Under the pieces are notes generated by a model that worked only from the letters and a program-made list of their open reading frames with translations, was not told where the DNA came from and searched no databases. A DNA stretch of 64,000 bases from a virus: positions 24,783 through 88,782 of the IMG/VR virus record IMGVR_UViG_3300013108_000468; one strand, written 5' to 3'. Of this stretch, positions 1 to 64,000 are shown one piece after another (within the stretch, counting starts at the first letter, position 1; the number at the start of each line of letters is the position of its first letter). A program made the position numbers and the translations under genes.

Positions 1-169
1 AGACACGGTACGCCAAATTATACAGGTGACCGCGTAAGTCAGTCACCTCAAAAGTATCTCCGACAAAGTCACCCTCTACAACTTCTACTAGTTGACCTAT
101 TTTTGGGTGGCAAACATCCACTCCGGAAAACCGTCCTGAATATTTCCTAAGTTTGCGGTACTCCGTCAT
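1..169 (-). CDS. Unrecognised protein, partial (cut by left window edge)
   Basis: An open frame starts at ATG 169 and runs off the left edge; 56 residues are visible (begins MTEYRKLRKYSGRF). A good Shine-Dalgarno (TAGGAG) precedes it. The visible part looks like a small beta-rich domain with alternating hydrophobics (GQLVEVVEGDFVGDTFEVTD). I do not recognise it. It is the last visible gene of the leftward operon that holds the tail chaperone and endolysin, so a late or virion role is possible. Confidence 0.6.
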   Translation of the reverse strand, partial: MTEYRKLRKYSGRFSGVDVCHPKIGQLVEVVEGDFVGDTFEVTDLRGHLYNLAYRV

Positions 170-175
170 GAAAAA

Positions 176-210
176 CTCCTACCTATAGTTTTAGCAACTA
201 CTGGTAGGAG
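176..210 (-). promoter_or_regulatory. Inverted repeat that includes the Shine-Dalgarno of the edge gene
   Basis: CTCCTACC (176-183) and GGTAGGAG (203-210) are perfect 8-bp complements with a 19-nt loop. On the minus-strand transcript the 176-183 arm is the Shine-Dalgarno of the gene starting at 169, so the hairpin would hide the ribosome site. The pairing is seen directly; regulation is inferred. Confidence 0.45.
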
Positions 211-232
211 CGAGGAAGACGCAAAAAAGTTG

Positions 233-517
233 TTAGGAGATCTTTGCCCTCAAGTCTTTGACTTGGACCTCAGCGATAGCTAATCGTTCACGGAAGTTCT
301 CTTGCTCAGCAATGGCTTCTTTCAGCATCTCCCTATGTAGGGAGTGCATCTCCTGCATGCTGTTCAGCTTCTCTTCTATACGCGTAGTATTGATACTGAC
401 TTCACCGGCTAATGCCTGAATCCGTGTGGATAAAAACCAGATAGCCGGTACTATCGTACCAACTACGGTAATAAATATTGTGATTATCTGCACCCAGTTG
501 TCGGCATCAGCGGCCAT
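233..517 (-). CDS. Small membrane-anchored coiled-coil protein
   Basis: 94 residues. One hydrophobic segment (about residues 8-30, IITIFITVVGTIVPAIWFL) is followed by a charged heptad-rich helix to the C-terminus. The start at 517 has an AGAGGT Shine-Dalgarno. This topology (N-terminal membrane anchor plus coiled coil) is common in phage lysis accessory proteins such as inner-membrane spanins, and in hemolysin XhlA-type proteins. The endolysin gene lies 4.5 kb upstream in the same operon, which makes a lysis role plausible but unproven. Confidence 0.6.
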   Translation of the reverse strand: MAADADNWVQIITIFITVVGTIVPAIWFLSTRIQALAGEVSINTTRIEEKLNSMQEMHSLHREMLKEAIAEQENFRERLAIAEVQVKDLRAKIS

Positions 518-592
518 ACGTACCTCTTATAACATATCGCTAAAGGAGGCATAATAGCCTCGGGTCTGAATTGATTATATATAAACTCAGAC

Positions 593-1030
593 CTATGACG
601 AAGTGTCCGAATTATCTTTTTCGGCGTCTTCAGCACCGTCAGGCACCGGAACTTCTTTGATTCCCCAGTAAACAAGCAGGTCTTCATATCCCTGAAGATC
701 CTTCTGTGCTCGAACAAAACCATCCCAAGTGGACACATCATTGTCTAAAATGATCTTCACAAGAGCAAAGCAATTTGTCTCCAGACGGTTAATTGCGTTA
801 CCAGCCATCTGGTAACCCTTTAAAAGCTCCGCAATATACCGCTCAGCCACTTGCAGTCTCTGCTCGGGATTCAGAGCGCCGCCCTCAACCTCGGTTGCGG
901 GAGGTAGTCCAACGAACTCCGGAGGGAGCGGAGGTGCTGGCGCTGCGCCATTACCGCTTTGGTTTTGTTGTGCGCTTTGACTTTGCTGGGGGTTTTCTTG
1001 TGCGTTTTGCTGCGGGTTTGGATTTTCCAT
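593..1030 (-). CDS. Unrecognised protein with Gln/Asn-rich N-terminus
   Basis: 145 residues: an N-terminal stretch of about 35 residues dominated by Q, N, P and S, then a helical body (about 45-115), then an acidic tail (EDAEKDNSDTSS). GGAG lies 7 nt before ATG 1030. The first 80 nt overlap, in another frame, the end of the preceding gene. No family recognised; the operon suggests a tail or virion accessory protein. Confidence 0.6.
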   Translation of the reverse strand: MENPNPQQNAQENPQQSQSAQQNQSGNGAAPAPPLPPEFVGLPPATEVEGGALNPEQRLQVAERYIAELLKGYQMAGNAINRLETNCFALVKIILDNDVSTWDGFVRAQKDLQGYEDLLVYWGIKEVPVPDGAEDAEKDNSDTSS

Positions 1031-1289
1031 CTTTAGTCTCCATGGCGTTCAACGCCTTTAGTGCTTCCTCTTCAGAAACCTTTAACTTATTAACCTCGTT
1101 GAGGACAAACTCTATGGCCTCATAAGTAACTCTTGGGGTTATACAACTAGTGTCAGTAACTTCTAATGGTTCCGGGTCCTCACCCGTATCATTAGGCAGA
1201 AACTCCTCTAAGCAAGCCCCTAACTCTCGATATACCTCAATTCTGTGTTGTAAAACCGTAATTTTGGCCAGTACTTCCTCAATCTTCAT
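951..1289 (-). CDS. Unrecognised helical protein with basic tail
   Basis: 112 residues. The N-terminal half is helical and acidic; the last 25 residues are a Lys/Arg/Pro-rich tail (KPAAKRTRKPPAKSKRTTK), which could bind nucleic acid or polyanions. GGAGG precedes ATG 1289. The basic tail is encoded by the same DNA that encodes the Gln-rich N-terminus of the next gene in a different frame, an overlap of 80 nt. Function unknown. Confidence 0.6.
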   Translation of the reverse strand: MKIEEVLAKITVLQHRIEVYRELGACLEEFLPNDTGEDPEPLEVTDTSCITPRVTYEAIEFVLNEVNKLKVSEEEALKALNAMETKDGKSKPAAKRTRKPPAKSKRTTKPKR

Positions 1290-1290
1290 G

Positions 1291-1932
1291 CTATGCCTCC
1301 AAGAGAGCCTTAAAGCGCAGGGCTAAATCACCACCGCTTGCAGTATCACCGATAATACTCTTCAGTGAGTAGAAGACACAGTCCCTGTCTCTCCCTAGCT
1401 CTAGCGTTTTCTTGTACTTGTCAAAATTAAACCCCGCTTCGCCTATCATTGAACGCGCTTTCTGAAAGACATGGTCTTCTTTTGTGCGAACAAGATACAC
1501 ATCGGCAGAGCCCTGTAACACCGTAAAGAACTCGGCCATCCTAGTAGCGATTCGGGCCGTTGGCATATTGAACCCATACGTATCGGGCAACTCCTCTCGG
1601 ATAGCGACATTGCCACAGATCGGGCAAAGGACGGGGGAAACGAACCAATTATCATACGCTCGTTGGTACTGAGCAGGCCACTTGCTGGGGTCGTCAATGT
1701 TGTCCTCGCCTATTGCTTCCAAGGCGCTCTCGGGAAGAGTGAACGTATCACTGAAGGTCCCTTTGCAGCCCCCTTCCGAGCAAAACTTTAGGAGTTCATC
1801 AGCATTTCCAAACCAAGCGCTCTTCTTCCAAATATGAAAAGAGCCAAGTAGGTTCATAGACTTTGGTCTATGGTGAACACTTACTTGTAAAACATAGTCT
1901 GCAAGAACTGATTTAGGATCAACAATAGGCAT
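1291..1932 (-). CDS. Unrecognised protein with possible zinc site
   Basis: 213 residues. A Cys pair CPIC near residue 100 and an earlier C(SEGG)C pair near residue 50 could form a structural zinc site. No transmembrane segment. The Shine-Dalgarno is weak and the gene ends 1 nt before the next start, so translation is probably coupled. Family not recognised; tail-operon context. Confidence 0.6.
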   Translation of the reverse strand: MPIVDPKSVLADYVLQVSVHHRPKSMNLLGSFHIWKKSAWFGNADELLKFCSEGGCKGTFSDTFTLPESALEAIGEDNIDDPSKWPAQYQRAYDNWFVSPVLCPICGNVAIREELPDTYGFNMPTARIATRMAEFFTVLQGSADVYLVRTKEDHVFQKARSMIGEAGFNFDKYKKTLELGRDRDCVFYSLKSIIGDTASGGDLALRFKALLEA

Positions 1933-1944
1933 CGTATTACACCG

Positions 1945-2418
1945 TTATCTAGTGGGGCGGACCCGCTGCTGCATTTCGTCCTCATACCCAGAGCCCTCTA
2001 CAAAAGGAAGGGGCACTTCGATCATCCCAGGCTCATCGCCGGGAGCCAGTTCTGCGCTAGGTCGAAGGTTCGTGTGAATAGAGAGGAGGAGCTTGCGAAT
2101 TTCTTGGATAGACCGGTCAATTTCTTCCGACTCAAAAATCAAGACCCAGCCAAAAACAAGCTTCCCTTTACTCATAAAGTATTTCTTACCAACAAAGGAG
2201 TACCAACTCCCCTCGTTCTCAAGAAAGTCTGCCAGAACCTTTAGCCAGTAATCGTCATCGTGAACACGACAAAGAAAACGGACATCCCCGTTTCTGCTGG
2301 ATGCGGTAACAACCTCAATGCACCCACCTAAGGCGGATAAGGTCTCCTTCATTTCGAGTTGAAGCTTCTCTAGCGAAACTGCTGGTTTACTTTTCTGTGC
2401 TTGTTTTTTTCTAGCCAT
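1945..2418 (-). CDS. Unrecognised protein, mixed alpha/beta
   Basis: 157 residues, starting with a basic segment (MARKKQAQKSKPAV), then alternating strands and helices (residues 25-115) and an acidic Pro-rich end. AGGAG precedes ATG 2418. No catalytic motif seen. Part of the leftward operon. Confidence 0.6.
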   Translation of the reverse strand: MARKKQAQKSKPAVSLEKLQLEMKETLSALGGCIEVVTASSRNGDVRFLCRVHDDDYWLKVLADFLENEGSWYSFVGKKYFMSKGKLVFGWVLIFESEEIDRSIQEIRKLLLSIHTNLRPSAELAPGDEPGMIEVPLPFVEGSGYEDEMQQRVRPTR

Positions 2419-2428
2419 GTCATATCTC

Positions 2429-2989
2429 CTATGTGACGATTTTTAGGCCAAAGCTGACCTCTGTCATTGTTGCGTTTTTTGCCCCAGCCCCAAGAAGGAC
2501 AACTACGTCTTCGGCTAGAGATTCAACTTCAATAAGATTGAGCCCAATAAAATTATAGGCCTTCTGGTCGTCCAAAGTGTCTACCTGATTCAGGGGGAGC
2601 ACAGACGGGATGCCCACCCAGTCTCGGAAGAAAGGCACGGAGCCCACAAACAAATGACTCGAAAATAGTTGTCTATGTGACAAAGCCATAAGTGCTTCCA
2701 AGAGAGTTTCTTTGGGTGATTTGGATGTGGAAAACTCTTCGAGGTCAATCCGGGCCAAAACAACATCTGCGGAGTCCTCGGGCTCACCGATACGCAAGGA
2801 ATCCGAAATGGCCTTGTACCAGGAGATCTCTATAGGTCTCCCAGTCCTTAGGATAATTGATTGGACATAGGGCTTGGATAGGACCCGCTTCATTACAGAG
2901 AGTATCCCCTCAACAGTAGGCGGTGTGTCTATCTCCTCCACTGAGAGCATCAACGATGCTGACCTGTCCTCTGCTGAGCCGTCCTTCAT
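2429..2989 (-). CDS. Unrecognised tail-operon protein
   Basis: 186 residues. The C-terminal third is hydrophobic and beta-like (VVLLGAGAKNATMTEVSFGLKIV). The start at 2989 overlaps the stop of the previous gene (ATGA) and has GGTGGAG upstream, so translation is coupled. I cannot assign a family. Confidence 0.6.
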   Translation of the reverse strand: MKDGSAEDRSASLMLSVEEIDTPPTVEGILSVMKRVLSKPYVQSIILRTGRPIEISWYKAISDSLRIGEPEDSADVVLARIDLEEFSTSKSPKETLLEALMALSHRQLFSSHLFVGSVPFFRDWVGIPSVLPLNQVDTLDDQKAYNFIGLNLIEVESLAEDVVVLLGAGAKNATMTEVSFGLKIVT

Positions 2990-3591
2990 ATCTGCTCCAC
3001 CTTTACGGTCTTGCTAGACTTCCGTCTGAGGTACTCTAAGTATTGAATAATAATATCCGTCATGGTTGTGTCATGCTTTGCGGCATGGAGTTTTAACCAT
3101 TTATGTAAATCGGACGATATACGAATTTGCATCATCTTTTTTTCAGACAGCATAGCTTCTGCTACCTCCTCTACGACACTCAACAAACAGATCTCCTGTT
3201 CTAAAGTGCCCTTGTAGGTGATCCCATCGAGGAATACCTGACAAAGCCACAACCTGCTTCTTGGGTTTGGTGAATAATCTTTTATGGAGTCCAGTATCTC
3301 TCTGGACGGAAATGCTGGCGGGAATTTCCCGTGCCCGAACCGAAGACCCTCGCGGACAATGTTCGCTGCCTTCATTAGCTCTTTTGAACGCTTCGAGTCC
3401 TGGTGAGCTATGTCCCCCTCCCCTCTCCGAGTCGTTAACCGGACTCGCGGGGGAAGCGTGGACCTGCATTGCTTGCAAGCCTTTGTTTGGGGGGATTTTT
3501 TTCGTCTTGGTTGACCACATGATGCGCATACCCAGTATTTATTAAAATTGCGGTGTCTCGTCAGCTTCTTGTGGTGGATTGCCCGAGCCAT
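2986..3591 (-). CDS. Zinc-ribbon plus ribbon-helix-helix protein
   Basis: 201 residues from ATG 3591, chosen because GGGAGG stands 5 nt upstream; a longer frame exists but lacks a ribosome site. Near the N-terminus CASC and CKQC (about residues 22-43) look like a four-Cys zinc ribbon. The last 45 residues (MMQIRISSDLHKWLKLHAAK then TTMTDIIIQYLEYLRRK) match the ribbon-helix-helix pattern of Arc/CopG DNA-binding proteins: a short strand followed by two helices. A DNA-binding regulator of the late operon is the simplest reading; targets unknown. Its first 50 nt overlap the end of the preceding gene. Confidence 0.6.
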   Translation of the reverse strand: MARAIHHKKLTRHRNFNKYWVCASCGQPRRKKSPQTKACKQCRSTLPPRVRLTTRRGEGDIAHQDSKRSKELMKAANIVREGLRFGHGKFPPAFPSREILDSIKDYSPNPRSRLWLCQVFLDGITYKGTLEQEICLLSVVEEVAEAMLSEKKMMQIRISSDLHKWLKLHAAKHDTTMTDIIIQYLEYLRRKSSKTVKVEQI

Positions 3592-3904
3592 CCGCACCTC
3601 CCATGCCAACACCAATCTTCCTGGCAAATGCTTCCGCACTTTGTTGGTCCACAAGGCCCGCCAACGCTGAAATGTTAGACGGCTGCGCCTCCTCTGGGGC
3701 GGGACCAGCCGACTCGTCTTCCGGGATCATGGGTTCTAAGTGGGCCATCACATGGCCAGCTTGCTCATCAGAAACCGGCAAAGAAAAATCAACTCCGGTA
3801 GCTAAATTGAGCAGTATAAGTTCTGTTGTGGATGTTTCTCCGTCAAACAGAACCGTGGAGCTAACCCCAATAATAAGTATTCCGCTGTTTATCTCATTGG
3901 TCAT
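3542..3904 (-). CDS. Unrecognised protein following the tail chaperone
   Basis: 120 residues. The N-terminal half is beta-rich (GILIIGVSSTVLFDG); the C-terminal half is Pro/Glu/Gly-rich and probably disordered. It overlaps the end of the chaperone extension by 11 nt and the next gene by 50 nt. Position directly after the chaperones suggests tail assembly; the tape measure, if adjacent, would have to lie beyond the left edge. Confidence 0.55.
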   Translation of the reverse strand: MTNEINSGILIIGVSSTVLFDGETSTTELILLNLATGVDFSLPVSDEQAGHVMAHLEPMIPEDESAGPAPEEAQPSNISALAGLVDQQSAEAFARKIGVGMGGADGSGNPPQEADETPQF

Positions 3905-4244
3905 CTTCTTTTACCTCATACTTTTCTTTGTCAGACAGATTCTTAATAACAAAGGGCCCCTGCACAAACGCCCTCTCCAAAATCTCTGCTGTACGATCTC
4001 GATGGCTTCTTCCGGTTGCCTCGATATACGGATATGCTGCCCGTTTATACGCATCAAACATTTCCTGTTGTTCTTTTGAGCCCTGCGTATGCAGTTGCGC
4101 CAACGAAAGGTAAAAACCTTGCTCCTGCCGGTATCGTTGGACCAATATGCAAAGAGCCTCCTGCAAGCTGCCAGGACGGGGTGGAGCAACCACTTTGTCG
4201 TAAAACAAATTGGCACGTGCCCAGCCTATAGGAGACTCTACCCA
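3894..4244 (-). CDS. Tail assembly chaperone, frameshift extension (T-like part)
   Basis: This frame is open from the slippery site at 4244-4250 to 3894 and gives 116 residues (begins WVESPIGWARANLFYDKV). It has no ATG and no Shine-Dalgarno near its beginning; the first possible start is a TTG at 4208, well inside the conserved-looking text. A -1 slip on A_AAA_AAT at the end of the upstream gene joins the two into a protein of about 356 residues. In lambda (gpG/gpGT) and many other tailed phages the two tail assembly chaperones are made this way, and the long form coats the tape measure. The frame relation is seen directly; the slip is inferred. Confidence 0.65.
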   Translation of the reverse strand, partial: WVESPIGWARANLFYDKVVAPPRPGSLQEALCILVQRYRQEQGFYLSLAQLHTQGSKEQQEMFDAYKRAAYPYIEATGRSHRDRTAEILERAFVQGPFVIKNLSDKEKYEVKEDDQ

Positions 4245-4963
4245 TTTTTTAGTTTCTCAAAATCATCGGTATACAAACGATCAACGCGATCATTGAACCA
4301 ATGAAGGTGGATAAGGAGAAGCTCAACAAGCTTCTCCCCCATATTCATGACCTTCTTGAAGCGATCATTAAAAGCATCGCTGTCAATCTCTCCCTCCTTC
4401 ACCTCGTATGGGGGGAAGGCATTACCGTTAATAGAATCGACGGACAACACAAGACGCGCATAGCCCATCCAGCTTCGCAGCCCCCAGTCAGTCGCCGCCT
4501 CACCTTCTGCGCGACGCTCAATCCAAAAGTTCTCCGAAGCGAGAAGGGACCGATATCTGACAACAAGCTTGTCCTCTAATATGGGTACATGCTGTGATAC
4601 ACGCCCCGTTAGGACGAGATCAGAGAAATCCATCCCAGTACAGTGCTCCTCAATAGCCGCCCTAATTTCGGGGTTGTCTGTTGGGGTGCCTCTATAATAG
4701 ATGGACTCGGCTTGATACTTGGCGGCTTCCTCTTTTACCGCTTCTGGTAATTCCTCAAGCTCTACGCGGTGCTGCTCCGCAGCAATCTCCTCGTCCTCCT
4801 TGCGCATGGCTTCCACGTCCTTGGCGTACGCGTGCATCTGCTGCATTGTTTCCGGACGAATCCTTGGGGCCTCTGGCTCCTCTACGGGAGGGGGTGGCTC
4901 GGGTTCTTCTCCCGAGATCTTCTTCTTTATTTTACTTAAATCCGGCTTCTTACTTGATGACAT
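4238..4963 (-). CDS. Tail assembly chaperone (G-like, zero frame)
   Basis: 241 residues: a Pro/Glu-rich N-terminal third, then a helical domain (about 105-241) with the look of phage tail assembly chaperones (DFSDLVLTGRVSQHVPI, then LVLSVDSINGNAFPP, then LHWFNDRVDRL). It ends KLKNG at a slippery A-run, from which a -1 shift continues into the next frame. GGAGG for its ATG at 4963 lies in the last codons of the endolysin gene directly upstream. Chaperones of this kind hold the tape measure during tail polymerisation. The family call is from pattern memory; the frameshift geometry supports it. Confidence 0.65.
   Translation of the reverse strand: MSSSKKPDLSKIKKKISGEEPEPPPPVEEPEAPRIRPETMQQMHAYAKDVEAMRKEDEEIAAEQHRVELEELPEAVKEEAAKYQAESIYYRGTPTDNPEIRAAIEEHCTGMDFSDLVLTGRVSQHVPILEDKLVVRYRSLLASENFWIERRAEGEAATDWGLRSWMGYARLVLSVDSINGNAFPPYEVKEGEIDSDAFNDRFKKVMNMGEKLVELLLIHLHWFNDRVDRLYTDDFEKLKNG
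4244..4250 (-). other. Predicted -1 ribosomal frameshift site A_AAA_AAT
   Basis: On the minus strand the zero frame reads CTA AAA AAT GGG TAG. The heptamer A_AAA_AAT has the X_XXY_YYZ form in the correct phase, two codons before the stop. Slipping back one base gives TGG GTA GAG and a further 115 codons. Confidence 0.6.
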
Positions 4964-5812
4964 TTAGCGTGCCTCCTCCATAACTCGGTCAAAGGGAAAT
5001 CCAGCCACATCCCACTTTCTTTTGGTGATATGGAAGTGTGCTAGGTGCCCCTCAAAATTTTCAGGCTCATCAATAACAGTGTTTGAGTTTGGGTGCACCA
5101 ATGGAATACCGAATTCGTTATATATGAAATTACTTAAAGCTATACAAGTCTGAATTTGAGATTCGTACAATCCTAGGAAGGTAGGAGTGCTGTCATGCAC
5201 CTTAGCTGTCCATACAGGGCGTGGTCCCCAACGTTTTTCGTAATACTTCTGGTACTTCATATAAACCGCGTCGGAAATCTCGAAACCAAGGGACACCTTG
5301 TTCACCTTACGATGCCCAGCGTGCCACCCTACATGGTCATGGAAATCAAGATGTTGGAGGAGTGTCCCGTCATTATCAATACTACCATGACAAGATATAC
5401 CGCGCTTTTTGAGAATCTTATAACAAGACTCTGCGCTAAGGGCTGCGTCCCAATGCCACACAACAGAGGTTGGTGCCTTTCTTCGGGTAGAGTGGCCCCC
5501 GCCAATTAGCGAGTATGCTGAGTCGGGTGTGCACGGGATACTCTTAAATGGGACAGGCTTAAGAATACCCCCGACAGTGATAAACCCTTCAGCGTCCGGA
5601 TAGCGCTCATGTGCAATAAACTCTGCCTGGGTTTGGAGTCTTCTCCACGTATTCGGGCCACACTTGCCATCAACAACTAACTCCTGCTCTTTCTGAAAAT
5701 CTCTAACCGCGTCCGAGATCTCTGTAAGAGTTGCAGTGTCTTCTAGCCCAAGGTGTTCCCTGGTCCACCCCAGTTTAGACATGCTCCTAGCGTTATATTC
5801 ATCGGCTGTCAT
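4964..5812 (-). CDS. Endolysin: peptidoglycan-binding domain plus N-acetylmuramoyl-L-alanine amidase
   Basis: 282 residues. Residues about 20-62 fit the PG_binding_1 fold (short helices with VDGKCGPNTWRRLQ). Residues about 110-265 fit Amidase_2: the zinc His H120 in VVWHWD, a GSIDNDGTLLQHLD strand pair, GWHAGH, and a late HLAHFHI cluster (H256-H261) followed by K264 and D268. It would cleave the amide between muramic acid and L-Ala in the host wall. No signal peptide, so release would need a holin. It sits directly upstream of the tail chaperone, so a virion-associated role is an alternative. The start at 5812 overlaps the previous stop by 4 nt. Confidence 0.82.
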   Translation of the reverse strand: MTADEYNARSMSKLGWTREHLGLEDTATLTEISDAVRDFQKEQELVVDGKCGPNTWRRLQTQAEFIAHERYPDAEGFITVGGILKPVPFKSIPCTPDSAYSLIGGGHSTRRKAPTSVVWHWDAALSAESCYKILKKRGISCHGSIDNDGTLLQHLDFHDHVGWHAGHRKVNKVSLGFEISDAVYMKYQKYYEKRWGPRPVWTAKVHDSTPTFLGLYESQIQTCIALSNFIYNEFGIPLVHPNSNTVIDEPENFEGHLAHFHITKRKWDVAGFPFDRVMEEAR

Positions 5813-6069
5813 TTATCTCTCCTACGGACTTCATCCACAAAGCGTCCATGCTGTGTTCTTCTACAGCCATCACAACCAAAGGATGGCCAACGATGTTTAG
5901 ACGCGTATGATAAACAGGCGTCATAATTACCGCAATCCATATGTCTCGGTATCACGTTATCGTCAACCGATAGTCGAAAAGGCCCCATCTTATTCCGGGC
6001 TTCCGTCTCCTTGGAAGTCGCCCTCCCCACGAAATCCCACAGATTCCACTGCTCACCGGCCCGTACCAT
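5809..6069 (-). CDS. Small Cys-containing protein
   Basis: 86 residues from ATG 6069, which shares its A with the stop of the HD gene (TAATG) and follows GGGGAGGGG. The C-terminal half has C(x4)C and C(x2)C pairs (DCGNYDACL then FGCDGCRR), a likely zinc site. Unrecognised; translationally coupled between the HD hydrolase and the endolysin. Confidence 0.6.
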   Translation of the reverse strand: MVRAGEQWNLWDFVGRATSKETEARNKMGPFRLSVDDNVIPRHMDCGNYDACLSYASKHRWPSFGCDGCRRTQHGRFVDEVRRRDK

Positions 6070-6596
6070 TATCCCCTCCCCATCAATAAGTTGTACCGCG
6101 CCAGAAACTCTTTCTCTGCGGTTTTGGGCAAAAGGGGACAAAACGGATAGTCAGGCTCCTGCACAAACGGGGAAAGAAACTTAAATTCCTGCTCCAAGGC
6201 AGTTCGATCCGCATCATGGATGGCCTCAGGAAACGGGTAGATAAGGGAAAATCTAGAGGCAATACAACTCTCTACAGACTTCTCAAAATCTTTATAAGTG
6301 GGTAATAATTTCTTAAGAGGACTGACTACGTCCCCCAGGTATGCCTCAGCGGCGTCATGAAGAAGCCCAGCCAAAGCTAGCTGCGCGTCATTTGTTTCTT
6401 GTTCAACTATATTAGAAACCATAACGCTATGCTCGGCCACCGAGTAGTGCTCGTCAATGTGCCCGTTAAACCTACACTGTAAAGACAGTGCATGGGCGAT
6501 ATCTTCAATAAAAACTTCTTCTGGTTTTGGGTCTGTGAGGTAGAACCGTCTCCCGGTCCAGGTGTGTACAAAAGGCCCGCGTTCTTTTTCAAGCAT
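6069..6596 (-). CDS. HD-domain phosphohydrolase (YfbR-like)
   Basis: 175 residues from ATG 6596; a longer frame begins at 6647 but its extra part is hydrophobic and has no ribosome site. The HD superfamily metal site is visible: H in EDIAHALS, the H of the SVAEHSV helix, HD in GLLHDAAEAYLGD, and the late D in HDADRTALE. The family includes 5'-deoxynucleotidases and related nucleotide phosphohydrolases common in phages, which adjust dNTP pools. First gene of the leftward operon, facing the plus-strand block. Confidence 0.78.
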   Translation of the reverse strand: MLEKERGPFVHTWTGRRFYLTDPKPEEVFIEDIAHALSLQCRFNGHIDEHYSVAEHSVMVSNIVEQETNDAQLALAGLLHDAAEAYLGDVVSPLKKLLPTYKDFEKSVESCIASRFSLIYPFPEAIHDADRTALEQEFKFLSPFVQEPDYPFCPLLPKTAEKEFLARYNLLMGRG

Positions 6597-6719
6597 ATAT
6601 TTACCTATTAACAAGCACTTTACTGTGATGTGTATATAACATATCAAACATTACAGCAAACATTAACCATATTTCAGTATAAGTAAAGTGATAACCCTAT
6701 CTCTTAAAGGAGGATAACT
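6597..6719. promoter_or_regulatory. Divergent intergenic region with likely promoters both ways
   Basis: 123 AT-rich bases between the HD gene (minus) and the first plus-strand gene. AGTATAAG at about 6677-6684 resembles the GGTATAAG elements found in other gaps here; TATATAAC at about 6641 is a second candidate -10. Promoter assignment is inferred. Confidence 0.45.
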
Positions 6720-7451
6720 ATGGGTCTGGATTGGTGTGTGAGAGACAAAGTGAACGCCGGTATGGATGCTTCTGTGAAATTCGCGGAAGCTCATCTGAAA
6801 AAGGTAAACAGTGAGATCACAGAGGAGTGGGCAAAATACGCTGATAAAGCATTGCAAGAAAACCCTGAGGTCTCAACGCATATTTTCCCCAACCCGGTGG
6901 ATGATGCGTTTAGAAAAACGGATATTTTCAAAGAACTAGATAAGAAACGAAGTCATTGGGAAAGTGTGCGAGAACCTAATGTGACAAGCCCTATGGAGAC
7001 CCTTGGGGCTCCTAGAGTTGGTTATGACGATATTGCTACGGAGTACGCCAAAAAGCAGTACGGGGAGTCAGAGAAGCTTAGGGAGCTATTCCCAACAATA
7101 GAGCAGTTCTTGGAGGACAGAAAAGGATTCTATGTGCCTCAATTGGTGTCCTCTGATGGGATTGCCACCGTGACCGGGATTTTTACCGGCGCAGAAAGTT
7201 TCCGGGGCAAGGAGATTGCCAACATGGCTTGTCTCCATGAGATGGGTTTTGATGAAGATTGTTATGCGGATAGGAATGCAGATGAATTGTATGAACTAGG
7301 GGTTTCGCTAGATAAAGCAGCGGACCACTACGAAGCAAATTGTGAGCAGGTAACTGCGGAAATTAAAGAGGAGCTTAAAATCATAAGGGATGCGGCCAAC
7401 TGGTGTCGCTTCTGGGGTGAGCGTGGGCACGGGATGTACACGTGGTATTGA
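6720..7451 (+). CDS. Unrecognised protein opening the plus-strand block
   Basis: 243 residues, starting MGLDWCVRDKVN after an ideal AAAGGAGG. Helix-rich, acidic, with aromatic-rich ends (WCRFWGERGHGMYTWY). Proteins starting MGLDW or MGLDY are frequent in phage early regions, without assigned function. No metal or nucleotide motif seen. Confidence 0.7.
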   Translation: MGLDWCVRDKVNAGMDASVKFAEAHLKKVNSEITEEWAKYADKALQENPEVSTHIFPNPVDDAFRKTDIFKELDKKRSHWESVREPNVTSPMETLGAPRVGYDDIATEYAKKQYGESEKLRELFPTIEQFLEDRKGFYVPQLVSSDGIATVTGIFTGAESFRGKEIANMACLHEMGFDEDCYADRNADELYELGVSLDKAADHYEANCEQVTAEIKEELKIIRDAANWCRFWGERGHGMYTWY

Positions 7452-7463
7452 TAAGAGGATAGT

Positions 7464-7808
7464 ATGGAAACAATTATTAACGGTTATTACCCGCTAATAG
7501 CGGATTTAGGTGAGCCCAAATTTTGTTTGGGACAAGTGGTTGCAACGAGCAACTTTATAAGTCGAATAAAAGAAATCGAAGATATTAACGCAGATGAGGT
7601 TATTCAATTGGCACTCATTCGACACCAAAGCGGTGACTGGGGAGATTGCTGCCCGGAAGACTCTAAAACAAATGACCACGCTCTAGAAAACGGCAATAGG
7701 TTGCTTTCTGTGTACAACTGGGAAAGTGGGGAAGAGCCTCTAAAATTCTGGGTAATCACTGAATGGGACCGCAGTGCAACCACGATTCTTCTGCCAGAAG
7801 ATTACTAG
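7464..7808 (+). CDS. Conserved small phage/plasmid protein (GDWGD type)
   Basis: 114 residues. The segment LALIRHQSGDWGDCCPEDS, then NDHAL, LLSVYNW, and VITEWDRSATTILLPEDY matches a widespread family of small proteins found on phages, plasmids and proteobacterial chromosomes; function not established. Follows the previous gene by 12 nt, probably the same transcript. Confidence 0.75.
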   Translation: METIINGYYPLIADLGEPKFCLGQVVATSNFISRIKEIEDINADEVIQLALIRHQSGDWGDCCPEDSKTNDHALENGNRLLSVYNWESGEEPLKFWVITEWDRSATTILLPEDY

Positions 7809-7817
7809 GGGGGCGCA

Positions 7818-9164
7818 ATGAGCGGAACACACAGCACTTACAAGGGCGACAGCCCAGGTAAGAAGGTTGCTCGGGCGAGACTTTGGCTCAACGCTGGCAT
7901 GGTTATGACAGCGCTGGATGTCCAATACCGAGGTGCCTATGTCTTGGCAGGTGAGGGTGGGGATGTTTCCACCCTAAAAGCGCTTGGGTTTAAGCCTGAG
8001 ACAATCACCGCAGTAGACCTAGATCCAGAATATGCAAACTTCTGTGGCGAACTGTACCCAGGAATTACCACCCTGGCTGGTGAAGCTGGGGAGTGGGCAG
8101 GCTGTGTTGACTATAACGGAGCCCATCTAGATTTTTGTAATGGAATAACCCTCGAAAACATAGATACAGCCAGAAAAGTAATTTTAGGTGCTGGCACATA
8201 TCCTATGTGTTTGGGGATCACCATGATGAAGGGTCGAGAAGCCCCGGCTAAGCTGAATAAACACCTACACCCAAACATCCCCAGAAAGATTCGTAAGGAC
8301 CTTATGAAGGCGGGTAAGAAGTTTGGTCACTCAGCAGGAGATCAACTCCTTATGCGTGGAAAGATGTTTGACCCGAAAGTGTGTATTGGGCGAGCACGAA
8401 AGCGCTTGCTAAGCCACGCAAACGGCCCAGGCTGGTATGATGAATCAGACAATTGGTTACGTAGCGCTGTAAAGAATGGGAAGCTTACACCGCTCGGTAC
8501 CGGGCTGATTAGAATGGATGCTTTCCGAAGTTGTCTGAATGTCCTCTTACTGGAGCATGGGCTTGGGGTCGTACCTGTTATGGCGCTTTGCTACCACAGC
8601 AAATCCAATCATAGTAACGGTACACCATTTGTCTGCGGGAACTTCATAGTTGCGAAGCTGCACGAGCTTCAAGTCTATGAGCAGTACCTCTTTACTTACT
8701 CGCCCAGCCTCATGTGTTTTGAAGCCATCCCAGGCAGGGAAAGCCAGAGCGCTCTACGCAATTTTGCACTAAGTGCTGCCCACGGCCTCCCATCGAAAAC
8801 CGTTGGAAATCTGTTCGATATCCCCCCGGAAACAGTTATAGCTTGGCGTGCTCATGAAACTCGTGGTACATACAAAGATATACGGCATAACCGTTCAGGA
8901 CTTCGAGTAGCCTCAGAGTCTGGTAACGAGTCTAGGCGTATTGAGTATGACGAAGCTTTCAAGGAGGGCACCGAACGTAATCCACTTTGGATTAGCTCGG
9001 CTGGTAGACAGTTCGGTGCGCCATTAGACATACAGCCAATGTACTCTGGGTGGGGCAATATTGTGTATACTCCTGAGTGGGAACTCAGGTTGATTAATAG
9101 TGAAGAAGATGCCCGTATAGAAGACGGGCTCCATTTGGAGCTTACCGCTAAAGCGGGTAAATAA
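7818..9164 (+). CDS. Methyltransferase-like protein with C-terminal helical domain
   Basis: 448 residues. The N-terminal 150 residues look like a SAM-type Rossmann fold: strand-glycine loop (YVLAGEGGDVSTLKALGF), then TAVDLDPEYANF, where the acidic D would bind the ribose, then an acidic HLDFCNG strand. The middle is basic and Cys-containing; residues about 320-345 (HGLPSKTVGNLFDIPPETVIAW) look like a helix-turn-helix. A DNA or RNA methyltransferase is possible, but no DPPY/NPPY motif is present, so substrate and even activity are uncertain. Confidence 0.55.
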   Translation: MSGTHSTYKGDSPGKKVARARLWLNAGMVMTALDVQYRGAYVLAGEGGDVSTLKALGFKPETITAVDLDPEYANFCGELYPGITTLAGEAGEWAGCVDYNGAHLDFCNGITLENIDTARKVILGAGTYPMCLGITMMKGREAPAKLNKHLHPNIPRKIRKDLMKAGKKFGHSAGDQLLMRGKMFDPKVCIGRARKRLLSHANGPGWYDESDNWLRSAVKNGKLTPLGTGLIRMDAFRSCLNVLLLEHGLGVVPVMALCYHSKSNHSNGTPFVCGNFIVAKLHELQVYEQYLFTYSPSLMCFEAIPGRESQSALRNFALSAAHGLPSKTVGNLFDIPPETVIAWRAHETRGTYKDIRHNRSGLRVASESGNESRRIEYDEAFKEGTERNPLWISSAGRQFGAPLDIQPMYSGWGNIVYTPEWELRLINSEEDARIEDGLHLELTAKAGK

Positions 9165-9174
9165 GGAGGTTCTA

Positions 9175-9456
9175 ATGCCTATAGAAAGATTAATAGCTAA
9201 GCAAACAAACAGGAGTTCTACGTGGTTAGCTCCCGAAAAAGTAAAGGCATTCAAAGAGGCTTACGCTGAATGTGAGCATGTTGGTGAGGACTACTTTAAC
9301 TTTGAAGGGAAGCCTGTCCTCAAATCATATGCGGAATACCTACTAGAATATGTAGAGTCTGAGCCCAGGCCACCGGTAACTAGTCAATGGGCCGAGTGGG
9401 CAGATAGTGATTGGCTCTGGTCTTGCCCTGAAGCTTGGGGAATTAAGAAGCGGTAG
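9175..9456 (+). CDS. Unrecognised small protein
   Basis: 93 residues with an AAGGAGG ribosome site. Aromatic-rich C-terminus (SQWAEWADSDWLWSCPEAWG). No motif recognised. A strong terminator follows, so it ends the first plus-strand transcription unit. Confidence 0.6.
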   Translation: MPIERLIAKQTNRSSTWLAPEKVKAFKEAYAECEHVGEDYFNFEGKPVLKSYAEYLLEYVESEPRPPVTSQWAEWADSDWLWSCPEAWGIKKR

Positions 9457-9491
9457 CCTCTACCAAGAATACATAAGTACATTAACCGGAG

Positions 9492-9527
9492 GGCCGGGTG
9501 GGGGAACCCATCCGGCCTTTCTTTTTT
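9492..9527 (+). terminator. Rho-independent terminator
   Basis: GGCCGGGTG (9492-9500) pairs with CATCCGGCC-type bases (9509-9517), followed by TTTCTTTTTT. Confidence 0.8.
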
Positions 9528-9540
9528 GTGATGCTGGACA

Positions 9541-9588
9541 CGGTGCGGAGGCGCACCGGGGATCTAAAGGGTGCGGTCCCAGCGCACC
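9541..9588 (+). promoter_or_regulatory. Twin hairpins with interchangeable arms in the leader of the next gene
   Basis: CGGTGCG-GAGG-CGCACCG (9541-9558) and GGTGCG-(7 nt)-CGCACC (9570-9588) are two hairpins with the same stem. The second ends just before the AAGGAAAG ribosome site of the gene at 9605. Because all GGTGCG and CGCACC arms are mutually complementary, an alternative middle pairing (9552-9557 with 9570-9575) is possible, as in a switch. Structure is seen; regulation is inferred. Confidence 0.45.
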
Positions 9589-9604
9589 GAAGGAAAGAAA
9601 ATAA

Positions 9605-9967
9605 ATGTCATACACAGACAATACACCAAAACTATATGAGGTATACGGAGAGTACTACCAACCAGCGTTAGTGGATGGGAATCTTCCCGAGGGTCAACTA
9701 ACGTCTTTCGATGTCTATCACAGTAAGGAGGCTTGCCAGGACTCCTTTCCTGACTGTGAGATTGAGACGTACTCTGGTGGGGATATTGAGAGTCCTAGGT
9801 TTGTGGACTACACGCCCGTTGTGGTGTGGGTACCCGCTAGGGACAGACCAGAATGTTGGGATTGGGACCTGCGGACTTACCTGCTCGATAGCGTTGCTGC
9901 CGCCCACTCATTTTTCACTGTGATGGACCGACACGGTCAACCAGTAAAGGTTGTGGGGCAAAAGTAA
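9605..9967 (+). CDS. Unrecognised acidic protein
   Basis: 120 residues, Tyr- and Asp-rich N-terminal half, central beta-like VVVWVPARDRPECWDWDL segment. Preceded by the twin-hairpin leader. Function unknown. Confidence 0.6.
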   Translation: MSYTDNTPKLYEVYGEYYQPALVDGNLPEGQLTSFDVYHSKEACQDSFPDCEIETYSGGDIESPRFVDYTPVVVWVPARDRPECWDWDLRTYLLDSVAAAHSFFTVMDRHGQPVKVVGQK

Positions 9968-9977
9968 TGAGACGACG

Positions 9978-10358
9978 ATGAGTAGCCAACTTCCCCTGTG
10001 GTTTAATTGGATAGACTCATACCCTGACCCACTTCGGGGAGGGGAGGTCATTGTAGGCGATGGGGTTGGGGCTTGTGTTGCGTCATTCAAGTTCCGTGTA
10101 ACACAAGTTTCTGCGGAATGGTTCTACGCGGTTTTCAAGGATGGCTGTGATTATCAAGACTCATATATTGTTAAGGAAAAAGTTGGGCCCTACAGAACTG
10201 CTGAGGAAGCCTACAAAGACGCCATAGAATTCTGTTGGCTAGAAACCCTAGTTAACGAATATCTATGGTTATGTATGTGTGATCGCGAGATTCAGCCGCC
10301 CGGTCATCCGGGTGGGTGCCAATACTGTTTCGGTCTCAAGAAACTAAAAGAAGAATAA
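9978..10358 (+). CDS. Unrecognised protein with C-terminal Cys pairs
   Basis: 126 residues from ATG 9978. The C-terminus carries CMCD and CQYC, a probable zinc site (WLCMCDREIQ then GGCQYCFGLK). Starts 10 nt after the previous stop and is followed by a terminator. Function unknown. Confidence 0.6.
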   Translation: MSSQLPLWFNWIDSYPDPLRGGEVIVGDGVGACVASFKFRVTQVSAEWFYAVFKDGCDYQDSYIVKEKVGPYRTAEEAYKDAIEFCWLETLVNEYLWLCMCDREIQPPGHPGGCQYCFGLKKLKEE

Positions 10359-10367
10359 CTACTAATA

Positions 10368-10401
10368 GGTGTCCGGGGTGTAAGACCGGACACCTTCTTT
10401 T
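10368..10401 (+). terminator. Rho-independent terminator
   Basis: GGTGTCCGG (10368-10376), 9-nt loop, CCGGACACC (10386-10394), then TTCTTTT. Confidence 0.8.
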
Positions 10402-10414
10402 GAGGAGATGCCAC

Positions 10415-10837
10415 ATGGCCAATTATTATGCAACGGCTCGAACGAGCTACGTGAAAGTTAAAGACGAGGCGGTGTTCCTCCGGTGGGCTGAGACAATTCC
10501 TGAAGCGGAGGTCATCACTCATGAAACAGAGGAACACGGTAGACTATACGGGTTTCTTTTTGGTCCTAACAGCGATTGCGGGAGCATCCCCTGCTGGGTA
10601 GAGGACGAAGATACGGGTGAACATCACGACCTAGACATCTTCAAAGAAATGCAGCCCCACATCGCTGATGGATGGTCCATAACGTTTATGGAAGTTGGTG
10701 CTGAGAAGTATAGATATGTAGTGGGCACAGCAGCGGTGGTCACGCCCGAAGCAATCGAACATTACGACCTAAACAGGTGGGTATGTGAAACCCTGAACGG
10801 CCTTGGTGATCCGATGAGCACCTCGTGTGAATACTGA
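10415..10837 (+). CDS. Conserved small phage/plasmid protein
   Basis: 140 residues from ATG 10415, preceded by GAGGAG. Begins MANYYATARTSYVKVKD and continues with an acidic beta-rich body; this pattern recurs in unassigned proteins on phages and conjugative plasmids. No catalytic motif. Its stop overlaps the next start (TGATG). Confidence 0.65.
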   Translation: MANYYATARTSYVKVKDEAVFLRWAETIPEAEVITHETEEHGRLYGFLFGPNSDCGSIPCWVEDEDTGEHHDLDIFKEMQPHIADGWSITFMEVGAEKYRYVVGTAAVVTPEAIEHYDLNRWVCETLNGLGDPMSTSCEY

Positions 10838-11082
10838 TGGGGGGTCTACATAATCAATGTGTTGCGAAGTACGTGATACATGGACGGAAGGTAGAGGTAG
10901 ACCTGTGCTGGCAGGGGGATGACCCCGAAAGTGACGGGGATCGCTTTTATGACCTCTATGATGAAAAGGGGTTCTGCCTAAATGAGGGAGAGCCCTGGCA
11001 TGATGATGGTCGCGGAGTCCCCACCAAAGAAGAGATAGAAGACGCGTTTAGTCACTGGAAAACGGAGGCCGAAAATGGTTAA
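10837..11082 (+). CDS. Unrecognised small acidic protein
   Basis: 81 residues. Beta-like N-terminus (KYVIHGRKVEVDLCW) and a highly acidic middle. Start shares a base with the previous stop; end overlaps the next start by 8 nt, indicating coupling. Confidence 0.6.
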   Translation: MGGLHNQCVAKYVIHGRKVEVDLCWQGDDPESDGDRFYDLYDEKGFCLNEGEPWHDDGRGVPTKEEIEDAFSHWKTEAENG

Positions 11083-11275
11083 GGCGACATGTGCATTCGT
11101 GGCACAGGACGTGCTCGACATGTTTGATGTGACCGAATCAGAAGCAGAAGAGTTCCTAACTAACAATAGAAAACATATTGAATCCCACATGTGTAAAAGC
11201 GGTTGGGAGGTCATCGAAACCCTTGGGGCTATGGATGGCTTAAGCCTGAAGTCGGGGGACGAAGATGGCGATTAA
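11075..11275 (+). CDS. Unrecognised small protein
   Basis: 66 residues; a single helical domain (VLDMFDVTESEAEEFLTNN) of UBA or HTH-like size, no diagnostic motif. Overlaps both neighbours by about 10 nt. Confidence 0.55.
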   Translation: MVKATCAFVAQDVLDMFDVTESEAEEFLTNNRKHIESHMCKSGWEVIETLGAMDGLSLKSGDEDGD

Positions 11276-11459
11276 ATATAACCACATGATGGACATGGCG
11301 TTCAGTATCGAAACCGAGGCTGACGAAGAAGCCATCTTCAATAAAGAAAATATGCCCGCACTACTTGCAAGAGCTAGGGCGAGGCTTGATGACATAGAAC
11401 GTGAGGGTTGCACAGAAGCCTTTGGTCTTTGCGATACCTATGAGGTGGATGATGTATGA
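11265..11459 (+). CDS. Unrecognised small acidic protein
   Basis: 64 residues, Glu/Asp-rich helix (ETEADEEAIFNKENMPALL). Coupled to neighbours by 8-11-nt overlaps. Function unknown. Confidence 0.5.
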   Translation: MAIKYNHMMDMAFSIETEADEEAIFNKENMPALLARARARLDDIEREGCTEAFGLCDTYEVDDV

Positions 11460-11673
11460 GACAGTCTTAAAATATCAAATGAGGATGGGGTGGACTGACC
11501 GGACAACGGTCAGCGTGCTCAGCGATTTTATCGAAACACTCCTTTCCCCGAGCCACGAAGCGCACGAGCGGGTAGAGGAGCTTGTTAACTACATGGAACG
11601 AAGAGCCGAGGAAGAAGAAGAATTTGCTTCTGATTTTGATGACGAGTTCCTGGAGGAGATGGATGATGTTTGA
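11452..11673 (+). CDS. Unrecognised small acidic helical protein
   Basis: 73 residues from ATG 11452 (MYETVLKYQMRMGW), ending in a strongly acidic tail (EEEEEFASDFDDEFLEEMDD). Such DNA-mimic-like acidic tails occur in anti-defence proteins, but that is only a resemblance in composition. Confidence 0.5.
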   Translation: MYETVLKYQMRMGWTDRTTVSVLSDFIETLLSPSHEAHERVEELVNYMERRAEEEEEFASDFDDEFLEEMDDV

Positions 11674-11872
11674 GGACACCGTAATCCCTAAGAGATGCCC
11701 GGTCTGCGCTAGCGATAATATCGAGAGCGAGGGGCTAGGCAACGATGAAGAGCCTCCTATGACGGAGGCGTATGAGCGATGCTCTTGTGTGGAATGCAAG
11801 AGCCAGTGGATAAACCGGGCGGAACTCCGCTGGTATCAGTCAGAAGTAACGAACGAAAGGATGAGTGTATGA
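11663..11872 (+). CDS. Small zinc-ribbon protein
   Basis: 69 residues. CPVC near the N-terminus and CSCVEC in the middle form a classic two-knuckle zinc ribbon. TGGAGGAG precedes ATG 11663/11666 inside the previous gene. DNA or RNA binding is plausible; not shown. Confidence 0.6.
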   Translation: MMFEDTVIPKRCPVCASDNIESEGLGNDEEPPMTEAYERCSCVECKSQWINRAELRWYQSEVTNERMSV

Positions 11873-12066
11873 CAGAGAAAATATATAACTATGAATGCTT
11901 CGGGGAGACCCTGGAGTTCGCGGAGTCTCTTGGGTGGGTAGACAACCACCCGGACAGCACAGATAAAGATTATGATGCAAACATGATTGGTGACGCTATA
12001 GAGCAAGAAGCCATCGAGTTTATAGAAGGCAAGGGCTACAAAATAGTCGGGTTTGATGATGACTAG
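11869..12066 (+). CDS. Unrecognised small acidic protein
   Basis: 65 residues from ATG 11869, overlapping the previous stop (ATGA). Acidic, with an aspartate-rich tail (YKIVGFDDD). Confidence 0.5.
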   Translation: MTEKIYNYECFGETLEFAESLGWVDNHPDSTDKDYDANMIGDAIEQEAIEFIEGKGYKIVGFDDD

Positions 12067-12481
12067 ATCACCAAACGACCAAGACCCGCCTGACTATGTA
12101 ACAGGGGATACTCCCCTGGCCGCACTGTACGACAAAATCTACGAGAAGTACCCCTACCTAGAGGACTTCGAGGAGATACTACACAACGAAGTAACCGCTT
12201 CGGGTGAGCCCATTGAGGGCATCCATAGAATGCTTGAGTACGTCATCCACGAGGCTTACGCCGTGGGAGTAGATGATGCCAAGTCGGATATGGGTGAGCA
12301 CCTCGCTCACGTTGAGCGTGAAGCTGTCGGCGCTGTTCGCATGGTCCTAGATGCCGCTACAGAAGAAGGTCACGAGCTTACCTTGTTTGGTAGAAGTCGT
12401 TGTAGCGAGATCTGTGACGCCATTGACTGGGACTGGCTTAGAAAAGTAGACAAACAATTCGGAGGAAAAAATGACCGATAA
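12059..12481 (+). CDS. Unrecognised helical protein
   Basis: 140 residues from ATG 12059 (a second ATG at 12056). Helical, Glu/His-rich middle (HLAHVEREAVGAVRMVLDAA). Overlaps the end of the previous gene by 8 nt. No family recognised. Confidence 0.55.
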   Translation: MTRSPNDQDPPDYVTGDTPLAALYDKIYEKYPYLEDFEEILHNEVTASGEPIEGIHRMLEYVIHEAYAVGVDDAKSDMGEHLAHVEREAVGAVRMVLDAATEEGHELTLFGRSRCSEICDAIDWDWLRKVDKQFGGKNDR

Positions 12482-12713
12482 CATTAGAGACTACGGGTTT
12501 GTAGACAGCAACCCTGTAGGAGTGCCTACTGCTAAAGAGGCACCGGAAGAGCTTCGTAAGGAGGGATGTCCTCATTGCGGATGTAAAGAGGTGATGGAAA
12601 TCACCGTAGATGTTGAGCAAGAACTCTTGAAGGGTGGCGCAGGAAAAGGTACCTACTTTGGGTGTCCTGCATGTCCATGGGCATCACCTATGATGATGGT
12701 GGCCCGTGGGTGA
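12471..12713 (+). CDS. Small zinc-ribbon protein
   Basis: 80 residues. CPHCGC and CPAC separated by about 30 residues make a zinc-ribbon pattern. GGAGGAAAA precedes its ATG. Function unknown. Confidence 0.6.
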   Translation: MTDNIRDYGFVDSNPVGVPTAKEAPEELRKEGCPHCGCKEVMEITVDVEQELLKGGAGKGTYFGCPACPWASPMMMVARG

Positions 12714-13200
12714 CCGCTGCTACTTGAGGATTCAGATTCATCCTGACGATTATCTAATCGCTAAAGAGCACCTAGAGCCTAAAACATACCAAAGCTGGCC
12801 AGACGCTCTGGGAGACACCTCCTCCGGAGATTTCTGGGCTGACGAGGTATCCTTCGAACACGGTGCTCTTATTATAGAGGAATACGAGGCCAACTATGGT
12901 TGGTACGACGAGCTTGGAGAGATGGGCGTAGCCGGTTGCAGATTCATCGCCTACAACGGTGCTGGTGGTGAATACGGACATGGCTGTACTTTTGGTACTG
13001 GGGTGCTTAACCCTAGCCACCCATCTGGAGGGTACTATTACTACGAAATGGCAACCGACAGTGATGGGACTCCTATTGCGCGTATAGACATGAACGGGCT
13101 GCTTTACGCGAGAGATAAACCTAAACTTAGAGAAATGATGCGGGCCTACAGTAAGGTCTGCAAAATATTCACTAAACTACGAGAGCAAGCCGAGGAGTAA
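12706..13200 (+). CDS. Unrecognised protein, aromatic-rich
   Basis: 164 residues from GTG 12706, overlapping the previous stop by 8 nt. Sequence DRCYLRIQIHPDDY, SFEHGALIIEEYEANYGW and a Gly/Tyr-rich centre point to a compact alpha/beta protein; it reminds me of unassigned plasmid/phage proteins rather than a known enzyme. Confidence 0.55.
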   Translation: MGDRCYLRIQIHPDDYLIAKEHLEPKTYQSWPDALGDTSSGDFWADEVSFEHGALIIEEYEANYGWYDELGEMGVAGCRFIAYNGAGGEYGHGCTFGTGVLNPSHPSGGYYYYEMATDSDGTPIARIDMNGLLYARDKPKLREMMRAYSKVCKIFTKLREQAEE

Positions 13201-13240
13201 CAACCCCCGGTTAGATAAACGCTAATAACTTGGAGATAGA

Positions 13241-13540
13241 ATGGGACGCGAAAAATCCCGCTGGCTAAACTTGGATGAGTGGGTCTGCCCCAACCACATA
13301 CCATCACCTAGGTATCCAATAAAACTTGAAAAATGTTGGTACCTAAACTGTGAGCAACGCCCCCCTATGGTCGAACGACCTGTCCCCAACACCGATATTT
13401 GTGCATGGCATATGTGTGATAAGGGTTTTGATGGCAAGGGGGCATTCTCCAGGGAGAATAGTAAATATTGCTCTAGAGATTGCTCTAATAAAAATGCTAG
13501 GTATAGACACAAAACTCGTAAGGGGGCGTCAAATGAATGA
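13241..13540 (+). CDS. Small zinc-finger protein
   Basis: 99 residues. Several Cys (CPNH, CEQR, CAWHMC) and a C-terminal YCSRDCSNKNARYRHK motif typical of short treble-clef/MYM-like fingers in which CSxxC is followed by basic residues. Probably nucleic-acid binding. Confidence 0.6.
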   Translation: MGREKSRWLNLDEWVCPNHIPSPRYPIKLEKCWYLNCEQRPPMVERPVPNTDICAWHMCDKGFDGKGAFSRENSKYCSRDCSNKNARYRHKTRKGASNE

Positions 13541-13736
13541 GGATGACTACCAAGCAGAAATCAAAAAGTTGGAGATGGCAGTGAAAACATTACTGTACAT
13601 AGTTAATGAATATATGGTCCGAAATAGCTCAGGTATTACCGATGACCATGGCCACCCCCTAAACTTCTCTGCGGAGATGTCTGCTGTCCGTACGGCCTTG
13701 CAGCAAACAGAAACCTTTAAGGCAAGCTGGGAATAG
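13533..13736 (+). CDS. Unrecognised small helical protein
   Basis: 67 residues from ATG 13533, overlapping the previous gene by 8 nt with AGGGGG upstream. Predicted two-helix protein; no motif. Confidence 0.5.
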   Translation: MNEDDYQAEIKKLEMAVKTLLYIVNEYMVRNSSGITDDHGHPLNFSAEMSAVRTALQQTETFKASWE

Positions 13737-13737
13737 A

Positions 13738-13866
13738 ATGTACTTAGATAGAAAAACTTATGAAGAACGACGAGATGCCATACTCTGGCTATGCGATAAA
13801 CTAAACGCTTTCTGGCGCTGGGTTTCTCGCCCCTTTAGGAGAAACAATGAGAGAATGGAACGGTAG
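13738..13866 (+). CDS. Very small basic protein
   Basis: 42 residues (MYLDRKTYEERRDAILWLC...), Arg/Trp-rich, starting 1 nt after the previous stop and overlapping the next start. The amphipathic Arg/Trp end (FWRWVSRPFRRN) could be membrane-active or DNA-binding. Support is positional only. Confidence 0.4.
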   Translation: MYLDRKTYEERRDAILWLCDKLNAFWRWVSRPFRRNNERMER

Positions 13867-14053
13867 CTGTCAACGCTGCTACACAAAGACCAATTGTCAT
13901 ATTATGTCCATGTATTCTGAATTACTTATCTGCATGGACTGTAAAAGCAAAGAAGAGAAGCGTGATGATTATAGAAAAGCCCGTGATGCGGATGTTGCCG
14001 CAATCAAATCCGGGGACTACAATTTCAGAGGCGTCGGTGAACCCTCTAGATAA
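13847..14053 (+). CDS. Small Cys-rich zinc-finger protein
   Basis: 68 residues. CQRC and CMDC spaced by about 20 residues form a likely zinc knuckle, followed by a basic helix (KEEKRDDYRKARDADV). AGGAG lies upstream. Nucleic-acid binding inferred. Confidence 0.6.
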   Translation: MREWNGSCQRCYTKTNCHIMSMYSELLICMDCKSKEEKRDDYRKARDADVAAIKSGDYNFRGVGEPSR

Positions 14054-14159
14054 AAAAGAGATGTGCCAACAATATCCGGACTATGAGCAGTCCTTCATAT
14101 TTGACACTACGCCTCTGCCATTGGACCAGAAAGAGTCCACTGCACAAAAGACAGCGTAG
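14037..14159 (+). CDS. Doubtful short frame
   Basis: 40 residues from GTG 14037, overlapping the previous gene and the minus-strand gene at 14107. No good ribosome site; kept as a weak candidate because otherwise 14054-14106 would be empty. Confidence 0.2.
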   Translation: MNPLDKKEMCQQYPDYEQSFIFDTTPLPLDQKESTAQKTA

Positions 14160-14394
14160 AAAGCATTTTCTCGCAAAAGCTGCCCAATAGGTTGTTATCC
14201 TCTAATAGGGCCTTCCAGGAACTTTCATCTAGCCTAACTCCGTTATGCTGGGCGTTCATAATCCTGACTACATCTATGTCCTCCTCAGGCAAGAGAATTC
14301 CTTCGTCACCAAAGTTAGTGACACTGCACTGAATTTTCCATGTGGCACCCCCTACGGGGAAATCCACAAAGAATATCAAAGAGTTCTTAGTCAT
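14107..14394 (-). CDS. Unrecognised small protein on the opposite strand
   Basis: 95 residues from ATG 14394 with GAGGTG upstream on the minus strand. The N-terminus is beta-rich (SLIFFVDFPVGGATWKIQ). It is isolated within the plus-strand small-gene run, so it may be expressed separately. The overlapping plus-strand reading looks less protein-like. Function unknown. Confidence 0.45.
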   Translation of the reverse strand: MTKNSLIFFVDFPVGGATWKIQCSVTNFGDEGILLPEEDIDVVRIMNAQHNGVRLDESSWKALLEDNNLLGSFCEKMLSTLSFVQWTLSGPMAEA

Positions 14395-14435
14395 TGGGCG
14401 ACACCTCGTATACAAGTTTACCTAAGGAGTAGGTA

Positions 14436-14642
14436 ATGGACGAAGTCTGTAATAAAAACAAAGAAGCTAGTTTGGTCAACAAGATCATGTCCTATGAGGC
14501 TGACGAGATGTCTCAAGAGGAGGAAATTAGTTTCTTTCAAGAATTGATTAACTCCGGAATGGCTTGGAATCTACAAGGCCACTACGGAAGAATGGCGGTA
14601 CGGCTTATTGAAGAAGGGCTGTGCCAGACAAAGGAGACGTGA
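14436..14642 (+). CDS. Conserved small phage protein
   Basis: 68 residues. The segment EISFFQELINSGMAWNLQG, then HYGRMAVRLIEEG, matches a very common small protein of phages and mobile elements; function not established. AAGGAG precedes the ATG; its stop overlaps the next start. Confidence 0.65.
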   Translation: MDEVCNKNKEASLVNKIMSYEADEMSQEEEISFFQELINSGMAWNLQGHYGRMAVRLIEEGLCQTKET

Positions 14643-15061
14643 TGGGACAATACTATAAAATCACTAATATTGATAAAGAGGAATACCTGTGTCCCCACAA
14701 GTTTGGATCAGGTTTAAAGCTAATGGAGTTTGGTAATGACGGGCAGTCAGCGATGACTGGTCTAGCCGTTCTACTAGCAGATGGCAACGGACGTGGTGGA
14801 GGGGACCTAAGAAGTGAGCACCCGATCATCGGAACATGGGCTGGCGACAGAATCGTGATTGCTGGTGACTACGCGGACGCAAACAAGTGGTGCCCCAGTA
14901 CCAAGGAAAACCTGTACGCCTACGCCGAACACGCCTACAAAGACATCTCTGACAAGGTCATCGAGGCCATTGTTGACGGTGAGGGTGATTGGCACGACTT
15001 GTCGAGGCTCGAAAAGACGCAATTCGGTTGGCGAAGGATTGCGGGCGGGTCAGCCACATGA
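14642..15061 (+). CDS. Conserved phage/plasmid protein (MGQYYKI type)
   Basis: 139 residues from ATG 14642. MGQYYKITNIDKEEYL, HKFGSGLKLMEFG, GRGGGDL and WAGDRIVIAGDYAD are hallmarks of a widespread unassigned family on phages and plasmids. Overlaps the next start by 4 nt. Confidence 0.7.
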   Translation: MGQYYKITNIDKEEYLCPHKFGSGLKLMEFGNDGQSAMTGLAVLLADGNGRGGGDLRSEHPIIGTWAGDRIVIAGDYADANKWCPSTKENLYAYAEHAYKDISDKVIEAIVDGEGDWHDLSRLEKTQFGWRRIAGGSAT

Positions 15062-15870
15062 AGCTCTACCACGGAACTTCAGAAAAAGTTGCCCGCCTAT
15101 CGATGGCGGAAGGATTAAAAACCAAGGACAGCACTGGCTCTAAAGGTAACTGGGAGCACTCAGTCGATTCTGCGGGTGACCGCGTCTACCTATCGGTTGC
15201 ATACGCTGGATACTTTGCCAACTGCGCGGCAGAAAACGGTGAGAAATGGGGTATCGTTGAAATTGATACTGACCTGCTTGACGAAGACTACCTCCTCCCG
15301 GATGAAGACTTCTTAGAGCAAGCCAGCAGAAATGAAGTGCCTCCGGACGATGATGACATGGGGCACTTCTTCGATGACCTTAGGGATGCGAATGAGCTAC
15401 CCGATGGTGCCGAACGTATGAAAGCGCGAACAACTTTCTATAGAGATAACGCGCCGCTGCTTTTCGCACATCTATGGGAACACTCAGTAGAGCACCTGGG
15501 TAACTGCTGCCACCTTGGTGACATCCCACCAGAAGCAATCACCCGTGTTGCTGTATTCGATCCGGAGTCAAATTCAGATATCTACTGGTCTGTGGACCCG
15601 TGTATTACGTTGATGAACTACCGAATCTGTTCGCCTAAGTACAAAGCTATCACTCGTTGGTTGGCGGGGTACGAGGACATAGACGCTAAAGATATGACAT
15701 CGCTCTTCGCGCCAGACGCAAAGATTACAATTCCGGATAATGACAACATTCCGGAAGAGATCCGGGCACACATCGATATGAAAAACCAACTGTTCGACGC
15801 CAGACAATACTGGCAGGAAGTGGTCATACCGAATCGTGCAGGTCTAGAAATCCTCAAGCAAAGCGCTTGA
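15058..15870 (+). CDS. ADP-ribosyltransferase-like protein
   Basis: 270 residues from ATG 15058. The N-terminus reads MKLYHGTSEKVARLSMAEGL, then RVYLSVAYAGYFANCAAE, then WGIVEIDTDLL. A first-strand YHGT, a later [RV]YLS strand and an acidic strand end resemble the H-Y-E layout of ADP-ribosyltransferase folds (Tpt1/KptA, Arr, DarT-like). The C-terminal half is unrecognised. If active it would use NAD to modify a host or phage molecule. Not proven: the third catalytic residue cannot be placed surely. Last gene of the small-gene run; a terminator follows. Confidence 0.45.
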   Translation: MKLYHGTSEKVARLSMAEGLKTKDSTGSKGNWEHSVDSAGDRVYLSVAYAGYFANCAAENGEKWGIVEIDTDLLDEDYLLPDEDFLEQASRNEVPPDDDDMGHFFDDLRDANELPDGAERMKARTTFYRDNAPLLFAHLWEHSVEHLGNCCHLGDIPPEAITRVAVFDPESNSDIYWSVDPCITLMNYRICSPKYKAITRWLAGYEDIDAKDMTSLFAPDAKITIPDNDNIPEEIRAHIDMKNQLFDARQYWQEVVIPNRAGLEILKQSA

Positions 15871-15874
15871 GATT

Positions 15875-15903
15875 AAAGTGTGTCCTACGGGGCACACTTT
15901 TTT
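15875..15903. terminator. Bidirectional terminator between convergent genes
   Basis: AAAGTGTG (15875-15882) pairs with CACACTTT (15893-15900); T-run continues on the plus side and A-run precedes it, so it can serve both strands. Confidence 0.75.
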
Positions 15904-15905
15904 AC

Positions 15906-16427
15906 CTACAGCTTATCAAAAACAACGGTTCCTTCTGTGCTCCCAGGAGAGACCTGCCAATCACCCGGCTCCCTCTTTGAAAGCTGTGTGGCTACGAAAC
16001 TGGTATGGGATGTGTGCTCATGCCACTCGGTTGCTAATACCTCTTTAAGGATATGGGGCCACAAGTTATCGTACCTATTAGGAGGTAACCTCTCCTTGCC
16101 CCCACTAAAGTCCTCGGAGACATATGGGCACCCCTTCCTAAGCCAGCCTCTGTCTTTAGCGTAGTCTGTGTGCCCGCACCAAGGGGCTACTTCCATCCGG
16201 TCCTCATATACTGAGCACTGAAATCGCCCTCGTCCAAGGTCCTCCAGTGGGCCTTCTCCGGTGTCTTCGAGGAACTTGCAGTGTAAGCCCTCAACAACCA
16301 CATCGTGACCGTTAATGTTGACAGTAGCGTGGCACCCAACGCCACATCTTTCACACTTACTTTCATGCTTGTCGTCTGCGGGCCCTGACTTGGCTATTAC
16401 AGGTAATACCTTTTCGAAATCTTCCAT
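15906..16427 (-). CDS. YkgJ-like Cys-cluster protein
   Basis: 173 residues. Cysteines occur as CERCGVGCH, LHCKFLE, FQCSVYEDR, WCGH and KGCPY, the spacing seen in the YkgJ/Fe-S or zinc-chelating family (CxxCxxxC...C...C.Y..R...C). Family members are thought to chelate metal; role unknown. Lies 10 nt downstream of the metallophosphoesterase gene on the same strand, so likely co-transcribed. Confidence 0.55.
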   Translation of the reverse strand: MEDFEKVLPVIAKSGPADDKHESKCERCGVGCHATVNINGHDVVVEGLHCKFLEDTGEGPLEDLGRGRFQCSVYEDRMEVAPWCGHTDYAKDRGWLRKGCPYVSEDFSGGKERLPPNRYDNLWPHILKEVLATEWHEHTSHTSFVATQLSKREPGDWQVSPGSTEGTVVFDKL

Positions 16428-16436
16428 GCATCCCTC

Positions 16437-17921
16437 TTAGTCTGCTGGCCCGTGGATAACCGCAACAAGGCCTTTGTCTTTATCATGTAAATAAACCGGG
16501 AGAGACTTGGGAGCCCCAACATACCCGGAAGCAGCGTGCCACCTGTCTGGTCCGGACAGGCTGGGTAGCTGTCTTCTTGTAACTCCATAAGAAACATCTG
16601 TCTCCGTTTTCTCATAATGTAAGTGGCCTGTATAGATAGTTCTATGATTAGCCGACCAGTCTTCTTTAGCTTCTCTTGCCATTAACCCGGCAAGGTCCTT
16701 CGTTTTCCCGACCTTATCCCCGTGAACAAAACCAATCAAGTTCTCCCCATACCTTGTGTATACACGGGGTGTCCTGGTCCTGTTTACTGTCACATCAATT
16801 GAGGTTCGGTAATACGCATCCAAGTAAAGAAGCAGCGCTAAGCCGGAATGGCGGTCGTGGTTGCCGCTCATAAGCACCAACTCAACCGGGCAAACCTGCC
16901 TAAGACGATTCACCCAGCTAACCATGAACTCACAACCAGAAACTAAGATTTCTGCTGGAGTCCCGTCCATGTCTTGGACAGTTCCTCTGGTGGTCGTCCC
17001 TTGCTGATTGTCTATTTGGAAGAAGTCGCTCCCAACGGGGACATATAACTTCTCTGGTGCACCAAACTGGGCCATTCTGGACAGAACCTCTTCTGTGCAA
17101 TCAAAGAGCCTCTTAGCAGCGATTTCCCGATCAAACTGCTCCCAGTTTTCACCTGCGTCTGAGTACTTGCCCCAGTGGAAGTCGCTAAGCCCTATCACGG
17201 CTGCGTAAGGTCTTTTTGTTGGCTTTAGGTCTAGTCTGGTTGGGGGTGTGTCGGGCCTATCCGACATAAGAGAGAGGAATTCCCTAAACAGGGTGTCATC
17301 GAAGTTACGCCATTGGGCTGCGTCCTTTCTTACTTCCTTCCATCGATCACCCTCGATACGCCTATAAATAGCGGCTCGCCTAATCTGTAGTGCTTCCTCC
17401 GCTAAGTCGTCTTCCGACCTAGACATGATCTCCTCAGGGGTAAATGGCTCTCTATCATGAGTAATGCCATGCACCCGGAGGTACTTTGTTAGGGTGTTCC
17501 TGGGTAATTTGAATGTTCTAGAAAGCTCGTTTACCGAGGCAGGGTTAGAGTCGTAGTTGCTATAGGCGCGGCATATCTCTCTGTGGATAGACCCTGGGAT
17601 GGCTAAAGCATGTGGTTCCCCTGGGAGGTAGGTGGTGTACACGTCTGCCTCTTCGTCGTACCAGACCCGCTTATCGGTTATAAACTGCTTTAGCTCTACC
17701 TTCTCTGGTTTTTCTTCCTCTGGCTTCGCCTCCTCCGTGCCTTTCCGAGAAGACACAACCCATTTACCCCACTTAACAAACTCCTCGTAAGAAAACCCAA
17801 ACCGCTCCCCGTACCGAGAGTGGAGCCTTTTCCAGTCGCGTTTCTGAAGCTGCGCTAGAAGGCGGTCCCCGTGCTCCTTCTCAAGCCGCTCCCAATCTTC
17901 TGGTATCGTAACCTCGCTCAA
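16437..17921 (-). CDS. Calcineurin-like metallophosphoesterase with N-terminal HTH region
   Basis: 494 residues from TTG 17921, preceded by GGAGG. The C-terminal half holds the full metallophosphoesterase signature in order: DFHWGK, VGSDFF, SGNHDRH, VHGDK, and TGHLHYEK. The N-terminal half contains NELSRTFKLPRNTLTKYLR, a helix-turn-helix-like segment. The family includes Mre11/SbcD-like nucleases, phosphodiesterases and protein phosphatases; phages often carry stand-alone versions. Substrate unknown. Confidence 0.8.
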   Translation of the reverse strand: MSEVTIPEDWERLEKEHGDRLLAQLQKRDWKRLHSRYGERFGFSYEEFVKWGKWVVSSRKGTEEAKPEEEKPEKVELKQFITDKRVWYDEEADVYTTYLPGEPHALAIPGSIHREICRAYSNYDSNPASVNELSRTFKLPRNTLTKYLRVHGITHDREPFTPEEIMSRSEDDLAEEALQIRRAAIYRRIEGDRWKEVRKDAAQWRNFDDTLFREFLSLMSDRPDTPPTRLDLKPTKRPYAAVIGLSDFHWGKYSDAGENWEQFDREIAAKRLFDCTEEVLSRMAQFGAPEKLYVPVGSDFFQIDNQQGTTTRGTVQDMDGTPAEILVSGCEFMVSWVNRLRQVCPVELVLMSGNHDRHSGLALLLYLDAYYRTSIDVTVNRTRTPRVYTRYGENLIGFVHGDKVGKTKDLAGLMAREAKEDWSANHRTIYTGHLHYEKTETDVSYGVTRRQLPSLSGPDRWHAASGYVGAPKSLPVYLHDKDKGLVAVIHGPAD

Positions 17922-18013
17922 ATTCGCCTCCGTAAAAATACTACCTCCGTATAATGGTTCTAAATTTAGATCTGTGCTGGCCTTCGGGAGGTGGTAGTCG
18001 TCTACGAATACAC

Positions 18014-18019
18014 ATTATA
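18014..18019 (-). promoter_or_regulatory. Candidate -10 element for the metallophosphoesterase gene
   Basis: TATAAT on the minus strand about 95 nt before the TTG start at 17921, in an AT-rich gap (17922-18040). No clear -35. Confidence 0.35.
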
Positions 18020-18040
18020 GGTAATAATTTACGGAGAGTA

Positions 18041-18063
18041 GCCCCCCAGGATACCCTGGGGAG
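18041..18063 (-). terminator. Stem-loop downstream of the 18074-18676 gene
   Basis: CCCCAGG/CCTGGGG pairs around a 3-nt loop just past the stop of the minus-strand gene. No U-run follows, so termination is uncertain. Confidence 0.4.
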
Positions 18064-18073
18064 CCTTCTCTGC

Positions 18074-18676
18074 TTACCGTTTAATGTCTGTAGGCCTCAG
18101 CGCACGGGTACTCCATAATTCTTCAATTTGGCTGTATGGCCCCGGATCATTTGGACTTGTGTCCAACAGGGGCAAAACAGCGTTCACATCAGTCATATCA
18201 TACTCGCTAGAGGCAAGGAGGTCGAAGACCCTTCCAAATGTCTGTTCTAAAACGTCGTATTCACGTTCGCATCTGATTCTCGCATTTGCAATAACGCTAC
18301 GCCCCATCCGATAAGCTGAATCGTTGTTCCAGCGATTTGTCTCTGTAGAGCCGTAGGGCAAGGCGTACCCCGCATGGAAGCTCCCCCCAATGTCATCGGT
18401 AATAGCAATCCCAGAAGGTGCTTGGGGAGATGGGGCATAGCCTAGCGGGGTTAGCGAATTACCATAGAACGGGGCTGGCGTGATGTATGACCGTATCATC
18501 TGTTCTGGCAGGTTAAGCTTAAAACCTTGCTGAGACATTAACGACAAAGAACTTGCATAAAGTCTTCTTGCCATAAATGGTGTATGGAATACACAGAGTG
18601 TATTAACAAAATTTCTGGAGAGGAAGCCTCCAGGAGTTGACAAAAATTTTCTCAGTGATGGGAATGATGCTCCCAT
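18074..18676 (-). CDS. Unrecognised protein, possible virion component
   Basis: 200 residues; GAGGAG precedes ATG 18676. The middle is Pro/Gly/Tyr-rich (TPAPFYGNSLTPLGYAPSP), as in fibrous or structural proteins. A single-gene unit with its own GGTATAAG-type promoter candidate and terminator-like hairpin. No family recognised. Confidence 0.55.
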   Translation of the reverse strand: MGASFPSLRKFLSTPGGFLSRNFVNTLCVFHTPFMARRLYASSLSLMSQQGFKLNLPEQMIRSYITPAPFYGNSLTPLGYAPSPQAPSGIAITDDIGGSFHAGYALPYGSTETNRWNNDSAYRMGRSVIANARIRCEREYDVLEQTFGRVFDLLASSEYDMTDVNAVLPLLDTSPNDPGPYSQIEELWSTRALRPTDIKR

Positions 18677-18741
18677 AATAGCTCTCCTCAGTGTATGTTT
18701 GCGCGGATGATTTATTTAGGATGTAATGGGGACTCAACTTG

Positions 18742-18787
18742 CTTATACCAATCTCGCCCACAAAACTGCGGCCATGTCGGGTATAAG
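18742..18787. promoter_or_regulatory. Divergent GGTATAAG promoter candidates
   Basis: GGTATAAG on the minus strand (18742-18749) points to the gene starting at 18676; the same octamer on the plus strand (18780-18787) points to the ribonucleotide reductase gene at 18920. TGGTATAAG fits an extended -10. Confidence 0.5.
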
Positions 18788-18919
18788 GATGTTGAATGAG
18801 ATTTATGAGCATATCTCCCTAGTAAGACACAGAAAAGTGTTCGGGTTGAGGCGGTAAAGGAATTCAAATTTTTATCTTATAAAGAGTAATTAGCGACAGT
18901 TAACTAAGGAGGTTTGCTG

Positions 18920-20935
18920 ATGATATTAGACCAAGTTTCTTCATCAGAAGGACGAAAAGTACGCACCTTTTCATTGAGTGCGGCTTTCACACAAAAGTTC
19001 GAGGGGGAGCAGCCCTTGTGGGGGCCCTTGGGGTACTTCACGTATAAAAGAACCTACGCCCGACCAAAAGAGGATGGAACAACAGAGGAATGGTGGGAAA
19101 CTTGTAAAAGAGTTGTTGAGGGAGCCTTCAACATACAAAAAATTCATTGTCGCCAACTGCGCCTTCCTTGGAAAGAAAAGAAGGCCCAAAAGAGTGCTCA
19201 AGAAATGTTCACTCGCATGTGGGACTTTAAGTGGCTCCCTCCGGGACGCGGCTTATGGGCCATGGGCACAGAAATGATTTTCGATAAAGGTGGCGCTGCC
19301 CTGAATAACTGCGCATTCGTGTCTACCGAGGAAATCGACGTAGACTTCGCGGCACCCTTCACATTCCTGATGGATATGAGCATGTTGGGGGTAGGCGTTG
19401 GTGGGGACACCCGTGGCGCTGGAAAAGTGAAAATCGAAGTTCCTAAAATGAGCACTGAGCCTTACGTGGTTAAGGACAGCCGTGAGGGGTGGGTAGAGCT
19501 TGTCCGAGATGTTCTCAACAGTTTCGTGGGGAGAGCCGGTAACCCTCCTTCAACTGCATACCCAGCTAACCCTGACTACTCCCAGGTAAGAAAGCGGGGC
19601 GCTAAGATAAATGGGTTTGGTGGGGTTGCCTCTGGTCCCCAGCCACTAATAGATTTAGTTGATGAGCTAACTGAGCTTCTGATGCCCAAGGATGGGGAGT
19701 CTTATAAGATCACGTCAGCTATTATCGTTGATATCTTCAACTTAGTTGGCAAGTGCGTTGTCTCTGGCGGTATCCGGAGGACTGCTGAAATTATGTTTGG
19801 TGACCCAGACGACCTAGATTTCATCACCCTGAAGCAGGATGAGGAAAAGCTTAGGAGTCACAGGTGGGCCTCCAACAACAGTGTCTTTGGTACTGTCGGT
19901 ATGGACTACTCGGGAGTTGCCGAAAGCATTGCTGTTAATGGCGAGCCCGGTGTGATCTGGCTAGACAATATGCAACACTACCGTCGAATGAACGGGGAAC
20001 GCGGTCGTTACGACATGCGGGTAATGGGGTCCAACCCATGCTCTGAACAGTCACTCGAAAGTTTTGAGTTATGCTGTCTCGTAGAAACGTTTCCTGCGCA
20101 CCACGAGGACCTAGAAGACTACATCAGGACTCTTAAGTTCGCTTACCTATATGCCAAGAGTGTTACGCTAATCACCACCCATGACCAAAGGACAAACGCC
20201 GTGATGATGAGGAATCGTCGCATAGGTTGTTCTCAGTCTGGGATTGTCCAAGCAATCAACAAGCTGGGCCGAAGAGAATACCTTCGATGGTGTGACGAGG
20301 GATACGAGTACATTCGTGAACTGGACAGGACCTATAGTGACTGGTTGTGTATCCCACGATCAGTCAAAATGACTAGCGTCAAGCCCAGCGGGACTGTCAG
20401 CTTGTTGTGTGGTTCTACCCCTGGCATTCACTACCCCCATTCCGAGTTTTATATCCGAAACATCCGTGTTGCCAATACGTCTCCTCTTGTGTCCGCTGCC
20501 AGAGAGGCTGGCTATGTGGTTGAAGACGATACGTATGCTCAAGACACATCGGTGGTTAGTTTCCCTGTGAAAGAGAAGCACTTCTCAAAAGGGAAAAGGG
20601 ATGTCTCAATCTGGGAACAGTTCGCTAACGCGGGAGACCTGCAAAAGCATTGGGCAGACAACCAAGTCAGCATAACTGTTTCATTCCAGAACGGGGAGCA
20701 TAAAGATATCAAGACTTGTCTAGAGGTGTATGAGACAAGGCTGAAGTCTGTATCTCTCCTTCCTCTGAATGACTCAGACCACGGATATGTTCAAGCCCCA
20801 TATATAGAAATCACAGAGAAGGAATACGAGAAGCTCTCCAAAGGGATTACGCCAATCGATTTCACCGCCTCGATTCATGAGGTGACTGATAAATTCTGTG
20901 ATGGCGACAAGTGCGAGATAAAAATTGGTGAGTAA
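18920..20935 (+). CDS. nrdJ: Class II (adenosylcobalamin-dependent) ribonucleoside-triphosphate reductase
   Basis: 671 residues from ATG 18920, after AAGGAGG. The family is recognised from PPGRGLWAMGTE, LNNCAFVSTEE, MLGVGVGGDTRG, the catalytic NPCSEQ (Cys and Glu about residue 373) and CGSTPGIHYPHS. The C-terminal FCDGDKC provides the shuttle cysteine pair. Length and motifs fit the monomeric RTPR type (Lactobacillus leichmannii) rather than the longer dimeric form. It makes dNTPs from NTPs using B12, independent of oxygen, so the host must have cobalamin. Own transcription unit: promoter candidate upstream, hairpin downstream. Confidence 0.9.
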   Translation: MILDQVSSSEGRKVRTFSLSAAFTQKFEGEQPLWGPLGYFTYKRTYARPKEDGTTEEWWETCKRVVEGAFNIQKIHCRQLRLPWKEKKAQKSAQEMFTRMWDFKWLPPGRGLWAMGTEMIFDKGGAALNNCAFVSTEEIDVDFAAPFTFLMDMSMLGVGVGGDTRGAGKVKIEVPKMSTEPYVVKDSREGWVELVRDVLNSFVGRAGNPPSTAYPANPDYSQVRKRGAKINGFGGVASGPQPLIDLVDELTELLMPKDGESYKITSAIIVDIFNLVGKCVVSGGIRRTAEIMFGDPDDLDFITLKQDEEKLRSHRWASNNSVFGTVGMDYSGVAESIAVNGEPGVIWLDNMQHYRRMNGERGRYDMRVMGSNPCSEQSLESFELCCLVETFPAHHEDLEDYIRTLKFAYLYAKSVTLITTHDQRTNAVMMRNRRIGCSQSGIVQAINKLGRREYLRWCDEGYEYIRELDRTYSDWLCIPRSVKMTSVKPSGTVSLLCGSTPGIHYPHSEFYIRNIRVANTSPLVSAAREAGYVVEDDTYAQDTSVVSFPVKEKHFSKGKRDVSIWEQFANAGDLQKHWADNQVSITVSFQNGEHKDIKTCLEVYETRLKSVSLLPLNDSDHGYVQAPYIEITEKEYEKLSKGITPIDFTASIHEVTDKFCDGDKCEIKIGE

Positions 20936-20942
20936 CCAAGTG

Positions 20943-20967
20943 GACCCCCTGGATTTTCCAGGGGGTC
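20943..20967. terminator. Perfect hairpin between convergent genes
   Basis: GACCCCCTGGA (20943-20953) and TCCAGGGGGTC (20957-20967), 3-nt loop. No long U-run on either side, so it may be an RNA-stabilising hairpin. Confidence 0.55.
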
Positions 20968-20985
20968 TCACTTAGCCACATGTTT

Positions 20986-21462
20986 TTACCCGCGTCCGTT
21001 AAGCGTGTTGAGCATATCTAAAGCAGACTCTAGGTTATTAGAGACCTCGTAATTAACGTTGTCTCCAGGAGAGTGCTCCCATGCGTCCTCCGAAACTCGC
21101 TCGCTCGCGTAGTCTGATGCGCAATCCGCAGCCACGGAAGACGCTGCTGAAATCACATCGCCCACGCTGCTCTCAACCATCGAGTCTACTCGTCTAGCCT
21201 CATCTCTTGCCTGTTCCAGCGTAGAGATAATGTCTCCCAGGGAGTAATCCGGGGATGGGGCGGCAAGTGGTTTGCCATTGTTAATCTGATTCTCAAAGGC
21301 AGAGAATACTGCTTGGAAGTCCAAGCTTTTCCCGTCCAAAGAAAGAGTAAAATTTAGTTTGGTCATGTCATGATCGGAAATCCGTTCCGGATCTGCCATC
21401 AATGCACAACTCAAGAATTTTCCGAAAAGAGTCTCGGACACTGTCGTTAGATTGTAGTTCAT
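20986..21462 (-). CDS. Unrecognised acidic protein
   Basis: 158 residues, AGGAGG before ATG 21462. A central Ala/Ser/Asp-rich helix (VGDVISAASSVAADCASDYA) and an acidic tail. Carries its own promoter candidate (GGTATAAG at 21537-21544). Function unknown. Confidence 0.55.
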   Translation of the reverse strand: MNYNLTTVSETLFGKFLSCALMADPERISDHDMTKLNFTLSLDGKSLDFQAVFSAFENQINNGKPLAAPSPDYSLGDIISTLEQARDEARRVDSMVESSVGDVISAASSVAADCASDYASERVSEDAWEHSPGDNVNYEVSNNLESALDMLNTLNGRG

Positions 21463-21756
21463 TATGAGCCTCCTGTTTGGCTACTAAAAGAATTAACAAG
21501 GTATGTAGGAATGGACAGTAGGGGGGTTCTAAATAGCTTATACCAGGAAAGGCCCGATATCTACGAGAGGGCTGGATTGGCCGCGTTAGATATACAGGCT
21601 CCATAAAACCCAATATGTAACAACACTTACCAAGTATCACTGTGTACTTCTTTGTATACCAATATTACGGATAATACGTTGCGCTCTGGGTACTACGACC
21701 CTACCCTCGTTGAGGGATATGATGCAGTAGGTGTCTCCAACGATATGGGGTAAAAT
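21463..21756. promoter_or_regulatory. Divergent 294-bp gap with a minus-strand promoter candidate
   Basis: TGGTATAAG on the minus strand (21537-21545) lies about 75 nt before the gene starting at 21462. The plus-strand side is AT-rich (ATATTACGGATAATACG near 21660) and presumably drives the gene at 21757. I see no gene in it. Confidence 0.4.
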
Positions 21757-22119
21757 ATGGATGATGACGGAGATAAAACGGCAACAATAATACCCTTCCC
21801 AACAAGGAAGGTTGAAACAGAGAGCATGCCTGATAAGATCAGTCTTTCAGAGGGAGACGCGTATGACCTTATCATTGCGATGTCCTCCATAAACATGGCC
21901 ACCAAATACCGGGGAGAGTTTGATAGCAACTGCAAGAAAAGCCTGGAGACCGAAAACTTCCCCTGCACAGAAAATTGTGGTTGCTATCTCCACATGCTCT
22001 CCTCTATGGCATTAGAGGTTATTTTTGATGGACCAAGGAAAGATGAGGCTAGAGACGCACTGCGTCACGAACATGAAACGCTAAAAAGAGAAGGGCCTAA
22101 AGAGAAGGACGATGAGTAG
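21757..22119 (+). CDS. Unrecognised small protein
   Basis: 120 residues. N-terminal TATIIPFPTRKV motif, central helix, a CTENCGCYLH Cys cluster (about residues 70-80) and a charged tail. Overlaps the next gene by 8 nt. Function unknown. Confidence 0.55.
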   Translation: MDDDGDKTATIIPFPTRKVETESMPDKISLSEGDAYDLIIAMSSINMATKYRGEFDSNCKKSLETENFPCTENCGCYLHMLSSMALEVIFDGPRKDEARDALRHEHETLKREGPKEKDDE

Positions 22120-22324
22120 ACAAGCAGAATATGTGAAAGATGTTTACGTAGACGATCCCGATACCGGGGAGACCGTGCGGGTAGAAATATATAGGGACCC
22201 CGGAACATCTCGAATTTTTGGTCTTGAGGGTGATTACCTCGAAGATGCTTTCGCTAGTAACTCAGATCCAGTTGAGCTACGCTCCCCGTACGCTGGTGGA
22301 ACGGTCGCAATCGTGCCATGGTAA
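22112..22324 (+). CDS. Unrecognised small beta-rich protein
   Basis: 70 residues; a short beta-sheet-like domain (VYVDDPDTGETVRVEIYRDP). Coupled to the previous gene. Confidence 0.55.
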   Translation: MSRQAEYVKDVYVDDPDTGETVRVEIYRDPGTSRIFGLEGDYLEDAFASNSDPVELRSPYAGGTVAIVPW

Positions 22325-22350
22325 CCCACCGCAAAATAAACACTTGTGCG

Positions 22351-22358
22351 GGTATAAG
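22351..22358 (+). promoter_or_regulatory. GGTATAAG promoter candidate before the tRNA region
   Basis: Octamer shared with gaps at 18.7, 21.5, 23.9 and 35.9 kb; it would drive the small membrane protein and first tRNA. Confidence 0.45.
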
Positions 22359-22376
22359 AGGTCTGAACAGTTAGCC

Positions 22377-22481
22377 ATGACACAAAAATTTGATATGCGA
22401 GAGCACCTGAAATCGCGGGTGCCAATATTCTTATTTGCTGCTGTATTAGCAGTAATTTTAAAACTAATAACCTTATTGTAG
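22377..22481 (+). CDS. Very small single-pass membrane protein
   Basis: 34 residues: basic N-terminus (MTQKFDMREHLKSR) then a hydrophobic segment VPIFLFAAVLAVILKLITLL to the end. Lies between a promoter candidate and the first tRNA. Only weak ribosome-site support. Confidence 0.4.
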   Translation: MTQKFDMREHLKSRVPIFLFAAVLAVILKLITLL

Positions 22482-22488
22482 CCAACCT

Positions 22489-22583
22489 AGGCTCGTAGCT
22501 CAGTGGTTAGAGCAACCGGCTTATACCCGGTGTAGTGTCTGATAAGCACAAGGTCGTGGGTTCAAATCCCACCGGGCCTACCA
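22489..22583 (+). tRNA. tRNA-Ile (anticodon UAU) with unusually long variable arm
   Basis: Acceptor AGGCTCG pairs with CGGGCCT, discriminator A, CCA encoded. D arm GCTC...GAGC, anticodon stem ACCGG/CCGGT with loop CTTATAC (UAU), T arm GTGGG-TTCAAAT-CCCAC. The stretch between anticodon stem and T stem is 24 nt instead of 5, and can form GTGT/GCAC. The body otherwise closely matches the CAU tRNA at 23023. It would read AUA codons. Confidence 0.75.
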
Positions 22584-22602
22584 ACAAGGAGAGGGGTCAC
22601 TT

Positions 22603-22917
22603 ATGACTCAGGATAGTAAAACACCAGAGGATATCAGAAAGCTGATAGAAGAAGTCTTGCCCGGATTTATGGACTTTGTAAGAACAATAGAAAACGAGAA
22701 TGAGGAAGACGGTACTTCCGAGTTTGTCTTGAACCTGTTTAAGGAAGCCACGACATTCCAGAGCGAGTACCCCCTAATCTCACACCTTCTTATGGACGCA
22801 CTAGAATGCCTTAGGTGTCATGAGCAGCGCATCAACTTTTTGAAGGACGTGCTGAAAGATACGGGGGTCATCATAGAAGAGGCTCCAACTCCCTTAGATA
22901 AACGGTACATTAACTAG
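22603..22917 (+). CDS. Unrecognised acidic helical protein
   Basis: 104 residues, AAGGAGAGG upstream. Helical and Glu-rich, with a CLRCHEQR segment near residue 65. Placed between two tRNA genes. Function unknown. Confidence 0.55.
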   Translation: MTQDSKTPEDIRKLIEEVLPGFMDFVRTIENENEEDGTSEFVLNLFKEATTFQSEYPLISHLLMDALECLRCHEQRINFLKDVLKDTGVIIEEAPTPLDKRYIN

Positions 22918-22926
22918 TACGATTTT

Positions 22927-23012
22927 GGGGTTGTGGCGGAACTGGTATACGCATCAGACTTAAAATCTGACGCCCTATGGGATTGAGGGTTCGAGTCCCT
23001 CCAGCCCCACCA
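22927..23012 (+). tRNA. tRNA-Leu (anticodon UAA)
   Basis: Acceptor GGGGTTG/CAGCCCC, discriminator A, CCA encoded. Anticodon stem TCAGA/TCTGA with loop CTTAAAA (UAA). Class II variable arm, T arm GAGGG-TTCGAGT-CCCTC. Confidence 0.92.
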
Positions 23013-23022
23013 ATTCTTGTAT

Positions 23023-23098
23023 GGGCCTCTAGCTCAGTGGTTAGAGCCCCCGGCTCATAACCGGTAGGTCCTGGGTTCGAATCCCAGGGGGCCCACCA
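23023..23098 (+). tRNA. tRNA with CAU anticodon (Met, or Ile2 if lysidine-modified)
   Basis: Acceptor GGGCCTC/GGGGCCC, discriminator A, CCA encoded; loop CTCATAA. T arm CTGGG-TTCGAAT-CCCAG. A C-U mismatch closes the anticodon stem. The sequence alone does not separate elongator Met from lysidine-type Ile. Confidence 0.85.
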
Positions 23099-23130
23099 AC
23101 TATTTTCTTAGGAGGTTGCTGTGTCAAAAG

Positions 23131-23538
23131 GTGTACTATCTCGCTGCTAAGCGAGCCCTATCCAATAAGCAACGATACCACATAGCCGCAATCCTTAAGC
23201 GGCGTGGCAAAGTCGTACGTATTGGTGTTAACTCAAGCAAGACCCACCCCAACTGTGGGCGGCTATATATGGATGGGCATGCCTCCTACGCCATGCACGC
23301 CGAAATGAACGTTCTCCGGTTTTCTGAGCCGGGTGACACTTTAGAGATAATAAGGTTCCTGAAAGATGGAACATTCACTATGGCAAAACCCTGTTGCCTA
23401 TGCGCAAAGAAGATAGCCAACAAAAGAATATCCGAGGTTAGATTCACTAACTGGCATGGCAACTGGGAATTATTGGATATTAGAGAGGAGAACACATGGC
23501 AGAAAGCAGCCAACAACATAAAGGATGTCTTTTTCTGA
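23131..23538 (+). CDS. dCMP/cytidine deaminase-fold protein
   Basis: About 135 residues from GTG 23131. The zinc deaminase site is clear: HAEMNVL (about residues 57-63) with the catalytic Glu, and KPCCLCAKKI (about 85-95) giving two Cys ligands. These enzymes make dUMP from dCMP or deaminate other cytosine compounds. The start is uncertain: AGGAGG (23110-23115) would suit GTG 23121, but that frame stops after nine codons. TTG 23116 is too close and GTG 23131 is 15 nt away. Confidence 0.7.
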   Translation: MYYLAAKRALSNKQRYHIAAILKRRGKVVRIGVNSSKTHPNCGRLYMDGHASYAMHAEMNVLRFSEPGDTLEIIRFLKDGTFTMAKPCCLCAKKIANKRISEVRFTNWHGNWELLDIREENTWQKAANNIKDVFF

Positions 23539-23906
23539 TCCGGGGCTTGCCTGGGAGTGGAAAGACCACTGTGGCCAAGAGGCTGGTTGAGAGCAAGATG
23601 GATATGTTTGCAGCAGATGATTTCTTTGAGAAGTCAGGGGCTTACATATTCAACCCAGCGCTTCTTCCGGAGGCACACGAGGAGTGTAGAAACAACCTGG
23701 AAAGCGCGATGGCAAACAAGAGGACACCACTCGCGGTGCACAACACCTTCTCTATGAGATGGGAAGCAGAGCCTTATTTTGTGCTCGCCAAAAAGTATGG
23801 ATATGCTCTATACGTCATTGAGTGCCAAAACGACTTTGGCTCCATTCATGGAGTCCCTAAAGAGGCAATCGACAAAATGATTTCTCGTTGGGAGCCGCTC
23901 ATATAA
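23496..23906 (+). CDS. P-loop kinase (AAA_33 / polynucleotide-kinase-like)
   Basis: 136 residues. Walker A GLPGSGKTT (about 17-25), then MFAADDFFEKSG with the DD expected for a phosphate acceptor site, then AVHNTFSMRWEAEPY. This layout fits small P-loop kinases related to T4 Pnk and N4BP2. Next to three tRNA genes, so RNA-end repair is conceivable; nucleotide kinase activity is equally possible. Overlaps the deaminase gene by 43 nt. Confidence 0.7.
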   Translation: MAESSQQHKGCLFLIRGLPGSGKTTVAKRLVESKMDMFAADDFFEKSGAYIFNPALLPEAHEECRNNLESAMANKRTPLAVHNTFSMRWEAEPYFVLAKKYGYALYVIECQNDFGSIHGVPKEAIDKMISRWEPLI

Positions 23907-23932
23907 CAAGCGCAATATGCACCCGCCTCCTG

Positions 23933-23940
23933 GGTATAAG
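23933..23940 (+). promoter_or_regulatory. GGTATAAG promoter candidate
   Basis: In the 74-nt gap between the kinase gene and the gene at 23981. Confidence 0.45.
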
Positions 23941-23980
23941 AACTTTGATGGGAAACACCCCACAAACTAAGGAGGATCGG

Positions 23981-24181
23981 ATGCGTTGTATTCTTTGCGA
24001 AAAGCCGCTAATGGTTGGTAATATGGGAAGGCACAGGGTTATGTATTGCTCTGAGCAGGATTGTAGTGAGCATAGTCTCACCTACATTAATGGAGGAGAC
24101 ATCACATGTTCATTGAACTCACGGCCTACGATGACGAGGAATGGGTCCTCACCCTGGTTCGAGCAGATGACATTGTTCTAA
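23981..24181 (+). CDS. Small zinc-finger protein
   Basis: 66 residues; AGGAGG upstream. MRCILCEKPL gives CxxC and YCSEQDCSEH gives a second pair, a zinc-knuckle layout. Its last 76 nt overlap the next gene in another frame. Confidence 0.5.
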   Translation: MRCILCEKPLMVGNMGRHRVMYCSEQDCSEHSLTYINGGDITCSLNSRPTMTRNGSSPWFEQMTLF

Positions 24182-24420
24182 TTTCCGAACCAAATCAGGC
24201 GGTTGCAGAAGACTTCTCTATGGGAGGTCCTGTTTGCTGCTGGGAAGAAAAAGCTGATTTGGCCAAGGTGTTGTTGTCCAACGGAAGAGAAATTCTTGTA
24301 ACTCAATCAGTTAAAGAAGTCTTCTCAAGGGTGATGGCGCTTGAAAAAAGCAGTGTGGGTTATTCGGTGACTATGGAAGGAAATGGTTTTTCCACAACAA
24401 CTATGGTGCCGAGCAAATGA
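24106..24420 (+). CDS. Unrecognised beta-rich protein
   Basis: 104 residues, TGGAGGAG upstream. Beta-strand-rich (MFIELTAYDDEEWVLTLVRA, NGREILVTQSV), of the kind seen in small SH3-like domains. Function unknown. A long hairpin follows. Confidence 0.55.
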   Translation: MFIELTAYDDEEWVLTLVRADDIVLISEPNQAVAEDFSMGGPVCCWEEKADLAKVLLSNGREILVTQSVKEVFSRVMALEKSSVGYSVTMEGNGFSTTTMVPSK

Positions 24421-24446
24421 TCCTGTATTATCATCCCTAATAAATA

Positions 24447-24491
24447 ACCCTGTCCCCGGCCCAGCCTCTGGTTGGGCTGGGGTCTCAGGGT
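24447..24491 (+). terminator. Long hairpin, probable terminator
   Basis: Outer stem ACCCTG/CAGGGT with inner CCCAGCC/GGCTGGG and a 7-nt loop. The following TAAATTTATT is only weakly U-rich. Confidence 0.5.
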
Positions 24492-24550
24492 AAATTTATT
24501 ACGTGTGTATTATAGAACAATGGGACTTAACTGACTCCAGGGGATAAGAA

Positions 24551-25018
24551 ATGATTTGTATTGATTTAAGCAGATTATACTTCGCAATTCGTGATCTAAA
24601 CGTCACGATAAATTACGAAAAGCTGCTTACCGTCTTAAAAGAAAAGACAAACAGTGAGACCGTGGAGGCCTTTACGAAGGCTGATCCAAAGAATGTAAAC
24701 CAAAGTAAATTTTTAAAGCGTTTAGAGGACCTGGGTTACAACCTACATGTGTATGACGTAACAACCCAGGCAGACGCCTTTACAGCAGAGATCTCGGCTA
24801 TGGCCGCTCTCTCTGAGGATAAAGAGATTACCATCCTCTCAAACGACCAAGCCCTTTTGGGCGTCTTCCGCCTGTTAGAAGAACGGGGAAGAAGTATGAC
24901 TCTCTGCTTTTTTAGTGAAAAGCTGGAGAAGCAATGGACCCCGAAAGTTCTTTGTGGGGACATTAAATTTATAGACTTATCGAATCCGGATATCCGAAAG
25001 GACATCACGAACAAATAG
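24551..25018 (+). CDS. NYN/PIN-like nuclease-fold protein
   Basis: 155 residues. The pattern CIDLSRLYFAIRDLN at the N-terminus, a middle DAFTAEISAMAAL with the acid D/E pair, then ITILSNDQALLGVFRLLEE and a late strand fits NYN (LabA/YacP-like PIN) domains, with acidic residues at the ends of strands 1, 3 and 4. NYN proteins are metal-dependent RNases. Expected ASD...D is replaced by LSNDQAL, so activity needs testing. Confidence 0.6.
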   Translation: MICIDLSRLYFAIRDLNVTINYEKLLTVLKEKTNSETVEAFTKADPKNVNQSKFLKRLEDLGYNLHVYDVTTQADAFTAEISAMAALSEDKEITILSNDQALLGVFRLLEERGRSMTLCFFSEKLEKQWTPKVLCGDIKFIDLSNPDIRKDITNK

Positions 25019-25026
25019 GAGTTGTT

Positions 25027-25536
<510 letters not shown>

Positions 25537-25557
25537 TACATAACAAGGAGGTTACTT

Positions 25558-25905
25558 ATGGAAAAAAATGGCAAATTAGTAGCCAACTTCTCAGCAACAA
25601 TTGATGAGGATAATTGGTTAGTATTGGAGCAAGCAGAGTATTGCTTTGAAACGTTTTTATTCGAGCCGCTAGCCGGAAATGATGGCGAAAAGCTCGGTCT
25701 AGGTACATGGTCAACCGACACTGCTACACACTTTCCCCCAGGAACTTGGACCTTCGCAATGCTAGAAGGGCCTAAGAAGGGAGAGCGCTTAGAGATGTGT
25801 TGGGACGGTATCTACTTCACGTGTCTCACTGACGGGTGGAGAATATCGTTCGGCCCAAATGGAAAGCCAGAGCGTCTTGAAGATGTGATTGGCGAAGCGC
25901 ATTAA
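25558..25905 (+). CDS. Unrecognised protein
   Basis: 115 residues from ATG 25558, AAGGAGG upstream. Acidic, aromatic-rich beta-type sequence. The end overlaps the convergent minus-strand gene by 80 nt. Confidence 0.55.
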   Translation: MEKNGKLVANFSATIDEDNWLVLEQAEYCFETFLFEPLAGNDGEKLGLGTWSTDTATHFPPGTWTFAMLEGPKKGERLEMCWDGIYFTCLTDGWRISFGPNGKPERLEDVIGEAH

Positions 25906-26695
25906 TAAATCCAAGCTTAAGCTTCCCTTTGGAGGCGAGTGCTAAAGCTGCTCGGGTAAACTTACGTGCCCGATTCTTAGACATGCCCGCAATTGTGGGG
26001 ACTGGGCCGGGTTTGTGCGTTAGGGGCTCTCCAGCTAGTTCTGGAAGCCCCAGCGCTGCCCGTTCAGCAGGTAAATTTTTCTTGGTCTCAGCTACAGCTT
26101 TAAGGGCTTCTTCAAACTTGGGCTGCATTGCCTTGGTAAGCTTAGCCTTCTTTCCTTGAGCCCTGTACCCAAAGTCTCGTTGGATTCTTTCGGGTTGTGC
26201 GGTCCTCCAGGCCTCTGACCTCGGTTTTGGGGTCGTGTCCTTGGTTTCTGGGACAAGCATATTTCTAAACTTGTTCCACCCCATCGCAACAGTGCCTTGC
26301 CGAAGGCCCATCTCCTTCGTCCTAACGGTATTGAATGTGTAGTTTGGTGGTAACCCGGCAGCACGCCTGTTCTCCAGGACGACATACCCATCCTGACCAG
26401 GGAACCTGAGGCCAATCTGGTTGGGGAGCTTGCTCACATTTTTTGCGCTTGAGGAATAGATCTTACCGTCTGCACCCGTAAGTCGGATGGATTCGGGTCG
26501 GGCACCCAATCTTTGGATGAGATCCTTTACCTGCTTGGCCACATCAGAAGGATTAGAGGAGTTTCCCCTCTGCATTAATCTCTCTAAAGCGTGTGCAGCA
26601 GAATCCTTTGGACCCTTCTTAAATTGGTCATCACCAAACGCGGCCAGCTTGACGTGCGATTTTCTAATTAGATATTTATTGAGTAACTCAAACAT
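25826..26695 (-). CDS. Virion-like basic protein inside the plus-strand block
   Basis: 289 residues from ATG 26695 (MFELLNKYLIRKSHVKLAAF). Lys/Ala-rich with an arginine-rich end (KNRARKFTRAALALASKGK). Its N-terminus resembles those of the Lys/Ala-rich proteins in the 51-62 kb virion module, so an internal head protein is suspected. Isolated from that module by more than 16 kb. No enzyme motif. Confidence 0.5.
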   Translation of the reverse strand: MFELLNKYLIRKSHVKLAAFGDDQFKKGPKDSAAHALERLMQRGNSSNPSDVAKQVKDLIQRLGARPESIRLTGADGKIYSSSAKNVSKLPNQIGLRFPGQDGYVVLENRRAAGLPPNYTFNTVRTKEMGLRQGTVAMGWNKFRNMLVPETKDTTPKPRSEAWRTAQPERIQRDFGYRAQGKKAKLTKAMQPKFEEALKAVAETKKNLPAERAALGLPELAGEPLTHKPGPVPTIAGMSKNRARKFTRAALALASKGKLKLGFINALRQSHLQDALAFHLGRTIFSTRQ

Positions 26696-26742
26696 CGTGA
26701 TACCTCTCACGCGTATGCTACAGCAGAAGGCCGGGGCGTGGA

Positions 26743-27000
26743 ATGAAGACTATAATACACGTTAACCAGCACGTGATTAAAAAGAATGCCAAGAAGGATC
26801 TCCGAGATCCTGTTCTTACCGTAAAAACTTATAAACAAAACGTTTACGGACATGAAGCTATCCTATTTGACCAAGATGGTCGAGAGGTGGCCAAAGTAAT
26901 ATATCGACCGGACAAACCCCTGGGTTGTGGGGCCAAAGTCTGGATTGAAACACACAACCCAGTAGACGTTATTATACTCGAAGACGAGGAGGAAGACTAA
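26743..27000 (+). CDS. Conserved small phage/plasmid protein
   Basis: 85 residues. MKTIIHVNQHVIKKNAKK, VLTVKTYKQNVYGHEAI and VIYRPDKPLGCGAKVWIETH match a widespread unassigned family. Its stop overlaps the next start (TAATG). Confidence 0.7.
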   Translation: MKTIIHVNQHVIKKNAKKDLRDPVLTVKTYKQNVYGHEAILFDQDGREVAKVIYRPDKPLGCGAKVWIETHNPVDVIILEDEEED

Positions 27001-27614
27001 TGCATGTATTACACTTAATAGCTGTTGAAGCGGACAGCAAAGAAGAAGCAGTAGAGATGGCGGAAGCAGCCATAGAGCCCTACGGAGACGGACAAGTCTG
27101 GGACTGGTACTCAGTCGGAGGGCGCTGGAAGGGGCTGTTCGGTTTGAATGAAGACGGAACCGATAAAAACGTATTACAGTTCTCAGAAGACCCTGAGCAA
27201 TTCAGGAAATCCCTTGCTCGTGTGGCCGAATCGCAGAACAGGGAATTCACAGAAAACGTTGATAAGGTCTTTGGCCGAACGATCACCGAGGCGGATGTCA
27301 GGAATCTGTGGGGCCTGGAAGTCCACGACAAAAAAGGTGCTGCTGAACGAATCAGCGAAAGTAACAAGGAGTTTGGGGAGAAGTTCTCCGCACTCAAAGA
27401 CTTGGATAAATTGCCCGAAGACGATGGCCCTATGGGGTTTGGTATGTTGGGCTTCTATCTTATAAAGATAGGTCAGTCTCTGAGTGGAAGGTACTGCTTC
27501 GAGTCCTATTTTTTCGATGCCGTTATTTACGGAACGCGAGTGCAGGATACAATGCACCGTTGTGAGGAAAGCCCAGAACACCAGTATCTGGTTGCTGTAG
27601 ATTTACATAACTAA
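27000..27614 (+). CDS. Conserved phage protein (WYSVGGRWKG type)
   Basis: 204 residues. WDWYSVGGRWKGLFG near residue 40 recurs in unassigned phage and plasmid proteins. The rest is acidic alpha/beta. Coupled to the gene before by a 1-nt overlap. Confidence 0.65.
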   Translation: MHVLHLIAVEADSKEEAVEMAEAAIEPYGDGQVWDWYSVGGRWKGLFGLNEDGTDKNVLQFSEDPEQFRKSLARVAESQNREFTENVDKVFGRTITEADVRNLWGLEVHDKKGAAERISESNKEFGEKFSALKDLDKLPEDDGPMGFGMLGFYLIKIGQSLSGRYCFESYFFDAVIYGTRVQDTMHRCEESPEHQYLVAVDLHN

Positions 27615-27629
27615 CTTAGGGGTTAGACG

Positions 27630-27854
27630 ATGAGAGACAATAATTCTGTTTACGAGGACAAGCCACTAACAGTGTACCTCGGAGAAAGTGGGGAGGCGCA
27701 CGATACAAATCGTATTGATGTGTTACCAAACGAAAAAGTCGTTAATAACAGAAGAATTTCTGTTTCTGTTAGTAATCGTGGTATCACTATTACAGACATC
27801 GAAAATCAAATAACCCTAATGAGCGTGGACTTCAATGACCTACCAAATAAGTAA
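27630..27854 (+). CDS. Unrecognised small protein
   Basis: 74 residues, beta-rich (RISVSVSNRGITITDIENQ). Overlaps the next gene by 20 nt. Confidence 0.5.
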   Translation: MRDNNSVYEDKPLTVYLGESGEAHDTNRIDVLPNEKVVNNRRISVSVSNRGITITDIENQITLMSVDFNDLPNK

Positions 27855-28068
27855 CGACGAGCTTGGTTGTATGCTCCGCGAAGTGCGGAATACAAGCCCA
27901 AGTATTTCTACATTCACCATGTCCTTGCAGCAGGCCCGGTCCCTAATAGAAGAGGTCTATAGGGAAAGAAACCAGGCCCCAGAGAACGCTAGGAACAGAC
28001 ATATTGATGTCTTCGATTTGTCTTCGGGCACCATGGGTGTCTGGGGGGGATACGAAGATACTGATTAA
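27835..28068 (+). CDS. Unrecognised small protein
   Basis: 77 residues from ATG 27835. Helical centre (MSLQQARSLIEEVYRERN). No motif. Confidence 0.5.
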   Translation: MTYQISNDELGCMLREVRNTSPSISTFTMSLQQARSLIEEVYRERNQAPENARNRHIDVFDLSSGTMGVWGGYEDTD

Positions 28069-28077
28069 GGAGAATCC

Positions 28078-28626
28078 ATGCCAAACTGGTGTGAAAATAA
28101 TATCGAGATATCTGGGCCAGCCGACAAGCTGGCCCTTTTTGTTTCTAAGATAAAAGAGGGTGATGGGCTGTTGTCAGCGCACTACCCAATGCCCGAATCA
28201 AAGGTTCAGCAATTAAACGAAAGCGAAGACTGCTTTCTGCACGAAATTCGAAGAAGTATTGGGACTGATAAAGAGCCTACCCTGGATAAGGCTTGGTACT
28301 ATTGGAAGGTCCATAACTGGGGAACCAAGTGGGATATCCCGAACGAAGACCTCAGTTATTGCGACCTAACCCCAGAAGATAAAACGTGGACCGTGAGCTT
28401 CATGAGCGCGTGGAGTCCGCCAGTGGCGTGGCTCCACAAAGTTTCGGAGGACAACCCAGACCTAGAGTTCTGCCTCGAATTTGTTGAATACGGGTGCTGG
28501 TTCGCTGGGGCGATGACTTGGAAAGATGGGGGAATGCACGACTGCAAAGAGGGTAAGCCGGATGAATTTGACTTCTGTGCAGAGCGAGTAGATTACCTAG
28601 AGCAAATGGAGGACGATAATGAGTAA
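28078..28626 (+). CDS. Api92-like protein (ferredoxin-like domain family)
   Basis: 182 residues. MPNWCENNIEISGPADKL at the start, YYWKVHNWGTKWD, FMSAWSPPVAWLHKV and the FVEYGCWFAG segment are characteristic of the Api92/DUF1281 family found on phages and plasmids. The fold is ferredoxin-like; function unknown. AAGGAG upstream. Confidence 0.75.
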   Translation: MPNWCENNIEISGPADKLALFVSKIKEGDGLLSAHYPMPESKVQQLNESEDCFLHEIRRSIGTDKEPTLDKAWYYWKVHNWGTKWDIPNEDLSYCDLTPEDKTWTVSFMSAWSPPVAWLHKVSEDNPDLEFCLEFVEYGCWFAGAMTWKDGGMHDCKEGKPDEFDFCAERVDYLEQMEDDNE

Positions 28627-28888
28627 TGAAGTAAATAAAGATACACAAGAATCTAAAGAAGAATTAAAAAAATTTTCAGAGTTCGCGCAAGTGCTTGATA
28701 AAGCTGGACTATTCCCGAGAGCTTATGATATTCCCAACCTAGAAAAGCTGTACTACGCAGCGGAACAGGTACACAAGCATTTGTGTACTCTGGACACGGG
28801 CTACTACAAAGAAGCTAGGGGGGTTAAGCTCATCTCTCTGGCCAACGCATATGCGGAATGCCATAACGGCTTGCGCCAGCTTGAGTAG
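28619..28888 (+). CDS. Unrecognised small helical protein
   Basis: 89 residues; Lys/Glu-rich helices (KDTQESKEELKKFSEFAQ). Overlaps the previous gene by 8 nt. Confidence 0.55.
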   Translation: MSNEVNKDTQESKEELKKFSEFAQVLDKAGLFPRAYDIPNLEKLYYAAEQVHKHLCTLDTGYYKEARGVKLISLANAYAECHNGLRQLE

Positions 28889-28908
28889 CTTAATCTGGAG
28901 GAAACAAA

Positions 28909-29136
28909 ATGAAAAAGCTCTTGAAAATTTTGAGTGTAGCCGCCCTTCTCGGCCTGATTGCCGGGGCCGGTGCGGGAGCAGGAATGTTCTTCGGTGTTAT
29001 CGATACACCAGAAAGCATTGCTAAGCTTTCCGGAGATGATGATGACTCCGCTGCGAGTCAACCAGACGCCGGAAGCACCGCTGGGGACGTAGGTAAGTCT
29101 GACGCAACTGAAGGCGACGCTGCCTCTGACGAATAG
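28909..29136 (+). CDS. Small membrane or exported protein with acidic tail
   Basis: 75 residues. Basic start (MKKLLK), hydrophobic Gly/Ala segment (about 8-28, LLGLIAGAGAGAGMFFGV), then an Asp/Ser-rich tail. A pinholin-like or membrane-anchor role is possible. GGAGG upstream. Confidence 0.55.
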   Translation: MKKLLKILSVAALLGLIAGAGAGAGMFFGVIDTPESIAKLSGDDDDSAASQPDAGSTAGDVGKSDATEGDAASDE

Positions 29137-29145
29137 GAGCCCACC

Positions 29146-29460
29146 GTGAAAAGGCAACTTCCGAAAGCAATCTCAATTGGTGGACACACTCTTAAAGTAC
29201 TACGGAAAAAGGGACTGCTGGACGATTTTGATGCTTATGGGATCTTCGATGGGGTTGATCTAACGATCACCATCGATGCATCCCTAAGCAACACCATGGC
29301 GTGGGAAACCTTATGGCACGAAGTAGTTGAAGCTATTAACTTCTTCTCAGAAGCCGAGATGGAACATAAGTCCATCCAAGTTTTTGGTTTATTGCTCCAC
29401 CAAACGATAAACTCGATATTTACAGAAAAACGTAGTAAGAAGACTGACAAGAAAGGTTAG
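29146..29460 (+). CDS. Metallopeptidase-like phage protein (HEVVE motif)
   Basis: 104 residues from GTG 29146. TLWHEVVEAINFFSE with MEHKSIQVFGLLLHQ resembles a family of small phage proteins in which the usual HExxH is HExxE. A zinc site is possible but the second His is missing, so peptidase activity is doubtful. Confidence 0.5.
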   Translation: MKRQLPKAISIGGHTLKVLRKKGLLDDFDAYGIFDGVDLTITIDASLSNTMAWETLWHEVVEAINFFSEAEMEHKSIQVFGLLLHQTINSIFTEKRSKKTDKKG

Positions 29461-29509
29461 CTCTTTAGCTGGACCATTTTTTGTATTATCAGTTATACTG
29501 GTGGACAGT

Positions 29510-29938
29510 ATGTTATCTCATGTTGAAAACGGTCGGATAAAGCACAAGCGGTCCCCCATCGATGGGACCGGGAGCTTCAGTGTGCGCGGCCACAAGGCTG
29601 GGGAAGTCCTCGGCGTTGCCTTAATAAGAAAGAGCGGTAAGCCCACGGGTGATGTTTATAAGGACTATCACCAAACCCTTCTGGGGGATTACTTCAACCA
29701 CTCACCTGTGGCCAATGTGGGTTTACGGAAATCCGGCAAAAAACTTATTGCCTATGCCACTAAAGATATCGCTCCGGGCGAGGAAATGGTAGCTGACTAT
29801 AGGGAGCCGCTCTCACCTGTAAAAGACGAGGTGACTCCTGAGTGGGACCGAAAGGCGTTGGCTGCTATGTCTAAGAAAGCCTCTATGTCTATAAAAAAGT
29901 CCATACTTATCGGCGGACTCAGGTTTACGAGGCCCTAA
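29510..29938 (+). CDS. SET-domain protein (putative protein lysine methyltransferase)
   Basis: 142 residues from ATG 29510. SET landmarks in order: GTGSFSVRGHKAGEVLG, YFNHSPVANVGL (the NHS motif that binds SAM) and ATKDIAPGEEMVADYRE (the terminal ELxxDY-like strand). SET enzymes methylate lysines, typically in histones or ribosomal proteins; phage examples exist but targets are unknown. Single gene close to the ubiquitin-like cassette. A basic helix follows the domain. Start chosen by proximity to GGTGG. Confidence 0.78.
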   Translation: MLSHVENGRIKHKRSPIDGTGSFSVRGHKAGEVLGVALIRKSGKPTGDVYKDYHQTLLGDYFNHSPVANVGLRKSGKKLIAYATKDIAPGEEMVADYREPLSPVKDEVTPEWDRKALAAMSKKASMSIKKSILIGGLRFTRP

Positions 29939-29988
29939 CACAAGGAGTGTGCGTTCGCCGGATGTAGTGCAAATTACAGAATTACTAA

Positions 29989-30440
29989 GGTATAATAACA
30001 CTGATGAAGGCTAATTTACGTTAGTTCCTTTCATGATGACACGGAAACCGAGGTCACTGTCACCAAAGTTGTTTTTACGCTGCCATCCTAGGTAGGTGGC
30101 AATTCAAACAACAGGGGCACACCTGTCAGGCCCTAGGTTCATCTTATGATCGGATGTTAAAGAAGCTTCATTGTCTGCGCGTAGCCAGTCCCATTCGTGG
30201 GAAAGATACGCTGACAGTCGGGAAAAGACCGCTCTAAGAGTAAGTAGGTTTCAGTGTAAATCCAAAGTTGGTTTCACCATTGTTTCTGAGAAATGCTTGA
30301 CTAGGCTGGCCCGCCAAAACAGGGCCTTGAATCCTGTAGCTTCGCACCGAATGGAAAGTTTCTTGTTGGGATACAGCAAGAAGCAATAGCTTGTCTGTGC
30401 GGACTGCTGGGGGCAACGGAAACGTAACCAGGAGAGTATA
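29989..30440 (+). ncRNA. Gene-free, apparently structured transcript region (candidate ncRNA or long leader)
   Basis: No convincing CDS between 29939 and 30440. GGTATAAT at 29989-29996 is a good -10. Downstream are several stem-loops: CTAA-TTTACG-TTAG near 30012; TGCCA..TGGCA near 30081-30101; GCGTA/TACGC enclosing TCCCA-TTCG-TGGGA at about 30178-30211; CAGG/CCTG near 30321; TTCTTG/CAAGAA near 30360-30382. The size and tRNA-phage context recall large phage ncRNAs (ROOL/GOLLD type), but I cannot match a family. It could also be the leader of the lytic transglycosylase gene. Confidence 0.45.
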
Positions 30441-31061
30441 ATGAGGAGAACTTTACTAACACTTTTTGCGTTCGGTTTTATGAGCGCTGCTTGTTTAAGT
30501 ATTTCTATGGCCCAAGTAAAAAAGGCCAAGTACAGTGGTTCCGGAAGGAATCCCCCAAAGTCTCTGAGCGAAAGACATATCTCTCAGATCAAGAGGGTTC
30601 TCCCGCTTATTCCTGGCGAGTATGACGCATACGAAATTATCGGTATTGGGATGGTTGAGTCCGGTCTCACTGATCGGGCTATTAGCCACACCGGTGATTA
30701 TGGGCTGATGCAGGTTAACTGCCGCATCCACAGAAAACGACTAAAAAAGGTTTTCGGATTTAATGACTGTGAGAAGGACATGCTTGTCGTAGAGAATAAT
30801 ATGAAAGCGTCTCTTCTCTTAATCTCATTATTTCGGAAAAATTATAGGCAGTGTCGTGGTACCAAAGTGTTTGCCTGCTACAACGGCGGGCAAGGCTGGA
30901 AGTATGTCCAAAATAAATGCCTCGACAAGTGTGGTACCGATTCCCAGTGTAGGAAATGTACTCGACCGGCGAGGTATTCAAATAGCGTCAAAAAACATAT
31001 TCGATTCCTAAAAAGAAAATATTCGGTTTTATTTAAGGACCACCCCTCTCAGAAGCGATAG
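30441..31061 (+). CDS. Secreted lytic transglycosylase (SLT fold)
   Basis: 206 residues. Signal peptide MRRTLLTLFAFGFMSAACLS with a likely SPase I site SMA/Q. SLT motif: MVESGLTDRAISHTGDYGLMQVN, with catalytic Glu about residue 73, and later FACYNGGQGW. Cleaves the glycan strand of peptidoglycan. Six late Cys suggest disulfides. Export makes it either a SAR-like/secreted lysis enzyme or a virion part. AGGAGAG precedes ATG. It directly follows the structured gap. Confidence 0.8.
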   Translation: MRRTLLTLFAFGFMSAACLSISMAQVKKAKYSGSGRNPPKSLSERHISQIKRVLPLIPGEYDAYEIIGIGMVESGLTDRAISHTGDYGLMQVNCRIHRKRLKKVFGFNDCEKDMLVVENNMKASLLLISLFRKNYRQCRGTKVFACYNGGQGWKYVQNKCLDKCGTDSQCRKCTRPARYSNSVKKHIRFLKRKYSVLFKDHPSQKR

Positions 31062-31082
31062 CCGAGCAGAAAAAGAGGATCA

Positions 31083-31442
31083 ATGGTTGAGAGAACTGAC
31101 ACTCCGGAAACTGGGCGTGAAGATTATTATGCGCTAATATCTAAAGTTTTGGAGAACCGAAAGAAGGTTAAAACAGCGTCACACAAGGGCTGGGATTTGA
31201 CCTGCTATGTGGGACGGAGACCATCCTTCGAGAACGATAATGTGACATTTATAGAGTATAGCGTTTACGCTACAGCAGGCGATATCGGCAAAAGCCAAAC
31301 GCCAGACATGTCTAATGTACCACGAGCAATTCGTGTAGATTTTGATGATTCATCAGTAGTTACCCTCAATGCAGAAAGCATGGAAGAAATAACGGGTAAG
31401 CTACAAAAGATTTTCAACGGTTTCCGTTGGGATCTAGTCTAA
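31083..31442 (+). CDS. Unrecognised protein preceding the Ubl gene
   Basis: 119 residues. Alpha/beta (SHKGWDLTCYVGRRPSF, YSVYATAGDIG, IRVDFDDSSVVTL). Ends 15 nt before the Ubl gene, so probably on the same transcript. Function unknown; could belong to the conjugation cassette. Confidence 0.6.
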   Translation: MVERTDTPETGREDYYALISKVLENRKKVKTASHKGWDLTCYVGRRPSFENDNVTFIEYSVYATAGDIGKSQTPDMSNVPRAIRVDFDDSSVVTLNAESMEEITGKLQKIFNGFRWDLV

Positions 31443-31457
31443 GGAGACTAACTAGTT

Positions 31458-31967
31458 ATGCAAAACATTGATTACTTGAACGAAACGTTGGGGTCAGCAA
31501 CCTCAGCACGAGATTCTTTCGTTGCCAACATGGGAACAGACTACAGTCGAAGCAACCTCGACCGCTTGCAGGCGCTCCAGTCTGCTGTAAACGAGGCGCA
31601 AAGCCGACTTGAATCAGCAACGAACAGCAACGGAACTAATGGTTCTGGTGGTGTTAACGGAGGAGGAAACATCTCCTTCGCCGCCCCGTCCACAAGCACA
31701 GTCAGCGCCGCTGACATGTGTGTTGTTACGCTTATCCGAAATGGTAAGTCTGACCGTTGCCTTGAAGTTCGCACTGACTCCACTCTTGGAGACATCGTGA
31801 GTACGCTAAATACGCAAGAGGGCGGCTGGGATATTCGCAGCCTCACCTTCAAGCGACGAGTTGGCCCTGGCCAAACCGCAGACATTACGGACCCGAACAG
31901 CACCGTTCTCGGTGAAGGGCCGCATGAGATTTGGGTTGGTAACAAGGTTGCTGGTGGACGACAGTAG
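31458..31967 (+). CDS. Ubiquitin-like protein with processed-type GG C-terminus
   Basis: 169 residues, AAGGAG upstream. Residues 1-55 form a helical/coiled region, 56-84 a Gly/Asn/Ser linker, and 86-165 a beta-grasp-like domain (CVVTLIRNGKSDRCLEV hairpin, TLGDIVSTL helix, then strands ending HEIWVGNKVAGG). The chain ends G166-G167-R168-Q169. Two residues after GG are typical of ubiquitin-like precursors trimmed by a JAMM or similar peptidase before activation. E2, JAMM and E1 genes follow in order. A terminator separates it from them, so it may be made in excess. Beta-grasp assignment is from pattern and context. Confidence 0.75.
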   Translation: MQNIDYLNETLGSATSARDSFVANMGTDYSRSNLDRLQALQSAVNEAQSRLESATNSNGTNGSGGVNGGGNISFAAPSTSTVSAADMCVVTLIRNGKSDRCLEVRTDSTLGDIVSTLNTQEGGWDIRSLTFKRRVGPGQTADITDPNSTVLGEGPHEIWVGNKVAGGRQ

Positions 31968-31990
31968 TCGTTACTAGTCTCCTGACCCAA

Positions 31991-32022
31991 ACTCGTTATA
32001 CCTGACCAATAATATAACGAGT
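31991..32022. promoter_or_regulatory. Perfect 10-bp inverted repeat (operator-like)
   Basis: ACTCGTTATA (31991-32000) and TATAACGAGT (32013-32022) with a 12-nt spacer, in the gap between the Ubl and E2 genes. The spacing suits a dimeric repressor, or an RNA hairpin before the terminator. Confidence 0.5.
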
Positions 32023-32032
32023 AATAAAAGTG

Positions 32033-32069
32033 GCGGGTGTCCCCTTCGGGGGGCATCCGCTATTTTTTT
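32033..32069 (+). terminator. Strong rho-independent terminator between Ubl and E2 genes
   Basis: A 12-bp stem (GCGGGTGTCCCC with GGGGGCATCCGC) capped by TTCG, then TATTTTTTT. Confidence 0.88.
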
Positions 32070-32080
32070 GTGGAGAAACT

Positions 32081-33190
32081 ATGGCATCAACAGCAAAAAA
32101 CTACGAACTAACTTTTAATGGTGACGACGCTCTGATTGCCAAACAACTTCAGACCATCATCACCGACTCAGAAAGTCTTGCTTCAAAAGAGCTTATAAAA
32201 TTGTCTGCCGCGCTAGAAAGAGAGCGTGCCGCAGAACGAATGCACAACAATAAGGTCTCTGCTAGGTCGGCTATCTATACCCGAGCCCAGCAACGCCTTG
32301 CTGCCAAGGAGGCAGAGTACGACCGTGCCAGAGCGAGAACGCGTGCTGCCAGACAAAAGCTTATGGACCGAAGTTCAAAGTCTTCTCAGGCAAGAGACCG
32401 AGCGGAAAGGTGTGAGCGAGCTATTGCGCAGATAAAAAGGCGCTTGGAGTTGAACGGAGAAATCTACACAGAGGATGGTTTCGAAAAAAGAGCGTTGATG
32501 ATTCGTTTCATTGAGGGTCTCATCGATACGCGTGTCCCAATCAAGTTCTCCACAATCAGTGCAGATGAGCAAAAACTAACTTGGAGAACTAACGATATCT
32601 TCATAAAAGATGGTTTCGGATCTGTTCTCCCACACAACTTTGGTAAATTTGATTGCTCTGTAACTTACAACGGTGACCCCGTTCGAGGAAACCGAGTCAC
32701 TGTATACTGCAAAAGCGTTAACCCGGATGAGGGTAACAGGAGAAACTATCCGCACCCACATCTAAACGAGCATGGTGCAGCATGCCTAGGCAATATCCAA
32801 CCCACCCTAATACAAGATATGGGTGTTAAGGATATCGCTAAAGTAATCGAAACGCTCACGGACTTTCTACAACATTATAATAGAGAGAACCCGTACGTAC
32901 ACTTATCTGCGTGGTGCCCAAACAGATGGGACAACGCTGTATGTGAGTCAGGGAACCACATCATGGCGGATTGTGAGTGTCCTAGATGCAACGAATGCGG
33001 AACTATCCAAGAACAAGAAGACCTTAGCGGCTGTGGTCACTGCCATAGCTGCTGCATGGTTCATCACGTTCATCCGATAAACCCGCCAGCATCATATAGA
33101 GGAATAAACGGAACACCCTGCATCTCAAGAAACGAGTATGCAGCCCGTTTCGCTCAACAACAAACCAATCCAGGAGGAACTAATGACTAA
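32081..33190 (+). CDS. E2-like ubiquitin-conjugating protein with coiled coil and RING-like zinc tail
   Basis: 369 residues from ATG 32081 (TGGAG upstream). Residues about 30-125 are a long Arg/Ala/Glu coiled coil. Residues about 150-275 look like a UBC fold; YPHPHLNEHGAACLGN (223-238) matches the E2 active-site loop (HPN...G..CL) with C235 as the expected thioester Cys. Residues 288-329 are Cys/His-rich (CECPRCNECG, then CGHCHSCCMVHH), able to bind two zinc ions like a RING or other treble clef, so E2 and E3-like functions may be fused. It would take the Ubl from the E1 at 34199 and pass it to substrates. Overlaps the JAMM gene by 8 nt. Confidence 0.78.
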   Translation: MASTAKNYELTFNGDDALIAKQLQTIITDSESLASKELIKLSAALERERAAERMHNNKVSARSAIYTRAQQRLAAKEAEYDRARARTRAARQKLMDRSSKSSQARDRAERCERAIAQIKRRLELNGEIYTEDGFEKRALMIRFIEGLIDTRVPIKFSTISADEQKLTWRTNDIFIKDGFGSVLPHNFGKFDCSVTYNGDPVRGNRVTVYCKSVNPDEGNRRNYPHPHLNEHGAACLGNIQPTLIQDMGVKDIAKVIETLTDFLQHYNRENPYVHLSAWCPNRWDNAVCESGNHIMADCECPRCNECGTIQEQEDLSGCGHCHSCCMVHHVHPINPPASYRGINGTPCISRNEYAARFAQQQTNPGGTND

Positions 33191-34202
33191 AGTTCTAACA
33201 AAGCCAACCGTCCGATTTACACAAAAAGCATATCAACAAATGACAGCATTGACTGATGAGTGCCCAATTGAGATATCAGCAATTGGTATTATTGCCACAG
33301 ATGCTCAACGAAATGAGTGGGGCATTAAAGAGCCTTTCTATGTTCTAGAATTCTATGTTCCAGACCAAGAGTGCACTGGGGGCAGTACTGTCTTCGATAT
33401 GGACTCTTATGCAGATGTGTCTTTGGAGCTTAGGGACCAGGGGATAAGTTCAGACCAAATCTGTGTATGGTGGCACTCCCATGTAAATATGGATACCGGT
33501 CATTCCGGAACAGACGAGAAACAAATTGAAGAATTCAATTTTGATAAGGTCTGTATTAGCGTAATCTCCAACAAAAAGAGAGACCTCAATGTCCGGGTAG
33601 ATATGTACAACCCGTTCAGGTTTTCCTTTGAAAAGTGTGGATGGTCTGTTGATCAGGTAAGCATCTTGGAGGACGGCTGGGCAAAGGAGATGGTTGAAGA
33701 CCACGTCTCTCGACCCGCGCCTACGCAACTAAATGTTGTCAAACACACAAGAAAGTACACTACCGGTTCATACACGGGAAAAGTAAACGGCCACCAGAGC
33801 TTCTTCGGCCACTGGGACGACGACTACATCGGCTGGGACGGCGGTCATCAAAGCAAAGAAGCTGGAGACGACAAAAGCGAAAGCGCTTCGGACGAAGATG
33901 ACTTGATCGCGAATGTTGAGTACGTAAAAGAGTCTCTGCGGTTGCCCGATGAACTAGAGCTTCTGGCAGAACTCTACGAAGAAAACATCGTAGATCTTAC
34001 AGAGGTCATTGAATATCACTCTAAGTGGTACGCAAAAGAAATGAGCACAGAGGAAATTTTGGATGAGTTGTCTGGACTGTACTACGACGTCGGAAGCAAA
34101 AAGGACGACGAAGAACAGGACGATGAAGTCCAGAAAATCCTAGCAGCAGAGTTTGGAGAAGACGACGAGGATGAAGATGAGCCGGTTGGGGTGGCAGTAT
34201 GA
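33183..34202 (+). CDS. JAB/MPN (JAMM) metallopeptidase, deubiquitinase-like
   Basis: 339 residues from ATG 33183 with AGGAGG upstream. A complete JAMM motif is present: E30 (IEISAIG), then H98-S-H100-x7-S108-x2-D111 (WWHSHVNMDTGHSGTDE). The zinc peptidase domain spans about 1-145. The C-terminal 190 residues are very acidic with a helical middle (about 240-310), not part of the usual fold, and may bind partners. Likely role: trim the Ubl tail to GG and/or remove the Ubl from substrates. Overlaps both neighbours (8 and 4 nt), so its level is tied to E2 and E1. Confidence 0.85.
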   Translation: MTKVLTKPTVRFTQKAYQQMTALTDECPIEISAIGIIATDAQRNEWGIKEPFYVLEFYVPDQECTGGSTVFDMDSYADVSLELRDQGISSDQICVWWHSHVNMDTGHSGTDEKQIEEFNFDKVCISVISNKKRDLNVRVDMYNPFRFSFEKCGWSVDQVSILEDGWAKEMVEDHVSRPAPTQLNVVKHTRKYTTGSYTGKVNGHQSFFGHWDDDYIGWDGGHQSKEAGDDKSESASDEDDLIANVEYVKESLRLPDELELLAELYEENIVDLTEVIEYHSKWYAKEMSTEEILDELSGLYYDVGSKKDDEEQDDEVQKILAAEFGEDDEDEDEPVGVAV

Positions 34203-34864
34203 TTGATACCACACGCCAGTCCGGAATTATCCCAGACGAAATCGTACAGAACCGCTCTGTAGCTATTGTTGGCGCAGGGGCTATTGGGTCCCATGTTGCT
34301 GAAGCCTTGTGCAAGATGGGTATTCGAAAGATACGCATCTATGACTTTGACGATGTCGAGTCTCACAACGTAGCCAATCAAGGCTATTTCGTGACCGAAA
34401 TTGGGTATAAGAAATGTGAAGCCTTGCAGCAACGGCTATCGGAAGGAACCGGTGCGGAAATCATCGCTGAAGACAGGAAGTTCGAGGGGGGTGAAACCTT
34501 CCAAGAAGACTATGTAATCTCAGCAGTGGACAATATGTCTGCTCGCTCAGATATCTGGTCAAGCTTTCTTGTAAGCAGCGGAGCAAAGTATTTCCTGGAC
34601 GGTCGTATGGGAGCGCGTGAAGGATCTGTCTTCTATGTAGACAAATCAAATGCAAACAGCGTTTCCTACTACGACCAAAGTCTGTTTCCTGACGAAGAAG
34701 CGGTGCAGCTACCGTGCACAGAAAAAAGCACAATTTTCTGCGCATATGGCATTTCAAGTATTATTTGTGCTCTCGTTGCCAAAAGTATTATCGGTGATGA
34801 GATAAATTATTCAGTGGATGTAGACTTCCTCAACTTCCACTTAAATCGCAATTCTGCGAGCTAG
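34199..34864 (+). CDS. E1-like (ThiF/MoeB family) Ubl-activating enzyme
   Basis: 221 residues, start overlapping the previous stop (ATGA). Rossmann nucleotide site VAIVGAGAIGSH (G25-G30), D49/D51 in IYDFDDVESHN, N57, Q61, and SAVDNMSAR (D111, R116) are E1-family landmarks. C173 in LPCTEKST is the candidate catalytic Cys. It lacks the zinc CxxC pairs of ThiF/MoeB, as do several E1s of bacterial Ubl operons. Function: adenylate the Ubl C-terminus with ATP and form a thioester. Shorter than MoeB (about 250). Confidence 0.85.
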   Translation: MIDTTRQSGIIPDEIVQNRSVAIVGAGAIGSHVAEALCKMGIRKIRIYDFDDVESHNVANQGYFVTEIGYKKCEALQQRLSEGTGAEIIAEDRKFEGGETFQEDYVISAVDNMSARSDIWSSFLVSSGAKYFLDGRMGAREGSVFYVDKSNANSVSYYDQSLFPDEEAVQLPCTEKSTIFCAYGISSIICALVAKSIIGDEINYSVDVDFLNFHLNRNSAS

Positions 34865-34883
34865 CTTATAAAAATTTTATAAG
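34865..34883. promoter_or_regulatory. Near-perfect palindrome before the gene at 34896
   Basis: CTTATAAAA-A-TTTTATAAG, 9-bp arms with one central base, starting at the base after the E1 stop. Operator-like, and ends against the AGAGGAG ribosome site. Confidence 0.4.
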
Positions 34884-34895
34884 AGGAGATGTGTT

Positions 34896-35717
34896 ATGGC
34901 TACCAACGATAACAACCAAGGTCAGAAGACTGGCCCAAACAAGTCCAAATGGAAGCTTCCCGGTATGGGGCAAGCTATGCTGAATCTGATTGACCCGGAG
35001 CGGGCACCAGATGTTATTACTATTACTTATAATAACGTTGTCACGCGGATGCTCCGTGTGGTGGACCCCGATACCAAGGCGGTTTACTACTCAGGTGTTC
35101 CAGAGTACAGCGATGGGAAGCGGACTTGGCAATGCAAGTTCGGGTTCACTCTGTCCTGCGATGGTTACTTCGACGGCTCTGCCGCGTTGAACTTCATCAC
35201 CAGGGGTGGGTGGAAGCGTGGTTCCAAGAAGCCTACCAAGGCTGAAAAGGCCCGAGCCCGTGAGGAGTTCATCTGTGCGTTTCTTTCGTGTGCTATCAAG
35301 TACCGAGACGCCAAAGAGAAGCCTCACAACTTCGAAGCCCTGAAGGACTTGGTTGCAAGCGGCACCGGCCTCTCTGTGGAGGAGGGGGTGATGGATGAGA
35401 CCACCACAAAGGCGTTGGGCCTGATGGGTGTTCCATTCTATCTTTCCGACCTCGCGGAAAAGCGGGGCCTGAAATTGGTTGTTGATGTTCCTGAATACAT
35501 CGCTCAGTTTGTTCAGCCCACCTACGCCAAGTGCGTTGAGGGTGCCTGGGACAGCGAGAGTAGTCAGGTAGCCATTACATCTGCTCTGTCAACTGCACAG
35601 ACCTCTTTGATGAGGGAGCATGGGTTCAGGTTTAAGAAGGTTCGTCAGTATGCCGTGAAGGCCGCTGCACCGAAGCATTCCAAGACCCCAAGCAACAATG
35701 TGGTTGAAGGTCAGTAA
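34896..35717 (+). CDS. Unrecognised protein after the conjugation cassette
   Basis: 273 residues, AGAGGAG upstream. Segments: basic N-terminus (KSKWKLPGMGQAML), beta-rich 35-105, Lys-rich 105-125, helical 125-245, basic tail. No motif recognised. It follows the E1 gene by 31 nt and ends at a strong terminator, so it may be a substrate or partner of the Ubl system; this rests on position only. GC-rich codon choice suggests strong expression. Confidence 0.65.
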   Translation: MATNDNNQGQKTGPNKSKWKLPGMGQAMLNLIDPERAPDVITITYNNVVTRMLRVVDPDTKAVYYSGVPEYSDGKRTWQCKFGFTLSCDGYFDGSAALNFITRGGWKRGSKKPTKAEKARAREEFICAFLSCAIKYRDAKEKPHNFEALKDLVASGTGLSVEEGVMDETTTKALGLMGVPFYLSDLAEKRGLKLVVDVPEYIAQFVQPTYAKCVEGAWDSESSQVAITSALSTAQTSLMREHGFRFKKVRQYAVKAAAPKHSKTPSNNVVEGQ

Positions 35718-35731
35718 TATTCTATGTTAGT

Positions 35732-35778
35732 GGTGGGGGCGTGACTTTTGTCGCGTCCCCACCCTACTCTGTTTTTTA
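35732..35778 (+). terminator. Strong rho-independent terminator
   Basis: A 14-bp stem (GGTGGGGGCGTGAC with GTCGCGTCCCCACC), TTTT loop, then CTACTCTGTTTTTT. Confidence 0.88.
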
Positions 35779-35785
35779 TCATTAA

Positions 35786-35899
35786 TGACAAGTGGGTGGT
35801 TGTCAGTGACAACCCCAAAGCTGTCACAGAAATCCAGGTTTAACGGCTACTTACAGCAGATATCTGGTATAAGTGTGTTGACAACCAAATGTCTGTCAC
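35786..35899. promoter_or_regulatory. TGACAA/TTGTCA site cluster, left of the coiled-coil gene
   Basis: Exact hexamers at 35786 (+), 35800 (-), 35807 (+) and 35879 (+); partial TGTCAC at 35822 and 35894. The pair at 35798-35814 forms a perfect palindrome, GGTTGTCA-G-TGACAACC. GGTATAAG (35866-35873) is a likely promoter within the cluster. A DNA-binding protein, perhaps the ParB-like protein or the product of the flanked gene, would be expected to bind here. Confidence 0.55.
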
Positions 35900-35930
35900 C
35901 CTAACACACTTATTCCCCGAAGGAGGTTTA

Positions 35931-37001
35931 ATGGCAGCACATGAGCTTTTGAACATCCGGGCTGAACCTCACATCCAAGTGGTTTGCCATCCTACCTCAA
36001 ATACCAGTCGCTGGTCTAGAAATGATTTCATAGACCCTGTAGATGGTGCTCCCTGGGATGAGCAAGATTTAACACCAATTGAACGTGGGCACGTATACCT
36101 TTGGAAAGAGGACAACGAAGCCTGGGTACATATCTATATGCCTTTTAGAATAATGGATGCTGAAACAGCTACCCTTCTGAAGGGATGTAAAACATACCGA
36201 AGTACACCACCCTTCGTAACAGGTAAACAATATGCGCTAGACAAGTTAGCCAGAAACCCTAAAAGCTGCTTACATACATTTAAGTTTACTAGAGAGTTTC
36301 TGACTACCTTTAGAAGTCGTATAGCCAGTCTTGGTGGGTTACTTGAGAAAGATGAAGTAGATGTAACTTCACTCATAGGTGGTATCCAAGAAGCTAGAGC
36401 AACCGTTCAGGAAACATCCAACGGTATTGCACTGCTAAGAGAAAAGTATTGTTCAGCATCAGGGGACCCTGTTGACTCAAATGAAAAACTACAGGAAGCC
36501 CTAACAGCATTCTCCAATTCAAGGGAGAGGCTGGTATCCATAGGAGAAGAAAGAGTAATCCTAGGGAAGATGCTTGGAAGATTAAAGTTAGAGGCTGGTA
36601 GAAAGACAGCCTATATAGAAGCGAATGAGTGGTTTACGACTCTAACAACTGAAATGGACACCCTAAGAAGGACAGACTTTGACAGGTTAGAGAGAGAAGC
36701 TATTCACAAGCATAGAAGAGACTCTGGAGAGATTGCTACTACTGCCAGACCCTCAACCTTAATGGCTCTGGGAACAGAGCTTCAGAACCTGAAGCAGTAC
36801 TATCCCAGTCTACAAAAGTTGACGGCAGTCTCTGACCAAATCTGGTTAGAGCTACCAGGGATTAAGATACAACTGCTACCAGATGGTTCTGTAACGGTTG
36901 TTGGGGACCCTGCGGCATTAAAACCTTTCATTGATGGATCTACATCAGTAAAGGCGCAGGGTAGGAGGAGAAGAGCAATCTATACAAAAGGAGATGAGTA
37001 A
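35931..37001 (+). CDS. Unrecognised coiled-coil protein flanked by TGACAA sites
   Basis: 356 residues from ATG 35931 (AGGAGG upstream; an ATG at 35889 lacks a ribosome site). N-terminal 120 residues are globular and Trp/Pro/Tyr-containing (HVYLWKEDNEAWVHIYMPF). Residues about 130-290 are coiled coil. The C-terminus has a small beta unit (IWLELPGIKIQLLPDGSVTVV) and a basic end (GRRRRAIYTKG). Arg is mostly AGA/AGG and Leu often CTA, unlike the CGN-rich parB gene next to it, suggesting separate acquisition. Function unknown. Confidence 0.65.
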   Translation: MAAHELLNIRAEPHIQVVCHPTSNTSRWSRNDFIDPVDGAPWDEQDLTPIERGHVYLWKEDNEAWVHIYMPFRIMDAETATLLKGCKTYRSTPPFVTGKQYALDKLARNPKSCLHTFKFTREFLTTFRSRIASLGGLLEKDEVDVTSLIGGIQEARATVQETSNGIALLREKYCSASGDPVDSNEKLQEALTAFSNSRERLVSIGEERVILGKMLGRLKLEAGRKTAYIEANEWFTTLTTEMDTLRRTDFDRLEREAIHKHRRDSGEIATTARPSTLMALGTELQNLKQYYPSLQKLTAVSDQIWLELPGIKIQLLPDGSVTVVGDPAALKPFIDGSTSVKAQGRRRRAIYTKGDE

Positions 37002-37006
37002 GGATG

Positions 37007-37123
37007 GGTGACAATAACTCTGTTGTCACCTACCGCCGAGCGGAAAACATCCTCTAAATATAGGTAAACACTATGTTTTCAGTTGACAGGCAGGACTTGT
37101 CATTGACAATAAGTATGTTGTCA
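37007..37123. promoter_or_regulatory. TGACAA/TTGTCA site cluster before parB-like gene
   Basis: Exact hexamers at 37009 (+), 37023 (-), 37097 (-), 37104 (+), 37118 (-), plus TTGACA at 37083. GGTGACAA (37007-37014) and TTGTCACC (37023-37030) form an 8-bp inverted repeat. The rest of the 270-bp gap to 37272 holds no convincing gene. Confidence 0.55.
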
Positions 37124-37271
37124 AAAAGCATGTTTGCTGAGACCTTTGGGTGGATATTGCTACAAAAGGTAAAACTAGAGGATTATTACTATTGCTCGGC
37201 TATTGCGGTATTATCCCGTAGTAATATCAACTTAATAATACAATCACTGAGATCGAAGTAAGGAGAAACTA

Positions 37272-38192
37272 ATGACGCAGCGTCAACTACGTCTGAAGAA
37301 GTTTAATTTTGACGACATTGAGAGAAACGCAGACGGCTTCCAGAATTGTCGGAAGGCTAATGCATTCGAGGTCGCAGAGCTACGCGACTCTATTAAGCGG
37401 GACGGCCTTCTGAACCCGCCCATCGTCCGAGTATATAAGGACGAGGATGGGGCTGAGAGGCTGGTTCTGCTCGCAGGTTATCGTCGTTATCAAGCTATTT
37501 CTGAGGAGCGTGCTGCTCTAAAGGAGGCGAACGAGGATACAAGTAAATTCTATGACCAAATCCAGTGCTCGGTATTTACCGGGTCCTTGGAAGAGGCTCT
37601 CGCGCTAAACCTGAGTGAAAATATGCAGCGAAGTTCGCTGAATCACGCAGACCAGTGTGAGGCGATTGCCAAGCTCGTTGATCGAGTTGGGCATCAGGAA
37701 GAGGTGGCAGCTATGCTATCTGTTTCACAGCCTCAGGTAAGTGTCATGACCTCGACCTACCGAGGTTTGTGCAAGGAGGCTTTTGAAGCTCTGCGACACG
37801 GGAACATCCGACTTACCCAGGCTAAGAAGCTGTCACGGGTATTGAAGGAAGATGGAACTCCTGATGTTGCTAAGCAGACAGAGATTCTTGAGCAGATCTT
37901 GACTACGGAAGACAAGGGAATCCCTGCAACCGAGCAGCGGAAGCGAGCAAAGACCTACAGGTCTAAGCGAGAAGTTGAAGAACTTCGTACTCTCTTGGCG
38001 ACCGCTGATGCTGACGGTGTTGATGAAGAACATCGTCGTTCCTTGGCCCAAGTAATCCGTTGGTACTTTTGTGAGCTAGATACGGAAGATATGTTGTATC
38101 GAGTTGACGAGGCCGATGGTGTGGTCGTTGAGGAAGAAGCCCCAGCACCCGTGAAGAAAAAGCGTCGAAAGAAGATTCGAGTAGGCGAATAA
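37272..38192 (+). CDS. ParB-like protein
   Basis: 306 residues, AAGGAG upstream. ParB/Srx N-terminal domain about 25-130: ELRDSIKRDGLLNPPIVR, LLAGYRRYQA (the GxRRxxA phosphate/CTP-type motif), and LNLSENMQRSSLNHADQ (ENxQR). Then a helix-turn-helix (about 140-165: QEEVAAMLSVSQPQVSVM). Basic C-terminus. ParB family members bind DNA sites and load as CTP-gated clamps; phage versions also act in gene control. No ParA lies nearby, so plasmid-type partition is not supported. Directly abuts the AAA+ gene. Confidence 0.82.
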   Translation: MTQRQLRLKKFNFDDIERNADGFQNCRKANAFEVAELRDSIKRDGLLNPPIVRVYKDEDGAERLVLLAGYRRYQAISEERAALKEANEDTSKFYDQIQCSVFTGSLEEALALNLSENMQRSSLNHADQCEAIAKLVDRVGHQEEVAAMLSVSQPQVSVMTSTYRGLCKEAFEALRHGNIRLTQAKKLSRVLKEDGTPDVAKQTEILEQILTTEDKGIPATEQRKRAKTYRSKREVEELRTLLATADADGVDEEHRRSLAQVIRWYFCELDTEDMLYRVDEADGVVVEEEAPAPVKKKRRKKIRVGE

Positions 38193-39770
38193 ATGAGGTC
38201 GGTCGAAGAACTCGACCTTCTGATTCGTGCTGCCTACCCGGCCATCTTTGTAGTTTCCTACGAAGAAGGTCGGGTAGAGCAGTGCTTATCAGGAATAATC
38301 GAGAGACGGAACAACAAGCAGGGGTTGAATTCCAAATTACATGTTTGGTCAATCACTGAAGGTTGCCGTTGCGGTGAAAATGTTCTTTCAGAACTCGACG
38401 GACCTCTAGATGTTCTGGATTATATCCAGGGGTATAGAGAATCCGGCGTATTCCTATTACGAGACTTTGCTAATTTTCTTAACACCGGACCAGAGTATTT
38501 GGTTCAGCGTAAGCTGAGAGATACCCTTTCTAATCTAGGCCCAGGAATCAACATCGTTATTGTTGACTCTGAGCTTGAGATCCCGCCTCGGTTAGAGAAG
38601 CTTATTGCAGTAGTTGATTTTGATCTACCAAGTATTCAAGAGCTAAACGGGACAGCACATCTTTTGATGGCCGACTGTGCAGCCACGGCAACCTTGCAAG
38701 AGGACGCTAGAAACAACATGGTGGACATTGGGTCAAACGCAGCACTCGGACTAACATTGGCTGAAGCCGAAAACGTCTTTGCGAAGTCTCTAGCCCATGC
38801 GAGCATGCTCGACCCCCAAATAATCATTGAGGAGAAAAAGCACATCATCCGAAAGAGTGGGGTGCTCCAGTTCTACGATGTTGACAGAGACATGAACTCT
38901 GTTGGGGGGCTTGAGAATCTGAAGAAGTGGCTGCACCAACGGGGCGGCTCGTTCAGTGAAGAAGCACGAGAGTACGGACTACCTAACCCACGCGGAGTTC
39001 TTATTGTAGGAATCCCAGGAACAGGTAAAAGCCTTGTCTCAAAGTGCATCGGACATGATTGGGGTATGCCCGTCTTAAGGATGGATGTAGGCTCGCTATT
39101 TGGCTCGCTAGTTGGTCAATCAGAAGCGAACATGCGAAAAGCCCTTAAAACTGCTGAGGCCTTAGCGCCTTGTGTCTTGTGGATTGACGAGCTTGAGAAA
39201 AGCCTAGGAAGTTCTACAGGAGTCTCCGATAGTGGGACGACCGCAAGGGTCTTCGGTTCCTTCCTGAGTTGGATGCAAGAAAAGACATCTCCGGTGTTCG
39301 TCGTTGCAACAGCAAATGATGTATCGGCACTTCCACCAGAGATGTTGCGTAAAGGTCGCTTTGATGAGCTGTTTTTCGTAGATCTTCCGGGGGAAGAAGA
39401 CCGGGAGTCTATTATCAATATCCATCTTGGTAGATACGGTAGAGACCCTTCCGTTTTAACTGGGGATTACCCCGGACATGACACTGGAATGGCCGCACTA
39501 GTCGATGCCACAGATGGTTTCTCTGGCGCTGAGCTAGAGCAAATTATTATTGATGGTATGTATAAAGCTTTTCCTGAAGGAAGAGATCCTACAGCAGACG
39601 ACTACCTATCAGCCGCTGTTAACACAGTTCCACTTTCCGCCACTATGGAGACTCAAATTGAGGGCCTGCGTAAATGGGCGGCTGGTCGAGCTATAATGGC
39701 AAACGACAACTCCCAAAAGGAGATTCGTAAACCATCGAGTAAAAAGACCAGAAGGAGAATCATGAGTTGA
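38193..39770 (+). CDS. Ycf46-type AAA+ ATPase
   Basis: 525 residues, start immediately after the ParB stop. The N-terminal 190 residues (LLIRAAYPAIFVVSYEEGRV, HVWSITEG, VFLLRDFANFL) match the Ycf46 N-terminal region. The AAA+ module (about 240-490) has Walker A GIPGTGKS (about 273-280), a pore-loop-like GSLFGSLVGQSE, Walker B LWIDELE (about 328), sensor 1 ATAND, and the arginine finger region RKGRFDELF. Ycf46 proteins of cyanobacteria and plastids are remodelling ATPases with poorly known targets. Beside a Ubl system it might unfold modified proteins; inference only. Confidence 0.85.
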   Translation: MRSVEELDLLIRAAYPAIFVVSYEEGRVEQCLSGIIERRNNKQGLNSKLHVWSITEGCRCGENVLSELDGPLDVLDYIQGYRESGVFLLRDFANFLNTGPEYLVQRKLRDTLSNLGPGINIVIVDSELEIPPRLEKLIAVVDFDLPSIQELNGTAHLLMADCAATATLQEDARNNMVDIGSNAALGLTLAEAENVFAKSLAHASMLDPQIIIEEKKHIIRKSGVLQFYDVDRDMNSVGGLENLKKWLHQRGGSFSEEAREYGLPNPRGVLIVGIPGTGKSLVSKCIGHDWGMPVLRMDVGSLFGSLVGQSEANMRKALKTAEALAPCVLWIDELEKSLGSSTGVSDSGTTARVFGSFLSWMQEKTSPVFVVATANDVSALPPEMLRKGRFDELFFVDLPGEEDRESIINIHLGRYGRDPSVLTGDYPGHDTGMAALVDATDGFSGAELEQIIIDGMYKAFPEGRDPTADDYLSAAVNTVPLSATMETQIEGLRKWAAGRAIMANDNSQKEIRKPSSKKTRRRIMS

Positions 39771-40633
39771 AGAAGTTTCGCACTGGGGTATGCCAGTTAG
39801 ATGAGGCACTGTTTGGGGGGTTCCCGATTGGTGTGTCTGAGATTGTGGGTGGTGATGCTTGCGGCAAAACCTCCCTATGCCTTAGTGTGATGCGTGAAGC
39901 TTCAATTGATGGTCACCCGACTGCTCTTGTCTACACAGAAGGCTTGCCCGACAAAGTATATTTTAGTGACGCTGGTCCTACGGACTGCGTAGTCGTGTCA
40001 CCAAGGTTTGGGGAGGCAGCTATTGAAGCTGCTTTCTCTGCCTTGGTGCACGGCGCTAAAGTTGTCGTTATCGACAGCATTTCCAACCTAGAAACATTTA
40101 CTGAATTGAATTACGCTGTAGGCTCAAGAGAGCCTTATGCACAGAAAAAGCTTGTTTTTCATGGCCTCTCCACCCTACGTGAAGAAGCTATTGCGAAGGA
40201 AGCGCTCGTGCTTGTTACAAGCCAGCTTCGGGTTCCAATTGGTGCTCTGGTGCCGACACCTGTCTCATCCTTTGAGGGTGTACTTAATAATATATGTGAC
40301 ACCAGGGTTCGTAATCGGAGGGACCAGATAAGAACAGAATATGGGGAATTGGCTTACGCAAAGATAGAATTTTCTGTGTTTAGATCGTTGAGCGCACCGC
40401 CAGGAAGCAACGCATATGGATTCATATTTAACCAGAAAGGTTTTGACCGGAACTTTGAGCTTCTGAGGGCTCTGATTGCTAGTGACACACTGCGTCAATC
40501 TGGGGCTTACTTTGTTGATCCTGAGGGAAATAACTTAGGTCCAGGGTACTACGAAGCCGCTGAGCAAGTCGGCCAAAATTTTAACAGTTACTGGAGGAGA
40601 CTCTATGGAAGTCAAAGTGATAGTGAACCCTGA
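39767..40633 (+). CDS. RecA-like ATPase
   Basis: 288 residues from TTG 39767, overlapping the AAA+ stop by 4 nt with GAAGGAG upstream. Walker A VGGDACGKTSL (about 27-37), Walker B VVVIDSIS (about 103-110), then VLVTSQLR like the RecA L2-preceding strand, and a DTRVRNRRD segment. It is shorter than RecA (about 350) and lacks its C-terminal domain. It may be a UvsX/RadA-type strand-exchange protein or a KaiC-like ATPase. Probably in one operon with ParB and AAA+. Confidence 0.75.
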   Translation: MKKFRTGVCQLDEALFGGFPIGVSEIVGGDACGKTSLCLSVMREASIDGHPTALVYTEGLPDKVYFSDAGPTDCVVVSPRFGEAAIEAAFSALVHGAKVVVIDSISNLETFTELNYAVGSREPYAQKKLVFHGLSTLREEAIAKEALVLVTSQLRVPIGALVPTPVSSFEGVLNNICDTRVRNRRDQIRTEYGELAYAKIEFSVFRSLSAPPGSNAYGFIFNQKGFDRNFELLRALIASDTLRQSGAYFVDPEGNNLGPGYYEAAEQVGQNFNSYWRRLYGSQSDSEP

Positions 40634-40790
40634 CGGGTCAACCGAGATAGAGGTTGATGGGGTCAAAGGCGCGGGGTGTACCAAATACACCGATGCAGTT
40701 GTTAAAGCTCTAGGCGGAAAGGTTACTTCAGATACGAAGAAACCTGAATACCATGAGCAAGCAGATGACACTGTTAAGGCGGGGTCATAA
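40605..40790 (+). CDS. DUF2997 family protein
   Basis: 61 residues. MEVKVIVNPDGSTEIEVDGV, then GAGCTKYTDAVVKALGG fits DUF2997 well (two strands, a conserved Cys, a helix). In bacteria this family co-occurs with DUF1257/Ycf35 and Ycf46-type ATPases, as here. Function unknown. Ribosome site and first codons lie inside the end of the RecA-like gene. Confidence 0.75.
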   Translation: MEVKVIVNPDGSTEIEVDGVKGAGCTKYTDAVVKALGGKVTSDTKKPEYHEQADDTVKAGS

Positions 40791-41062
40791 TGGAAGGCAT
40801 CGCCCTGATACAAACGGGCGACACCGAGTATGAACGTACTAAAGCACACGAAGGTGCACGGGTCTGGATAAGAGTTACGAGTCCTGACGGTGAAACATCA
40901 GCCGACATAGGAATCCTCACGAATAGTGAGGGCATCTCTATTGACGTTTGGGCCCCAGATAGTGACGGGTGCGCAAGCCCTGATGATGGACCAATCATAG
41001 CCCCTTGGCTGCTGTGGTCTGATGTTGAGGAGGCCCAAGATGAGGATAGCGGGGATAACTAG
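40790..41062 (+). CDS. Unrecognised small acidic protein
   Basis: 90 residues, start overlapping the previous stop (TAATG). Beta-rich (GARVWIRVTSPDGETSADIG). Overlaps the radical-SAM gene by 23 nt. No motif. Confidence 0.55.
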   Translation: MEGIALIQTGDTEYERTKAHEGARVWIRVTSPDGETSADIGILTNSEGISIDVWAPDSDGCASPDDGPIIAPWLLWSDVEEAQDEDSGDN

Positions 41063-41654
41063 AGACAGTTATGTCAACGGTCCTGGGCGTCGTAATGTAT
41101 TACACGTTCAGGGATGCACCATAGGCTGTCCTGGGTGCTTCAACAAACACACATGGCCAGAGTCCGGGGGTGAGGAGATCTCTCGTCTAGACGCCGCCAG
41201 TGCGCTCCTAGCCGGTAACCCAGACGGGGTCACGATCTCTGGTGGAGAGCCTATGGAGCAGTGGTTGGACATCAAGCTGATGATTAAAAGCATGTTGACT
41301 TTAAACCGGGGTCCTTCAGATGAGTTCAAGGAACTATCAGTAGTAATATTTACTGGGTGGACAAAGGAACGGCTAGAGAAATCTGGCTATCTGGAAGACA
41401 TGCGGATGCCGTACTTTATGAATGAAACCCTTGTTTCGATGGTCATTTCTGGGCCATACGTAGAAAAGTTGGCGTGCAACAAGCCTCTAATTTCCTCATC
41501 CAACCAAGAGATTATATACATAAATCCTGCTTATGAGCAGACTGATTTAACCAATCTGCCAAGAGTAGAAGTCTCGTGTGGGGAAGACGGCCTTGTTAAG
41601 ATAACAGGGCTCCCAGACAAGAGTACCTTGGACGAATTAAGGAGGGTGCAATGA
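41040..41654 (+). CDS. Radical SAM protein (NrdG/activase-like)
   Basis: 204 residues from ATG 41040 (TGAGGAGG upstream). CTIGCPGCFNKHTW supplies the CxxxCxxC [4Fe-4S] site, and DGVTISGGEPMEQ the SAM-binding GGE. Size and N-terminus (YVNGPGRRNVLHVQGC) resemble glycyl-radical activases such as NrdG. No class III reductase is visible, only a class II one. The association with Ycf46, DUF2997 and DUF1257 suggests another substrate within this cluster. Confidence 0.85.
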   Translation: MRIAGITRDSYVNGPGRRNVLHVQGCTIGCPGCFNKHTWPESGGEEISRLDAASALLAGNPDGVTISGGEPMEQWLDIKLMIKSMLTLNRGPSDEFKELSVVIFTGWTKERLEKSGYLEDMRMPYFMNETLVSMVISGPYVEKLACNKPLISSSNQEIIYINPAYEQTDLTNLPRVEVSCGEDGLVKITGLPDKSTLDELRRVQ

Positions 41655-42064
41655 GTGCTCTAATTACTTGTGAGACCTGCATGAAAGATCAGAATGCAGT
41701 TATCACAGCCCTTGAAAAGCTGGGTGTCCCCCGTGAAGAAATTCAGGTCGCTAGCCCTGGTGAGCTACTTGATCTTGTGGGGTACGGACGACAGTCCGCA
41801 AAAGTAGAAATTCTAATTAAGAAGTCATATCACGGTGGTTACGGTGACGTTGGGTTCGCTAAAGGCGAGAACGGGAGTTACCAAGTCTACGTTGATGATC
41901 TAGATGATGGTGGTCGATTAGGCGCTAAGGTTGGGACTAAATTCTCATCCGGTGTCAACCAGTGGTATGCAGCCGTTGTTGCTCAGAAGGCTTTGAAGAA
42001 ACAAGGTCTCGTGACTAAAGTAAAGAAAGACGGTAATAAGATCGTAGTTGTTGCAAAAGGGTAG
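41651..42064 (+). CDS. DUF1257 (Ycf35-like) protein
   Basis: 137 residues, start overlapping the radical-SAM stop (ATGA). KVEILIKKSYHGGYGDVGFA, GSYQVYVDDLDDGG, and VNQWYAAVVAQKALKKQGL match DUF1257, the family of plastid Ycf35. Family function unknown. Last gene of the operon; terminator follows. Confidence 0.72.
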   Translation: MSALITCETCMKDQNAVITALEKLGVPREEIQVASPGELLDLVGYGRQSAKVEILIKKSYHGGYGDVGFAKGENGSYQVYVDDLDDGGRLGAKVGTKFSSGVNQWYAAVVAQKALKKQGLVTKVKKDGNKIVVVAKG

Positions 42065-42080
42065 CCTTGCAATAACTACA

Positions 42081-42110
42081 GTGCGGGGGGATTTCCTCCC
42101 GCACATTTTT
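42081..42110 (+). terminator. Rho-independent terminator ending the ParB-to-DUF1257 operon
   Basis: GTGCGGGGGGA pairs with TCCTCCCGCAC, followed by ATTTTTAA. Confidence 0.85.
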
Positions 42111-42125
42111 AACTAGGAGGTGTGT

Positions 42126-42518
42126 ATGTTTTGGTTGAACCTGTGGAGTGGTACTAAGTCCGCCGCAAAGAAATCGTGGGAGGCGATTAAAAAACTTCCT
42201 CATTGGGCCATGGTGGCATTTTTTACCCTAATTGCGGTAGCCTATTGGCTAATCCAGAAGTACGCTTCTAGTCAGAGAAAGCTGAAAGTCCGAACAGAGC
42301 AGGTACAAATTGAGAAAAAATTTGCAGAAGCGATGGAGGAAGCATCTGACAAAAGAGAGTCTGAGCGAGCCAAGATTCGAGCGGACTTCGAAAGCGAGAA
42401 GAAGAAACTCGAACAAGTCGATAAAGAAATCGATGAAGCTGCCAAGAAGGGCCCCGTGGGGATTGCTAATGCTTGGGCAGAATACCTAAAGGGGAGGAAA
42501 AATGAGAAGTCTGATTAG
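42126..42518 (+). CDS. Membrane-anchored coiled-coil protein (inner-spanin-like)
   Basis: 130 residues from ATG 42126 (AGGAGG upstream). Transmembrane segment about residues 27-44 (WAMVAFFTLIAVAYWLIQ), then a long charged coiled coil. This is the topology of Rz-type inner-membrane spanins, and the following gene overlaps its end, as spanin pairs often do. No sequence signature confirms it. Confidence 0.5.
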   Translation: MFWLNLWSGTKSAAKKSWEAIKKLPHWAMVAFFTLIAVAYWLIQKYASSQRKLKVRTEQVQIEKKFAEAMEEASDKRESERAKIRADFESEKKKLEQVDKEIDEAAKKGPVGIANAWAEYLKGRKNEKSD

Positions 42519-42921
42519 TGTTTATTTGTCTGTAATGTTGATCGTCTTGTCTATGCCTGCAACGGCATTCGCACAAGAGTGTGAAACCCCTACCGCTGTT
42601 ACGTCACCATGTAAGGGTGTACTTCTCCCAACGTCAGCCGCAGAAGAAGGTCTTCGCTGTCTGCGCATGGATATTCCGAAACTCAAGCTAGAGCTTAAAT
42701 ACAACCAAGACCTCTTTTTAAGTCAGAAAAACTACTATGAGCTTGTCTTAAAAAGCGAGAGGCAGCGGTCTCTAGACTTGTCAAATCAGATAGACGTTCT
42801 AATGGCTAAGCCGATACCAAAACCATCAGTATTTGAAAGCCCGGTATTTTGGACCATCGTTGGGGTTGCTATAGGCGCAGGTGCCACAATTGGTATAGCG
42901 TATTCTCTGCCTAGGAATTGA
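42502..42921 (+). CDS. Exported protein with C-terminal membrane segment
   Basis: 139 residues. Signal peptide with probable cleavage AFA/QE (about residue 24); two Cys in CETPTAVTSPC; helical middle; a C-terminal hydrophobic segment (FWTIVGVAIGAGATIGIAY). No lipobox, so not a classical outer-membrane Rz1. Paired with the spanin-like gene; a lysis role is possible. Confidence 0.5.
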   Translation: MRSLISVYLSVMLIVLSMPATAFAQECETPTAVTSPCKGVLLPTSAAEEGLRCLRMDIPKLKLELKYNQDLFLSQKNYYELVLKSERQRSLDLSNQIDVLMAKPIPKPSVFESPVFWTIVGVAIGAGATIGIAYSLPRN

Positions 42922-42996
42922 CCAGCAGTACGGACAATAGATATTTCCGTCCGATTGGTAGAAGTAAGACTCGCAGTGGTTGCACTGTCGGGTCAT
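42826..42996 (-). CDS. Possible tiny zinc-ribbon protein
   Basis: 56 residues from ATG 42996. CNHC and CPYC in MTRQCNHCESYFYQSDGNIY... form a clean zinc ribbon, and a further CGTC follows. Weak ribosome site and overlap with the plus-strand gene end lower confidence. Confidence 0.35.
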   Translation of the reverse strand: MTRQCNHCESYFYQSDGNIYCPYCWSIPRQRIRYTNCGTCAYSNPNDGPKYRAFKY

Positions 42997-43012
42997 CTAC
43001 TTTCTTCGGCGT

Positions 43013-43147
43013 TTACTTCAGCTTCCCTAGTAGCCCACTAAACTTATCTTTAGCGTAACCAAAGAGTTTGCCGATAGCGTGTGTGCTGCCTAGAAAATAA
43101 GAAATCGGGGCCACCGCTGCGGTGGTCCACATAATCGTATCAAACAT
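43013..43147 (-). CDS. Small membrane protein
   Basis: 44 residues from ATG 43147 with AGAGG upstream. Hydrophobic N-terminal half (MWTTAAVAPISYFLG), basic amphipathic C-terminal half. Follows the holin-like gene by 3 nt. Possibly part of the lysis set. Confidence 0.5.
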   Translation of the reverse strand: MFDTIMWTTAAVAPISYFLGSTHAIGKLFGYAKDKFSGLLGKLK

Positions 43148-43150
43148 AAT

Positions 43151-43483
43151 TTACCTCTTAGTCGGATTAAAGCTGCTTATGATTGTTGATGTCTGCTTAT
43201 ACAGAGCCACATTTAGAATGGCCCCTACTAACCCAACAGAAGCGCCCCACGGCCAGTGAATAAATAACATCCCCGTACCGGCCCCAACAGCTAATGGGAT
43301 CAACCGGAATATTAGTTGCCAATACCACGGGTCTTTTGAGTTGATATCTGGTCCGATGTACTTCCTGCACGGGATTTTCACAACTTGTGTGATCCCATAG
43401 GAAATAACACCACAAAGAAACAACACAATAAGAAGGGTAGAGTACTCCGGTATAGTGCTTGCTGTTTCGAGGGCCTTGTCCAT
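43151..43483 (-). CDS. Three-segment membrane protein, holin candidate
   Basis: 110 residues. Hydrophobic segments about 15-35, 58-75 and 80-97 (LLIVLFLCGVISYGIT, LIPLAVGAGTGMLFI, ASVGLVGAILNVALY). Size and topology suit a class I holin; no family signature. Lies at the end of the tail tube transcript, next to other membrane genes. Confidence 0.5.
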   Translation of the reverse strand: MDKALETASTIPEYSTLLIVLFLCGVISYGITQVVKIPCRKYIGPDINSKDPWYWQLIFRLIPLAVGAGTGMLFIHWPWGASVGLVGAILNVALYKQTSTIISSFNPTKR

Positions 43484-43495
43484 ATGTACTCCGAG

Positions 43496-44254
43496 TTAGT
43501 CTAGTGTTCCGCCAGCAGGAGGCGCGAACCCACCTGTTGCGTCTTCTAGAATAGGATGGAGTAACGAAATTTGAGTCTGCTTAATCGGCTGCATTCTTTC
43601 GTATTGAATGCCTACGGACTCCTGAACAATGAGACCCTGCGCGTCAACAGCGATAGAGTGCTGAGGCACATAACACTGATCAAGGTACACAGAAGCAACG
43701 TTGTTCTCTGCGTTATCCTTAAAGATAAGCATGAGACCGAGCGGCTGACTGAATAGGTCCGAGGCCAAGTTCAGGAACATGTTCCCGTAGCCAGGAGGAA
43801 CTTTCACAGAGTGAAGGGAGCTACTGACACCAGAGCCCGTGGTAGTAAACGGGGCAATACCCGCGCTAGTCGGAGAGCCTGAAAGACTATCGATAGCATA
43901 ACCACCGGGGGAGTTATCATCGGCTGTGTTGTAGTAAGCGTACAGAGCCCTGAGAAGGGAGGGTCCGTGGTACACAACGCGACCTAGAGACAACTGACCA
44001 ACACTTCGACCGGAGATGAAATAGCTTCGATCAGAACCAATTTCAAAGATACGGCTGATGGCCTTGTTCTGCGAGAGAGCGACATTCTGCGTTAACCCGA
44101 TTGGGAAAACTGCCGCATCTTCTACAGACGCCAATTGAGAGAAAAATGGGGGTCCTGCACATACAAGGATAAACTGCCCGTTTAGGAAGTTACCTTCTCG
44201 CAAGCCACCCTGCACATGAGTTTTGTACGGTGACCAATCACTTAATCCGGGCAT
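43496..44254 (-). CDS. Tail tube protein (candidate)
   Basis: 252 residues, AGGAGG upstream. Central block LTQNVALSQNKAISRIFEIG, then SYFISGRSVGQLSLGRVVYHG, then SLLRALYAYY resembles tail tube proteins of large contractile phages. Placement downstream of the sheath supports it. The tube forms the inner channel through which DNA passes. Confidence 0.65.
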   Translation of the reverse strand: MPGLSDWSPYKTHVQGGLREGNFLNGQFILVCAGPPFFSQLASVEDAAVFPIGLTQNVALSQNKAISRIFEIGSDRSYFISGRSVGQLSLGRVVYHGPSLLRALYAYYNTADDNSPGGYAIDSLSGSPTSAGIAPFTTTGSGVSSSLHSVKVPPGYGNMFLNLASDLFSQPLGLMLIFKDNAENNVASVYLDQCYVPQHSIAVDAQGLIVQESVGIQYERMQPIKQTQISLLHPILEDATGGFAPPAGGTLD

Positions 44255-44286
44255 TTCAAATCCTCCTAAACGGGTTTATTCCCTAA

Positions 44287-45135
44287 CTATTCAAAGAAAA
44301 CTACCGTGACGGATTCTGTACCATCAGCGGTAAGGCTACCTGCGTCTACGCCAGCGCCAATATCGATTATATAAGCCGCACCACCGCCGCCGCCTGCGTA
44401 AGTAACGGCGACGCCCGCAGTGGCAACATCCACGCCAGCAGCACCGGACACAGCGATAGTATGAGTCCTAGGCAGAAAGGGTAAGACCCCCTCAATAGTT
44501 CTAGGCGAACCTGCAACAACAGTCACAGCGTCATAAGTCACTGGGCCAACAACACAAGATCTTGAACCTGTTTGCGTCGTACTGGCTGCGGGAAGAGCAG
44601 GGAGATTAAACTGGTCGCCCCCGTCACTAAGGTTGTCCGCCAGGACAATATTGGCAGCGGGAAACCCAGCGGTCTCTGTCCCATCTGGGCCGAGACATGT
44701 AATGGGCATGTCATTAGCACCAGGAGCGAGCGCCCCAATGGGCTCAGTACCATTCACAAGAGCGCAAGGAGCGGTTCCAGCATTATCTAAAATGCCATCA
44801 GTTGCTCCGGTTCCAGCGCCATTAATAGCGTTCCCCAGGTTGGCCAAGCTTGTCTGAGCATCGCCGCCAATAAGAACACCGATGAAAGCATCGTTGCTCA
44901 TCTGTCCAGCCGCGCCACGAAATTCATAGGTGTCCGCGCCAATGCTTACAGTGTCACCAGCCGTAGGAACCACGTCCATATGGAGGTTTGCTCTAAGAGC
45001 AGCCCCGGTAGTTTCCGCTACCGAAAAAGCTCCATCAATATCACTATAAAGGTCATCTAACGCTTCCGCGATAGTCCCATCACGAAACTTCTTTCCTGAC
45101 GGTCTTCTTGCTGACCCAAAACTGCTGCTTCCCAT
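44287..45135 (-). CDS. Sheath-linked beta-rich structural protein
   Basis: 282 residues, AAGGAG upstream. Gly/Ala/Thr-rich; PTAGDTVSIGADTYEFRG and a following ANLGNAINGAG helix form a repeat-like domain that also occurs in pieces inside the giant sheath protein. Few charged residues. Likely a virion protein decorating tail or head; exact role unknown. Confidence 0.5.
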   Translation of the reverse strand: MGSSSFGSARRPSGKKFRDGTIAEALDDLYSDIDGAFSVAETTGAALRANLHMDVVPTAGDTVSIGADTYEFRGAAGQMSNDAFIGVLIGGDAQTSLANLGNAINGAGTGATDGILDNAGTAPCALVNGTEPIGALAPGANDMPITCLGPDGTETAGFPAANIVLADNLSDGGDQFNLPALPAASTTQTGSRSCVVGPVTYDAVTVVAGSPRTIEGVLPFLPRTHTIAVSGAAGVDVATAGVAVTYAGGGGGAAYIIDIGAGVDAGSLTADGTESVTVVFFE

Positions 45136-45152
45136 TGTAACACTCCTTCGAC

Positions 45153-48100
45153 TTATACGACGATTGTAATCTTGATTCTATTGGCCGGGTAAAATGGCGT
45201 AATAGAAATCGTTGCTAAAATTTCATCCGGGCTATTAGCGGACTGCTCTAGAGAATCTAGAGTAGCTCTCGCCACCACGGAGCCTGCCACACTAGCCAAA
45301 GCCGCTTGCGCTGTGAGCGAAACAGTCTCTAGCAATTGTTGTGTGATGTTGTTTCTTCCGATGTAACGACGAAGCTGGGCTCGGATGAGCTTGGCCACGA
45401 AATCAACCGCTTTAAGAATAGACAACTCACGCGACTTCAGAGAAGACACGTCCGTTGTAAGCTGATGGCGTGAAGCCATTGGGGCTCCAGGGGTATCCTG
45501 AATGACCCAGTAGATACCGCCAGCCGCAGCAGTTGCCATTTGATTCTCGCTGAAAATATCGCTTGAACCAACAGGTCTTGTGAAGCCAACCATCGGCAAA
45601 TTGGTAAACGGTTGAGATGGGTTCTGCTGGCCAATCATGCCAGCAATACCAGCACACAAGAAGTGCCCCGGAACCAATACCTCTAGACCATTTACGGTGG
45701 TCCCAACCTGCTCGGGTTGAACCATAACCATTCTTCGATTCTGAAACCCGGTAGGTCCACCAGCAATCTCTGCAAGAGTCTCACAAGCCTTGAGCTTCCC
45801 AGCGGTTCCGCTCATGTCAATTGCCGCCTGACGAATCTTAAGGGTGCAAAGCTCCCCATCGGATTCAAAAGTAGACAGATTCGCAAGAGCGTCAGTACCC
45901 GTTCGGTAATAACTATCATCATTACCGGAAGTAGCTGGACCAAAGAGGCCAGGAACGTAAACATCGCCAGTTTCAATAACTACCGTGTCCGCTGAGGGCG
46001 TCCCGGTAATCAAGTACCTAAATGCATCACCTTCGCGGTCTACGTAGATACCGTCCGAGGGGAGGTATGAGGAACCATTCCCGCCACCAAGGACACTACC
46101 GCCAGCATTTGTCTTTCCATCAATAGCCATCGGGATATTGAATGCAGCCGCAGCAGCCTCGTCAGCGATGGTGAGTTCAAACTTACCGCCACCAATGTCA
46201 GAGAGCTTGAAGTCTGCCGAACCAACCAAGGAAGATCCTTCTTCGGTTGGGAGGGAAGGACAGCATAAGAACATTCGCTCATGCTTGGCCAGAGGCTCAG
46301 ACGAATCCGATACGTGAAGACTAAACTTCTTGAAGACTTCCATGTCGTCCGTCATCGGAGCAAGAGCATAGACTTCGTTGAGGGCCAAGAAATCAAGGGC
46401 CTCCGCGTATGCCTCTAGCGTTCCGTTTGGAGCGTCTGGAGTCACGTTACTAACACCGAACGCGCTAACGTTAATGTTAGAGGTATTCAAGAATGCGAGG
46501 TAGAGACCGAAAGCCAACGGGTTAGAAGGATCAATAGGACCAATGAGGCTTTCAACCTCGGAGGCACTAGAGAACACCAAAAGACCTGGGTTAGCAGTAT
46601 CGGCTGTAACATCCTTACGGAGAGCCTTTACCTGAGCATAAACAGGAGCACTCGACCCCGCTGCCGCGATGCCTTGAGCATTTCGGTTAACACCGGGCTT
46701 GATTGAGTAGACCTGGGTTAGATCATTAAACTCTGCTTCTGGTTCAGGTCTAATGTTGTTACCAGCGTCATCGGTGGTTCCACCAATAAGGTTCTCTGCA
46801 ACAACATACCAACCATCAAGATGTACGCCCTTTTCAGCGGCGAATTCAGAGATGACCAATTCCGCTCCAGGGAATCCGCCAGCAATTGCCCAGTTGTTAA
46901 CTTGAACAACTCGACCTAGGACGGAGCCCTTATTCCAGAGCATATCACTCGTCATAACCCGATTGCTTCGACCGTGGAAAAGACGCGAGGTATACGAAGG
47001 AGAAGACTCTCCGAATGCACAGGGCCAACTTCTTGTGTAAGAAATCGTTAGCGCAGAAGCGGGCGTAAGAGCAAAAGAGCATGGGAGAGCGTTTGCAGGA
47101 GCGCCGTTTTGGTTCTCACCAGCAAACGTAACAGCCACGTCCCCCGTAGAGTATTCAGCCAGACTTAGATCAAAACCACGGTTAAGCGGCGTTCCAAGCT
47201 GTGCACCACCAAGGAAGTACTCAGACATGACTCCAGCGGAAGTTGTGTCAGGAGTGTTCGCTGGGCAAGGACCAGTTAGGTCACTGGTTGAAGACTTCAC
47301 CTGGAAGGAGTTGCCTGCGCCATCATCCTTAATAATAAGGGTGGTTGCTTCAGTCACTGCCGTGACAGCCGTTCCCGTGGTCATGCCTGCACCCAACAGG
47401 GCAGACAATTCAGCGTTGGCTGTTTCAAATGAACAATCTTCTCCAGCAGCGTGGGTAGTAGAGGTTCTGGTAATACAGATCCTACCGTTTGCTTCGTGAC
47501 AAATAACTTCGCCACCAGTGTTTCCTGCCGCCTGAAGCTGGGTGTCAATCTCTACGATCAAGTCAGCAACGGTTGCGCTCCCACCGGAGACATTTCCAGC
47601 AAGGTCTAGGTTGATTACATCGTTACCCGTTTGGGTTGTAATCGTACAAGGTACTGCGGCTCCCCAAGTCATACCGGCAGAAGCTGCAAGAACATCTGCG
47701 TCACTAACTTGGCCAGAGCGGAGAGACGCCAATGCAAGCCCATCGACCATCATGGTCAAGGAGCCATTCTGGATGGCTGTCTCACCAAGTGATTGGGCAA
47801 GAAGGTTGTAGTCGTTTCCGATACCACCCGATACCAAGAATCTACGAGAGGCGTGAGCCTGTGGGGGCGTAGCCGCATTTGCGAGTGCCACCTGCGCAAT
47901 GGTGTCAGACCCACTAGCAAACCCACTCCACAGTCTTTCAATGACTGCTGCATTCGGAGAGGAAAGCTCGATTGTGGAGTCGTGACCATTTTGAGACACA
48001 GTGTTAATCCGCAAAGCACTAATCGTCTCGCCCAAGGCGTTAACGACGTTTTCATTAGTGCATCCACCGATACCGGCTAGAGCGTTATTGATAGTGGTGT

Positions 48101-49607
48101 TTACCTGTGCGCCACCCGTAAGAGTGATTGCCAAGGGGACTGCACCATCAATAGATACATTGAGGATTTCACCGCCTAGGCCCAAAGCATCTGCGGTAAG
48201 GTTTCCTACCTCGACAGCGCCACAAACCCAAGCCATCCGGTCGTCGTCGCCACTAGCAGGCCCACCGGCATTGTTGCCGTCTACCCCAAAGTTGATTGGG
48301 TCGGCTCCACCGTGAAGGTTCAAGGTGTGAGCACCGCCAACCCACGGAGCGGGAGCCTGACCAGCAGCGAAGCCTCTAAAGGATTCTGCATCTGGTCCGG
48401 GCGCATAAGTGATAATAAGGTCAGAGGCAATCGAGGCCGTAAATGCCGGGTCCTCTAACGCAGCGCCCAATTGAGCAAACGTATGTGTCTCATCACAATT
48501 GATTGTCAATGTGCCAGCAGGGTTCCAAGCAACGGTCAAATTCGCGTTCTCAGCGAAGACAACGTTAATGGCATTACCAGCCGCACCAACCCAGTTCCCG
48601 ATATCTGCGGGGGTTTGGGTGGCAAGGTATGTTTGGAGCCCAAGAGCTTCAACATGCAAGAAGTTTTCACCACTCACATCAGGCCAAGCAACAAGACTGG
48701 ACGGGTATTGTGCGCTCAGGCTGTGCGCCAAAGGAATAGTGATGCTGGCAGGGGTTCCTGGGTTGCACAATGTGTTTGTCTTAGAGCCAGTTCCAGGCTT
48801 GCCCCAAAGGACAGTCTTACCATTAGCAATCACAGGCTGGTGAGCACTGGAGGTGGCGTTACCGCCGCCATCCGTGGACTCGCCAAGAGTAAATGCATTC
48901 CAATTGGTTGCACTATCGGTCGATAGCTCGGACAGACTATTAGCAAAGAATCTATAAACAGTAATATCGTCGCCTGCCCAGACGCACTCATCAGCGCTAG
49001 TCATGGGGGAGGGCATGCTCGTGTAAGGGATATTGTAGGCGACGTTCGTGTAGTTCGTCTGTCCCGTAATATTAATCCCCTCAAGAGCGTTCATCTGAAC
49101 GATATCATCGGGTCCTGCGCCATAAGCGGAAGACGCTGCGCCAGCAGGGTGCGCCTTTAGCAGTACAGCAGCGGTTGGTCCCTTAGCGTTCGTTCTGAAC
49201 ACAAGCCTGCTTGGTTGAGCAACACCGTCTACTACGCCGGGAGTGATTTCAGCGATAGCACCAGTAAGTTGCTTATTGATCGTGTTGACGACCAAGGCAA
49301 AGCTCATGGAGAAGTCACCATTAACTGCCGCAGGCATGCTAATGATCTGATCTGCGCCATTATTAACGGAAATAATGAACTCACGACCGCGAAGATTCAG
49401 CGGTTCGTTCAGATCAGCAGTGCTGACTGCACGGGCAGCAGTTGATACTGATGCCTGTGGGTTAAGAGCCCCGTCTTCATCGATTGGGTCAACAATCTGA
49501 AAGCAGGGCCCAACGATGCAAGGCACCAGTGCTGGTGTCAAGACGGTGGGCGATTCTACGATGATTTCCTGGGAAATCTCTACGCCGGGTCGTGGAAGCG
49601 TTGCCAT
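45153..49607 (-). CDS. Tail sheath protein, extra-large
   Basis: 1484 residues from ATG 49607 (AGGAG upstream). N-terminus MATLPRPGVEISQEI and the PCIVGPCFQIVD strand, and a C-terminal domain with YWVIQDTPGAPMASRHQL, then ELSILKAVDFVAKLIRAQL and a final TPFYPANRIKITIVV strand, match contractile sheath proteins. Known sheaths are commonly 350-700 residues (T4 gp18 is 659), so about 800 residues of Gly/Ala/Asn-rich domains are inserted between the N- and C-terminal cores, presumably on the outer surface. Confidence 0.82.
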   Translation of the reverse strand: MATLPRPGVEISQEIIVESPTVLTPALVPCIVGPCFQIVDPIDEDGALNPQASVSTAARAVSTADLNEPLNLRGREFIISVNNGADQIISMPAAVNGDFSMSFALVVNTINKQLTGAIAEITPGVVDGVAQPSRLVFRTNAKGPTAAVLLKAHPAGAASSAYGAGPDDIVQMNALEGINITGQTNYTNVAYNIPYTSMPSPMTSADECVWAGDDITVYRFFANSLSELSTDSATNWNAFTLGESTDGGGNATSSAHQPVIANGKTVLWGKPGTGSKTNTLCNPGTPASITIPLAHSLSAQYPSSLVAWPDVSGENFLHVEALGLQTYLATQTPADIGNWVGAAGNAINVVFAENANLTVAWNPAGTLTINCDETHTFAQLGAALEDPAFTASIASDLIITYAPGPDAESFRGFAAGQAPAPWVGGAHTLNLHGGADPINFGVDGNNAGGPASGDDDRMAWVCGAVEVGNLTADALGLGGEILNVSIDGAVPLAITLTGGAQVNTTINNALAGIGGCTNENVVNALGETISALRINTVSQNGHDSTIELSSPNAAVIERLWSGFASGSDTIAQVALANAATPPQAHASRRFLVSGGIGNDYNLLAQSLGETAIQNGSLTMMVDGLALASLRSGQVSDADVLAASAGMTWGAAVPCTITTQTGNDVINLDLAGNVSGGSATVADLIVEIDTQLQAAGNTGGEVICHEANGRICITRTSTTHAAGEDCSFETANAELSALLGAGMTTGTAVTAVTEATTLIIKDDGAGNSFQVKSSTSDLTGPCPANTPDTTSAGVMSEYFLGGAQLGTPLNRGFDLSLAEYSTGDVAVTFAGENQNGAPANALPCSFALTPASALTISYTRSWPCAFGESSPSYTSRLFHGRSNRVMTSDMLWNKGSVLGRVVQVNNWAIAGGFPGAELVISEFAAEKGVHLDGWYVVAENLIGGTTDDAGNNIRPEPEAEFNDLTQVYSIKPGVNRNAQGIAAAGSSAPVYAQVKALRKDVTADTANPGLLVFSSASEVESLIGPIDPSNPLAFGLYLAFLNTSNINVSAFGVSNVTPDAPNGTLEAYAEALDFLALNEVYALAPMTDDMEVFKKFSLHVSDSSEPLAKHERMFLCCPSLPTEEGSSLVGSADFKLSDIGGGKFELTIADEAAAAAFNIPMAIDGKTNAGGSVLGGGNGSSYLPSDGIYVDREGDAFRYLITGTPSADTVVIETGDVYVPGLFGPATSGNDDSYYRTGTDALANLSTFESDGELCTLKIRQAAIDMSGTAGKLKACETLAEIAGGPTGFQNRRMVMVQPEQVGTTVNGLEVLVPGHFLCAGIAGMIGQQNPSQPFTNLPMVGFTRPVGSSDIFSENQMATAAAGGIYWVIQDTPGAPMASRHQLTTDVSSLKSRELSILKAVDFVAKLIRAQLRRYIGRNNITQQLLETVSLTAQAALASVAGSVVARATLDSLEQSANSPDEILATISITPFYPANRIKITIVV

Positions 49608-49629
49608 ATTTATCACTCCTGTTGGGGCT

Positions 49630-50265
49630 CTATTCCAAACCCATATGTAGATTAACCGATCTCATTAATGAGTAGAAGTCCTTCTCATCAGCAGTTACTA
49701 CATCCTGAATATAGAAAGGTATAATTACTTGAATCATCTTCCATTCTGGGGACGATGATCCTGGAACTAGGGCTCCCTGCTGACTTTCTTGTGTCAAAGT
49801 TATGCTGTTACTAATTGCGTGTATTCTTCCAAGCCTCTGAATGGAGGCCTTAAACACAGGGATCATACGAAAAATAAAATAAGCGAGGTTTTGGGCCTCT
49901 AAACCCTCTCTGGCTACAATACTTAGTGTCATTGAGGTACCAATAATATCTGTATAAGTCTTCGCTGGGGAGTCCAAACTATGTTGGATTGATTGCCCCA
50001 TTGATGTGCCTGCCCAAGTAGCCGGTCCTCGGGCTGTGGCAATAACTGGACGAACATTCGTCTTCTCGATCTTATCAGGGTTTTGGTCGGTTATAACAAT
50101 CTCTGTTTCATCCATATTAGCACTCCAGCGGTAATGACCACTAGGTCGAGTGCGAAACAGTCCCTGCAACCAAATAAGCCACGCTCTAGTTGCCACATGA
50201 AGACAATCATCTGGCACTGAGAATGGGGTCGGATCGGTATTTATTTTTGTGACAGACGAAGTCAT
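49630..50265 (-). CDS. Tail terminator/completion candidate
   Basis: 211 residues; overlaps the previous gene by 4 nt. Segments RAWLIWLQGLFRTRPSGHY and MTLSIVAREGLEAQNLAYFI suggest a small alpha/beta neck or tail completion protein. Position immediately before the sheath supports it; no firm family match. Confidence 0.45.
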   Translation of the reverse strand: MTSSVTKINTDPTPFSVPDDCLHVATRAWLIWLQGLFRTRPSGHYRWSANMDETEIVITDQNPDKIEKTNVRPVIATARGPATWAGTSMGQSIQHSLDSPAKTYTDIIGTSMTLSIVAREGLEAQNLAYFIFRMIPVFKASIQRLGRIHAISNSITLTQESQQGALVPGSSSPEWKMIQVIIPFYIQDVVTADEKDFYSLMRSVNLHMGLE

Positions 50266-51167
50266 AGCGCTACCTGCCCCTTACCGAACACATTATCAAG
50301 AACATTAGAAAGCTTCGTGCTCTCCATTGTCTGTGGGTGTGTATAATTTCTTTCGGGCGAGGCTACCAAATCTTTTATTTCTTCGTCAGTCAAGTTTAGC
50401 GGAATTCGATATTCTATATCTGAGGTAGGTACACGATGGATAGCCACTTGCTGCCGAATTAGTGCGCGAGACTTCTTCACCTTTGCAAGTGTTGAAGCGA
50501 CTCTCCATCTAATGTTTTCGGCCTCAATAATCAAATCGCCCTCTGAGATTTCCGGGTAGTTGCCCAACATGAGAGTTGTATTCTCTGTTTGGACCTCTCC
50601 AAAGTTCGCATGGATTGTTTGTTCATTTGGAGAAACAATCATTCCATAAGTTTGTACAGGAGCATGATAACCCCCAACCCAGCTTGTGTCGTAGCACGTA
50701 GCGCAACCTGATCTAGTTCGTCTTTGCGCAACACGGTCCCAACATAGCGCACAGCGCCCTCCGGACTGTTTTTTTGGAAAAACCCAGATTTTTCTTCCTG
50801 AAAATTCTTTCAATTTTAGGTTATTTAATCTTGCCATTTCCAAAGCAGCGAGATCCGGCATAGCCGCTAATTTTACCCCACCCACTTCTGGGTAGACGGC
50901 CTGCTCTGTGCTGCCACGCTTTTGAACCCGGACACGGTAGTAAACTTTATTATAGTAGTTTTTGTGTCCGCGAACTGATGTGTCTCTTACGTGGTACCGG
51001 TCAATAATTGGGACGGTCAGATCATAGTACGGCCCAAACTCATTGTCGGATCTCTCGACAACAAATTCATAATCGCTAATATCTTCGAAACTAGGCTCGA
51101 TGTCCCAATAGACATCTAGATGACCTAGGTCAAAGCTGCGAATACGTATGTTTGTGACCTCTAACAA
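50262..51167 (-). CDS. Neck/baseplate-type structural protein with FN3-like start and zinc site
   Basis: 301 residues from TTG 51167 (AAGGCGG upstream). Residues 1-90 look like a fibronectin-III-type beta sandwich (LDVYWDIEPSFEDISDYEFV). Cys pairs CALC and CATC (about 137-160) with GGYHAPV look like a zinc knuckle. The rest is beta-rich. Known as an unassigned virion protein type in several myoviruses; role unknown. Confidence 0.5.
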   Translation of the reverse strand: MLEVTNIRIRSFDLGHLDVYWDIEPSFEDISDYEFVVERSDNEFGPYYDLTVPIIDRYHVRDTSVRGHKNYYNKVYYRVRVQKRGSTEQAVYPEVGGVKLAAMPDLAALEMARLNNLKLKEFSGRKIWVFPKKQSGGRCALCWDRVAQRRTRSGCATCYDTSWVGGYHAPVQTYGMIVSPNEQTIHANFGEVQTENTTLMLGNYPEISEGDLIIEAENIRWRVASTLAKVKKSRALIRQQVAIHRVPTSDIEYRIPLNLTDEEIKDLVASPERNYTHPQTMESTKLSNVLDNVFGKGQVAL

Positions 51168-51677
51168 TTAAGCCGCCTTCTTGCTCTTCTTATCCTTAAG
51201 AATTTGATTAAGTGCTACAGCACCGCCTGTGACTCCACCCCCAACTGCGAGGGGCTTCTTGTGTTTACGCGCCATGTCCCCAAGTCGCTTAGCAGCGGAC
51301 TGAGTTCCTTTGATGGCTGTCTTTCCAGCAGAACGCTTACCGAGAGCTTTTGCTCCGAGTCCTAGCCCAGCTAAACCAGCCAAGCCAGCAAACCCGCCAG
51401 CTACCTGCTTACGTGCGCGAGACGAATCTTTGGCTGCTTGACTCACACCAGCCTTGGCGCTTTCTACGCGTTCGTTCTGGCCAGCGATAATCTTCTTCTT
51501 TCTTTTCTTCTGCGAAGTAGTGCCTTTGTTGGCCTTAGGTCGATTCTTCGCAGCCTTCTGAGCTTTCGCTAAACGTTCAGCGGCATCGGACTTATGTTTT
51601 GGTCCAACCTTTCCGATGAATTCAACAAGCTTTTCGGTAAGCTTTTTCTTGGCTGCATATTTTTCTAGTGCGTTCAT
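51168..51677 (-). CDS. Lys/Ala-rich virion protein
   Basis: 169 residues. Starts MNALEKYAAKKKL; highly basic, with one Gly/Ala hydrophobic segment (about 95-112, FAGLAGLAGLGLGAKALG). Could be an internal head protein packed with DNA or an ejected protein. Function not shown. Confidence 0.5.
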   Translation of the reverse strand: MNALEKYAAKKKLTEKLVEFIGKVGPKHKSDAAERLAKAQKAAKNRPKANKGTTSQKKRKKKIIAGQNERVESAKAGVSQAAKDSSRARKQVAGGFAGLAGLAGLGLGAKALGKRSAGKTAIKGTQSAAKRLGDMARKHKKPLAVGGGVTGGAVALNQILKDKKSKKAA

Positions 51678-51688
51678 TATAACCCCTA

Positions 51689-52891
51689 TTACCGGATAAC
51701 GACTTGTGCGTCACCGCTGTTTTTTCTTCCCTTAAGTAGTGCTAATGCACCAAGGCCAGCGGCACCACCACCGATAAGCATATTCCGATTGTGTGCTTTT
51801 GCTGCGGCACGAGAAGCGCGTGTAGCCTTAATGGCTCCAGCAGCACCCATGCCCATACCCAATAGTTGTTCCGGGCTAGTAAGCCCGAGATTCTCCAGAC
51901 CCTTATATATGCTAGAGGGGGAGATCTTTCCGTCTGCGCCTTTTACTGCGGTCATGATCTCAGAAGCCGTGCTTCCAAGACCTGTAGTTCGATTCATACT
52001 TCTTGATTTTTCAAAGGCCTTAACAAGAGTGTTCCGTTTGCCCTCAGCCACCGCCATAGCATCATCCCAAGCCTTGAGCGCTTCAGGACTTTTCTTGGCT
52101 GCTGCGGCCCTAGAACCCTGCTGAGCAATAAAATCGTCAATATATCCTTGGCCCTGCTTCCGGGCTCCCGCTAAACCTGGGTCCCAAAAGTTTTGCCATT
52201 TAGTAGCGCCAGATCGGTATTTCCTAGCAATAGCCCCACCAACGTCTTTTACGGGCTGTGGGACAATCTTGCTTCCCGCGCCTTTCAATGCTTCGCCTAT
52301 TTGACTCCACCGAGATGCCTGGGGCTTGAGTCCGAGCTTTGCTCCCTCTGCGGCAGCAGAGCCAACAGCGTGTGCCTTGGTCCCCGCACCAACAGCACCC
52401 TTAGCGGCTCTAGCGGCTGCGCTGAATGGGTAGAACGCCTGTTTTTCTAGTAGGGCATTGGTGAGAATAGCGGCTTGATCAGACTTTGTTACGGAGGAGG
52501 TCTTCACCTTCTTCTTCAGAGCGGGGAGTACCGCAATCTTCTTGTCCGGAACCTTTTGGTCTTTTACAGAAACTTCTTTGTAGCCCTTGCTCTTTGAGGG
52601 AGCCCGAACTGGTGTTCTTGCCTGACCAGAGAGGGATACAGGCTTTACGGCCTTAGCGGAAGCAGGTGCTTTCTGAACGGGAAGTTTTACCGAAGTAGCT
52701 TTCTGGCTCGCTAGTAGCTGCCTAATTTTATCTCGGGACTCCGAGCGAACCTTCTTCGACTGCTGCTTGTTTTGGGCGTTGTGTCGGACCTTCACGCCAG
52801 CCGTCTTCAACTCAGTGAAGAAGTCTGCGGCAGCAGCGAACTTTTCATCCGTGTCTGTTTCTTGCTGTAGTAACTTTTCAAACGGGTCCAT
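51689..52891 (-). CDS. Large Lys/Ala-rich virion protein
   Basis: 400 residues from ATG 52891 (AGGAGG upstream). N-terminal 150 residues are basic and probably disordered; two Gly/Ala-rich segments lie about 155-190 and near the end (LIGGGAAGLGALALLKG). It resembles internal or ejected head proteins in composition only. Confidence 0.5.
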   Translation of the reverse strand: MDPFEKLLQQETDTDEKFAAAADFFTELKTAGVKVRHNAQNKQQSKKVRSESRDKIRQLLASQKATSVKLPVQKAPASAKAVKPVSLSGQARTPVRAPSKSKGYKEVSVKDQKVPDKKIAVLPALKKKVKTSSVTKSDQAAILTNALLEKQAFYPFSAAARAAKGAVGAGTKAHAVGSAAAEGAKLGLKPQASRWSQIGEALKGAGSKIVPQPVKDVGGAIARKYRSGATKWQNFWDPGLAGARKQGQGYIDDFIAQQGSRAAAAKKSPEALKAWDDAMAVAEGKRNTLVKAFEKSRSMNRTTGLGSTASEIMTAVKGADGKISPSSIYKGLENLGLTSPEQLLGMGMGAAGAIKATRASRAAAKAHNRNMLIGGGAAGLGALALLKGRKNSGDAQVVIR

Positions 52892-52900
52892 CAAAGCCTC

Positions 52901-53320
52901 CTACAGTCTCGCACTAAATGCGGAGTCATACATCATGACGCCAATAGACATTGATGCGGTTGCGCCACCATTTGGATTTACAAATCGGAGCGCAATCCCT
53001 CCCGGAAACGGGACCAGTGTATCGAAAATGTTTGTCTGGGATTCCGCAAGATCAAACAAAATCTCCGAGGCGTTCCCGGAGCTAATTCCCTGGCGCACTA
53101 TTGGGAGAGCCGTTTCGTCCACTACCGCCCCGTTGTTAATGTCTGCGTTTGTCCCAGGAATTGCTGCAACAACTGAGATAGTACAGTTGGGGGCTACAGA
53201 CGGGATAGAAATAGCAAACTTCGTATAATGCTGTGAGTTGGGGACTACAACATCAGTCGTGTCGTTACCCGGAGCGGTAACAGTGACCGATACTCTTTGT
53301 TTGTTAGGAATAGTTGGCAT
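52901..53320 (-). CDS. Small structural beta-sandwich protein
   Basis: 139 residues, AGGAG upstream. Beta-rich (QRVSVTVTAPGNDTTDVVV), with repeated Asn/Ala turns; typical of decoration, head fibre or spike-base proteins. Function not shown. Confidence 0.5.
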   Translation of the reverse strand: MPTIPNKQRVSVTVTAPGNDTTDVVVPNSQHYTKFAISIPSVAPNCTISVVAAIPGTNADINNGAVVDETALPIVRQGISSGNASEILFDLAESQTNIFDTLVPFPGGIALRFVNPNGGATASMSIGVMMYDSAFSARL

Positions 53321-53329
53321 CGTTATCTC

Positions 53330-53869
53330 CTAAGAATCCAACTGAGAAAAGTACCCGTTGACGAGCGCGTATTCAGAGGAAACAGCGGAGCCATTCAAAG
53401 CCTCGCCAAGGTTAATAGCCTGCTTCAGACGAAACTTCTTTTGCTCATAAGTTTGTGTGAAGAGATTCATCCAGTTCATTAATTGGGGCCCCTTATCGGA
53501 AACACTTACCTGCACTCCTTGGCCGTCTGAATAGGACATATGATTCCTAGTCTGTAATAGCCCAACGGAGGTAATAATATTAATGATTGAGCCGTTTATT
53601 AACAATGATATTGACGGAAAATTGGCCACAGTAAAAGTACCTAAAAGAGGGGGAGTCATATTGAAGTCGTCTATGCACTCCATTATCGCAAATGCGATCT
53701 CCCTGTCGGAGGTCTCTCGGCCCTCAATTAGTCGATTAAGCTCAGGAAAGTCGCGCATCTTGGCGCGGATAAGCGAGATAGTATTAAGAAGCTCCTTAGG
53801 CAGACCCTCGGACACCGTCTTTTCCGGACCCGTAATATTGCTGTTTGGATCTTTTGGGTCATTCGCCAC
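53330..53869 (-). CDS. Head-completion-type protein (candidate)
   Basis: 179 residues from GTG 53869. Helical N-terminal half (LLNTISLIRAKMRDFPELNR, IAFAIMECIDDFNMTPP), then a Ser-rich middle. Similar layout to connector proteins; assignment tentative. Confidence 0.4.
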   Translation of the reverse strand: MANDPKDPNSNITGPEKTVSEGLPKELLNTISLIRAKMRDFPELNRLIEGRETSDREIAFAIMECIDDFNMTPPLLGTFTVANFPSISLLINGSIINIITSVGLLQTRNHMSYSDGQGVQVSVSDKGPQLMNWMNLFTQTYEQKKFRLKQAINLGEALNGSAVSSEYALVNGYFSQLDS

Positions 53870-53872
53870 TTC

Positions 53873-54292
53873 TTACTCTCCCCCGGCCTCTTCGATTTTC
53901 TCGATAAGAACTGCCTTTGTCTCGCTACCTGTAAGAGAGATTCCCATATTATCAGCTAATGATACAAGCTCACTTTTCTTTAACCCGGATGTGGAGACCG
54001 GAGCTTTTCCGCCTTCCCATGCCTCATCAACATCTTTCGTCTCTGGGTCATCTGGAACAAATTGACCATCTTCGGTTCGCGCCCTCACAGGCTCGGGTAC
54101 TGTTGATGCTGATTTATGCGCCTTTCGACGCTTACGGTTTCCTTCAGGGTCCTTTGTGTGGACAGAGATAATCCCTAAGTCCACAAGGGTTTTCAGTGAA
54201 GCAAGTACTTCTTCTGAAACCTCGCAAGAATCCCCAACGCGAAGACGTTTATCTCCTAGCCTAAAAGATCTAGTGAGGCAGCGGATATACAT
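53873..54292 (-). CDS. Protein with C-terminal SAP/HeH-like helix pair
   Basis: 139 residues. The N-terminal 50 residues look like a small beta/alpha domain; the last 35 (LKKSELVSLADNMGISLTGS then KAVLIEKIEEAG) match the helix-extension-helix of SAP/Rho-N-type motifs, which often bind nucleic acid. Start overlaps the preceding stop (TAATG). Confidence 0.5.
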   Translation of the reverse strand: MYIRCLTRSFRLGDKRLRVGDSCEVSEEVLASLKTLVDLGIISVHTKDPEGNRKRRKAHKSASTVPEPVRARTEDGQFVPDDPETKDVDEAWEGGKAPVSTSGLKKSELVSLADNMGISLTGSETKAVLIEKIEEAGGE

Positions 54293-54822
54293 TATTCATC
54301 CTCAGACTTTCTGCGGCTTCGTCGGGAAGAGCGCTTCTTGGGCTCCTCCTTCTTTTCCTCAGTCTTCTTAGAGCTAGCTTTCTTCTTGGCTGGCTTTTCC
54401 GGGGCCTCTTCTGGGGCCTCTTCGGGAGCCGCTTCCAATATAACCGCGCCTTCATCCGACTCGTCACTTTCCGGGGCCATCTCAATTACGATGGGGCCTC
54501 CGGTGTCCTTGGAGTCCTCGGGTGGGGATGTAGGCACGGGCGGCTCTGGGGAAGGGGCATGTAAAGGAATCTGAGACTCGACTTCAGCAGTCCCCCCCGT
54601 TGCCTGCAATGCGATAAGGCCCTCTAGGGCGTAGGTGTCGATGACACTTTTGTGTGCGGCGTAGAAGCTATCATTAATAATAATGGACTTGCCGATTTGT
54701 AGGCGTCGCCCCCCGATCTTAAACCGAACTGCTGCTCGTCTAATATCCGGGCCTCTTCTTCCCCGATTCCGCTTATTGGGGTCTCTACGGGAATTAACCA
54801 GATTTGTAACTTTGTATGGCAT
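54292..54822 (-). CDS. Small domain with long charged tail, after the capsid gene
   Basis: 176 residues. N-terminal 80 residues are basic/globular (RAAVRFKIGGRRLQIGKSII), followed by a Pro/Glu linker and a Lys/Arg/Glu tail (KKKASSKKTEEKKEEPKKR). Likely a virion protein; tail may touch DNA. Confidence 0.5.
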   Translation of the reverse strand: MPYKVTNLVNSRRDPNKRNRGRRGPDIRRAAVRFKIGGRRLQIGKSIIINDSFYAAHKSVIDTYALEGLIALQATGGTAEVESQIPLHAPSPEPPVPTSPPEDSKDTGGPIVIEMAPESDESDEGAVILEAAPEEAPEEAPEKPAKKKASSKKTEEKKEEPKKRSSRRSRRKSEDE

Positions 54823-54834
54823 CGCCTATCTCCA

Positions 54835-54885
54835 ATAATAAAAAAATATGAGGTGAAGTGCCCCCCAGCCGAAGCCAGGGGGCAC
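54835..54885 (-). terminator. Terminator after the major capsid gene
   Basis: On the minus strand GTGCCCCCTGGC-TTCG-GCTGGGGGGCAC, then about 12 nt to a T-run at about 54837-54845. Confidence 0.65.
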
Positions 54886-54898
54886 CCACCAAAGTAGC

Positions 54899-56104
54899 CT
54901 AGAACTGCGCTACAGCAGGGAACGTTTGCCCCTCGTTAACGAGGTGGTTACGCCCGCCCATGTCAGCTTCCGCAACAGGAAGACGTGCAGCACGCGTCAC
55001 CGCGTTAGTTGCACCACCACCGGCAATAGTCTCGACGGAACCAGTGTAAAGCTCAAGCTTACGAACACCAGCCACGTTTCCGACATACATACCAATGTCT
55101 TCCCAAGCCTCAAACGAGATTCGGTTCCGTTCCTTATCGGCGTAGAACTTAGTCTTGTTGAGAACAAGGAAGCCACCCAAATACTCGGGTGCGGTGAAAG
55201 CATAAATATTGCCAGGACGAAGAATGTCCGTCTTCAGGGTACGAATGAACTTACGGCCAATAACCGTTTTGTACTTGTATCCATCGACAGTAGTCTCGCC
55301 AACAATCTTATCTCCCATATCCGCATGTGCCCAAGCATTCAGGTCCTCGAAGTCAGTGTCAGTCATGAGGAACTGATCACACCGCAGTCGAGAGCCACGA
55401 GCACCGCCGCCTGTGAACGTCTGGAACAACTTAATAAAGTCATCCTTCTGAACAGGGAAGACGAGGGCTTCGTCAGCGCCAGCAACATCGTTTGCAGCAA
55501 CCGTAAGGGCAGCGGCATCTACGCCTTTGACCTTACCAACTTCAGGGATGCCGTTCACGAGCACATTACGTGCCGAGAAAACAGTTGCACCACTGTTGTT
55601 GTATGCAGCACCGAACGCGAGGCCCTGTGCATCTTGCTGTAACGACTGGCAGGCCGATTCCATGTGAGTCAAGAACACGCGGTCCTCAATCTCTTGGATA
55701 TCGTTAACAATGTTACGCTTGATGATCTCCGTGATTGGCATCACGTAGGCCATAAGCTCCTGCTCAGTTTGCTCATAACGCTGCGAACCAACCGTATGAA
55801 ACGGTACCTCAAAGCGCGGACCAGTGTAGTATCTCACCGTGGGCTGTGCCCGGAATGACATACTCATGGCTCGGCTTTGTGGCTCCACTTCAACGACCTT
55901 CACGAGGGTATCGTGATTGACGCTGACCTGGAGGTCCGAACGACTGACGGTCTTCGGGGGGAGGACCTTGCGAGCAAAGCTCTCCTCACGCAGACGGTCT
56001 CTAATAAAATCACCGCCAAGAGCAGCAATCTTTTCTTTTCCGGCCTCAGTATCGAGCTTAGAGACAAAAAGCTCGTTGAGGACTTCGCTAGGTACGCTAG
56101 ACAT
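54899..56104 (-). CDS. Major capsid protein (HK97 fold)
   Basis: 401 residues, AAGGAGG upstream. N-terminal helical arm, then SFRAQPTVRYYTGPRFEVPF, ITEIIKRNIVNDIQEIEDR, and a late DTDFEDLNAWAHADMGD/KTVIGRKFIRTL region, the layout of HK97-fold shells in large phages. Strong ribosome site and a following terminator fit very high expression. It would form the icosahedral head after cleavage by the protease at 58881. Confidence 0.8.
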   Translation of the reverse strand: MSSVPSEVLNELFVSKLDTEAGKEKIAALGGDFIRDRLREESFARKVLPPKTVSRSDLQVSVNHDTLVKVVEVEPQSRAMSMSFRAQPTVRYYTGPRFEVPFHTVGSQRYEQTEQELMAYVMPITEIIKRNIVNDIQEIEDRVFLTHMESACQSLQQDAQGLAFGAAYNNSGATVFSARNVLVNGIPEVGKVKGVDAAALTVAANDVAGADEALVFPVQKDDFIKLFQTFTGGGARGSRLRCDQFLMTDTDFEDLNAWAHADMGDKIVGETTVDGYKYKTVIGRKFIRTLKTDILRPGNIYAFTAPEYLGGFLVLNKTKFYADKERNRISFEAWEDIGMYVGNVAGVRKLELYTGSVETIAGGGATNAVTRAARLPVAEADMGGRNHLVNEGQTFPAVAQF

Positions 56105-56122
56105 GATTATCCTCCTTTAAGG

Positions 56123-56707
56123 CTAGGGTGCACCAGCGCCATCGACCTTGCGGGGCTTATCATAAAGATAGACACCGATAGCTCGATCAGCAGCGGGTAG
56201 TTGGGCAGAAGTACGAGTCACATAACCTACCGCCCACCCAGACGTGCCATCGGCAATCGGGGTAAGAAGCAGTCGAGAGGCGTTGCCTTCGACAGCCATT
56301 GCGGTATTTTCTGCGACAGACACTAACGTGCCAAGTGGGTAGTTAGCAGCGTTGTTCAACGCCTGAGTGTTATCGGGTGCGATGTAAAGCATACAATCGA
56401 TATCGATTCCACCATGCGCGAGCACAGCTACGCGAGTATCACCCAGGGCCTGACGATCAGACCGTTGTGCGGAACCCCACACCATAGCCAGGGAAGATCC
56501 CTGAGTATCGGCGGCGGTAATCGCAGCATTGTTAGCGCCATGAAACGCTACGCCGGTCGGACTATCACCGTCCTGGGTTACAAATTCACCATCCTCGGGA
56601 GCAGCCGCGAGTCCAGAACAATCCACATCACGTGTTTGAACACTTAAAGTAGACGAAATTGGGCTCACGTTCCTACGTCGGGTGGCACTAAAAGCTCCAG
56701 CAGCCAT
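56123..56707 (-). CDS. Capsid decoration protein (candidate)
   Basis: 194 residues, Ala/Thr/Asp-rich and beta-type, directly upstream of the capsid gene, where decoration proteins are often coded. No specific family seen. Confidence 0.5.
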   Translation of the reverse strand: MAAGAFSATRRRNVSPISSTLSVQTRDVDCSGLAAAPEDGEFVTQDGDSPTGVAFHGANNAAITAADTQGSSLAMVWGSAQRSDRQALGDTRVAVLAHGGIDIDCMLYIAPDNTQALNNAANYPLGTLVSVAENTAMAVEGNASRLLLTPIADGTSGWAVGYVTRTSAQLPAADRAIGVYLYDKPRKVDGAGAP

Positions 56708-56733
56708 TTTAGTTCTCCTTAGTTAGTTAACGT

Positions 56734-57084
56734 TTACTCATTACTTCCGAGAAGAAAGTTCTCGAAAGCGCTCACTGCACCATCACCGGGCAAATCGGAA
56801 ACAGATGCAAACGACAGATCGGGTGGGGAAAGAGCAAGAGCTTCCTTGACCACGTTCAAATCCTTCTTAGAAGCCAGCAATGCTGCCACCTTCGTCTTTA
56901 AAGGAACTGTGCGATCCGAGAAACCACGAGCATCCATCATGGCCACAACTTCTTCCGCCTCTTCCCGCTTACGGTACTCCTCAAGAGCAGACGCAAGTTT
57001 GGTATTTTCCTCCACAAGCTTCCGCAAAGTTTGCGGGACCTGCTTCAGGACTTCCTGGGCTGAGTTTTTATCAATTGAACTCAT
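56734..57084 (-). CDS. Small coiled-coil protein, scaffold-like
   Basis: 116 residues. Coiled coil about 15-50 (LRKLVEENTKLASALEEYRK). AAGGAGG upstream, 2 nt after the previous gene. Possibly assists head assembly. Confidence 0.5.
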   Translation of the reverse strand: MSSIDKNSAQEVLKQVPQTLRKLVEENTKLASALEEYRKREEAEEVVAMMDARGFSDRTVPLKTKVAALLASKKDLNVVKEALALSPPDLSFASVSDLPGDGAVSAFENFLLGSNE

Positions 57085-57086
57085 GA

Positions 57087-57938
57087 TTATGCCTCCTTAC
57101 CAATCTTAGCCAACAACTTCCTTTTCAGGCTGTCGGTGGCTTGTTTACGAGCCATGGGCCCTTCGCTACCGTGAACATCGCCGGTCTCTGCACCTGTTGA
57201 GGCACTCTCGTCAAATTGTCCATCAGAGCTAAGTGCTGCATTCAGCACCTCAGCAAGACTTTGGCCAGCCGAAGCTGCCTTTACCGCCATCTCGCCGTCA
57301 ACGTCACTATTATCGTCCGTTGAATTCTCCGTGTCGTCAGTCGCGGTTGAACCGACGTTAAAAATTTCTTCCTCAGACACAGGGTCGTCAGAAGAACCGC
57401 TATAGAAGTTCTCGCTGTCCTCTGGGGTATCCGCATCAGATTGATCGGACTTATCAGATTTAAGCTCTTTAAGTTTTCCTAGAACACTCTGTAGGAGTTC
57501 TTGTTTCTCCTCCTTAGAGTCCTCCATTTTTTGATCTTCCTCAGCTACCGCCTCTTGTTTTGCGGTAATTCGTGCTCTTAGTCGATCTCGTAGCTTACCA
57601 GTAATGTCTGTGACATTACTTTCGGGCTCCTCTGGCGGGGCCTCTTCGGCCACCTGCTCGGGAACAGTTAAAGTCGGGTTTCCATCAGAAACAAAACGCC
57701 CTGTTACCGGGTCACGGGCAATAGCCTCTTTAATAATTGATACTTTGTCTTTCTGACTGAGTTCTTCAGTAAAAGTTGTATCAATATTATCAACAATAAA
57801 ATCTACTGCTGAAGCTAACTTCTCTACATACACCGGATCAGTAGCATTCTGCGCGATAGGTGCAGATTCATCGGTCTCGGCCACGGTAGATGAGTTAGAC
57901 CCAGCAAGTTTTTCAATCAGTTTATTTAGTGAAGACAT
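57087..57938 (-). CDS. Acidic scaffold-like protein
   Basis: 283 residues, AGGAGG upstream. Highly acidic, Ser/Glu/Asp-rich, with coiled coil about 120-165 and a basic end (SLKRKLLAKIGKEA). Position between protease and capsid genes is classic for scaffolding proteins. Confidence 0.5.
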   Translation of the reverse strand: MSSLNKLIEKLAGSNSSTVAETDESAPIAQNATDPVYVEKLASAVDFIVDNIDTTFTEELSQKDKVSIIKEAIARDPVTGRFVSDGNPTLTVPEQVAEEAPPEEPESNVTDITGKLRDRLRARITAKQEAVAEEDQKMEDSKEEKQELLQSVLGKLKELKSDKSDQSDADTPEDSENFYSGSSDDPVSEEEIFNVGSTATDDTENSTDDNSDVDGEMAVKAASAGQSLAEVLNAALSSDGQFDESASTGAETGDVHGSEGPMARKQATDSLKRKLLAKIGKEA

Positions 57939-57993
57939 CCAATCCTCCTGTTGAGAGACTGGCCCCGCCCGGTTGCCCGGACGGGACCTGTAC

Positions 57994-58176
57994 TCAAACT
58001 TGCTTAGTGGCCTTACCGTTACGCCTCTTTATAATATTAGCAGCTAATATCGTAAAGAGTGCAGCCTCCGCAGGTCTCTTTTTCAAGAAAGACCAGCTTT
58101 TTTCTAAAGACGATCTCCCAACCTTATTACTAAGCTGGAAATGCTTCTTTAGTTTTTTGACTGCATCGGCCTGCAT
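57994..58176 (-). CDS. Small basic protein with hydrophobic helix
   Basis: 60 residues; AGGGG upstream. Basic N-terminal helix, hydrophobic AALFTILAANII near 38-50, basic end. Virion or assembly protein of unknown role. Confidence 0.5.
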   Translation of the reverse strand: MQADAVKKLKKHFQLSNKVGRSSLEKSWSFLKKRPAEAALFTILAANIIKRRNGKATKQV

Positions 58177-58179
58177 TAA

Positions 58180-58788
58180 TTACCCCTGCAACGCTTGGGC
58201 AATTGCATCAACATCGTAACCAGCCTCAGCGAGAAGCTGTCCCGCACGCTCAGTCACGTCAGCGTCAAGCTGCTCGTCATCAATTGCTGCCGAAGACTGC
58301 TTAACGGAGCCGGTGTCCAAGAACTCAAGAATTTCGTTGGCACGCTCAATAGCGGTTTCTTCGAAAGCTTGGGCAAACTCAGGATCAACGGTTCCAGCTT
58401 CTTCGTCAGAAGCGGTCTTCAGGAAAGCGTCACTGGGACGACCACTTGCGGTCTTCTCGGTGCCACCATGCTGAATGCCGGTAAGTTCGTCGTAGAAAGC
58501 GTGCGCCATGGTTCGACCAAGGAAGTCAGCTTCTGCAAGCTTAACCTGGGTGTCCTCATCTTCGCCCGCAGCTTCTACGCCTGCGGTTTTCTCGACACCC
58601 TCACCACCCATGGCTTCGCCAAGGATTTCGAGGATATCATCGTCACTGAACTCATTAAGGTCGATGCCTTCGGCCTGTGCAACCTTTTCGAGTTCGTCAA
58701 TTAAAGCGGCCTCAGCGGTCTTCTCGACGCCTGAATTGGTGTCAATGTTTCCCTGGGTACCGTACGCTTGTGCTAGCAGTTCGTTCAT
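58180..58788 (-). CDS. Acidic protein with repeated KTA motifs
   Basis: 202 residues. Acidic helical segments separated by GVEKTAE, GVEKTAG, GTEKTAS and FLKTAS, each like a junction. The same K-T-A unit recurs in neighbouring head proteins. It may be scaffold or core cut by the protease at 58881; that is inference. Confidence 0.5.
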   Translation of the reverse strand: MNELLAQAYGTQGNIDTNSGVEKTAEAALIDELEKVAQAEGIDLNEFSDDDILEILGEAMGGEGVEKTAGVEAAGEDEDTQVKLAEADFLGRTMAHAFYDELTGIQHGGTEKTASGRPSDAFLKTASDEEAGTVDPEFAQAFEETAIERANEILEFLDTGSVKQSSAAIDDEQLDADVTERAGQLLAEAGYDVDAIAQALQG

Positions 58789-58880
58789 TTTGTTCTCCTT
58801 AGAATTAGAACGGTTTCTTGGTTTAACTGCGTCCCAGCATCATCTTTGATAAATGTATTCATCTAGATACCCACGGACTA

Positions 58881-60566
58881 CTAAAACTTAGCCGCTAGGT
58901 TGTTCAACGACTTGTTGAACGCCCCAGACGTTTTTAGGTTCATACCCAAACGGGTAAGGCCTACAAACACCGAAGTGGCTAAGATTGGATGTTTCTCGAT
59001 AAACCGATCAAGTGGGCCTGTGGACTGATGGGTACGCCGTCTTTTAGATTTTACGTGCGCACCGTAAAGATAAGCCATGGGAAGAACACCAACCAACGCT
59101 AAAGGCAGCTTAGCTGTTTTTGTTAGTTGTGGTTCCAACATGAATTCATCTTCCAGTCTTTGACCATTAATGGTCGAGAGCAATCCTATATCATTACTTG
59201 TAATATGAGCAACAATGGTTCCTATTTTCTCCATTAGCTGCTCGCGATAACCATTGTATCCTGCGGAGATTCTATTAAGAAGCTCCATTTCGTCAGGACT
59301 AATATCAATACTTCCAATACTACCTTCTTTACGCAGACCTAGAATACTAGGACTTAGTTGGTCTGTGGAAGTACTTGGGCGTCTAATAATCGTGATCCTC
59401 TTCGTAATAACTGGATCGAACATACTACGCTTGGGAATAATGTCCATAAGCATATCTCTAATAGATGACGAAAACTGGTTAGGTGCGCCTATCCTAACAC
59501 TCCTGTCTACATCATTAGAGGGTGAAAATGTGCAGCCAGCATTATCCAGTCTGTCTGCCAACGGTTTTTTCCCTATCCGAATCAGAATAATTCTCTGGTA
59601 CTCGCGGGGCTTTAGCACAATACCTGCGGAAGCGGAAGTTGTTAGCGCATTGGCCACAGGGCAACATGCCATCCTAGATAAAACATTTCGAGAAAGGTCT
59701 GGCTCGCTTTGAGTGACGCGGGGCATAACCCTAGCAGACATGGCCGGAACCTCTTTTAACATATTAGAGATTTTATTCTTAGCGGCCATTTTCTCTTTTA
59801 GCAAATTGACCGCGCTCCCATCCCGAATGCCTGCTTCCTCTGCTGCCAAGGCAGATGAAGAACCGTGGATAGAGGCAACCTTAGCCATCGCATAACTAGT
59901 TCTATCAGCACCAATAACAACAAAGCTCAAGTCAAAGAACTTGGGGTTTGGGTTATACACGAAAACCTTTCTGCCATCTGGGAACACTTTCCCCATCATT
60001 GTTTTCGTATGGTGGCAGTAGTCAGCCCTAGTTTTAGACTTGTGACCACAAATGGAGCAGACATCATACTTGACTCTACATCCCATGCTCACGGCTGGGT
60101 TCTCACCGGCGTCCAGCCTTCTTACGAGATCTCCGGACCCCTCTAACTCTGCTTTTTCGCGGCAAATCTTTAAGATCAATTCCACCCTATGCATCACAGG
60201 GTTATACACCGCGTGACAAATTTGCCCTAAAGACCGGTTAATGTCCTTGTTTTTATGGTGTCTGTAGATCCCAGCATTTAAAAAAGTTTGGTGTCCGAAG
60301 CCAGTATTGCTCTCTGTTGGGTTCAGCTCCTTCTCTTCGAAGAAATCCCCATTAATATTACTGCCGTAATACTCACCAGCCCCTAGGGCATTAACCAAAA
60401 CATATAGGTGAGTGTCCATGGACTTAAGCCCACCTATGTAAGATTGAATTTCTGGGTGGAGCGCGTCATGAGACGCAACCTTAACCAAACTGTCAGACGG
60501 GTTAATCGCCTGAACAAAGATATTTCCTTCGTCATCTGACCCAGGAAATGTAAGTAGCTTCAGCAT
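58881..60566 (-). CDS. Prohead protease with zinc insertion and long C-terminal part
   Basis: 561 residues, GGGAGG upstream. The first 230 residues fit the HK97/U9-type prohead protease: H103/H104 in YRHHKNKD, a LGQICHAVYNPVMHRVELIL strand pair, and S160 in NPAVSMGCRV. A CSICGHK...CHH cluster (170-186) adds a probable zinc knuckle. The C-terminal 300 residues (including GVLPMAYLYGAHVKSKR near the end) are not part of the usual enzyme and may be a scaffold or virion-bound part. It cuts head proteins during maturation. Confidence 0.78.
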   Translation of the reverse strand: MLKLLTFPGSDDEGNIFVQAINPSDSLVKVASHDALHPEIQSYIGGLKSMDTHLYVLVNALGAGEYYGSNINGDFFEEKELNPTESNTGFGHQTFLNAGIYRHHKNKDINRSLGQICHAVYNPVMHRVELILKICREKAELEGSGDLVRRLDAGENPAVSMGCRVKYDVCSICGHKSKTRADYCHHTKTMMGKVFPDGRKVFVYNPNPKFFDLSFVVIGADRTSYAMAKVASIHGSSSALAAEEAGIRDGSAVNLLKEKMAAKNKISNMLKEVPAMSARVMPRVTQSEPDLSRNVLSRMACCPVANALTTSASAGIVLKPREYQRIILIRIGKKPLADRLDNAGCTFSPSNDVDRSVRIGAPNQFSSSIRDMLMDIIPKRSMFDPVITKRITIIRRPSTSTDQLSPSILGLRKEGSIGSIDISPDEMELLNRISAGYNGYREQLMEKIGTIVAHITSNDIGLLSTINGQRLEDEFMLEPQLTKTAKLPLALVGVLPMAYLYGAHVKSKRRRTHQSTGPLDRFIEKHPILATSVFVGLTRLGMNLKTSGAFNKSLNNLAAKF

Positions 60567-60567
60567 C

Positions 60568-61188
60568 TTACTGCCTCCCTCCCAAAGTTCTGAGGAGGCT
60601 CTCTTCTCCCTTGGTTAGCTTGTCTCCGCGCTTGGCTCTGGCTGATAATGCCCTGGCCCACATATGTCTGCTGGCCGTTGTTCCAACGCCTCCGGACAGG
60701 CCTTCCGTGACAGCCCCCGTTGGGCCACCAAACAGCAAGCCCATAGCGGCGCGACCCACAGCGTGAGTTTTTGGGGTTATGTAGTACTCGGAGAAACCTT
60801 TTTGACCACCCAGGCTCCCCTCATCAGCCGCCTTACCAACAAGCAGGTTTTTTTCTTGTCTTGTGAACCCGCCTCGCCCTGACTCAAGCTTACTCTTGAG
60901 GGCTTTTGCATAGATGTCTCTTTCCATATTGGCGAAGATACCACTTAGGCCCCCAGACAAAGCAGCCGTTGTTGCGATTGCCTTATTGCTTGGACCAGCA
61001 GTGTTCCTGACCCCAAGGCTTTGTAGAGTCTTATTCTCAAGAATTTTCTTAGCAGCCTTGGACCGCATCCCCTTTCTAAGGGCAAGCATGAGGCCACCGG
61101 TTGCTGCCGCAGAACCCAAAGCTTTCCCAGCGGGACTCGTTAAGAATCTCGAAACTGGGTAATCTTGTGAGGTTTCAACTTGCGCCAT
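60568..61188 (-). CDS. Basic Gly/Ala-rich virion protein
   Basis: 206 residues. Hydrophobic Gly/Ala patches (LGSAAATGGLMLALRKG) and Lys/Arg-rich helices. One of a series of similar proteins between the protease and terminase. Function unknown. Confidence 0.5.
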   Translation of the reverse strand: MAQVETSQDYPVSRFLTSPAGKALGSAAATGGLMLALRKGMRSKAAKKILENKTLQSLGVRNTAGPSNKAIATTAALSGGLSGIFANMERDIYAKALKSKLESGRGGFTRQEKNLLVGKAADEGSLGGQKGFSEYYITPKTHAVGRAAMGLLFGGPTGAVTEGLSGGVGTTASRHMWARALSARAKRGDKLTKGEESLLRTLGGRQ

Positions 61189-61194
61189 CTCTAC

Positions 61195-61857
61195 CTATCC
61201 TGCGTAGCTCAGAAGTTCCGCACCGGTTCCAGCAAAAGCTCCGCTAAGAAGCCCATCGCCTCGCTTGGAGTCCTTCAGTGACTTCGAGATTTCCGCCAAC
61301 GTCTTAACATCTACAGGCTGGATTCCCTCGTCCTTGAACTGTAAGGATCTTCTCATGAAAGACCCTGCGACTAGTGGGTCGCTGGCCATTGTCGGATTGA
61401 ACTTATAGAGCGTTCTAAAAATGCGCTCTACGTCCCTTTTTGGCTCTTTCTTCAGAGAGGGGTTTTCGTCCATCATATTATTGAAATACTTCTTTTTCTT
61501 CAATGGATTAGACACAGCATCCCCAAGTCCCTCAACAGCTTTTAAGCCACCAGCGATACCAGCGGCTCCCGCACCAAACGCCAGAGCCTTCCGGCCAGGA
61601 GTGCCTTCACCAAGAAGCTTTTTCATCAGGGTTGGCTTCTTCTTAAAGTACTTAGCCGCAAGAACCCCACCACCCAAAACAGCGCCTTGGGAAAGGGCCT
61701 TTCTTAACGCTGAGCCCAGAGCTTTTGGATCTGCTACTTCTTTACCGACACTTTTCCCCCAATTCTTGAGGACGTCCTTTGCCTTGGGCTTCATGCCTGG
61801 AAGCGACTGCTGTGCAGCAAGTTTTTGAATAAGCCGATCTTTTTTATCTTGTTCCAT
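61195..61857 (-). CDS. Basic Gly/Ala-rich virion protein
   Basis: 220 residues from ATG 61857. N-terminus MEQDKKDRLIQKLAAQ; a Gly/Ala segment about 85-110 (LAFGAGAAGIAGGLKAVEG). Similar composition to neighbours. Confidence 0.5.
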   Translation of the reverse strand: MEQDKKDRLIQKLAAQQSLPGMKPKAKDVLKNWGKSVGKEVADPKALGSALRKALSQGAVLGGGVLAAKYFKKKPTLMKKLLGEGTPGRKALAFGAGAAGIAGGLKAVEGLGDAVSNPLKKKKYFNNMMDENPSLKKEPKRDVERIFRTLYKFNPTMASDPLVAGSFMRRSLQFKDEGIQPVDVKTLAEISKSLKDSKRGDGLLSGAFAGTGAELLSYAG

Positions 61858-61859
61858 TA

Positions 61860-62468
61860 TCAACCCCATGCCCGTCTTTGGAATGGGCTAACCACGTCAG
61901 GCTCTTTCCATTGTCGGATAGTTTCTGGTGAAATATCTGAGTTCATTTTGGGCATCATTGCACTGGCCATTTGCCGGTTTTCCGGGCTCTTCGCTAAGTA
62001 ATACGCAAGAAGAGCGCCACCACCAGCAAGAAGTGGGTGCTTCTGCGCAAACCCTACAAGTCCACCAGGAGTATATTTCCTCTTGTAAAACTGTGGTAGG
62101 GCATGACCGGAGATACGACCTTTATACGCCTTACCTTTTTGGAGGCCCTGCTTAATTTCATCGTACTCTGCTTTTGAAATATTCTGTAGACCGTCGAGCC
62201 CACCAACAGCCTTTAGTCGTTTCCCATACATAGGGCTCAACGGGTTCCCCTCTTTTGCCCCAAAGAGAAGCCCACCCAAAGTATTATGCGCCATACGGCC
62301 TGGGCTAGCAGCTAAAAAAGACGCGGGCCCATAGAGAACGTTCCCCACTCCTCGACTAAGTTTGGATTGGCGACCAAGAACCAAGTTGTCCGGGTGACCC
62401 TCAACAAAATGTTTGTTGAATGCCGCGCCTAGTCGGTCTTTGGCAGCTTGTTTCTCAAACCTATTCAT
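61860..62468 (-). CDS. Basic virion protein
   Basis: 202 residues. N-terminus MNRFEKQAAKDRLGAAF, like that of the 51168 gene; short hydrophobic stretch (HPLLAGGGALLAYYLAK). Start shares a base with the preceding stop. Confidence 0.5.
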   Translation of the reverse strand: MNRFEKQAAKDRLGAAFNKHFVEGHPDNLVLGRQSKLSRGVGNVLYGPASFLAASPGRMAHNTLGGLLFGAKEGNPLSPMYGKRLKAVGGLDGLQNISKAEYDEIKQGLQKGKAYKGRISGHALPQFYKRKYTPGGLVGFAQKHPLLAGGGALLAYYLAKSPENRQMASAMMPKMNSDISPETIRQWKEPDVVSPFQRRAWG

Positions 62469-63553
62469 TACACCAATCCTGGGCCTTGGGGTCCTTGCGG
62501 AGGCATACCGGGAGGTCCCGGCTGCGGAGAAGGCCCGCCCGTTGGTGGAGCGGTCTCAGGGGCTGCTCCCATTGGTGGGGGTGCCGCCTGAGGACTGCCA
62601 ACTGGAGCCATCTCTGGCCTAGGGGCACCCATAGGAGGTGGTCCCATGGGCGGCTCAGGGGAAGGCGTTCCGCCTCCGAATACCTGCGCGGCCCCGCCAG
62701 ACATATCCGGGCCCCGAAGAATTGTTAGCAATTCCTGCATGGCCATCTGTGTTTTCACAACAGCTTGTTGGGTCATTGTTAGTTTTTGTGCAGTCCCCTC
62801 AAGCTCTTGAGTCAGACCGCTTATTGGGTTTGGCATCATCATGCTCATCCCAAGCTTTTCTAGTTCTGGGCCGTGACCAAATTCAACTAAGTCACCGAGC
62901 GACTCGGAGATTACTGATAGTAGCCCCTCAGACGGAGACGCCGCCTCAATGGCATAACCAATAATGCCAGCACTGTTCCCTGCGCGGGAGGCTTCTTTAC
63001 ACAAGTCGCCTAACGCAGACATTCTGATTTCAAAAACGTCCCCTAGCGCTTCTTTGGTGGCCTCAGCATTCTTATTGGTTGTATGAGCATCCAAAAAATT
63101 TCTTGTGGCCTCACTAATGTCAGGGTCCGCGTACTGGGCGGTCTTCTCTAGTTCTTCGCCCGAACCAAAAATATTCTCTAAATCAACGCCCTCTTGACCA
63201 GGGACGTACTTCATTCTTTGGGGGATGTGGGGCTTATTCACAGACGCGGTCTTCACCTTCGGCGCATTGATTGTTTGTGAAACAGCGATTGCATCGGCCA
63301 TAGGAAAAGTGATGTTCTTGGCAAACCCAAGCTTAAACATGGTCGCGAAGGTATCATTATTTGCGTATTCCGCCACGCGCTTAATTTGTTCAAGACTAAG
63401 ACCAGCCTCCTTCGCAAACTCACTGATTGAGTCATTCAAGGGGGTTTCGTTCTGAATGTAGCGGACTGCTGCCTGCTTCCCAAAGTGACGTAACTCTGAG
63501 CGAGTCACCCCTGTATCATCCTTGTTTAGCAAATACGATTCTAAGTCTTCCAT
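62468..63553 (-). CDS. Structural protein with Pro/Gly-rich C-terminus
   Basis: 361 residues. Helical body (1-280) with VKTAS and LEKTAQ junction-like motifs, then an 80-residue Pro/Gly/Met tail (PMGPPPMGAPRPEMAP). Directly after the terminase gene. It has no recognisable portal signature and is short for one. Confidence 0.5.
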   Translation of the reverse strand: MEDLESYLLNKDDTGVTRSELRHFGKQAAVRYIQNETPLNDSISEFAKEAGLSLEQIKRVAEYANNDTFATMFKLGFAKNITFPMADAIAVSQTINAPKVKTASVNKPHIPQRMKYVPGQEGVDLENIFGSGEELEKTAQYADPDISEATRNFLDAHTTNKNAEATKEALGDVFEIRMSALGDLCKEASRAGNSAGIIGYAIEAASPSEGLLSVISESLGDLVEFGHGPELEKLGMSMMMPNPISGLTQELEGTAQKLTMTQQAVVKTQMAMQELLTILRGPDMSGGAAQVFGGGTPSPEPPMGPPPMGAPRPEMAPVGSPQAAPPPMGAAPETAPPTGGPSPQPGPPGMPPQGPQGPGLV

Positions 63554-63555
63554 GT

Positions 63556-64000
63556 TTAACCTCTTCTAGCCCCTTCTTCCCGATCCCCTATTGGGGTGAT
63601 AATATCAGGTCTTGGGTGCTTTATCATAGATGCCAAAAAACAATACGCCAATGAGTGCAATGTATCATCAGTTGTTCCCGGCGTTCTCTGGATCACCGTT
63701 GTGCGCCTAGCCTCATTATACTCTGTGAACACAGATAACATATCGCTTCCAAAAGGAAACTCAATCTCTTCCCACTTGGGGAAGACAAATTCGTCACCTC
63801 TGTTTATAGCGTTAATAATAGCCATTAAGGCCTCTGTCCTGTTCACCATAAATCGGTGAAGGCTCTTATCAAAATAAATCTTTTTTGTGTTTACGTACTG
63901 ATACCTTGCTATCCGGCGAATCCCAAATGTTCTAATAAGTTTGTCATTTCTGTCAAACCCACCACCGTAGTCTACACCAACTGTGTCTACCTTAAAACGA
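63556..64000 (-). CDS. terL: Terminase large subunit, C-terminal part (cut by right window edge)
   Basis: The frame is open from 63999 to 63556 (147 residues visible). VDTVGVDYGGGFDRNDKL gives the first acidic residues of the RNase-H-like nuclease domain, and DDTLHSLAYCFLASMIKHP its last conserved helix with the usual D(D/S)..HA-type element. It cuts and packages the genome. The ATPase half lies beyond the edge; so, probably, does the portal gene. Confidence 0.82.
   Translation of the reverse strand, partial: RFKVDTVGVDYGGGFDRNDKLIRTFGIRRIARYQYVNTKKIYFDKSLHRFMVNRTEALMAIINAINRGDEFVFPKWEEIEFPFGSDMLSVFTEYNEARRTTVIQRTPGTTDDTLHSLAYCFLASMIKHPRPDIITPIGDREEGARRG

Follow-up and report, generated by a model that had tools for sequence, protein, structure and literature searches.

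Phages carry a recurrent Ubl–E2–JAB–E1 gene cassette that probably encodes a self-contained ubiquitin-like conjugation and deconjugation pathway

The window analyzed here is a 64,000-nucleotide stretch of the virus record IMGVR_UViG_3300013108_000468 (record positions 24,783–88,782). A preliminary description of this DNA had proposed four consecutive genes for ubiquitin-like protein (Ubl) conjugation; all four open reading frames are present, and a fifth lies directly downstream:

31458..31967, + strand, Ubl precursor, 169 aa (AlphaFold, Foldseek, family profile, GG conservation)
32081..33190, + strand, E2-like protein, 369 aa (Cys conservation, Foldseek, active-site motif)
33183..34202, + strand, JAB/JAMM metalloprotease, 339 aa (JAMM residue conservation, profile matches)
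34199..34864, + strand, minimal E1/ThiF-like activating enzyme, 221 aa (PF00899, PRTRC_ThiF, UBA5 profile match)
34896..35717, + strand, 273-aa protein with no assigned family, directly downstream of E1 (kept beside the cassette in relatives)

The last three cassette genes overlap, as had been described: the JAB start codon (ATG 33183) lies inside the final 8 nt of the E2 gene, and the E1 start codon (ATG 34199) shares 4 nt with the JAB stop. The E2 start, ATG 32081, is preceded by GGAG and the JAB start is backed by relatives; the residue numbers used below presuppose these two starts. The 273-aa protein drew no match in family searches; the phage genomes closest to the window keep it beside the cassette at 40–63% identity, a link by association only.

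The Ubl precursor opens with a helical hairpin (residues 3–58) that makes up its N-terminal half, followed by a linker and a single β-grasp domain (residues 85–162, nt 31710–31943), and it terminates in GGRQ, that is, Gly166–Gly167 (nt 31953–31958) and a two-residue RQ tail. The preliminary description had made its reading depend on a β-grasp in this protein; the AlphaFold model contains that fold at a pLDDT of about 90 or higher, and Foldseek returned ubiquitin-like folds at probability 1.00 among the matches listed. The family profile matches PF1061 (7.7e-8) and SAMP2 (1.6e-7), while Pfam, PHROGs and PADLOC recognized neither the window Ubl nor the E2. The window protein thus possesses both marks of a ubiquitin-like modifier, a β-grasp and a C-terminal or cleavable GG. 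The GG is invariant in 30 phage Ubls and constant among close relatives, which differ in the tail that follows (RQ, NA, F, I or longer, with ends such as GGNA, GGRRPKHS..., GGF and GGI); many Ubls in phage cassettes end in KGN or KGA, not GG. Tandem Ubls also occur, with three copies at locus L186 and two each at L123, L142 and L144. A fixed GG with variable tails, together with tandem Ubls, calls for a processing protease.

The E2-like protein consists of a long coiled coil (residues 16–125), a UBC-like core (residues ~140–275) and a C-terminal Cys/His-rich, zinc-finger-like domain (residues 288–347, nt 32942–33121). Its active-site loop comprises HPH225–227 (nt 32753–32761) and the candidate catalytic Cys235 (nt 32783–32785). 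The active-site motif of eukaryotic E2s is HPN-x7-C; the window reads HPH-x7-C, with Asn replaced by His. Cys235 stands at the expected E2 catalytic position, after a β-meander, eight residues past the HPH motif and immediately before a helix, and it is invariant in 114 of 114 phage homologues, which share the pattern HPH...GxxCxG (C-L-G-N from Cys235 on in the window). Foldseek placed eukaryotic E2s from the PDB (UbcH10, UBE2E2, UbcH5c, UBE2S, Rad6 and Cdc34) at the top ranks with probabilities up to 0.97, at a best E-value of only 0.013 and a target TM-score of about 0.42; with structural scores this modest, the core may adopt a UBC fold. A profile of the core matched no E2 by sequence among solved structures. 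Phmmer searches of the PDB with single E2 or JAB sequences returned nothing useful, and profiles aided the assignment of the Ubl, JAB and E1, not that of the E2.

The JAB protein, which carries an acidic C-terminal extension, contains the complete JAMM motif, E plus HxHx(7)SxxD: Glu30 (nt 33270–33272) and H98-x-H100-x7-S108-x2-D111 (nt 33474–33515). In more than 120 phage homologues, His98, His100, Ser108 and Asp111 are conserved at 100% and Glu30 at 99%. Pfam recognized the window protein weakly; the phage JAB profile matches Rpn11 and archaeal JAMM1 (6e-4 to 1e-3).

The E1 is a single ThiF domain (PF00899, 1.3e-22, above the cut-off) covering residues 17–215. It has the features of an E1/ThiF enzyme, namely a GxGxxG motif (residues 25–30, nt 34271–34288), the N-terminal Arg6, Asp49, Asp51, Asn57, Lys72 and Asp111, and the candidate catalytic Cys173 (nt 34715–34717). 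Gly25, Gly27, Asp49, Lys72, Asp111 and Cys173 are invariant in phages, Cys173 in 141 of 141 homologues. Every residue named in the preliminary description, from the Ubl GG with its two trailing residues to Cys173, was correctly placed. Against solved structures, the E1 profile matched UBA5 best (4.4e-20), with Uba1 also among the best matches. An E1 tree placed the window sequence with the E1s of plasmid PRTRC modules (98/87); long branches are involved and an AU test is also compatible with one single phage E1 clade (p=0.25), so we claim no origin for the E1. Compared with relatives of 178 and 173 kb, dN/dS is ~0.065 for the Ubl and 0.063–0.079 for the E1; in the E2 and JAB genes, where synonymous sites have reached saturation, pN lies far below pS. 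Together with the conserved catalytic residues, these values indicate that the cassette genes are not chance reading frames.

Nor is the cassette peculiar to the window. E2, JAB and E1 co-occur at 102 of 146 non-redundant phage loci, the order E2–JAB–E1 is found at 80 loci with most intergenic gaps small or overlapping, and the cassette is spread over up to 39 E1 lineages. The preliminary description knew of no characterized phage system of this type; with its recurrence in dozens of lineages, the set is not unusual for phages. The literature searched, of partial coverage and without preprints, yielded no account of a phage cassette like this one. At 54 of 95 loci, a candidate Ubl-tailed reading frame lies no more than 900 nt from the cassette, against 2.0% of background reading frames, and a stricter test (GG only, 5′ of E2) gave 30 of 99 against 2.2%. 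By the tail pattern used, about 40% of cassettes are without a recognized nearby Ubl, and no separate E3 gene was found. Loci numbered 10 in bacterial and 265 in viral collections, figures that give no fair ratio because the search patterns differed. Some contigs in bacterial bins carry integrases and may be other mobile elements.

Cultured phages have such genes too. The Xanthomonas phages PhiXhv-12, -15 and -16 encode Ubl–E2–E1, and Bacteroides crAss001 and Flavobacterium FpV4/Fpv3 encode JAB–E1 with a candidate Ubl/E2; parts of the set go unrecognized in cultured phages under annotations such as ‘thiamine biosynthesis protein’, ‘metalloprotease’ and ‘hypothetical’. Since hhalign gave no significant link between the phage E2 and PRTRC-B or crAss gp78, it is a guess that crAss gp78 is an E2 and that gp79 is a Ubl. 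JAB is absent from PhiXhv-15 across 228.7 kb, as would be expected if a Ubl that already ends in GG made the protease dispensable; as a general rule this was rejected, for loci L043 and L191 combine tail-less Ubls with a JAB.

Across the 39 lineages, the neighboring genes include primases, helicases, DNA polymerases, Sak4 and exonucleases, and in most lineages whose neighbors could be named the cassette lies inside a DNA-replication/recombination module. This siting may merely mirror early expression.

Taken together, the gene set with its order and overlaps, the co-occurrence, the conserved catalytic residues, the Ubl fold, the fixed GG with variable tails and the replication context make it likely that the four genes are the phage’s own self-contained pathway for Ubl conjugation and deconjugation. 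We infer each reaction step, the E2 fold, which way and in what sequence the Ubl is passed on, and the type of target. The cassette would be expressed with the replication genes. JAB would trim the Ubl precursor after Gly167, removing the RQ tail; the minimal E1 would adenylate the exposed glycine with ATP-Mg and either load the Ubl onto Cys173 or pass it straight on. In the E2, where the HPH-x7-C loop would be the counterpart of the eukaryotic active site, Cys235 would next receive the Ubl, which the E2 would then join to a target lysine. Target recognition could fall to the E2 coiled coil, joined in this phage group by the zinc-finger-like domain, and JAB might also detach the Ubl from the target. 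Because the cassette lies within replication/recombination modules, the pathway probably acts on proteins of DNA metabolism, from phage or host, early in infection. A broader proposal, which we offer tentatively, is that dozens of phage lineages possess autonomous Ubl signaling that reversibly modifies phage or host replication proteins. Such signaling would involve the processing of precursors or tandem Ubls and an E2 active site of eukaryotic type; in some lineages the E2, fused to a zinc-finger domain, would serve as its own E3.

The pathway might instead block or hijack Ubl-type host immunity (BIL, Bub, CBASS Cap2/Cap3), for instance by tagging host sensors or by having the phage JAB remove host Ubls from virions. 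Host Ubl systems do work against phages (PMC11354881, PMC10097602), JAB could strip BilA-like conjugates, and the E1 is remotely similar to CBASS E1-E2 and BubCD; however, a full E1–E2–Ubl set exceeds the needs of a decoy or a protease, as many as 39 lineages retain Ubl, E2 and E1 as a unit with unchanging catalytic residues, and the genes sit among replication genes rather than in a counter-defense island, which leaves this explanation unlikely. A role in assembly, with the pathway modifying virion or tail proteins of the phage itself, is likewise unlikely in our view. BIL is reported, by a paper cited in PMC12660748, to conjugate its Ubl and disturb phage assembly, and lambda-type tails use the Ubl TAPI and the JAB TAPK (PMC1779556), but these tail clusters are described without E1/E2, the window’s structural genes lie on the opposite strand 9–30 kb from the cassette, and the neighbors in other phages are mostly replication genes. 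The preliminary description had raised modification of the phage’s own proteins; the replication-module siting in many lineages points away from virions as the default target.

A phage-carried defense against competing phages, a BIL analogue in superinfection exclusion, would draw on the antiviral roles of the bacterial relatives BIL and CBASS and on the portability of a cassette found in unrelated phages. Its position is not that of an accessory or moron gene, though, and PADLOC models gave no convincing match to the window proteins save the E1 domain common to CBASS E1-E2; we consider this quite improbable. Least probable, and very doubtful, is a sulfur-carrier system (ThiS/MoaD/TtuB-like) in which the E1-activated Ubl would hand sulfur on to tRNA or some small compound. 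In its favor are the ThiF-like E1 and the Ubls themselves, whose nearest kin are MoaD/ThiS/SAMP2-type proteins and many of which have KGG or KGN at the C-terminus. Most of these Ubls, however, are accompanied by an E2-like protein whose E2 motif contains an invariant Cys, and no sulfurtransferase is among the most frequent neighbor families listed.

A kind of reversible protein tagging that is usually tied to eukaryotes thus seems to be at work in phages. Bacterial Ubl conjugation has so far been known mainly as anti-phage host defense, a picture that a phage-borne pathway reverses; if the broader proposal above is true, it would add a ubiquitin-like control layer over viral DNA replication in bacteria. 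Our analysis suggests that eukaryote-like ubiquitin machinery has a reservoir in mobile elements, namely phages and PRTRC plasmids. The cassette offers a compact natural Ubl–E2–JAB–E1 set for study, and cultured phages with identical or related sets make the pathway testable now.

Among known systems, BIL, the model chosen in the preliminary description, has four matching roles (BilA Ubl, BilB E2, BilC JAB, BilD E1) and a JAB that processes the Ubl. BilD comprises inactive and active adenylation domains and a ~80-aa Cys domain, BilB has a CEHH motif and BilA two Ubl domains (PMC11354881), whereas the 221-aa phage E1 is a single ThiF domain lacking the inactive half and the Cys domain, the phage E2 has HPH-x7-C, and the phage Ubl has one β-grasp domain. 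As the defining E1 and E2 features are absent, the cassette is not BIL; its carrier is a phage, while BIL is a bacterial anti-phage defense. The tandem Ubls of some phage cassettes recall PolyUbl operons (class 6e), which usually have JAB fused to E1 together with an E2-like domain that is catalytically inactive (PMC1779556). With the lambda/T1 TAPI and JAB-NlpC TAPK proteins the cassette shares a phage-encoded Ubl and JAB; those belong to a tail module, whereas the cassette is a full set in a replication region. The minimal E1 domain resembles the UFM1 E1 (UBA5) and CBASS Cap2, by remote homology only.

The closest relative so far described is the PRTRC module of plasmids, comprising the PRTRC-C Ubl, -F, the E2-like -B, the JAB -A and a ThiF E1; its gene content and order suggest that it represents operon class 6d of Iyer et al. 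2006. Class 6d E2s lack a His before the Cys and use a downstream His instead (PMC1779556), whereas the phage E2 has HPH ahead of its Cys. PRTRC-F, -E and -D were not detected with the phage cassette, no NCBIfam model of PRTRC A, B or C matched in the window at E≤10, and sequence kinship of JAB and E2 is not established (hhalign 0.9% and 29%). The phage E1 scores 67.8 bits against a TIGR03736 cut-off of 144.75 bits, which makes it related, not a member (8.9e-19; hhalign 98.8%). The order Ubl(C)..E2(B)–JAB(A)–E1 is nonetheless identical in both, the E2 motif GxxCxG is shared, a ParB gene lies nearby in each, and both reside on mobile elements.

The window is clearly phage DNA, with genes for a tail sheath, a major capsid protein and a head protease on the minus strand. 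The virus record that contains it spans 88,782 bases, the cassette is identical in a 181,199-base viral contig, and it is also present in 178 kb and 173 kb relatives, the former apparently circular because its JAB gene is split across two contig ends. All four cassette genes lie on the plus strand in the order Ubl-E2-JAB-E1; the Shine-Dalgarno-like sequence GGAG stands upstream of the Ubl and E2 genes, and the JAB and E1 start codons fall within the 3' end of the preceding gene. In every close relative of the window group examined, the cassette is followed by two unknown proteins, ParB and an AAA+ ATPase. Genes for a B12-type ribonucleotide reductase, exonuclease, UvsX-like recombinase, NrdG and ParB are found elsewhere in the window.

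Annotated features of the window outside the cassette
29501-29938: SET-domain protein, putative protein methyltransferase (PF00856, 1.6e-6)
30441-31061: lytic transglycosylase (SLT), just upstream of Ubl; retained in the 178 kb relative
31083-31442: 119-aa protein of unknown function, immediately 5' of Ubl; retained in the 178 kb relative
37272-38192: ParB-like protein, downstream of the cassette; conserved alongside it in close relatives
38193-39770: AAA+ ATPase (PF00004, AAA_lid_3 trace), downstream of the cassette; conserved alongside it in close relatives
45153-49616, minus strand: tail sheath
54899-56104, minus strand: major capsid
58881-60566, minus strand: head protease

The sheath product is unusually long (1487 aa), its tail-sheath match being confined to the C-terminal ~220 residues. 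An ORF similar to the SET-domain protein occurs in another contig (L020 2414-2845), and proteins related to the AAA+ ATPase occur in Mycobacterium phages.

The cassette recurs widely among phages. In scans of the viral collection, relatives of E1 turned up on 265 contigs and relatives of JAB on 151, and 80 of each set were retained. E2, JAB and E1 were all present at 102 of 146 non-redundant loci, ordered E2-JAB-E1 at 80 of these and E1-JAB-E2 at 14, and the genes overlapped or abutted at most loci. The E1s from the 131 loci that have both JAB and E1 form 39 lineages (<50% identity). A short ORF ending in a Ubl-like tail lay within 900 nt of the cassette at 54 of 95 loci, versus 2.0% of other ORFs.

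The window E1 belongs to the ThiF family (1.3e-22), and a profile built from ten phage sequences matched the solved structures of UBA5 (4e-20) and Uba1 (6e-17). Residues G25, G27, D49, N57, K72, D111, R136 and C173 are invariant across 141 sequences, and dN/dS is about 0.06-0.08. The window JAB scored weakly against Pfam as a single sequence (0.073); its full JAMM motif is 99-100% conserved among phage homologues, the profile of which matches Rpn11 and archaeal JAMM1. Elsewhere in the 181 kb genome, the JAB profile weakly matches a 31-residue stretch (G001:C1:171067-171162, L207); a complete JAMM motif did not show up there in a simple motif scan.

The E2 assignment is likely rather than proven. 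An iterated profile connected 114 distinct phage proteins, all with the Cys, preceded by H (67%), P (89%) and H (83%) and followed by xG (98%). The window loop HPHLNEHGAACLG aligns position by position with the eukaryotic HPN...G..CL loop. Among the best structural matches of the AlphaFold model, whose core has a pLDDT of about 90, are UbcH10, UBE2E2, UbcH5c, UBE2S, Rad6 and Cdc34, although E is about 0.01-0.09. Synonymous sites of the E2 and JAB genes are saturated, with far lower non-synonymous change. Some phage E2s carry a Cys-rich C-terminal tail: 11 of 66 when 7 or more Cys are required, some of these tails not being zinc-like. Examples are the E2s of the window (32942-33121), L148:3207-4229, L047:4895-6109, L140:319-2223 and phage PhiXhv-15 (L026:2310-4985); most Cys/His positions of the tail are invariant in the window group, and it is possibly a built-in E3 or target-binding domain.

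The Ubl family profile matches PF1061 and SAMP2, and the AlphaFold model contains a well-predicted beta-beta-alpha-beta-beta-beta domain (residues 87-162), the structural neighbours of which, among the matches listed, are ubiquitin-like or ubiquitin-like-domain proteins. The dN/dS of the Ubl gene is about 0.065. GG is invariant in 30 aligned phage Ubls, 29 of which carry 0-2 residues beyond it; among the nearest phages GG is fixed and the subsequent tail varies (RQ, NA, RRPKHSWGF..., F, I). Tandem Ubls beside phage E2-JAB-E1 genes are polyubiquitin-like precursors, with three repeats each ending in IKGN (L186:2264-2896) or with two (L123:5200-5613, L142:8454-8867, L144:8447-8878). The repeats are similar to one another, beta-grasp-like, and end in KGG, IKGN, VKGN or IRGA; release of single units needs a protease, and a JAMM protease gene lies next to them.

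In GenBank, 91 phage records contain a relative of E1, in many cases labelled thiamine biosynthesis or hypothetical. PhiXhv-15 (PV764602.1) encodes an E1, an 892-aa E2 (profile match 2e-31) and a Ubl whose final residues are exactly ...ASGG; no JAB was detected anywhere in its 228.7 kb genome. In crAss001, gp77 is clearly a JAB and gp76 an E1, and gp79 and gp78 may be the Ubl and E2. In crAss-like phages L025, L023, L024 and L059, the protein upstream of the candidate E2 has a beta-grasp-looking N-terminus, then the conserved motif KSGA and a long extension, and is possibly a long-tailed Ubl precursor.

Counting one locus per lineage, the commonest neighbour PHROGs were DNA primase, helicase, DNA polymerase, Sak4, exonuclease VIII, SbcC and endonuclease VII, and the terminase small subunit was the only packaging family in the top ranks. 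The neighbour family clusters shared by the largest numbers of lineages were DnaB-like (11 lineages), SNF2 helicase (7), DnaG primase (6) and PolA (4). That the targets are linked to replication is a tentative proposal, and we hold it to be somewhat improbable. Reverse transcriptase genes adjoin cassettes in some gut phages (L176:9740-10912, L028:6954-8291), the L176 type at 18 loci in 2 lineages.

The predicted biochemical role, Ubl conjugation, is probable. No published account of the phage cassette was found in the literature searched, which covers the field in part. The phage E1 is related to the ThiF of PRTRC plasmid modules, which are ordered C(Ubl)-(F)-B(E2)-A(JAB)-ThiF; however, the phage set does not pass the PRTRC model tests and its E2 active site differs. 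It likewise departs from the bacterial anti-phage BIL systems in all three respects compared (two-part BilD E1, BilB CEHH motif and two Ubl domains in BilA). The cassette is therefore classed by itself, as a separate variant of bacterial Ubl conjugation that belongs to phages.

Follow-up and report, generated by a model that had tools for sequence, protein, structure and literature searches.

Can a bacteriophage encode a ubiquitin-like (Ubl) conjugation pathway of its own, and can the E2 enzyme of such a pathway carry the E3-like part within the same chain? This question is raised by a locus in a 64,000-nucleotide stretch of DNA (the window), which comes from an IMG/VR phage contig of 88.8 kb. 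Most known ubiquitin-like systems of prokaryotes are bacterial operons, and several of these are antiviral; the pathway described here is found in phages, at roughly 40 loci. The protein of interest, P0001, combines an E2-like domain with a dense Cys/His cluster, and one chain of it may combine the roles that normally fall to an E2 and an E3 as different proteins, because its Cys-rich tail has a RING-like relative in a sister virus. The main reading, to which a probability of about 0.48 is given, is that P0001 is the E2 of a phage Ubl pathway and that its C-terminal, RING-derived zinc module acts in cis as an E3-like part. If this is true, such an E2, with a RING-like domain of its own, would represent a minimal E2-E3 in which the origin of RING-assisted transfer could conveniently be studied. 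It would also raise the question of what the phages tag, be it proteins of host defence or the machinery that replicates the phage. The parts of the cassette are all small, so reconstitution in vitro is realistic.

P0001 (369 aa) is encoded at 32081..33190, on the + strand like all of the window features described below, by an open reading frame that starts with ATG 32081. This codon is preceded by GTGGAGAAACT, which contains a Shine-Dalgarno-like GGAG. An alternative GTG at 32030, located 51 bases before it, is part of a terminator hairpin. With the start placed at ATG 32081, the residue numbering of the initial annotation is correct, and its interval 32942-33070 corresponds to residues 288-330. 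Searches of phages, plasmids and bacterial genomes returned no close relatives, either with the full protein or with the zinc region alone, and IMG/VR contains only three distinct close relatives, the window's own phage included. These are the window, L026 and L027 (the close trio), the latter two being 55% and 46% identical to P0001. The E2 protein and neighbourhood of a 181 kb contig, L002, are identical to those of the window over the stretch fetched, so this contig probably represents the same phage. Beyond the close trio, the nearest relative is L037, in which the E1 is 49% identical, the cassette is collinear and the ParB and AAA neighbours are shared. The E2, the Ubl and the zinc domain have no significant match in the Pfam, NCBIfam or PHROGs libraries.

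The genes are arranged in the order P0005, Ubl, E2-zinc protein, JAB, E1, two conserved unknowns, a ParB-like protein, an AAA ATPase and a RecA-like protein, and the cassette is collinear in the window and three relatives. At its head, P0005 (31083..31442) is a conserved small protein with syntenic counterparts in L026 and L027 (58-59% identity) and, weakly, in L037. The following gene (31458..31967) encodes a probable ubiquitin-like modifier with a two-residue tail beyond GG; an N-terminal helical or linker part is joined to a C-terminal domain that ends in ...WVGNKVAGG-RQ. The GG is invariant in three homologs and the tail beyond it differs (RQ, NA, RRPKHSW...), a variability that would fit removal of the tail by JAB. 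The product is homologous to the Ubl of L037 (hhalign E 1.4e-4). Small Ubls occupy the equivalent position in other cassettes, and one of them weakly matches SAMP2/TGS/Ub-Mut7C; through these small proteins and their weak SAMP2/TGS matches, a beta-grasp fold is suggested for the window Ubl as well.

Between the Ubl and E2 genes, RNA folding predicts an intrinsic terminator or attenuator (32030..32070) with a stem of 15 bp or longer, a UUCG loop and a T7 tract (-31.7 kcal/mol, z -6.7). A terminator is present at the same place in L026 and L027, where the stem has changed but is still paired through compensatory substitutions. Such an element may yield more Ubl than E2-JAB-E1 enzymes. Terminator-like hairpins also occur at the same place between the cassette genes of L052 and L048.

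The gene for the JAB/JAMM metallopeptidase (33183..34202) overlaps the E2 stop, and the overlaps of the E2/JAB and JAB/E1 genes measure a few bases. The JAB protein has the full JAMM motif, H98-S-H100-x7-S108-x2-D111 (33474-33515), which is invariant in homologs; its match to the Prok-JAB family of Pfam is below the cut-off (E 0.066). The E1, a ThiF-type adenylating enzyme (34199..34864), consists of a single 221-aa ThiF domain (PF00899, E 1.3e-22) with a conserved C173, and G25, G27, G30, D49, D51 and C173 are invariant in nine phage E1s. Further downstream, P0006 (34896..35717), next to the E1, and P0007 (35889..37001) are conserved by synteny in L009, L010 and L037. An AAA+ ATPase near the cassette (38193-39767; PF00004, E 1.7e-28), with a 43% identical counterpart in L037, may serve as a partner unfoldase or simply be a neighbour.

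In P0001 itself, the E2 (UBC-like) domain spans about residues 133-280 (32477..32920), as delimited by VIA-align, Foldseek and AlphaFold. Motif conservation places the active-site segment at H225-P-H227-x7-C235-L-G237 (32753..32791), with C235 as the predicted catalytic cysteine. Across 20 phage E2s, the HPH-x(n)-C-x-G motif keeps its H, P, H, C and G without exception, and the catalytic Asn of eukaryotic E2s is replaced by His in P0001. One phage E2, that of L046, has HPN instead of HPH and matches PF00179 at E 0.014. AlphaFold, run with three sequences, modelled about residues 140-265 of P0001 with moderate confidence. For this model, VIA-align listed numerous E2s, with a Z of about 5 over residues 133-297, and the top three Foldseek matches were E2s, but with E > 0.05. 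The L037 ortholog, modelled with 20 rows, reached a pLDDT of 70-87 across much of its core; nearly all of its VIA-align matches were E2, UEV, RWD or CBASS Cap2 E2 folds, and Foldseek gave no significant match for it. Since the fold matches of both models are moderate (Z only 4.6-6) and the Foldseek E values are not significant, the case for an E2 fold is built on the uniform list of matches together with the motif. Taken in this way, the evidence gives moderate support for P0001 as a conjugating enzyme (E2) with a UBC-like fold, and a Ubl thioester on C235 is predicted.

The E2 domain is preceded by a long helix. The initial annotation had proposed a coiled coil at residues 30-125, and AlphaFold2 supports it with a single helix over residues 16-128 (32126..32464; pLDDT about 65-82 over most of it), as do weak EzrA/SMC-like coiled-coil matches. 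Its sequence identity to the two close homologs is 57% and 31%.

Behind the E2 domain, residues 288-347 (32942..33121) form a Cys/His-rich, probable zinc-binding domain with 13 conserved Cys/His, which is defined by conservation, density and homology to L037. At least ten Cys/His had been reported for residues 288-329, and 14 were counted (nine Cys and five His), which makes this the densest cluster of the window. The chance of such a density in a random 42-residue stretch, calculated from a binomial distribution with the window's Cys/His frequency, is 7e-11; the next-densest stretch of this length, in all long ORFs of the window, has eight. Across the close trio, 13/16 Cys/His in residues 284-350 are identical, compared with 21/51 other residues (Fisher p 0.009). 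The conserved ligand set of the trio comprises C288, H293, C298, C300, C303, C306, C318, C321, C324, C325, H329, H331 and C347, and H320, H322 and H328 vary in the close homologs. In both comparisons, dN is lower than dS in the zinc region, though dS is saturated. Such density, together with conservation in relatives with 55% and 46% identity, points to a real, coded cluster that is kept by purifying selection. The number of conserved Cys/His could serve two or three zinc ions. P0001 can be regarded as a genuine fusion of an E2 and a predicted zinc-binding domain within a phage Ubl system. The original description, in which a Cys/His-rich domain is joined to an E2-like enzyme, was correct. The protein sits in a full Ubl-E2-JAB-E1 operon and has both the E2 motif and a moderate fold match.

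The occurrence of such cassettes was followed with a five-sequence E1 alignment, which detected 80 viral loci. In about 40 of the loci inspected, an E2 gene with the motif adjoins the E1 and JAB genes, and a small Ubl ending in GG, AG or GN is often found upstream. Scans with the JAB alignment, P0014 and the L037 E2 added no further phages. Among cultured or reference phages, E2s of the same kind occur together with E1 and JAB in crAss-like phages (L003, L006, L030, L032) and in Flavobacterium phage FpV4 (L031). Xanthomonas and Erwinia phages (L004/L029) have E2- and E1-type genes, and Xanthomonas phage PhiXhv-15 has no recognised JAB. A Cys-rich C-terminal extension is present in about 15 of about 41 phage E2s and absent from about 26, all of these counts being dependent on the motif search. 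The extensions are highly diverse; those of L046, L063 and L078 have another Cys pattern in common, as judged by eye, and the others look unrelated. The clearest E2-RING fusion of the set is found in L090 (L090:3487-4908), whose E2 ends in an exact C3HC4 RING pattern (C-x2-C...CGHTVCSEC...C-x2-C), with the RNF4 RING as its best match among solved structures (E 0.0045). The extension of the L052 E2 matches the NOT4 RING at E 0.056, and a profile of L037, L090 and L052 gives weak matches to RING and FYVE fingers.

The nature of the zinc domain in P0001 is best approached through L037. The zinc domain of this virus has the pattern C-x2-C-x11-C-x3-H-x4-C-x2-C-x9-C-x2-C, which is off the RING rule by one residue and fits a relaxed version only. 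When it was compared with solved structures, 24 of the 25 matches were RING E3s, among them the RINGs of RNF4, RING2, BRE1 and TRIM31, and the best was the TRIM21 RING (E 0.0034). A control in which the Cys/His were kept and the rest was shuffled reached an E of only 0.15, with two RINGs (BIRC2/3) on top; the spacing thus gives part of the signal, and the sequence gives the rest. The E2 proteins of the window and L037 align collinearly in BLAST through the E2 and zinc regions (E 5e-9). The zinc part alone scores 33.5 bits, compared with a maximum of 25 in 100 shuffles, and hhalign of the three-sequence zinc profile against L037 yields a probability of 93.8% and a score of 39.9, compared with a maximum of 15 for shuffles. 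Judged by these alignments, the two zinc domains are homologous. Nine ligand positions are common to them in the BLAST alignment, namely C288, C303, C306, C318, C321, C324, C325, H329 and C347. In the same alignment, three ligands of the L037 RING pattern (the second Cys, the His and the sixth) have no counterpart in the window group, which has H293, C298, C300 and H331 of its own; an alternative alignment pairs some ligands differently.

The window domain itself behaves differently from that of L037. The RING consensus used here (C-x2-C-x9-39-C-x1-3-H-x2-3-[CH]-x2-C-x4-48-C-x2-C) has no match in P0001 or in its two close homologs, and a direct RING reading was rejected, with the consensus failing and ligands missing or displaced. 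A UBR-box reading was also set aside: a loose UBR-like regular expression fits the window sequence and is absent in both homologs. Taken alone, the window domain gives weak matches to GATA fingers, and no Pfam family matches it. The profile of the close trio plus L037 prefers an eS27 zinc ribbon (E 0.011), and a ribbon pattern fits the core of the domain. The pLDDT of AlphaFold is below 50 for the zinc domain, both in P0001 (three sequences) and in the E2-zinc part of L037 (20 rows). The earlier term "RING-like" is thus supported indirectly, through the homologous L037 domain with its RING E3 matches and through the exact RING of L090; the window domain itself departs from the consensus and leans towards GATA fingers and ribbons. 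A RING-derived, E3-like domain is still the preferred reading of these sequences, closely followed by a ribbon-type binding module. Given the consensus failure, the ribbon-leaning profile and the low pLDDT, P0001 is treated here as a hypothetical single-chain ligase.

The ribbon explanation accepts a real Ubl conjugation pathway and assigns to a zinc-ribbon-type module the binding of a substrate or partner, or a structural role, so that substrate choice would be affected rather than E2 activation. The eS27 and GATA matches and the fit of the ribbon pattern agree with it, and so does the great diversity of the Cys-rich C-terminal domains. Moreover, about 26/41 phage E2s have no such domain, which means that it is not required for catalysis in general. 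This explanation has to contend with the homology between the window domain and the RING-matching domain of L037 and with the exact RING in L090, and on balance it is quite possible without being probable.

According to the preferred reading, in which the RING-derived module assists the E2 in cis, the JAB protease would probably trim the Ubl to its GG end, and the ThiF-type E1 would adenylate it and pass it to Cys235 of the E2. The trimming, the adenylation and the thioester on C235 are expected from the protein families to which the enzymes belong. The C-terminal Cys/His domain would fold around two or three zinc ions as a descendant of a RING/treble-clef module that is still recognisable in L037. 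In cis, it would hold the charged E2 or the substrate, and a separate E3 gene would not be needed. The long N-terminal helix would probably make P0001 a coiled-coil oligomer. Zinc binding, E3-like help in cis and oligomerisation are proposed with less support than the family-based steps. A wider version can be offered tentatively, at a little short of an even chance: many large phages would have a self-contained Ubl pathway with the E3 in the E2 chain, zinc modules, RINGs among them, would have been swapped repeatedly onto the E2 C-terminus, and the window would show a rewired RING with shifted zinc sites.

A different explanation would do away with protein conjugation altogether. The cassette would then be a sulfur-carrier or other small-molecule pathway of the ThiS/ThiF/JAB type, with the E2-like protein as a scaffold. 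The E1 is indeed ThiF-like and has no separate Cys domain, and family models name it thiamine ThiF. In most of the cultured or reference phages, too, the E1 is annotated as a thiamine biosynthesis protein, and the other cassette genes are mostly hypothetical. However, an E2 with the invariant H-P-H...C-x-G stands beside the E1 and JAB in many phages among the surveyed cassettes with an E2, and a scan of neighbours revealed neither a cysteine desulfurase nor a thiamine gene, which makes this explanation unlikely. Least probable is a redox or metal-store tail (disulfides, metal buffering) apart from ubiquitin-like chemistry. Up to 13 conserved Cys/His, a CC pair and a fold that AlphaFold does not resolve would suit it, but about 15 phage E2s have different Cys-rich domains, recognisable RINGs among them, at this place behind the E2 domain, and L037 has a homologue of the window domain.

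Burroughs et al. (2011; reference 9 of PMC4506424) reportedly predicted RING fingers that work with bacterial Ubl-E1-E2-JAB operons. In eukaryotes, UBE2O and BIRC6 are E2/E3 hybrids that unite E2 and E3-like activity in one chain; they are not known to have a RING behind the UBC domain, and their architecture is unrelated to that of P0001. The bacterial antiviral systems BilABCD and Bub resemble the window cassette in having a Ubl, an E1, an E2 and a JAB-type deconjugase, but they are bacterial defence operons, whereas the window cassette is phage-borne. BilB is not known to have a fused zinc domain. Operons of the Ubl-E1-E2-JAB type are known in bacteria (Iyer, Burroughs and Aravind 2006, PMC1779556), and the window cassette likewise brings the four core activities together in one operon; it differs from them in being phage-borne and in having an E2 with an HPH motif and a fused C-terminal zinc domain. 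The E1 of BilABCD, BilD, joins an inactive and an active adenylation domain to a Cys domain (PMC11354881), an architecture that is not found in the single 221-aa ThiF domain of the window E1. CBASS Cap2/Cap3 also combine E1/E2-type chemistry with a JAB peptidase (PMC10097602), and the L037 E2 has Cap2 chains among its structural matches. However, Cap2 is one E1-E2 chain that acts on a cGAS-like enzyme (PMC10097602), whereas the E1 and E2 of the window are separate and are accompanied by a Ubl gene; a scan of neighbouring genes around the cassette showed no CD-NTase. The E1/E2/small-RING cascade of Caldiarchaeum subterraneum is prokaryotic and has its RING E3 as a separate protein (PMC5654768), unlike the zinc domain of the window, which is fused to the E2. 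A literature search of incomplete coverage found nothing on phage Ubl-E2-JAB-E1 cassettes or on a phage E2 with its own RING-like or zinc module. What appears to be new is a phage-borne pathway whose E2 has its own zinc module, the bacterial Ubl-E1-E2-JAB operons being already known (PMC1779556).

Several other features of the phage cassettes were noted. A single cassette of L055 (L055:60-5366) has three tandem E2-like genes with the motif HPH...CWG. In L042 (L042:3801-5918), a long JAB protein of 706 aa has knuckles of the C-x2-C-x-G-x-G type that resemble DnaJ zinc fingers. Xanthomonas phage PhiXhv-15 (L004:3310-5988) encodes an 892-aa E2 fusion with Cys-rich clusters at both termini. Finally, four proteins (L003:2650-3255, L006:2568-3329, L031:2619-3488 and L032:2492-3232) have a Ubl-like start that ends in KSGA/KSGG and continues into a long extension. 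They are located upstream of the E2-JAB-E1 genes, and their layout looks as if the modifier were freed by cleavage after the glycine.
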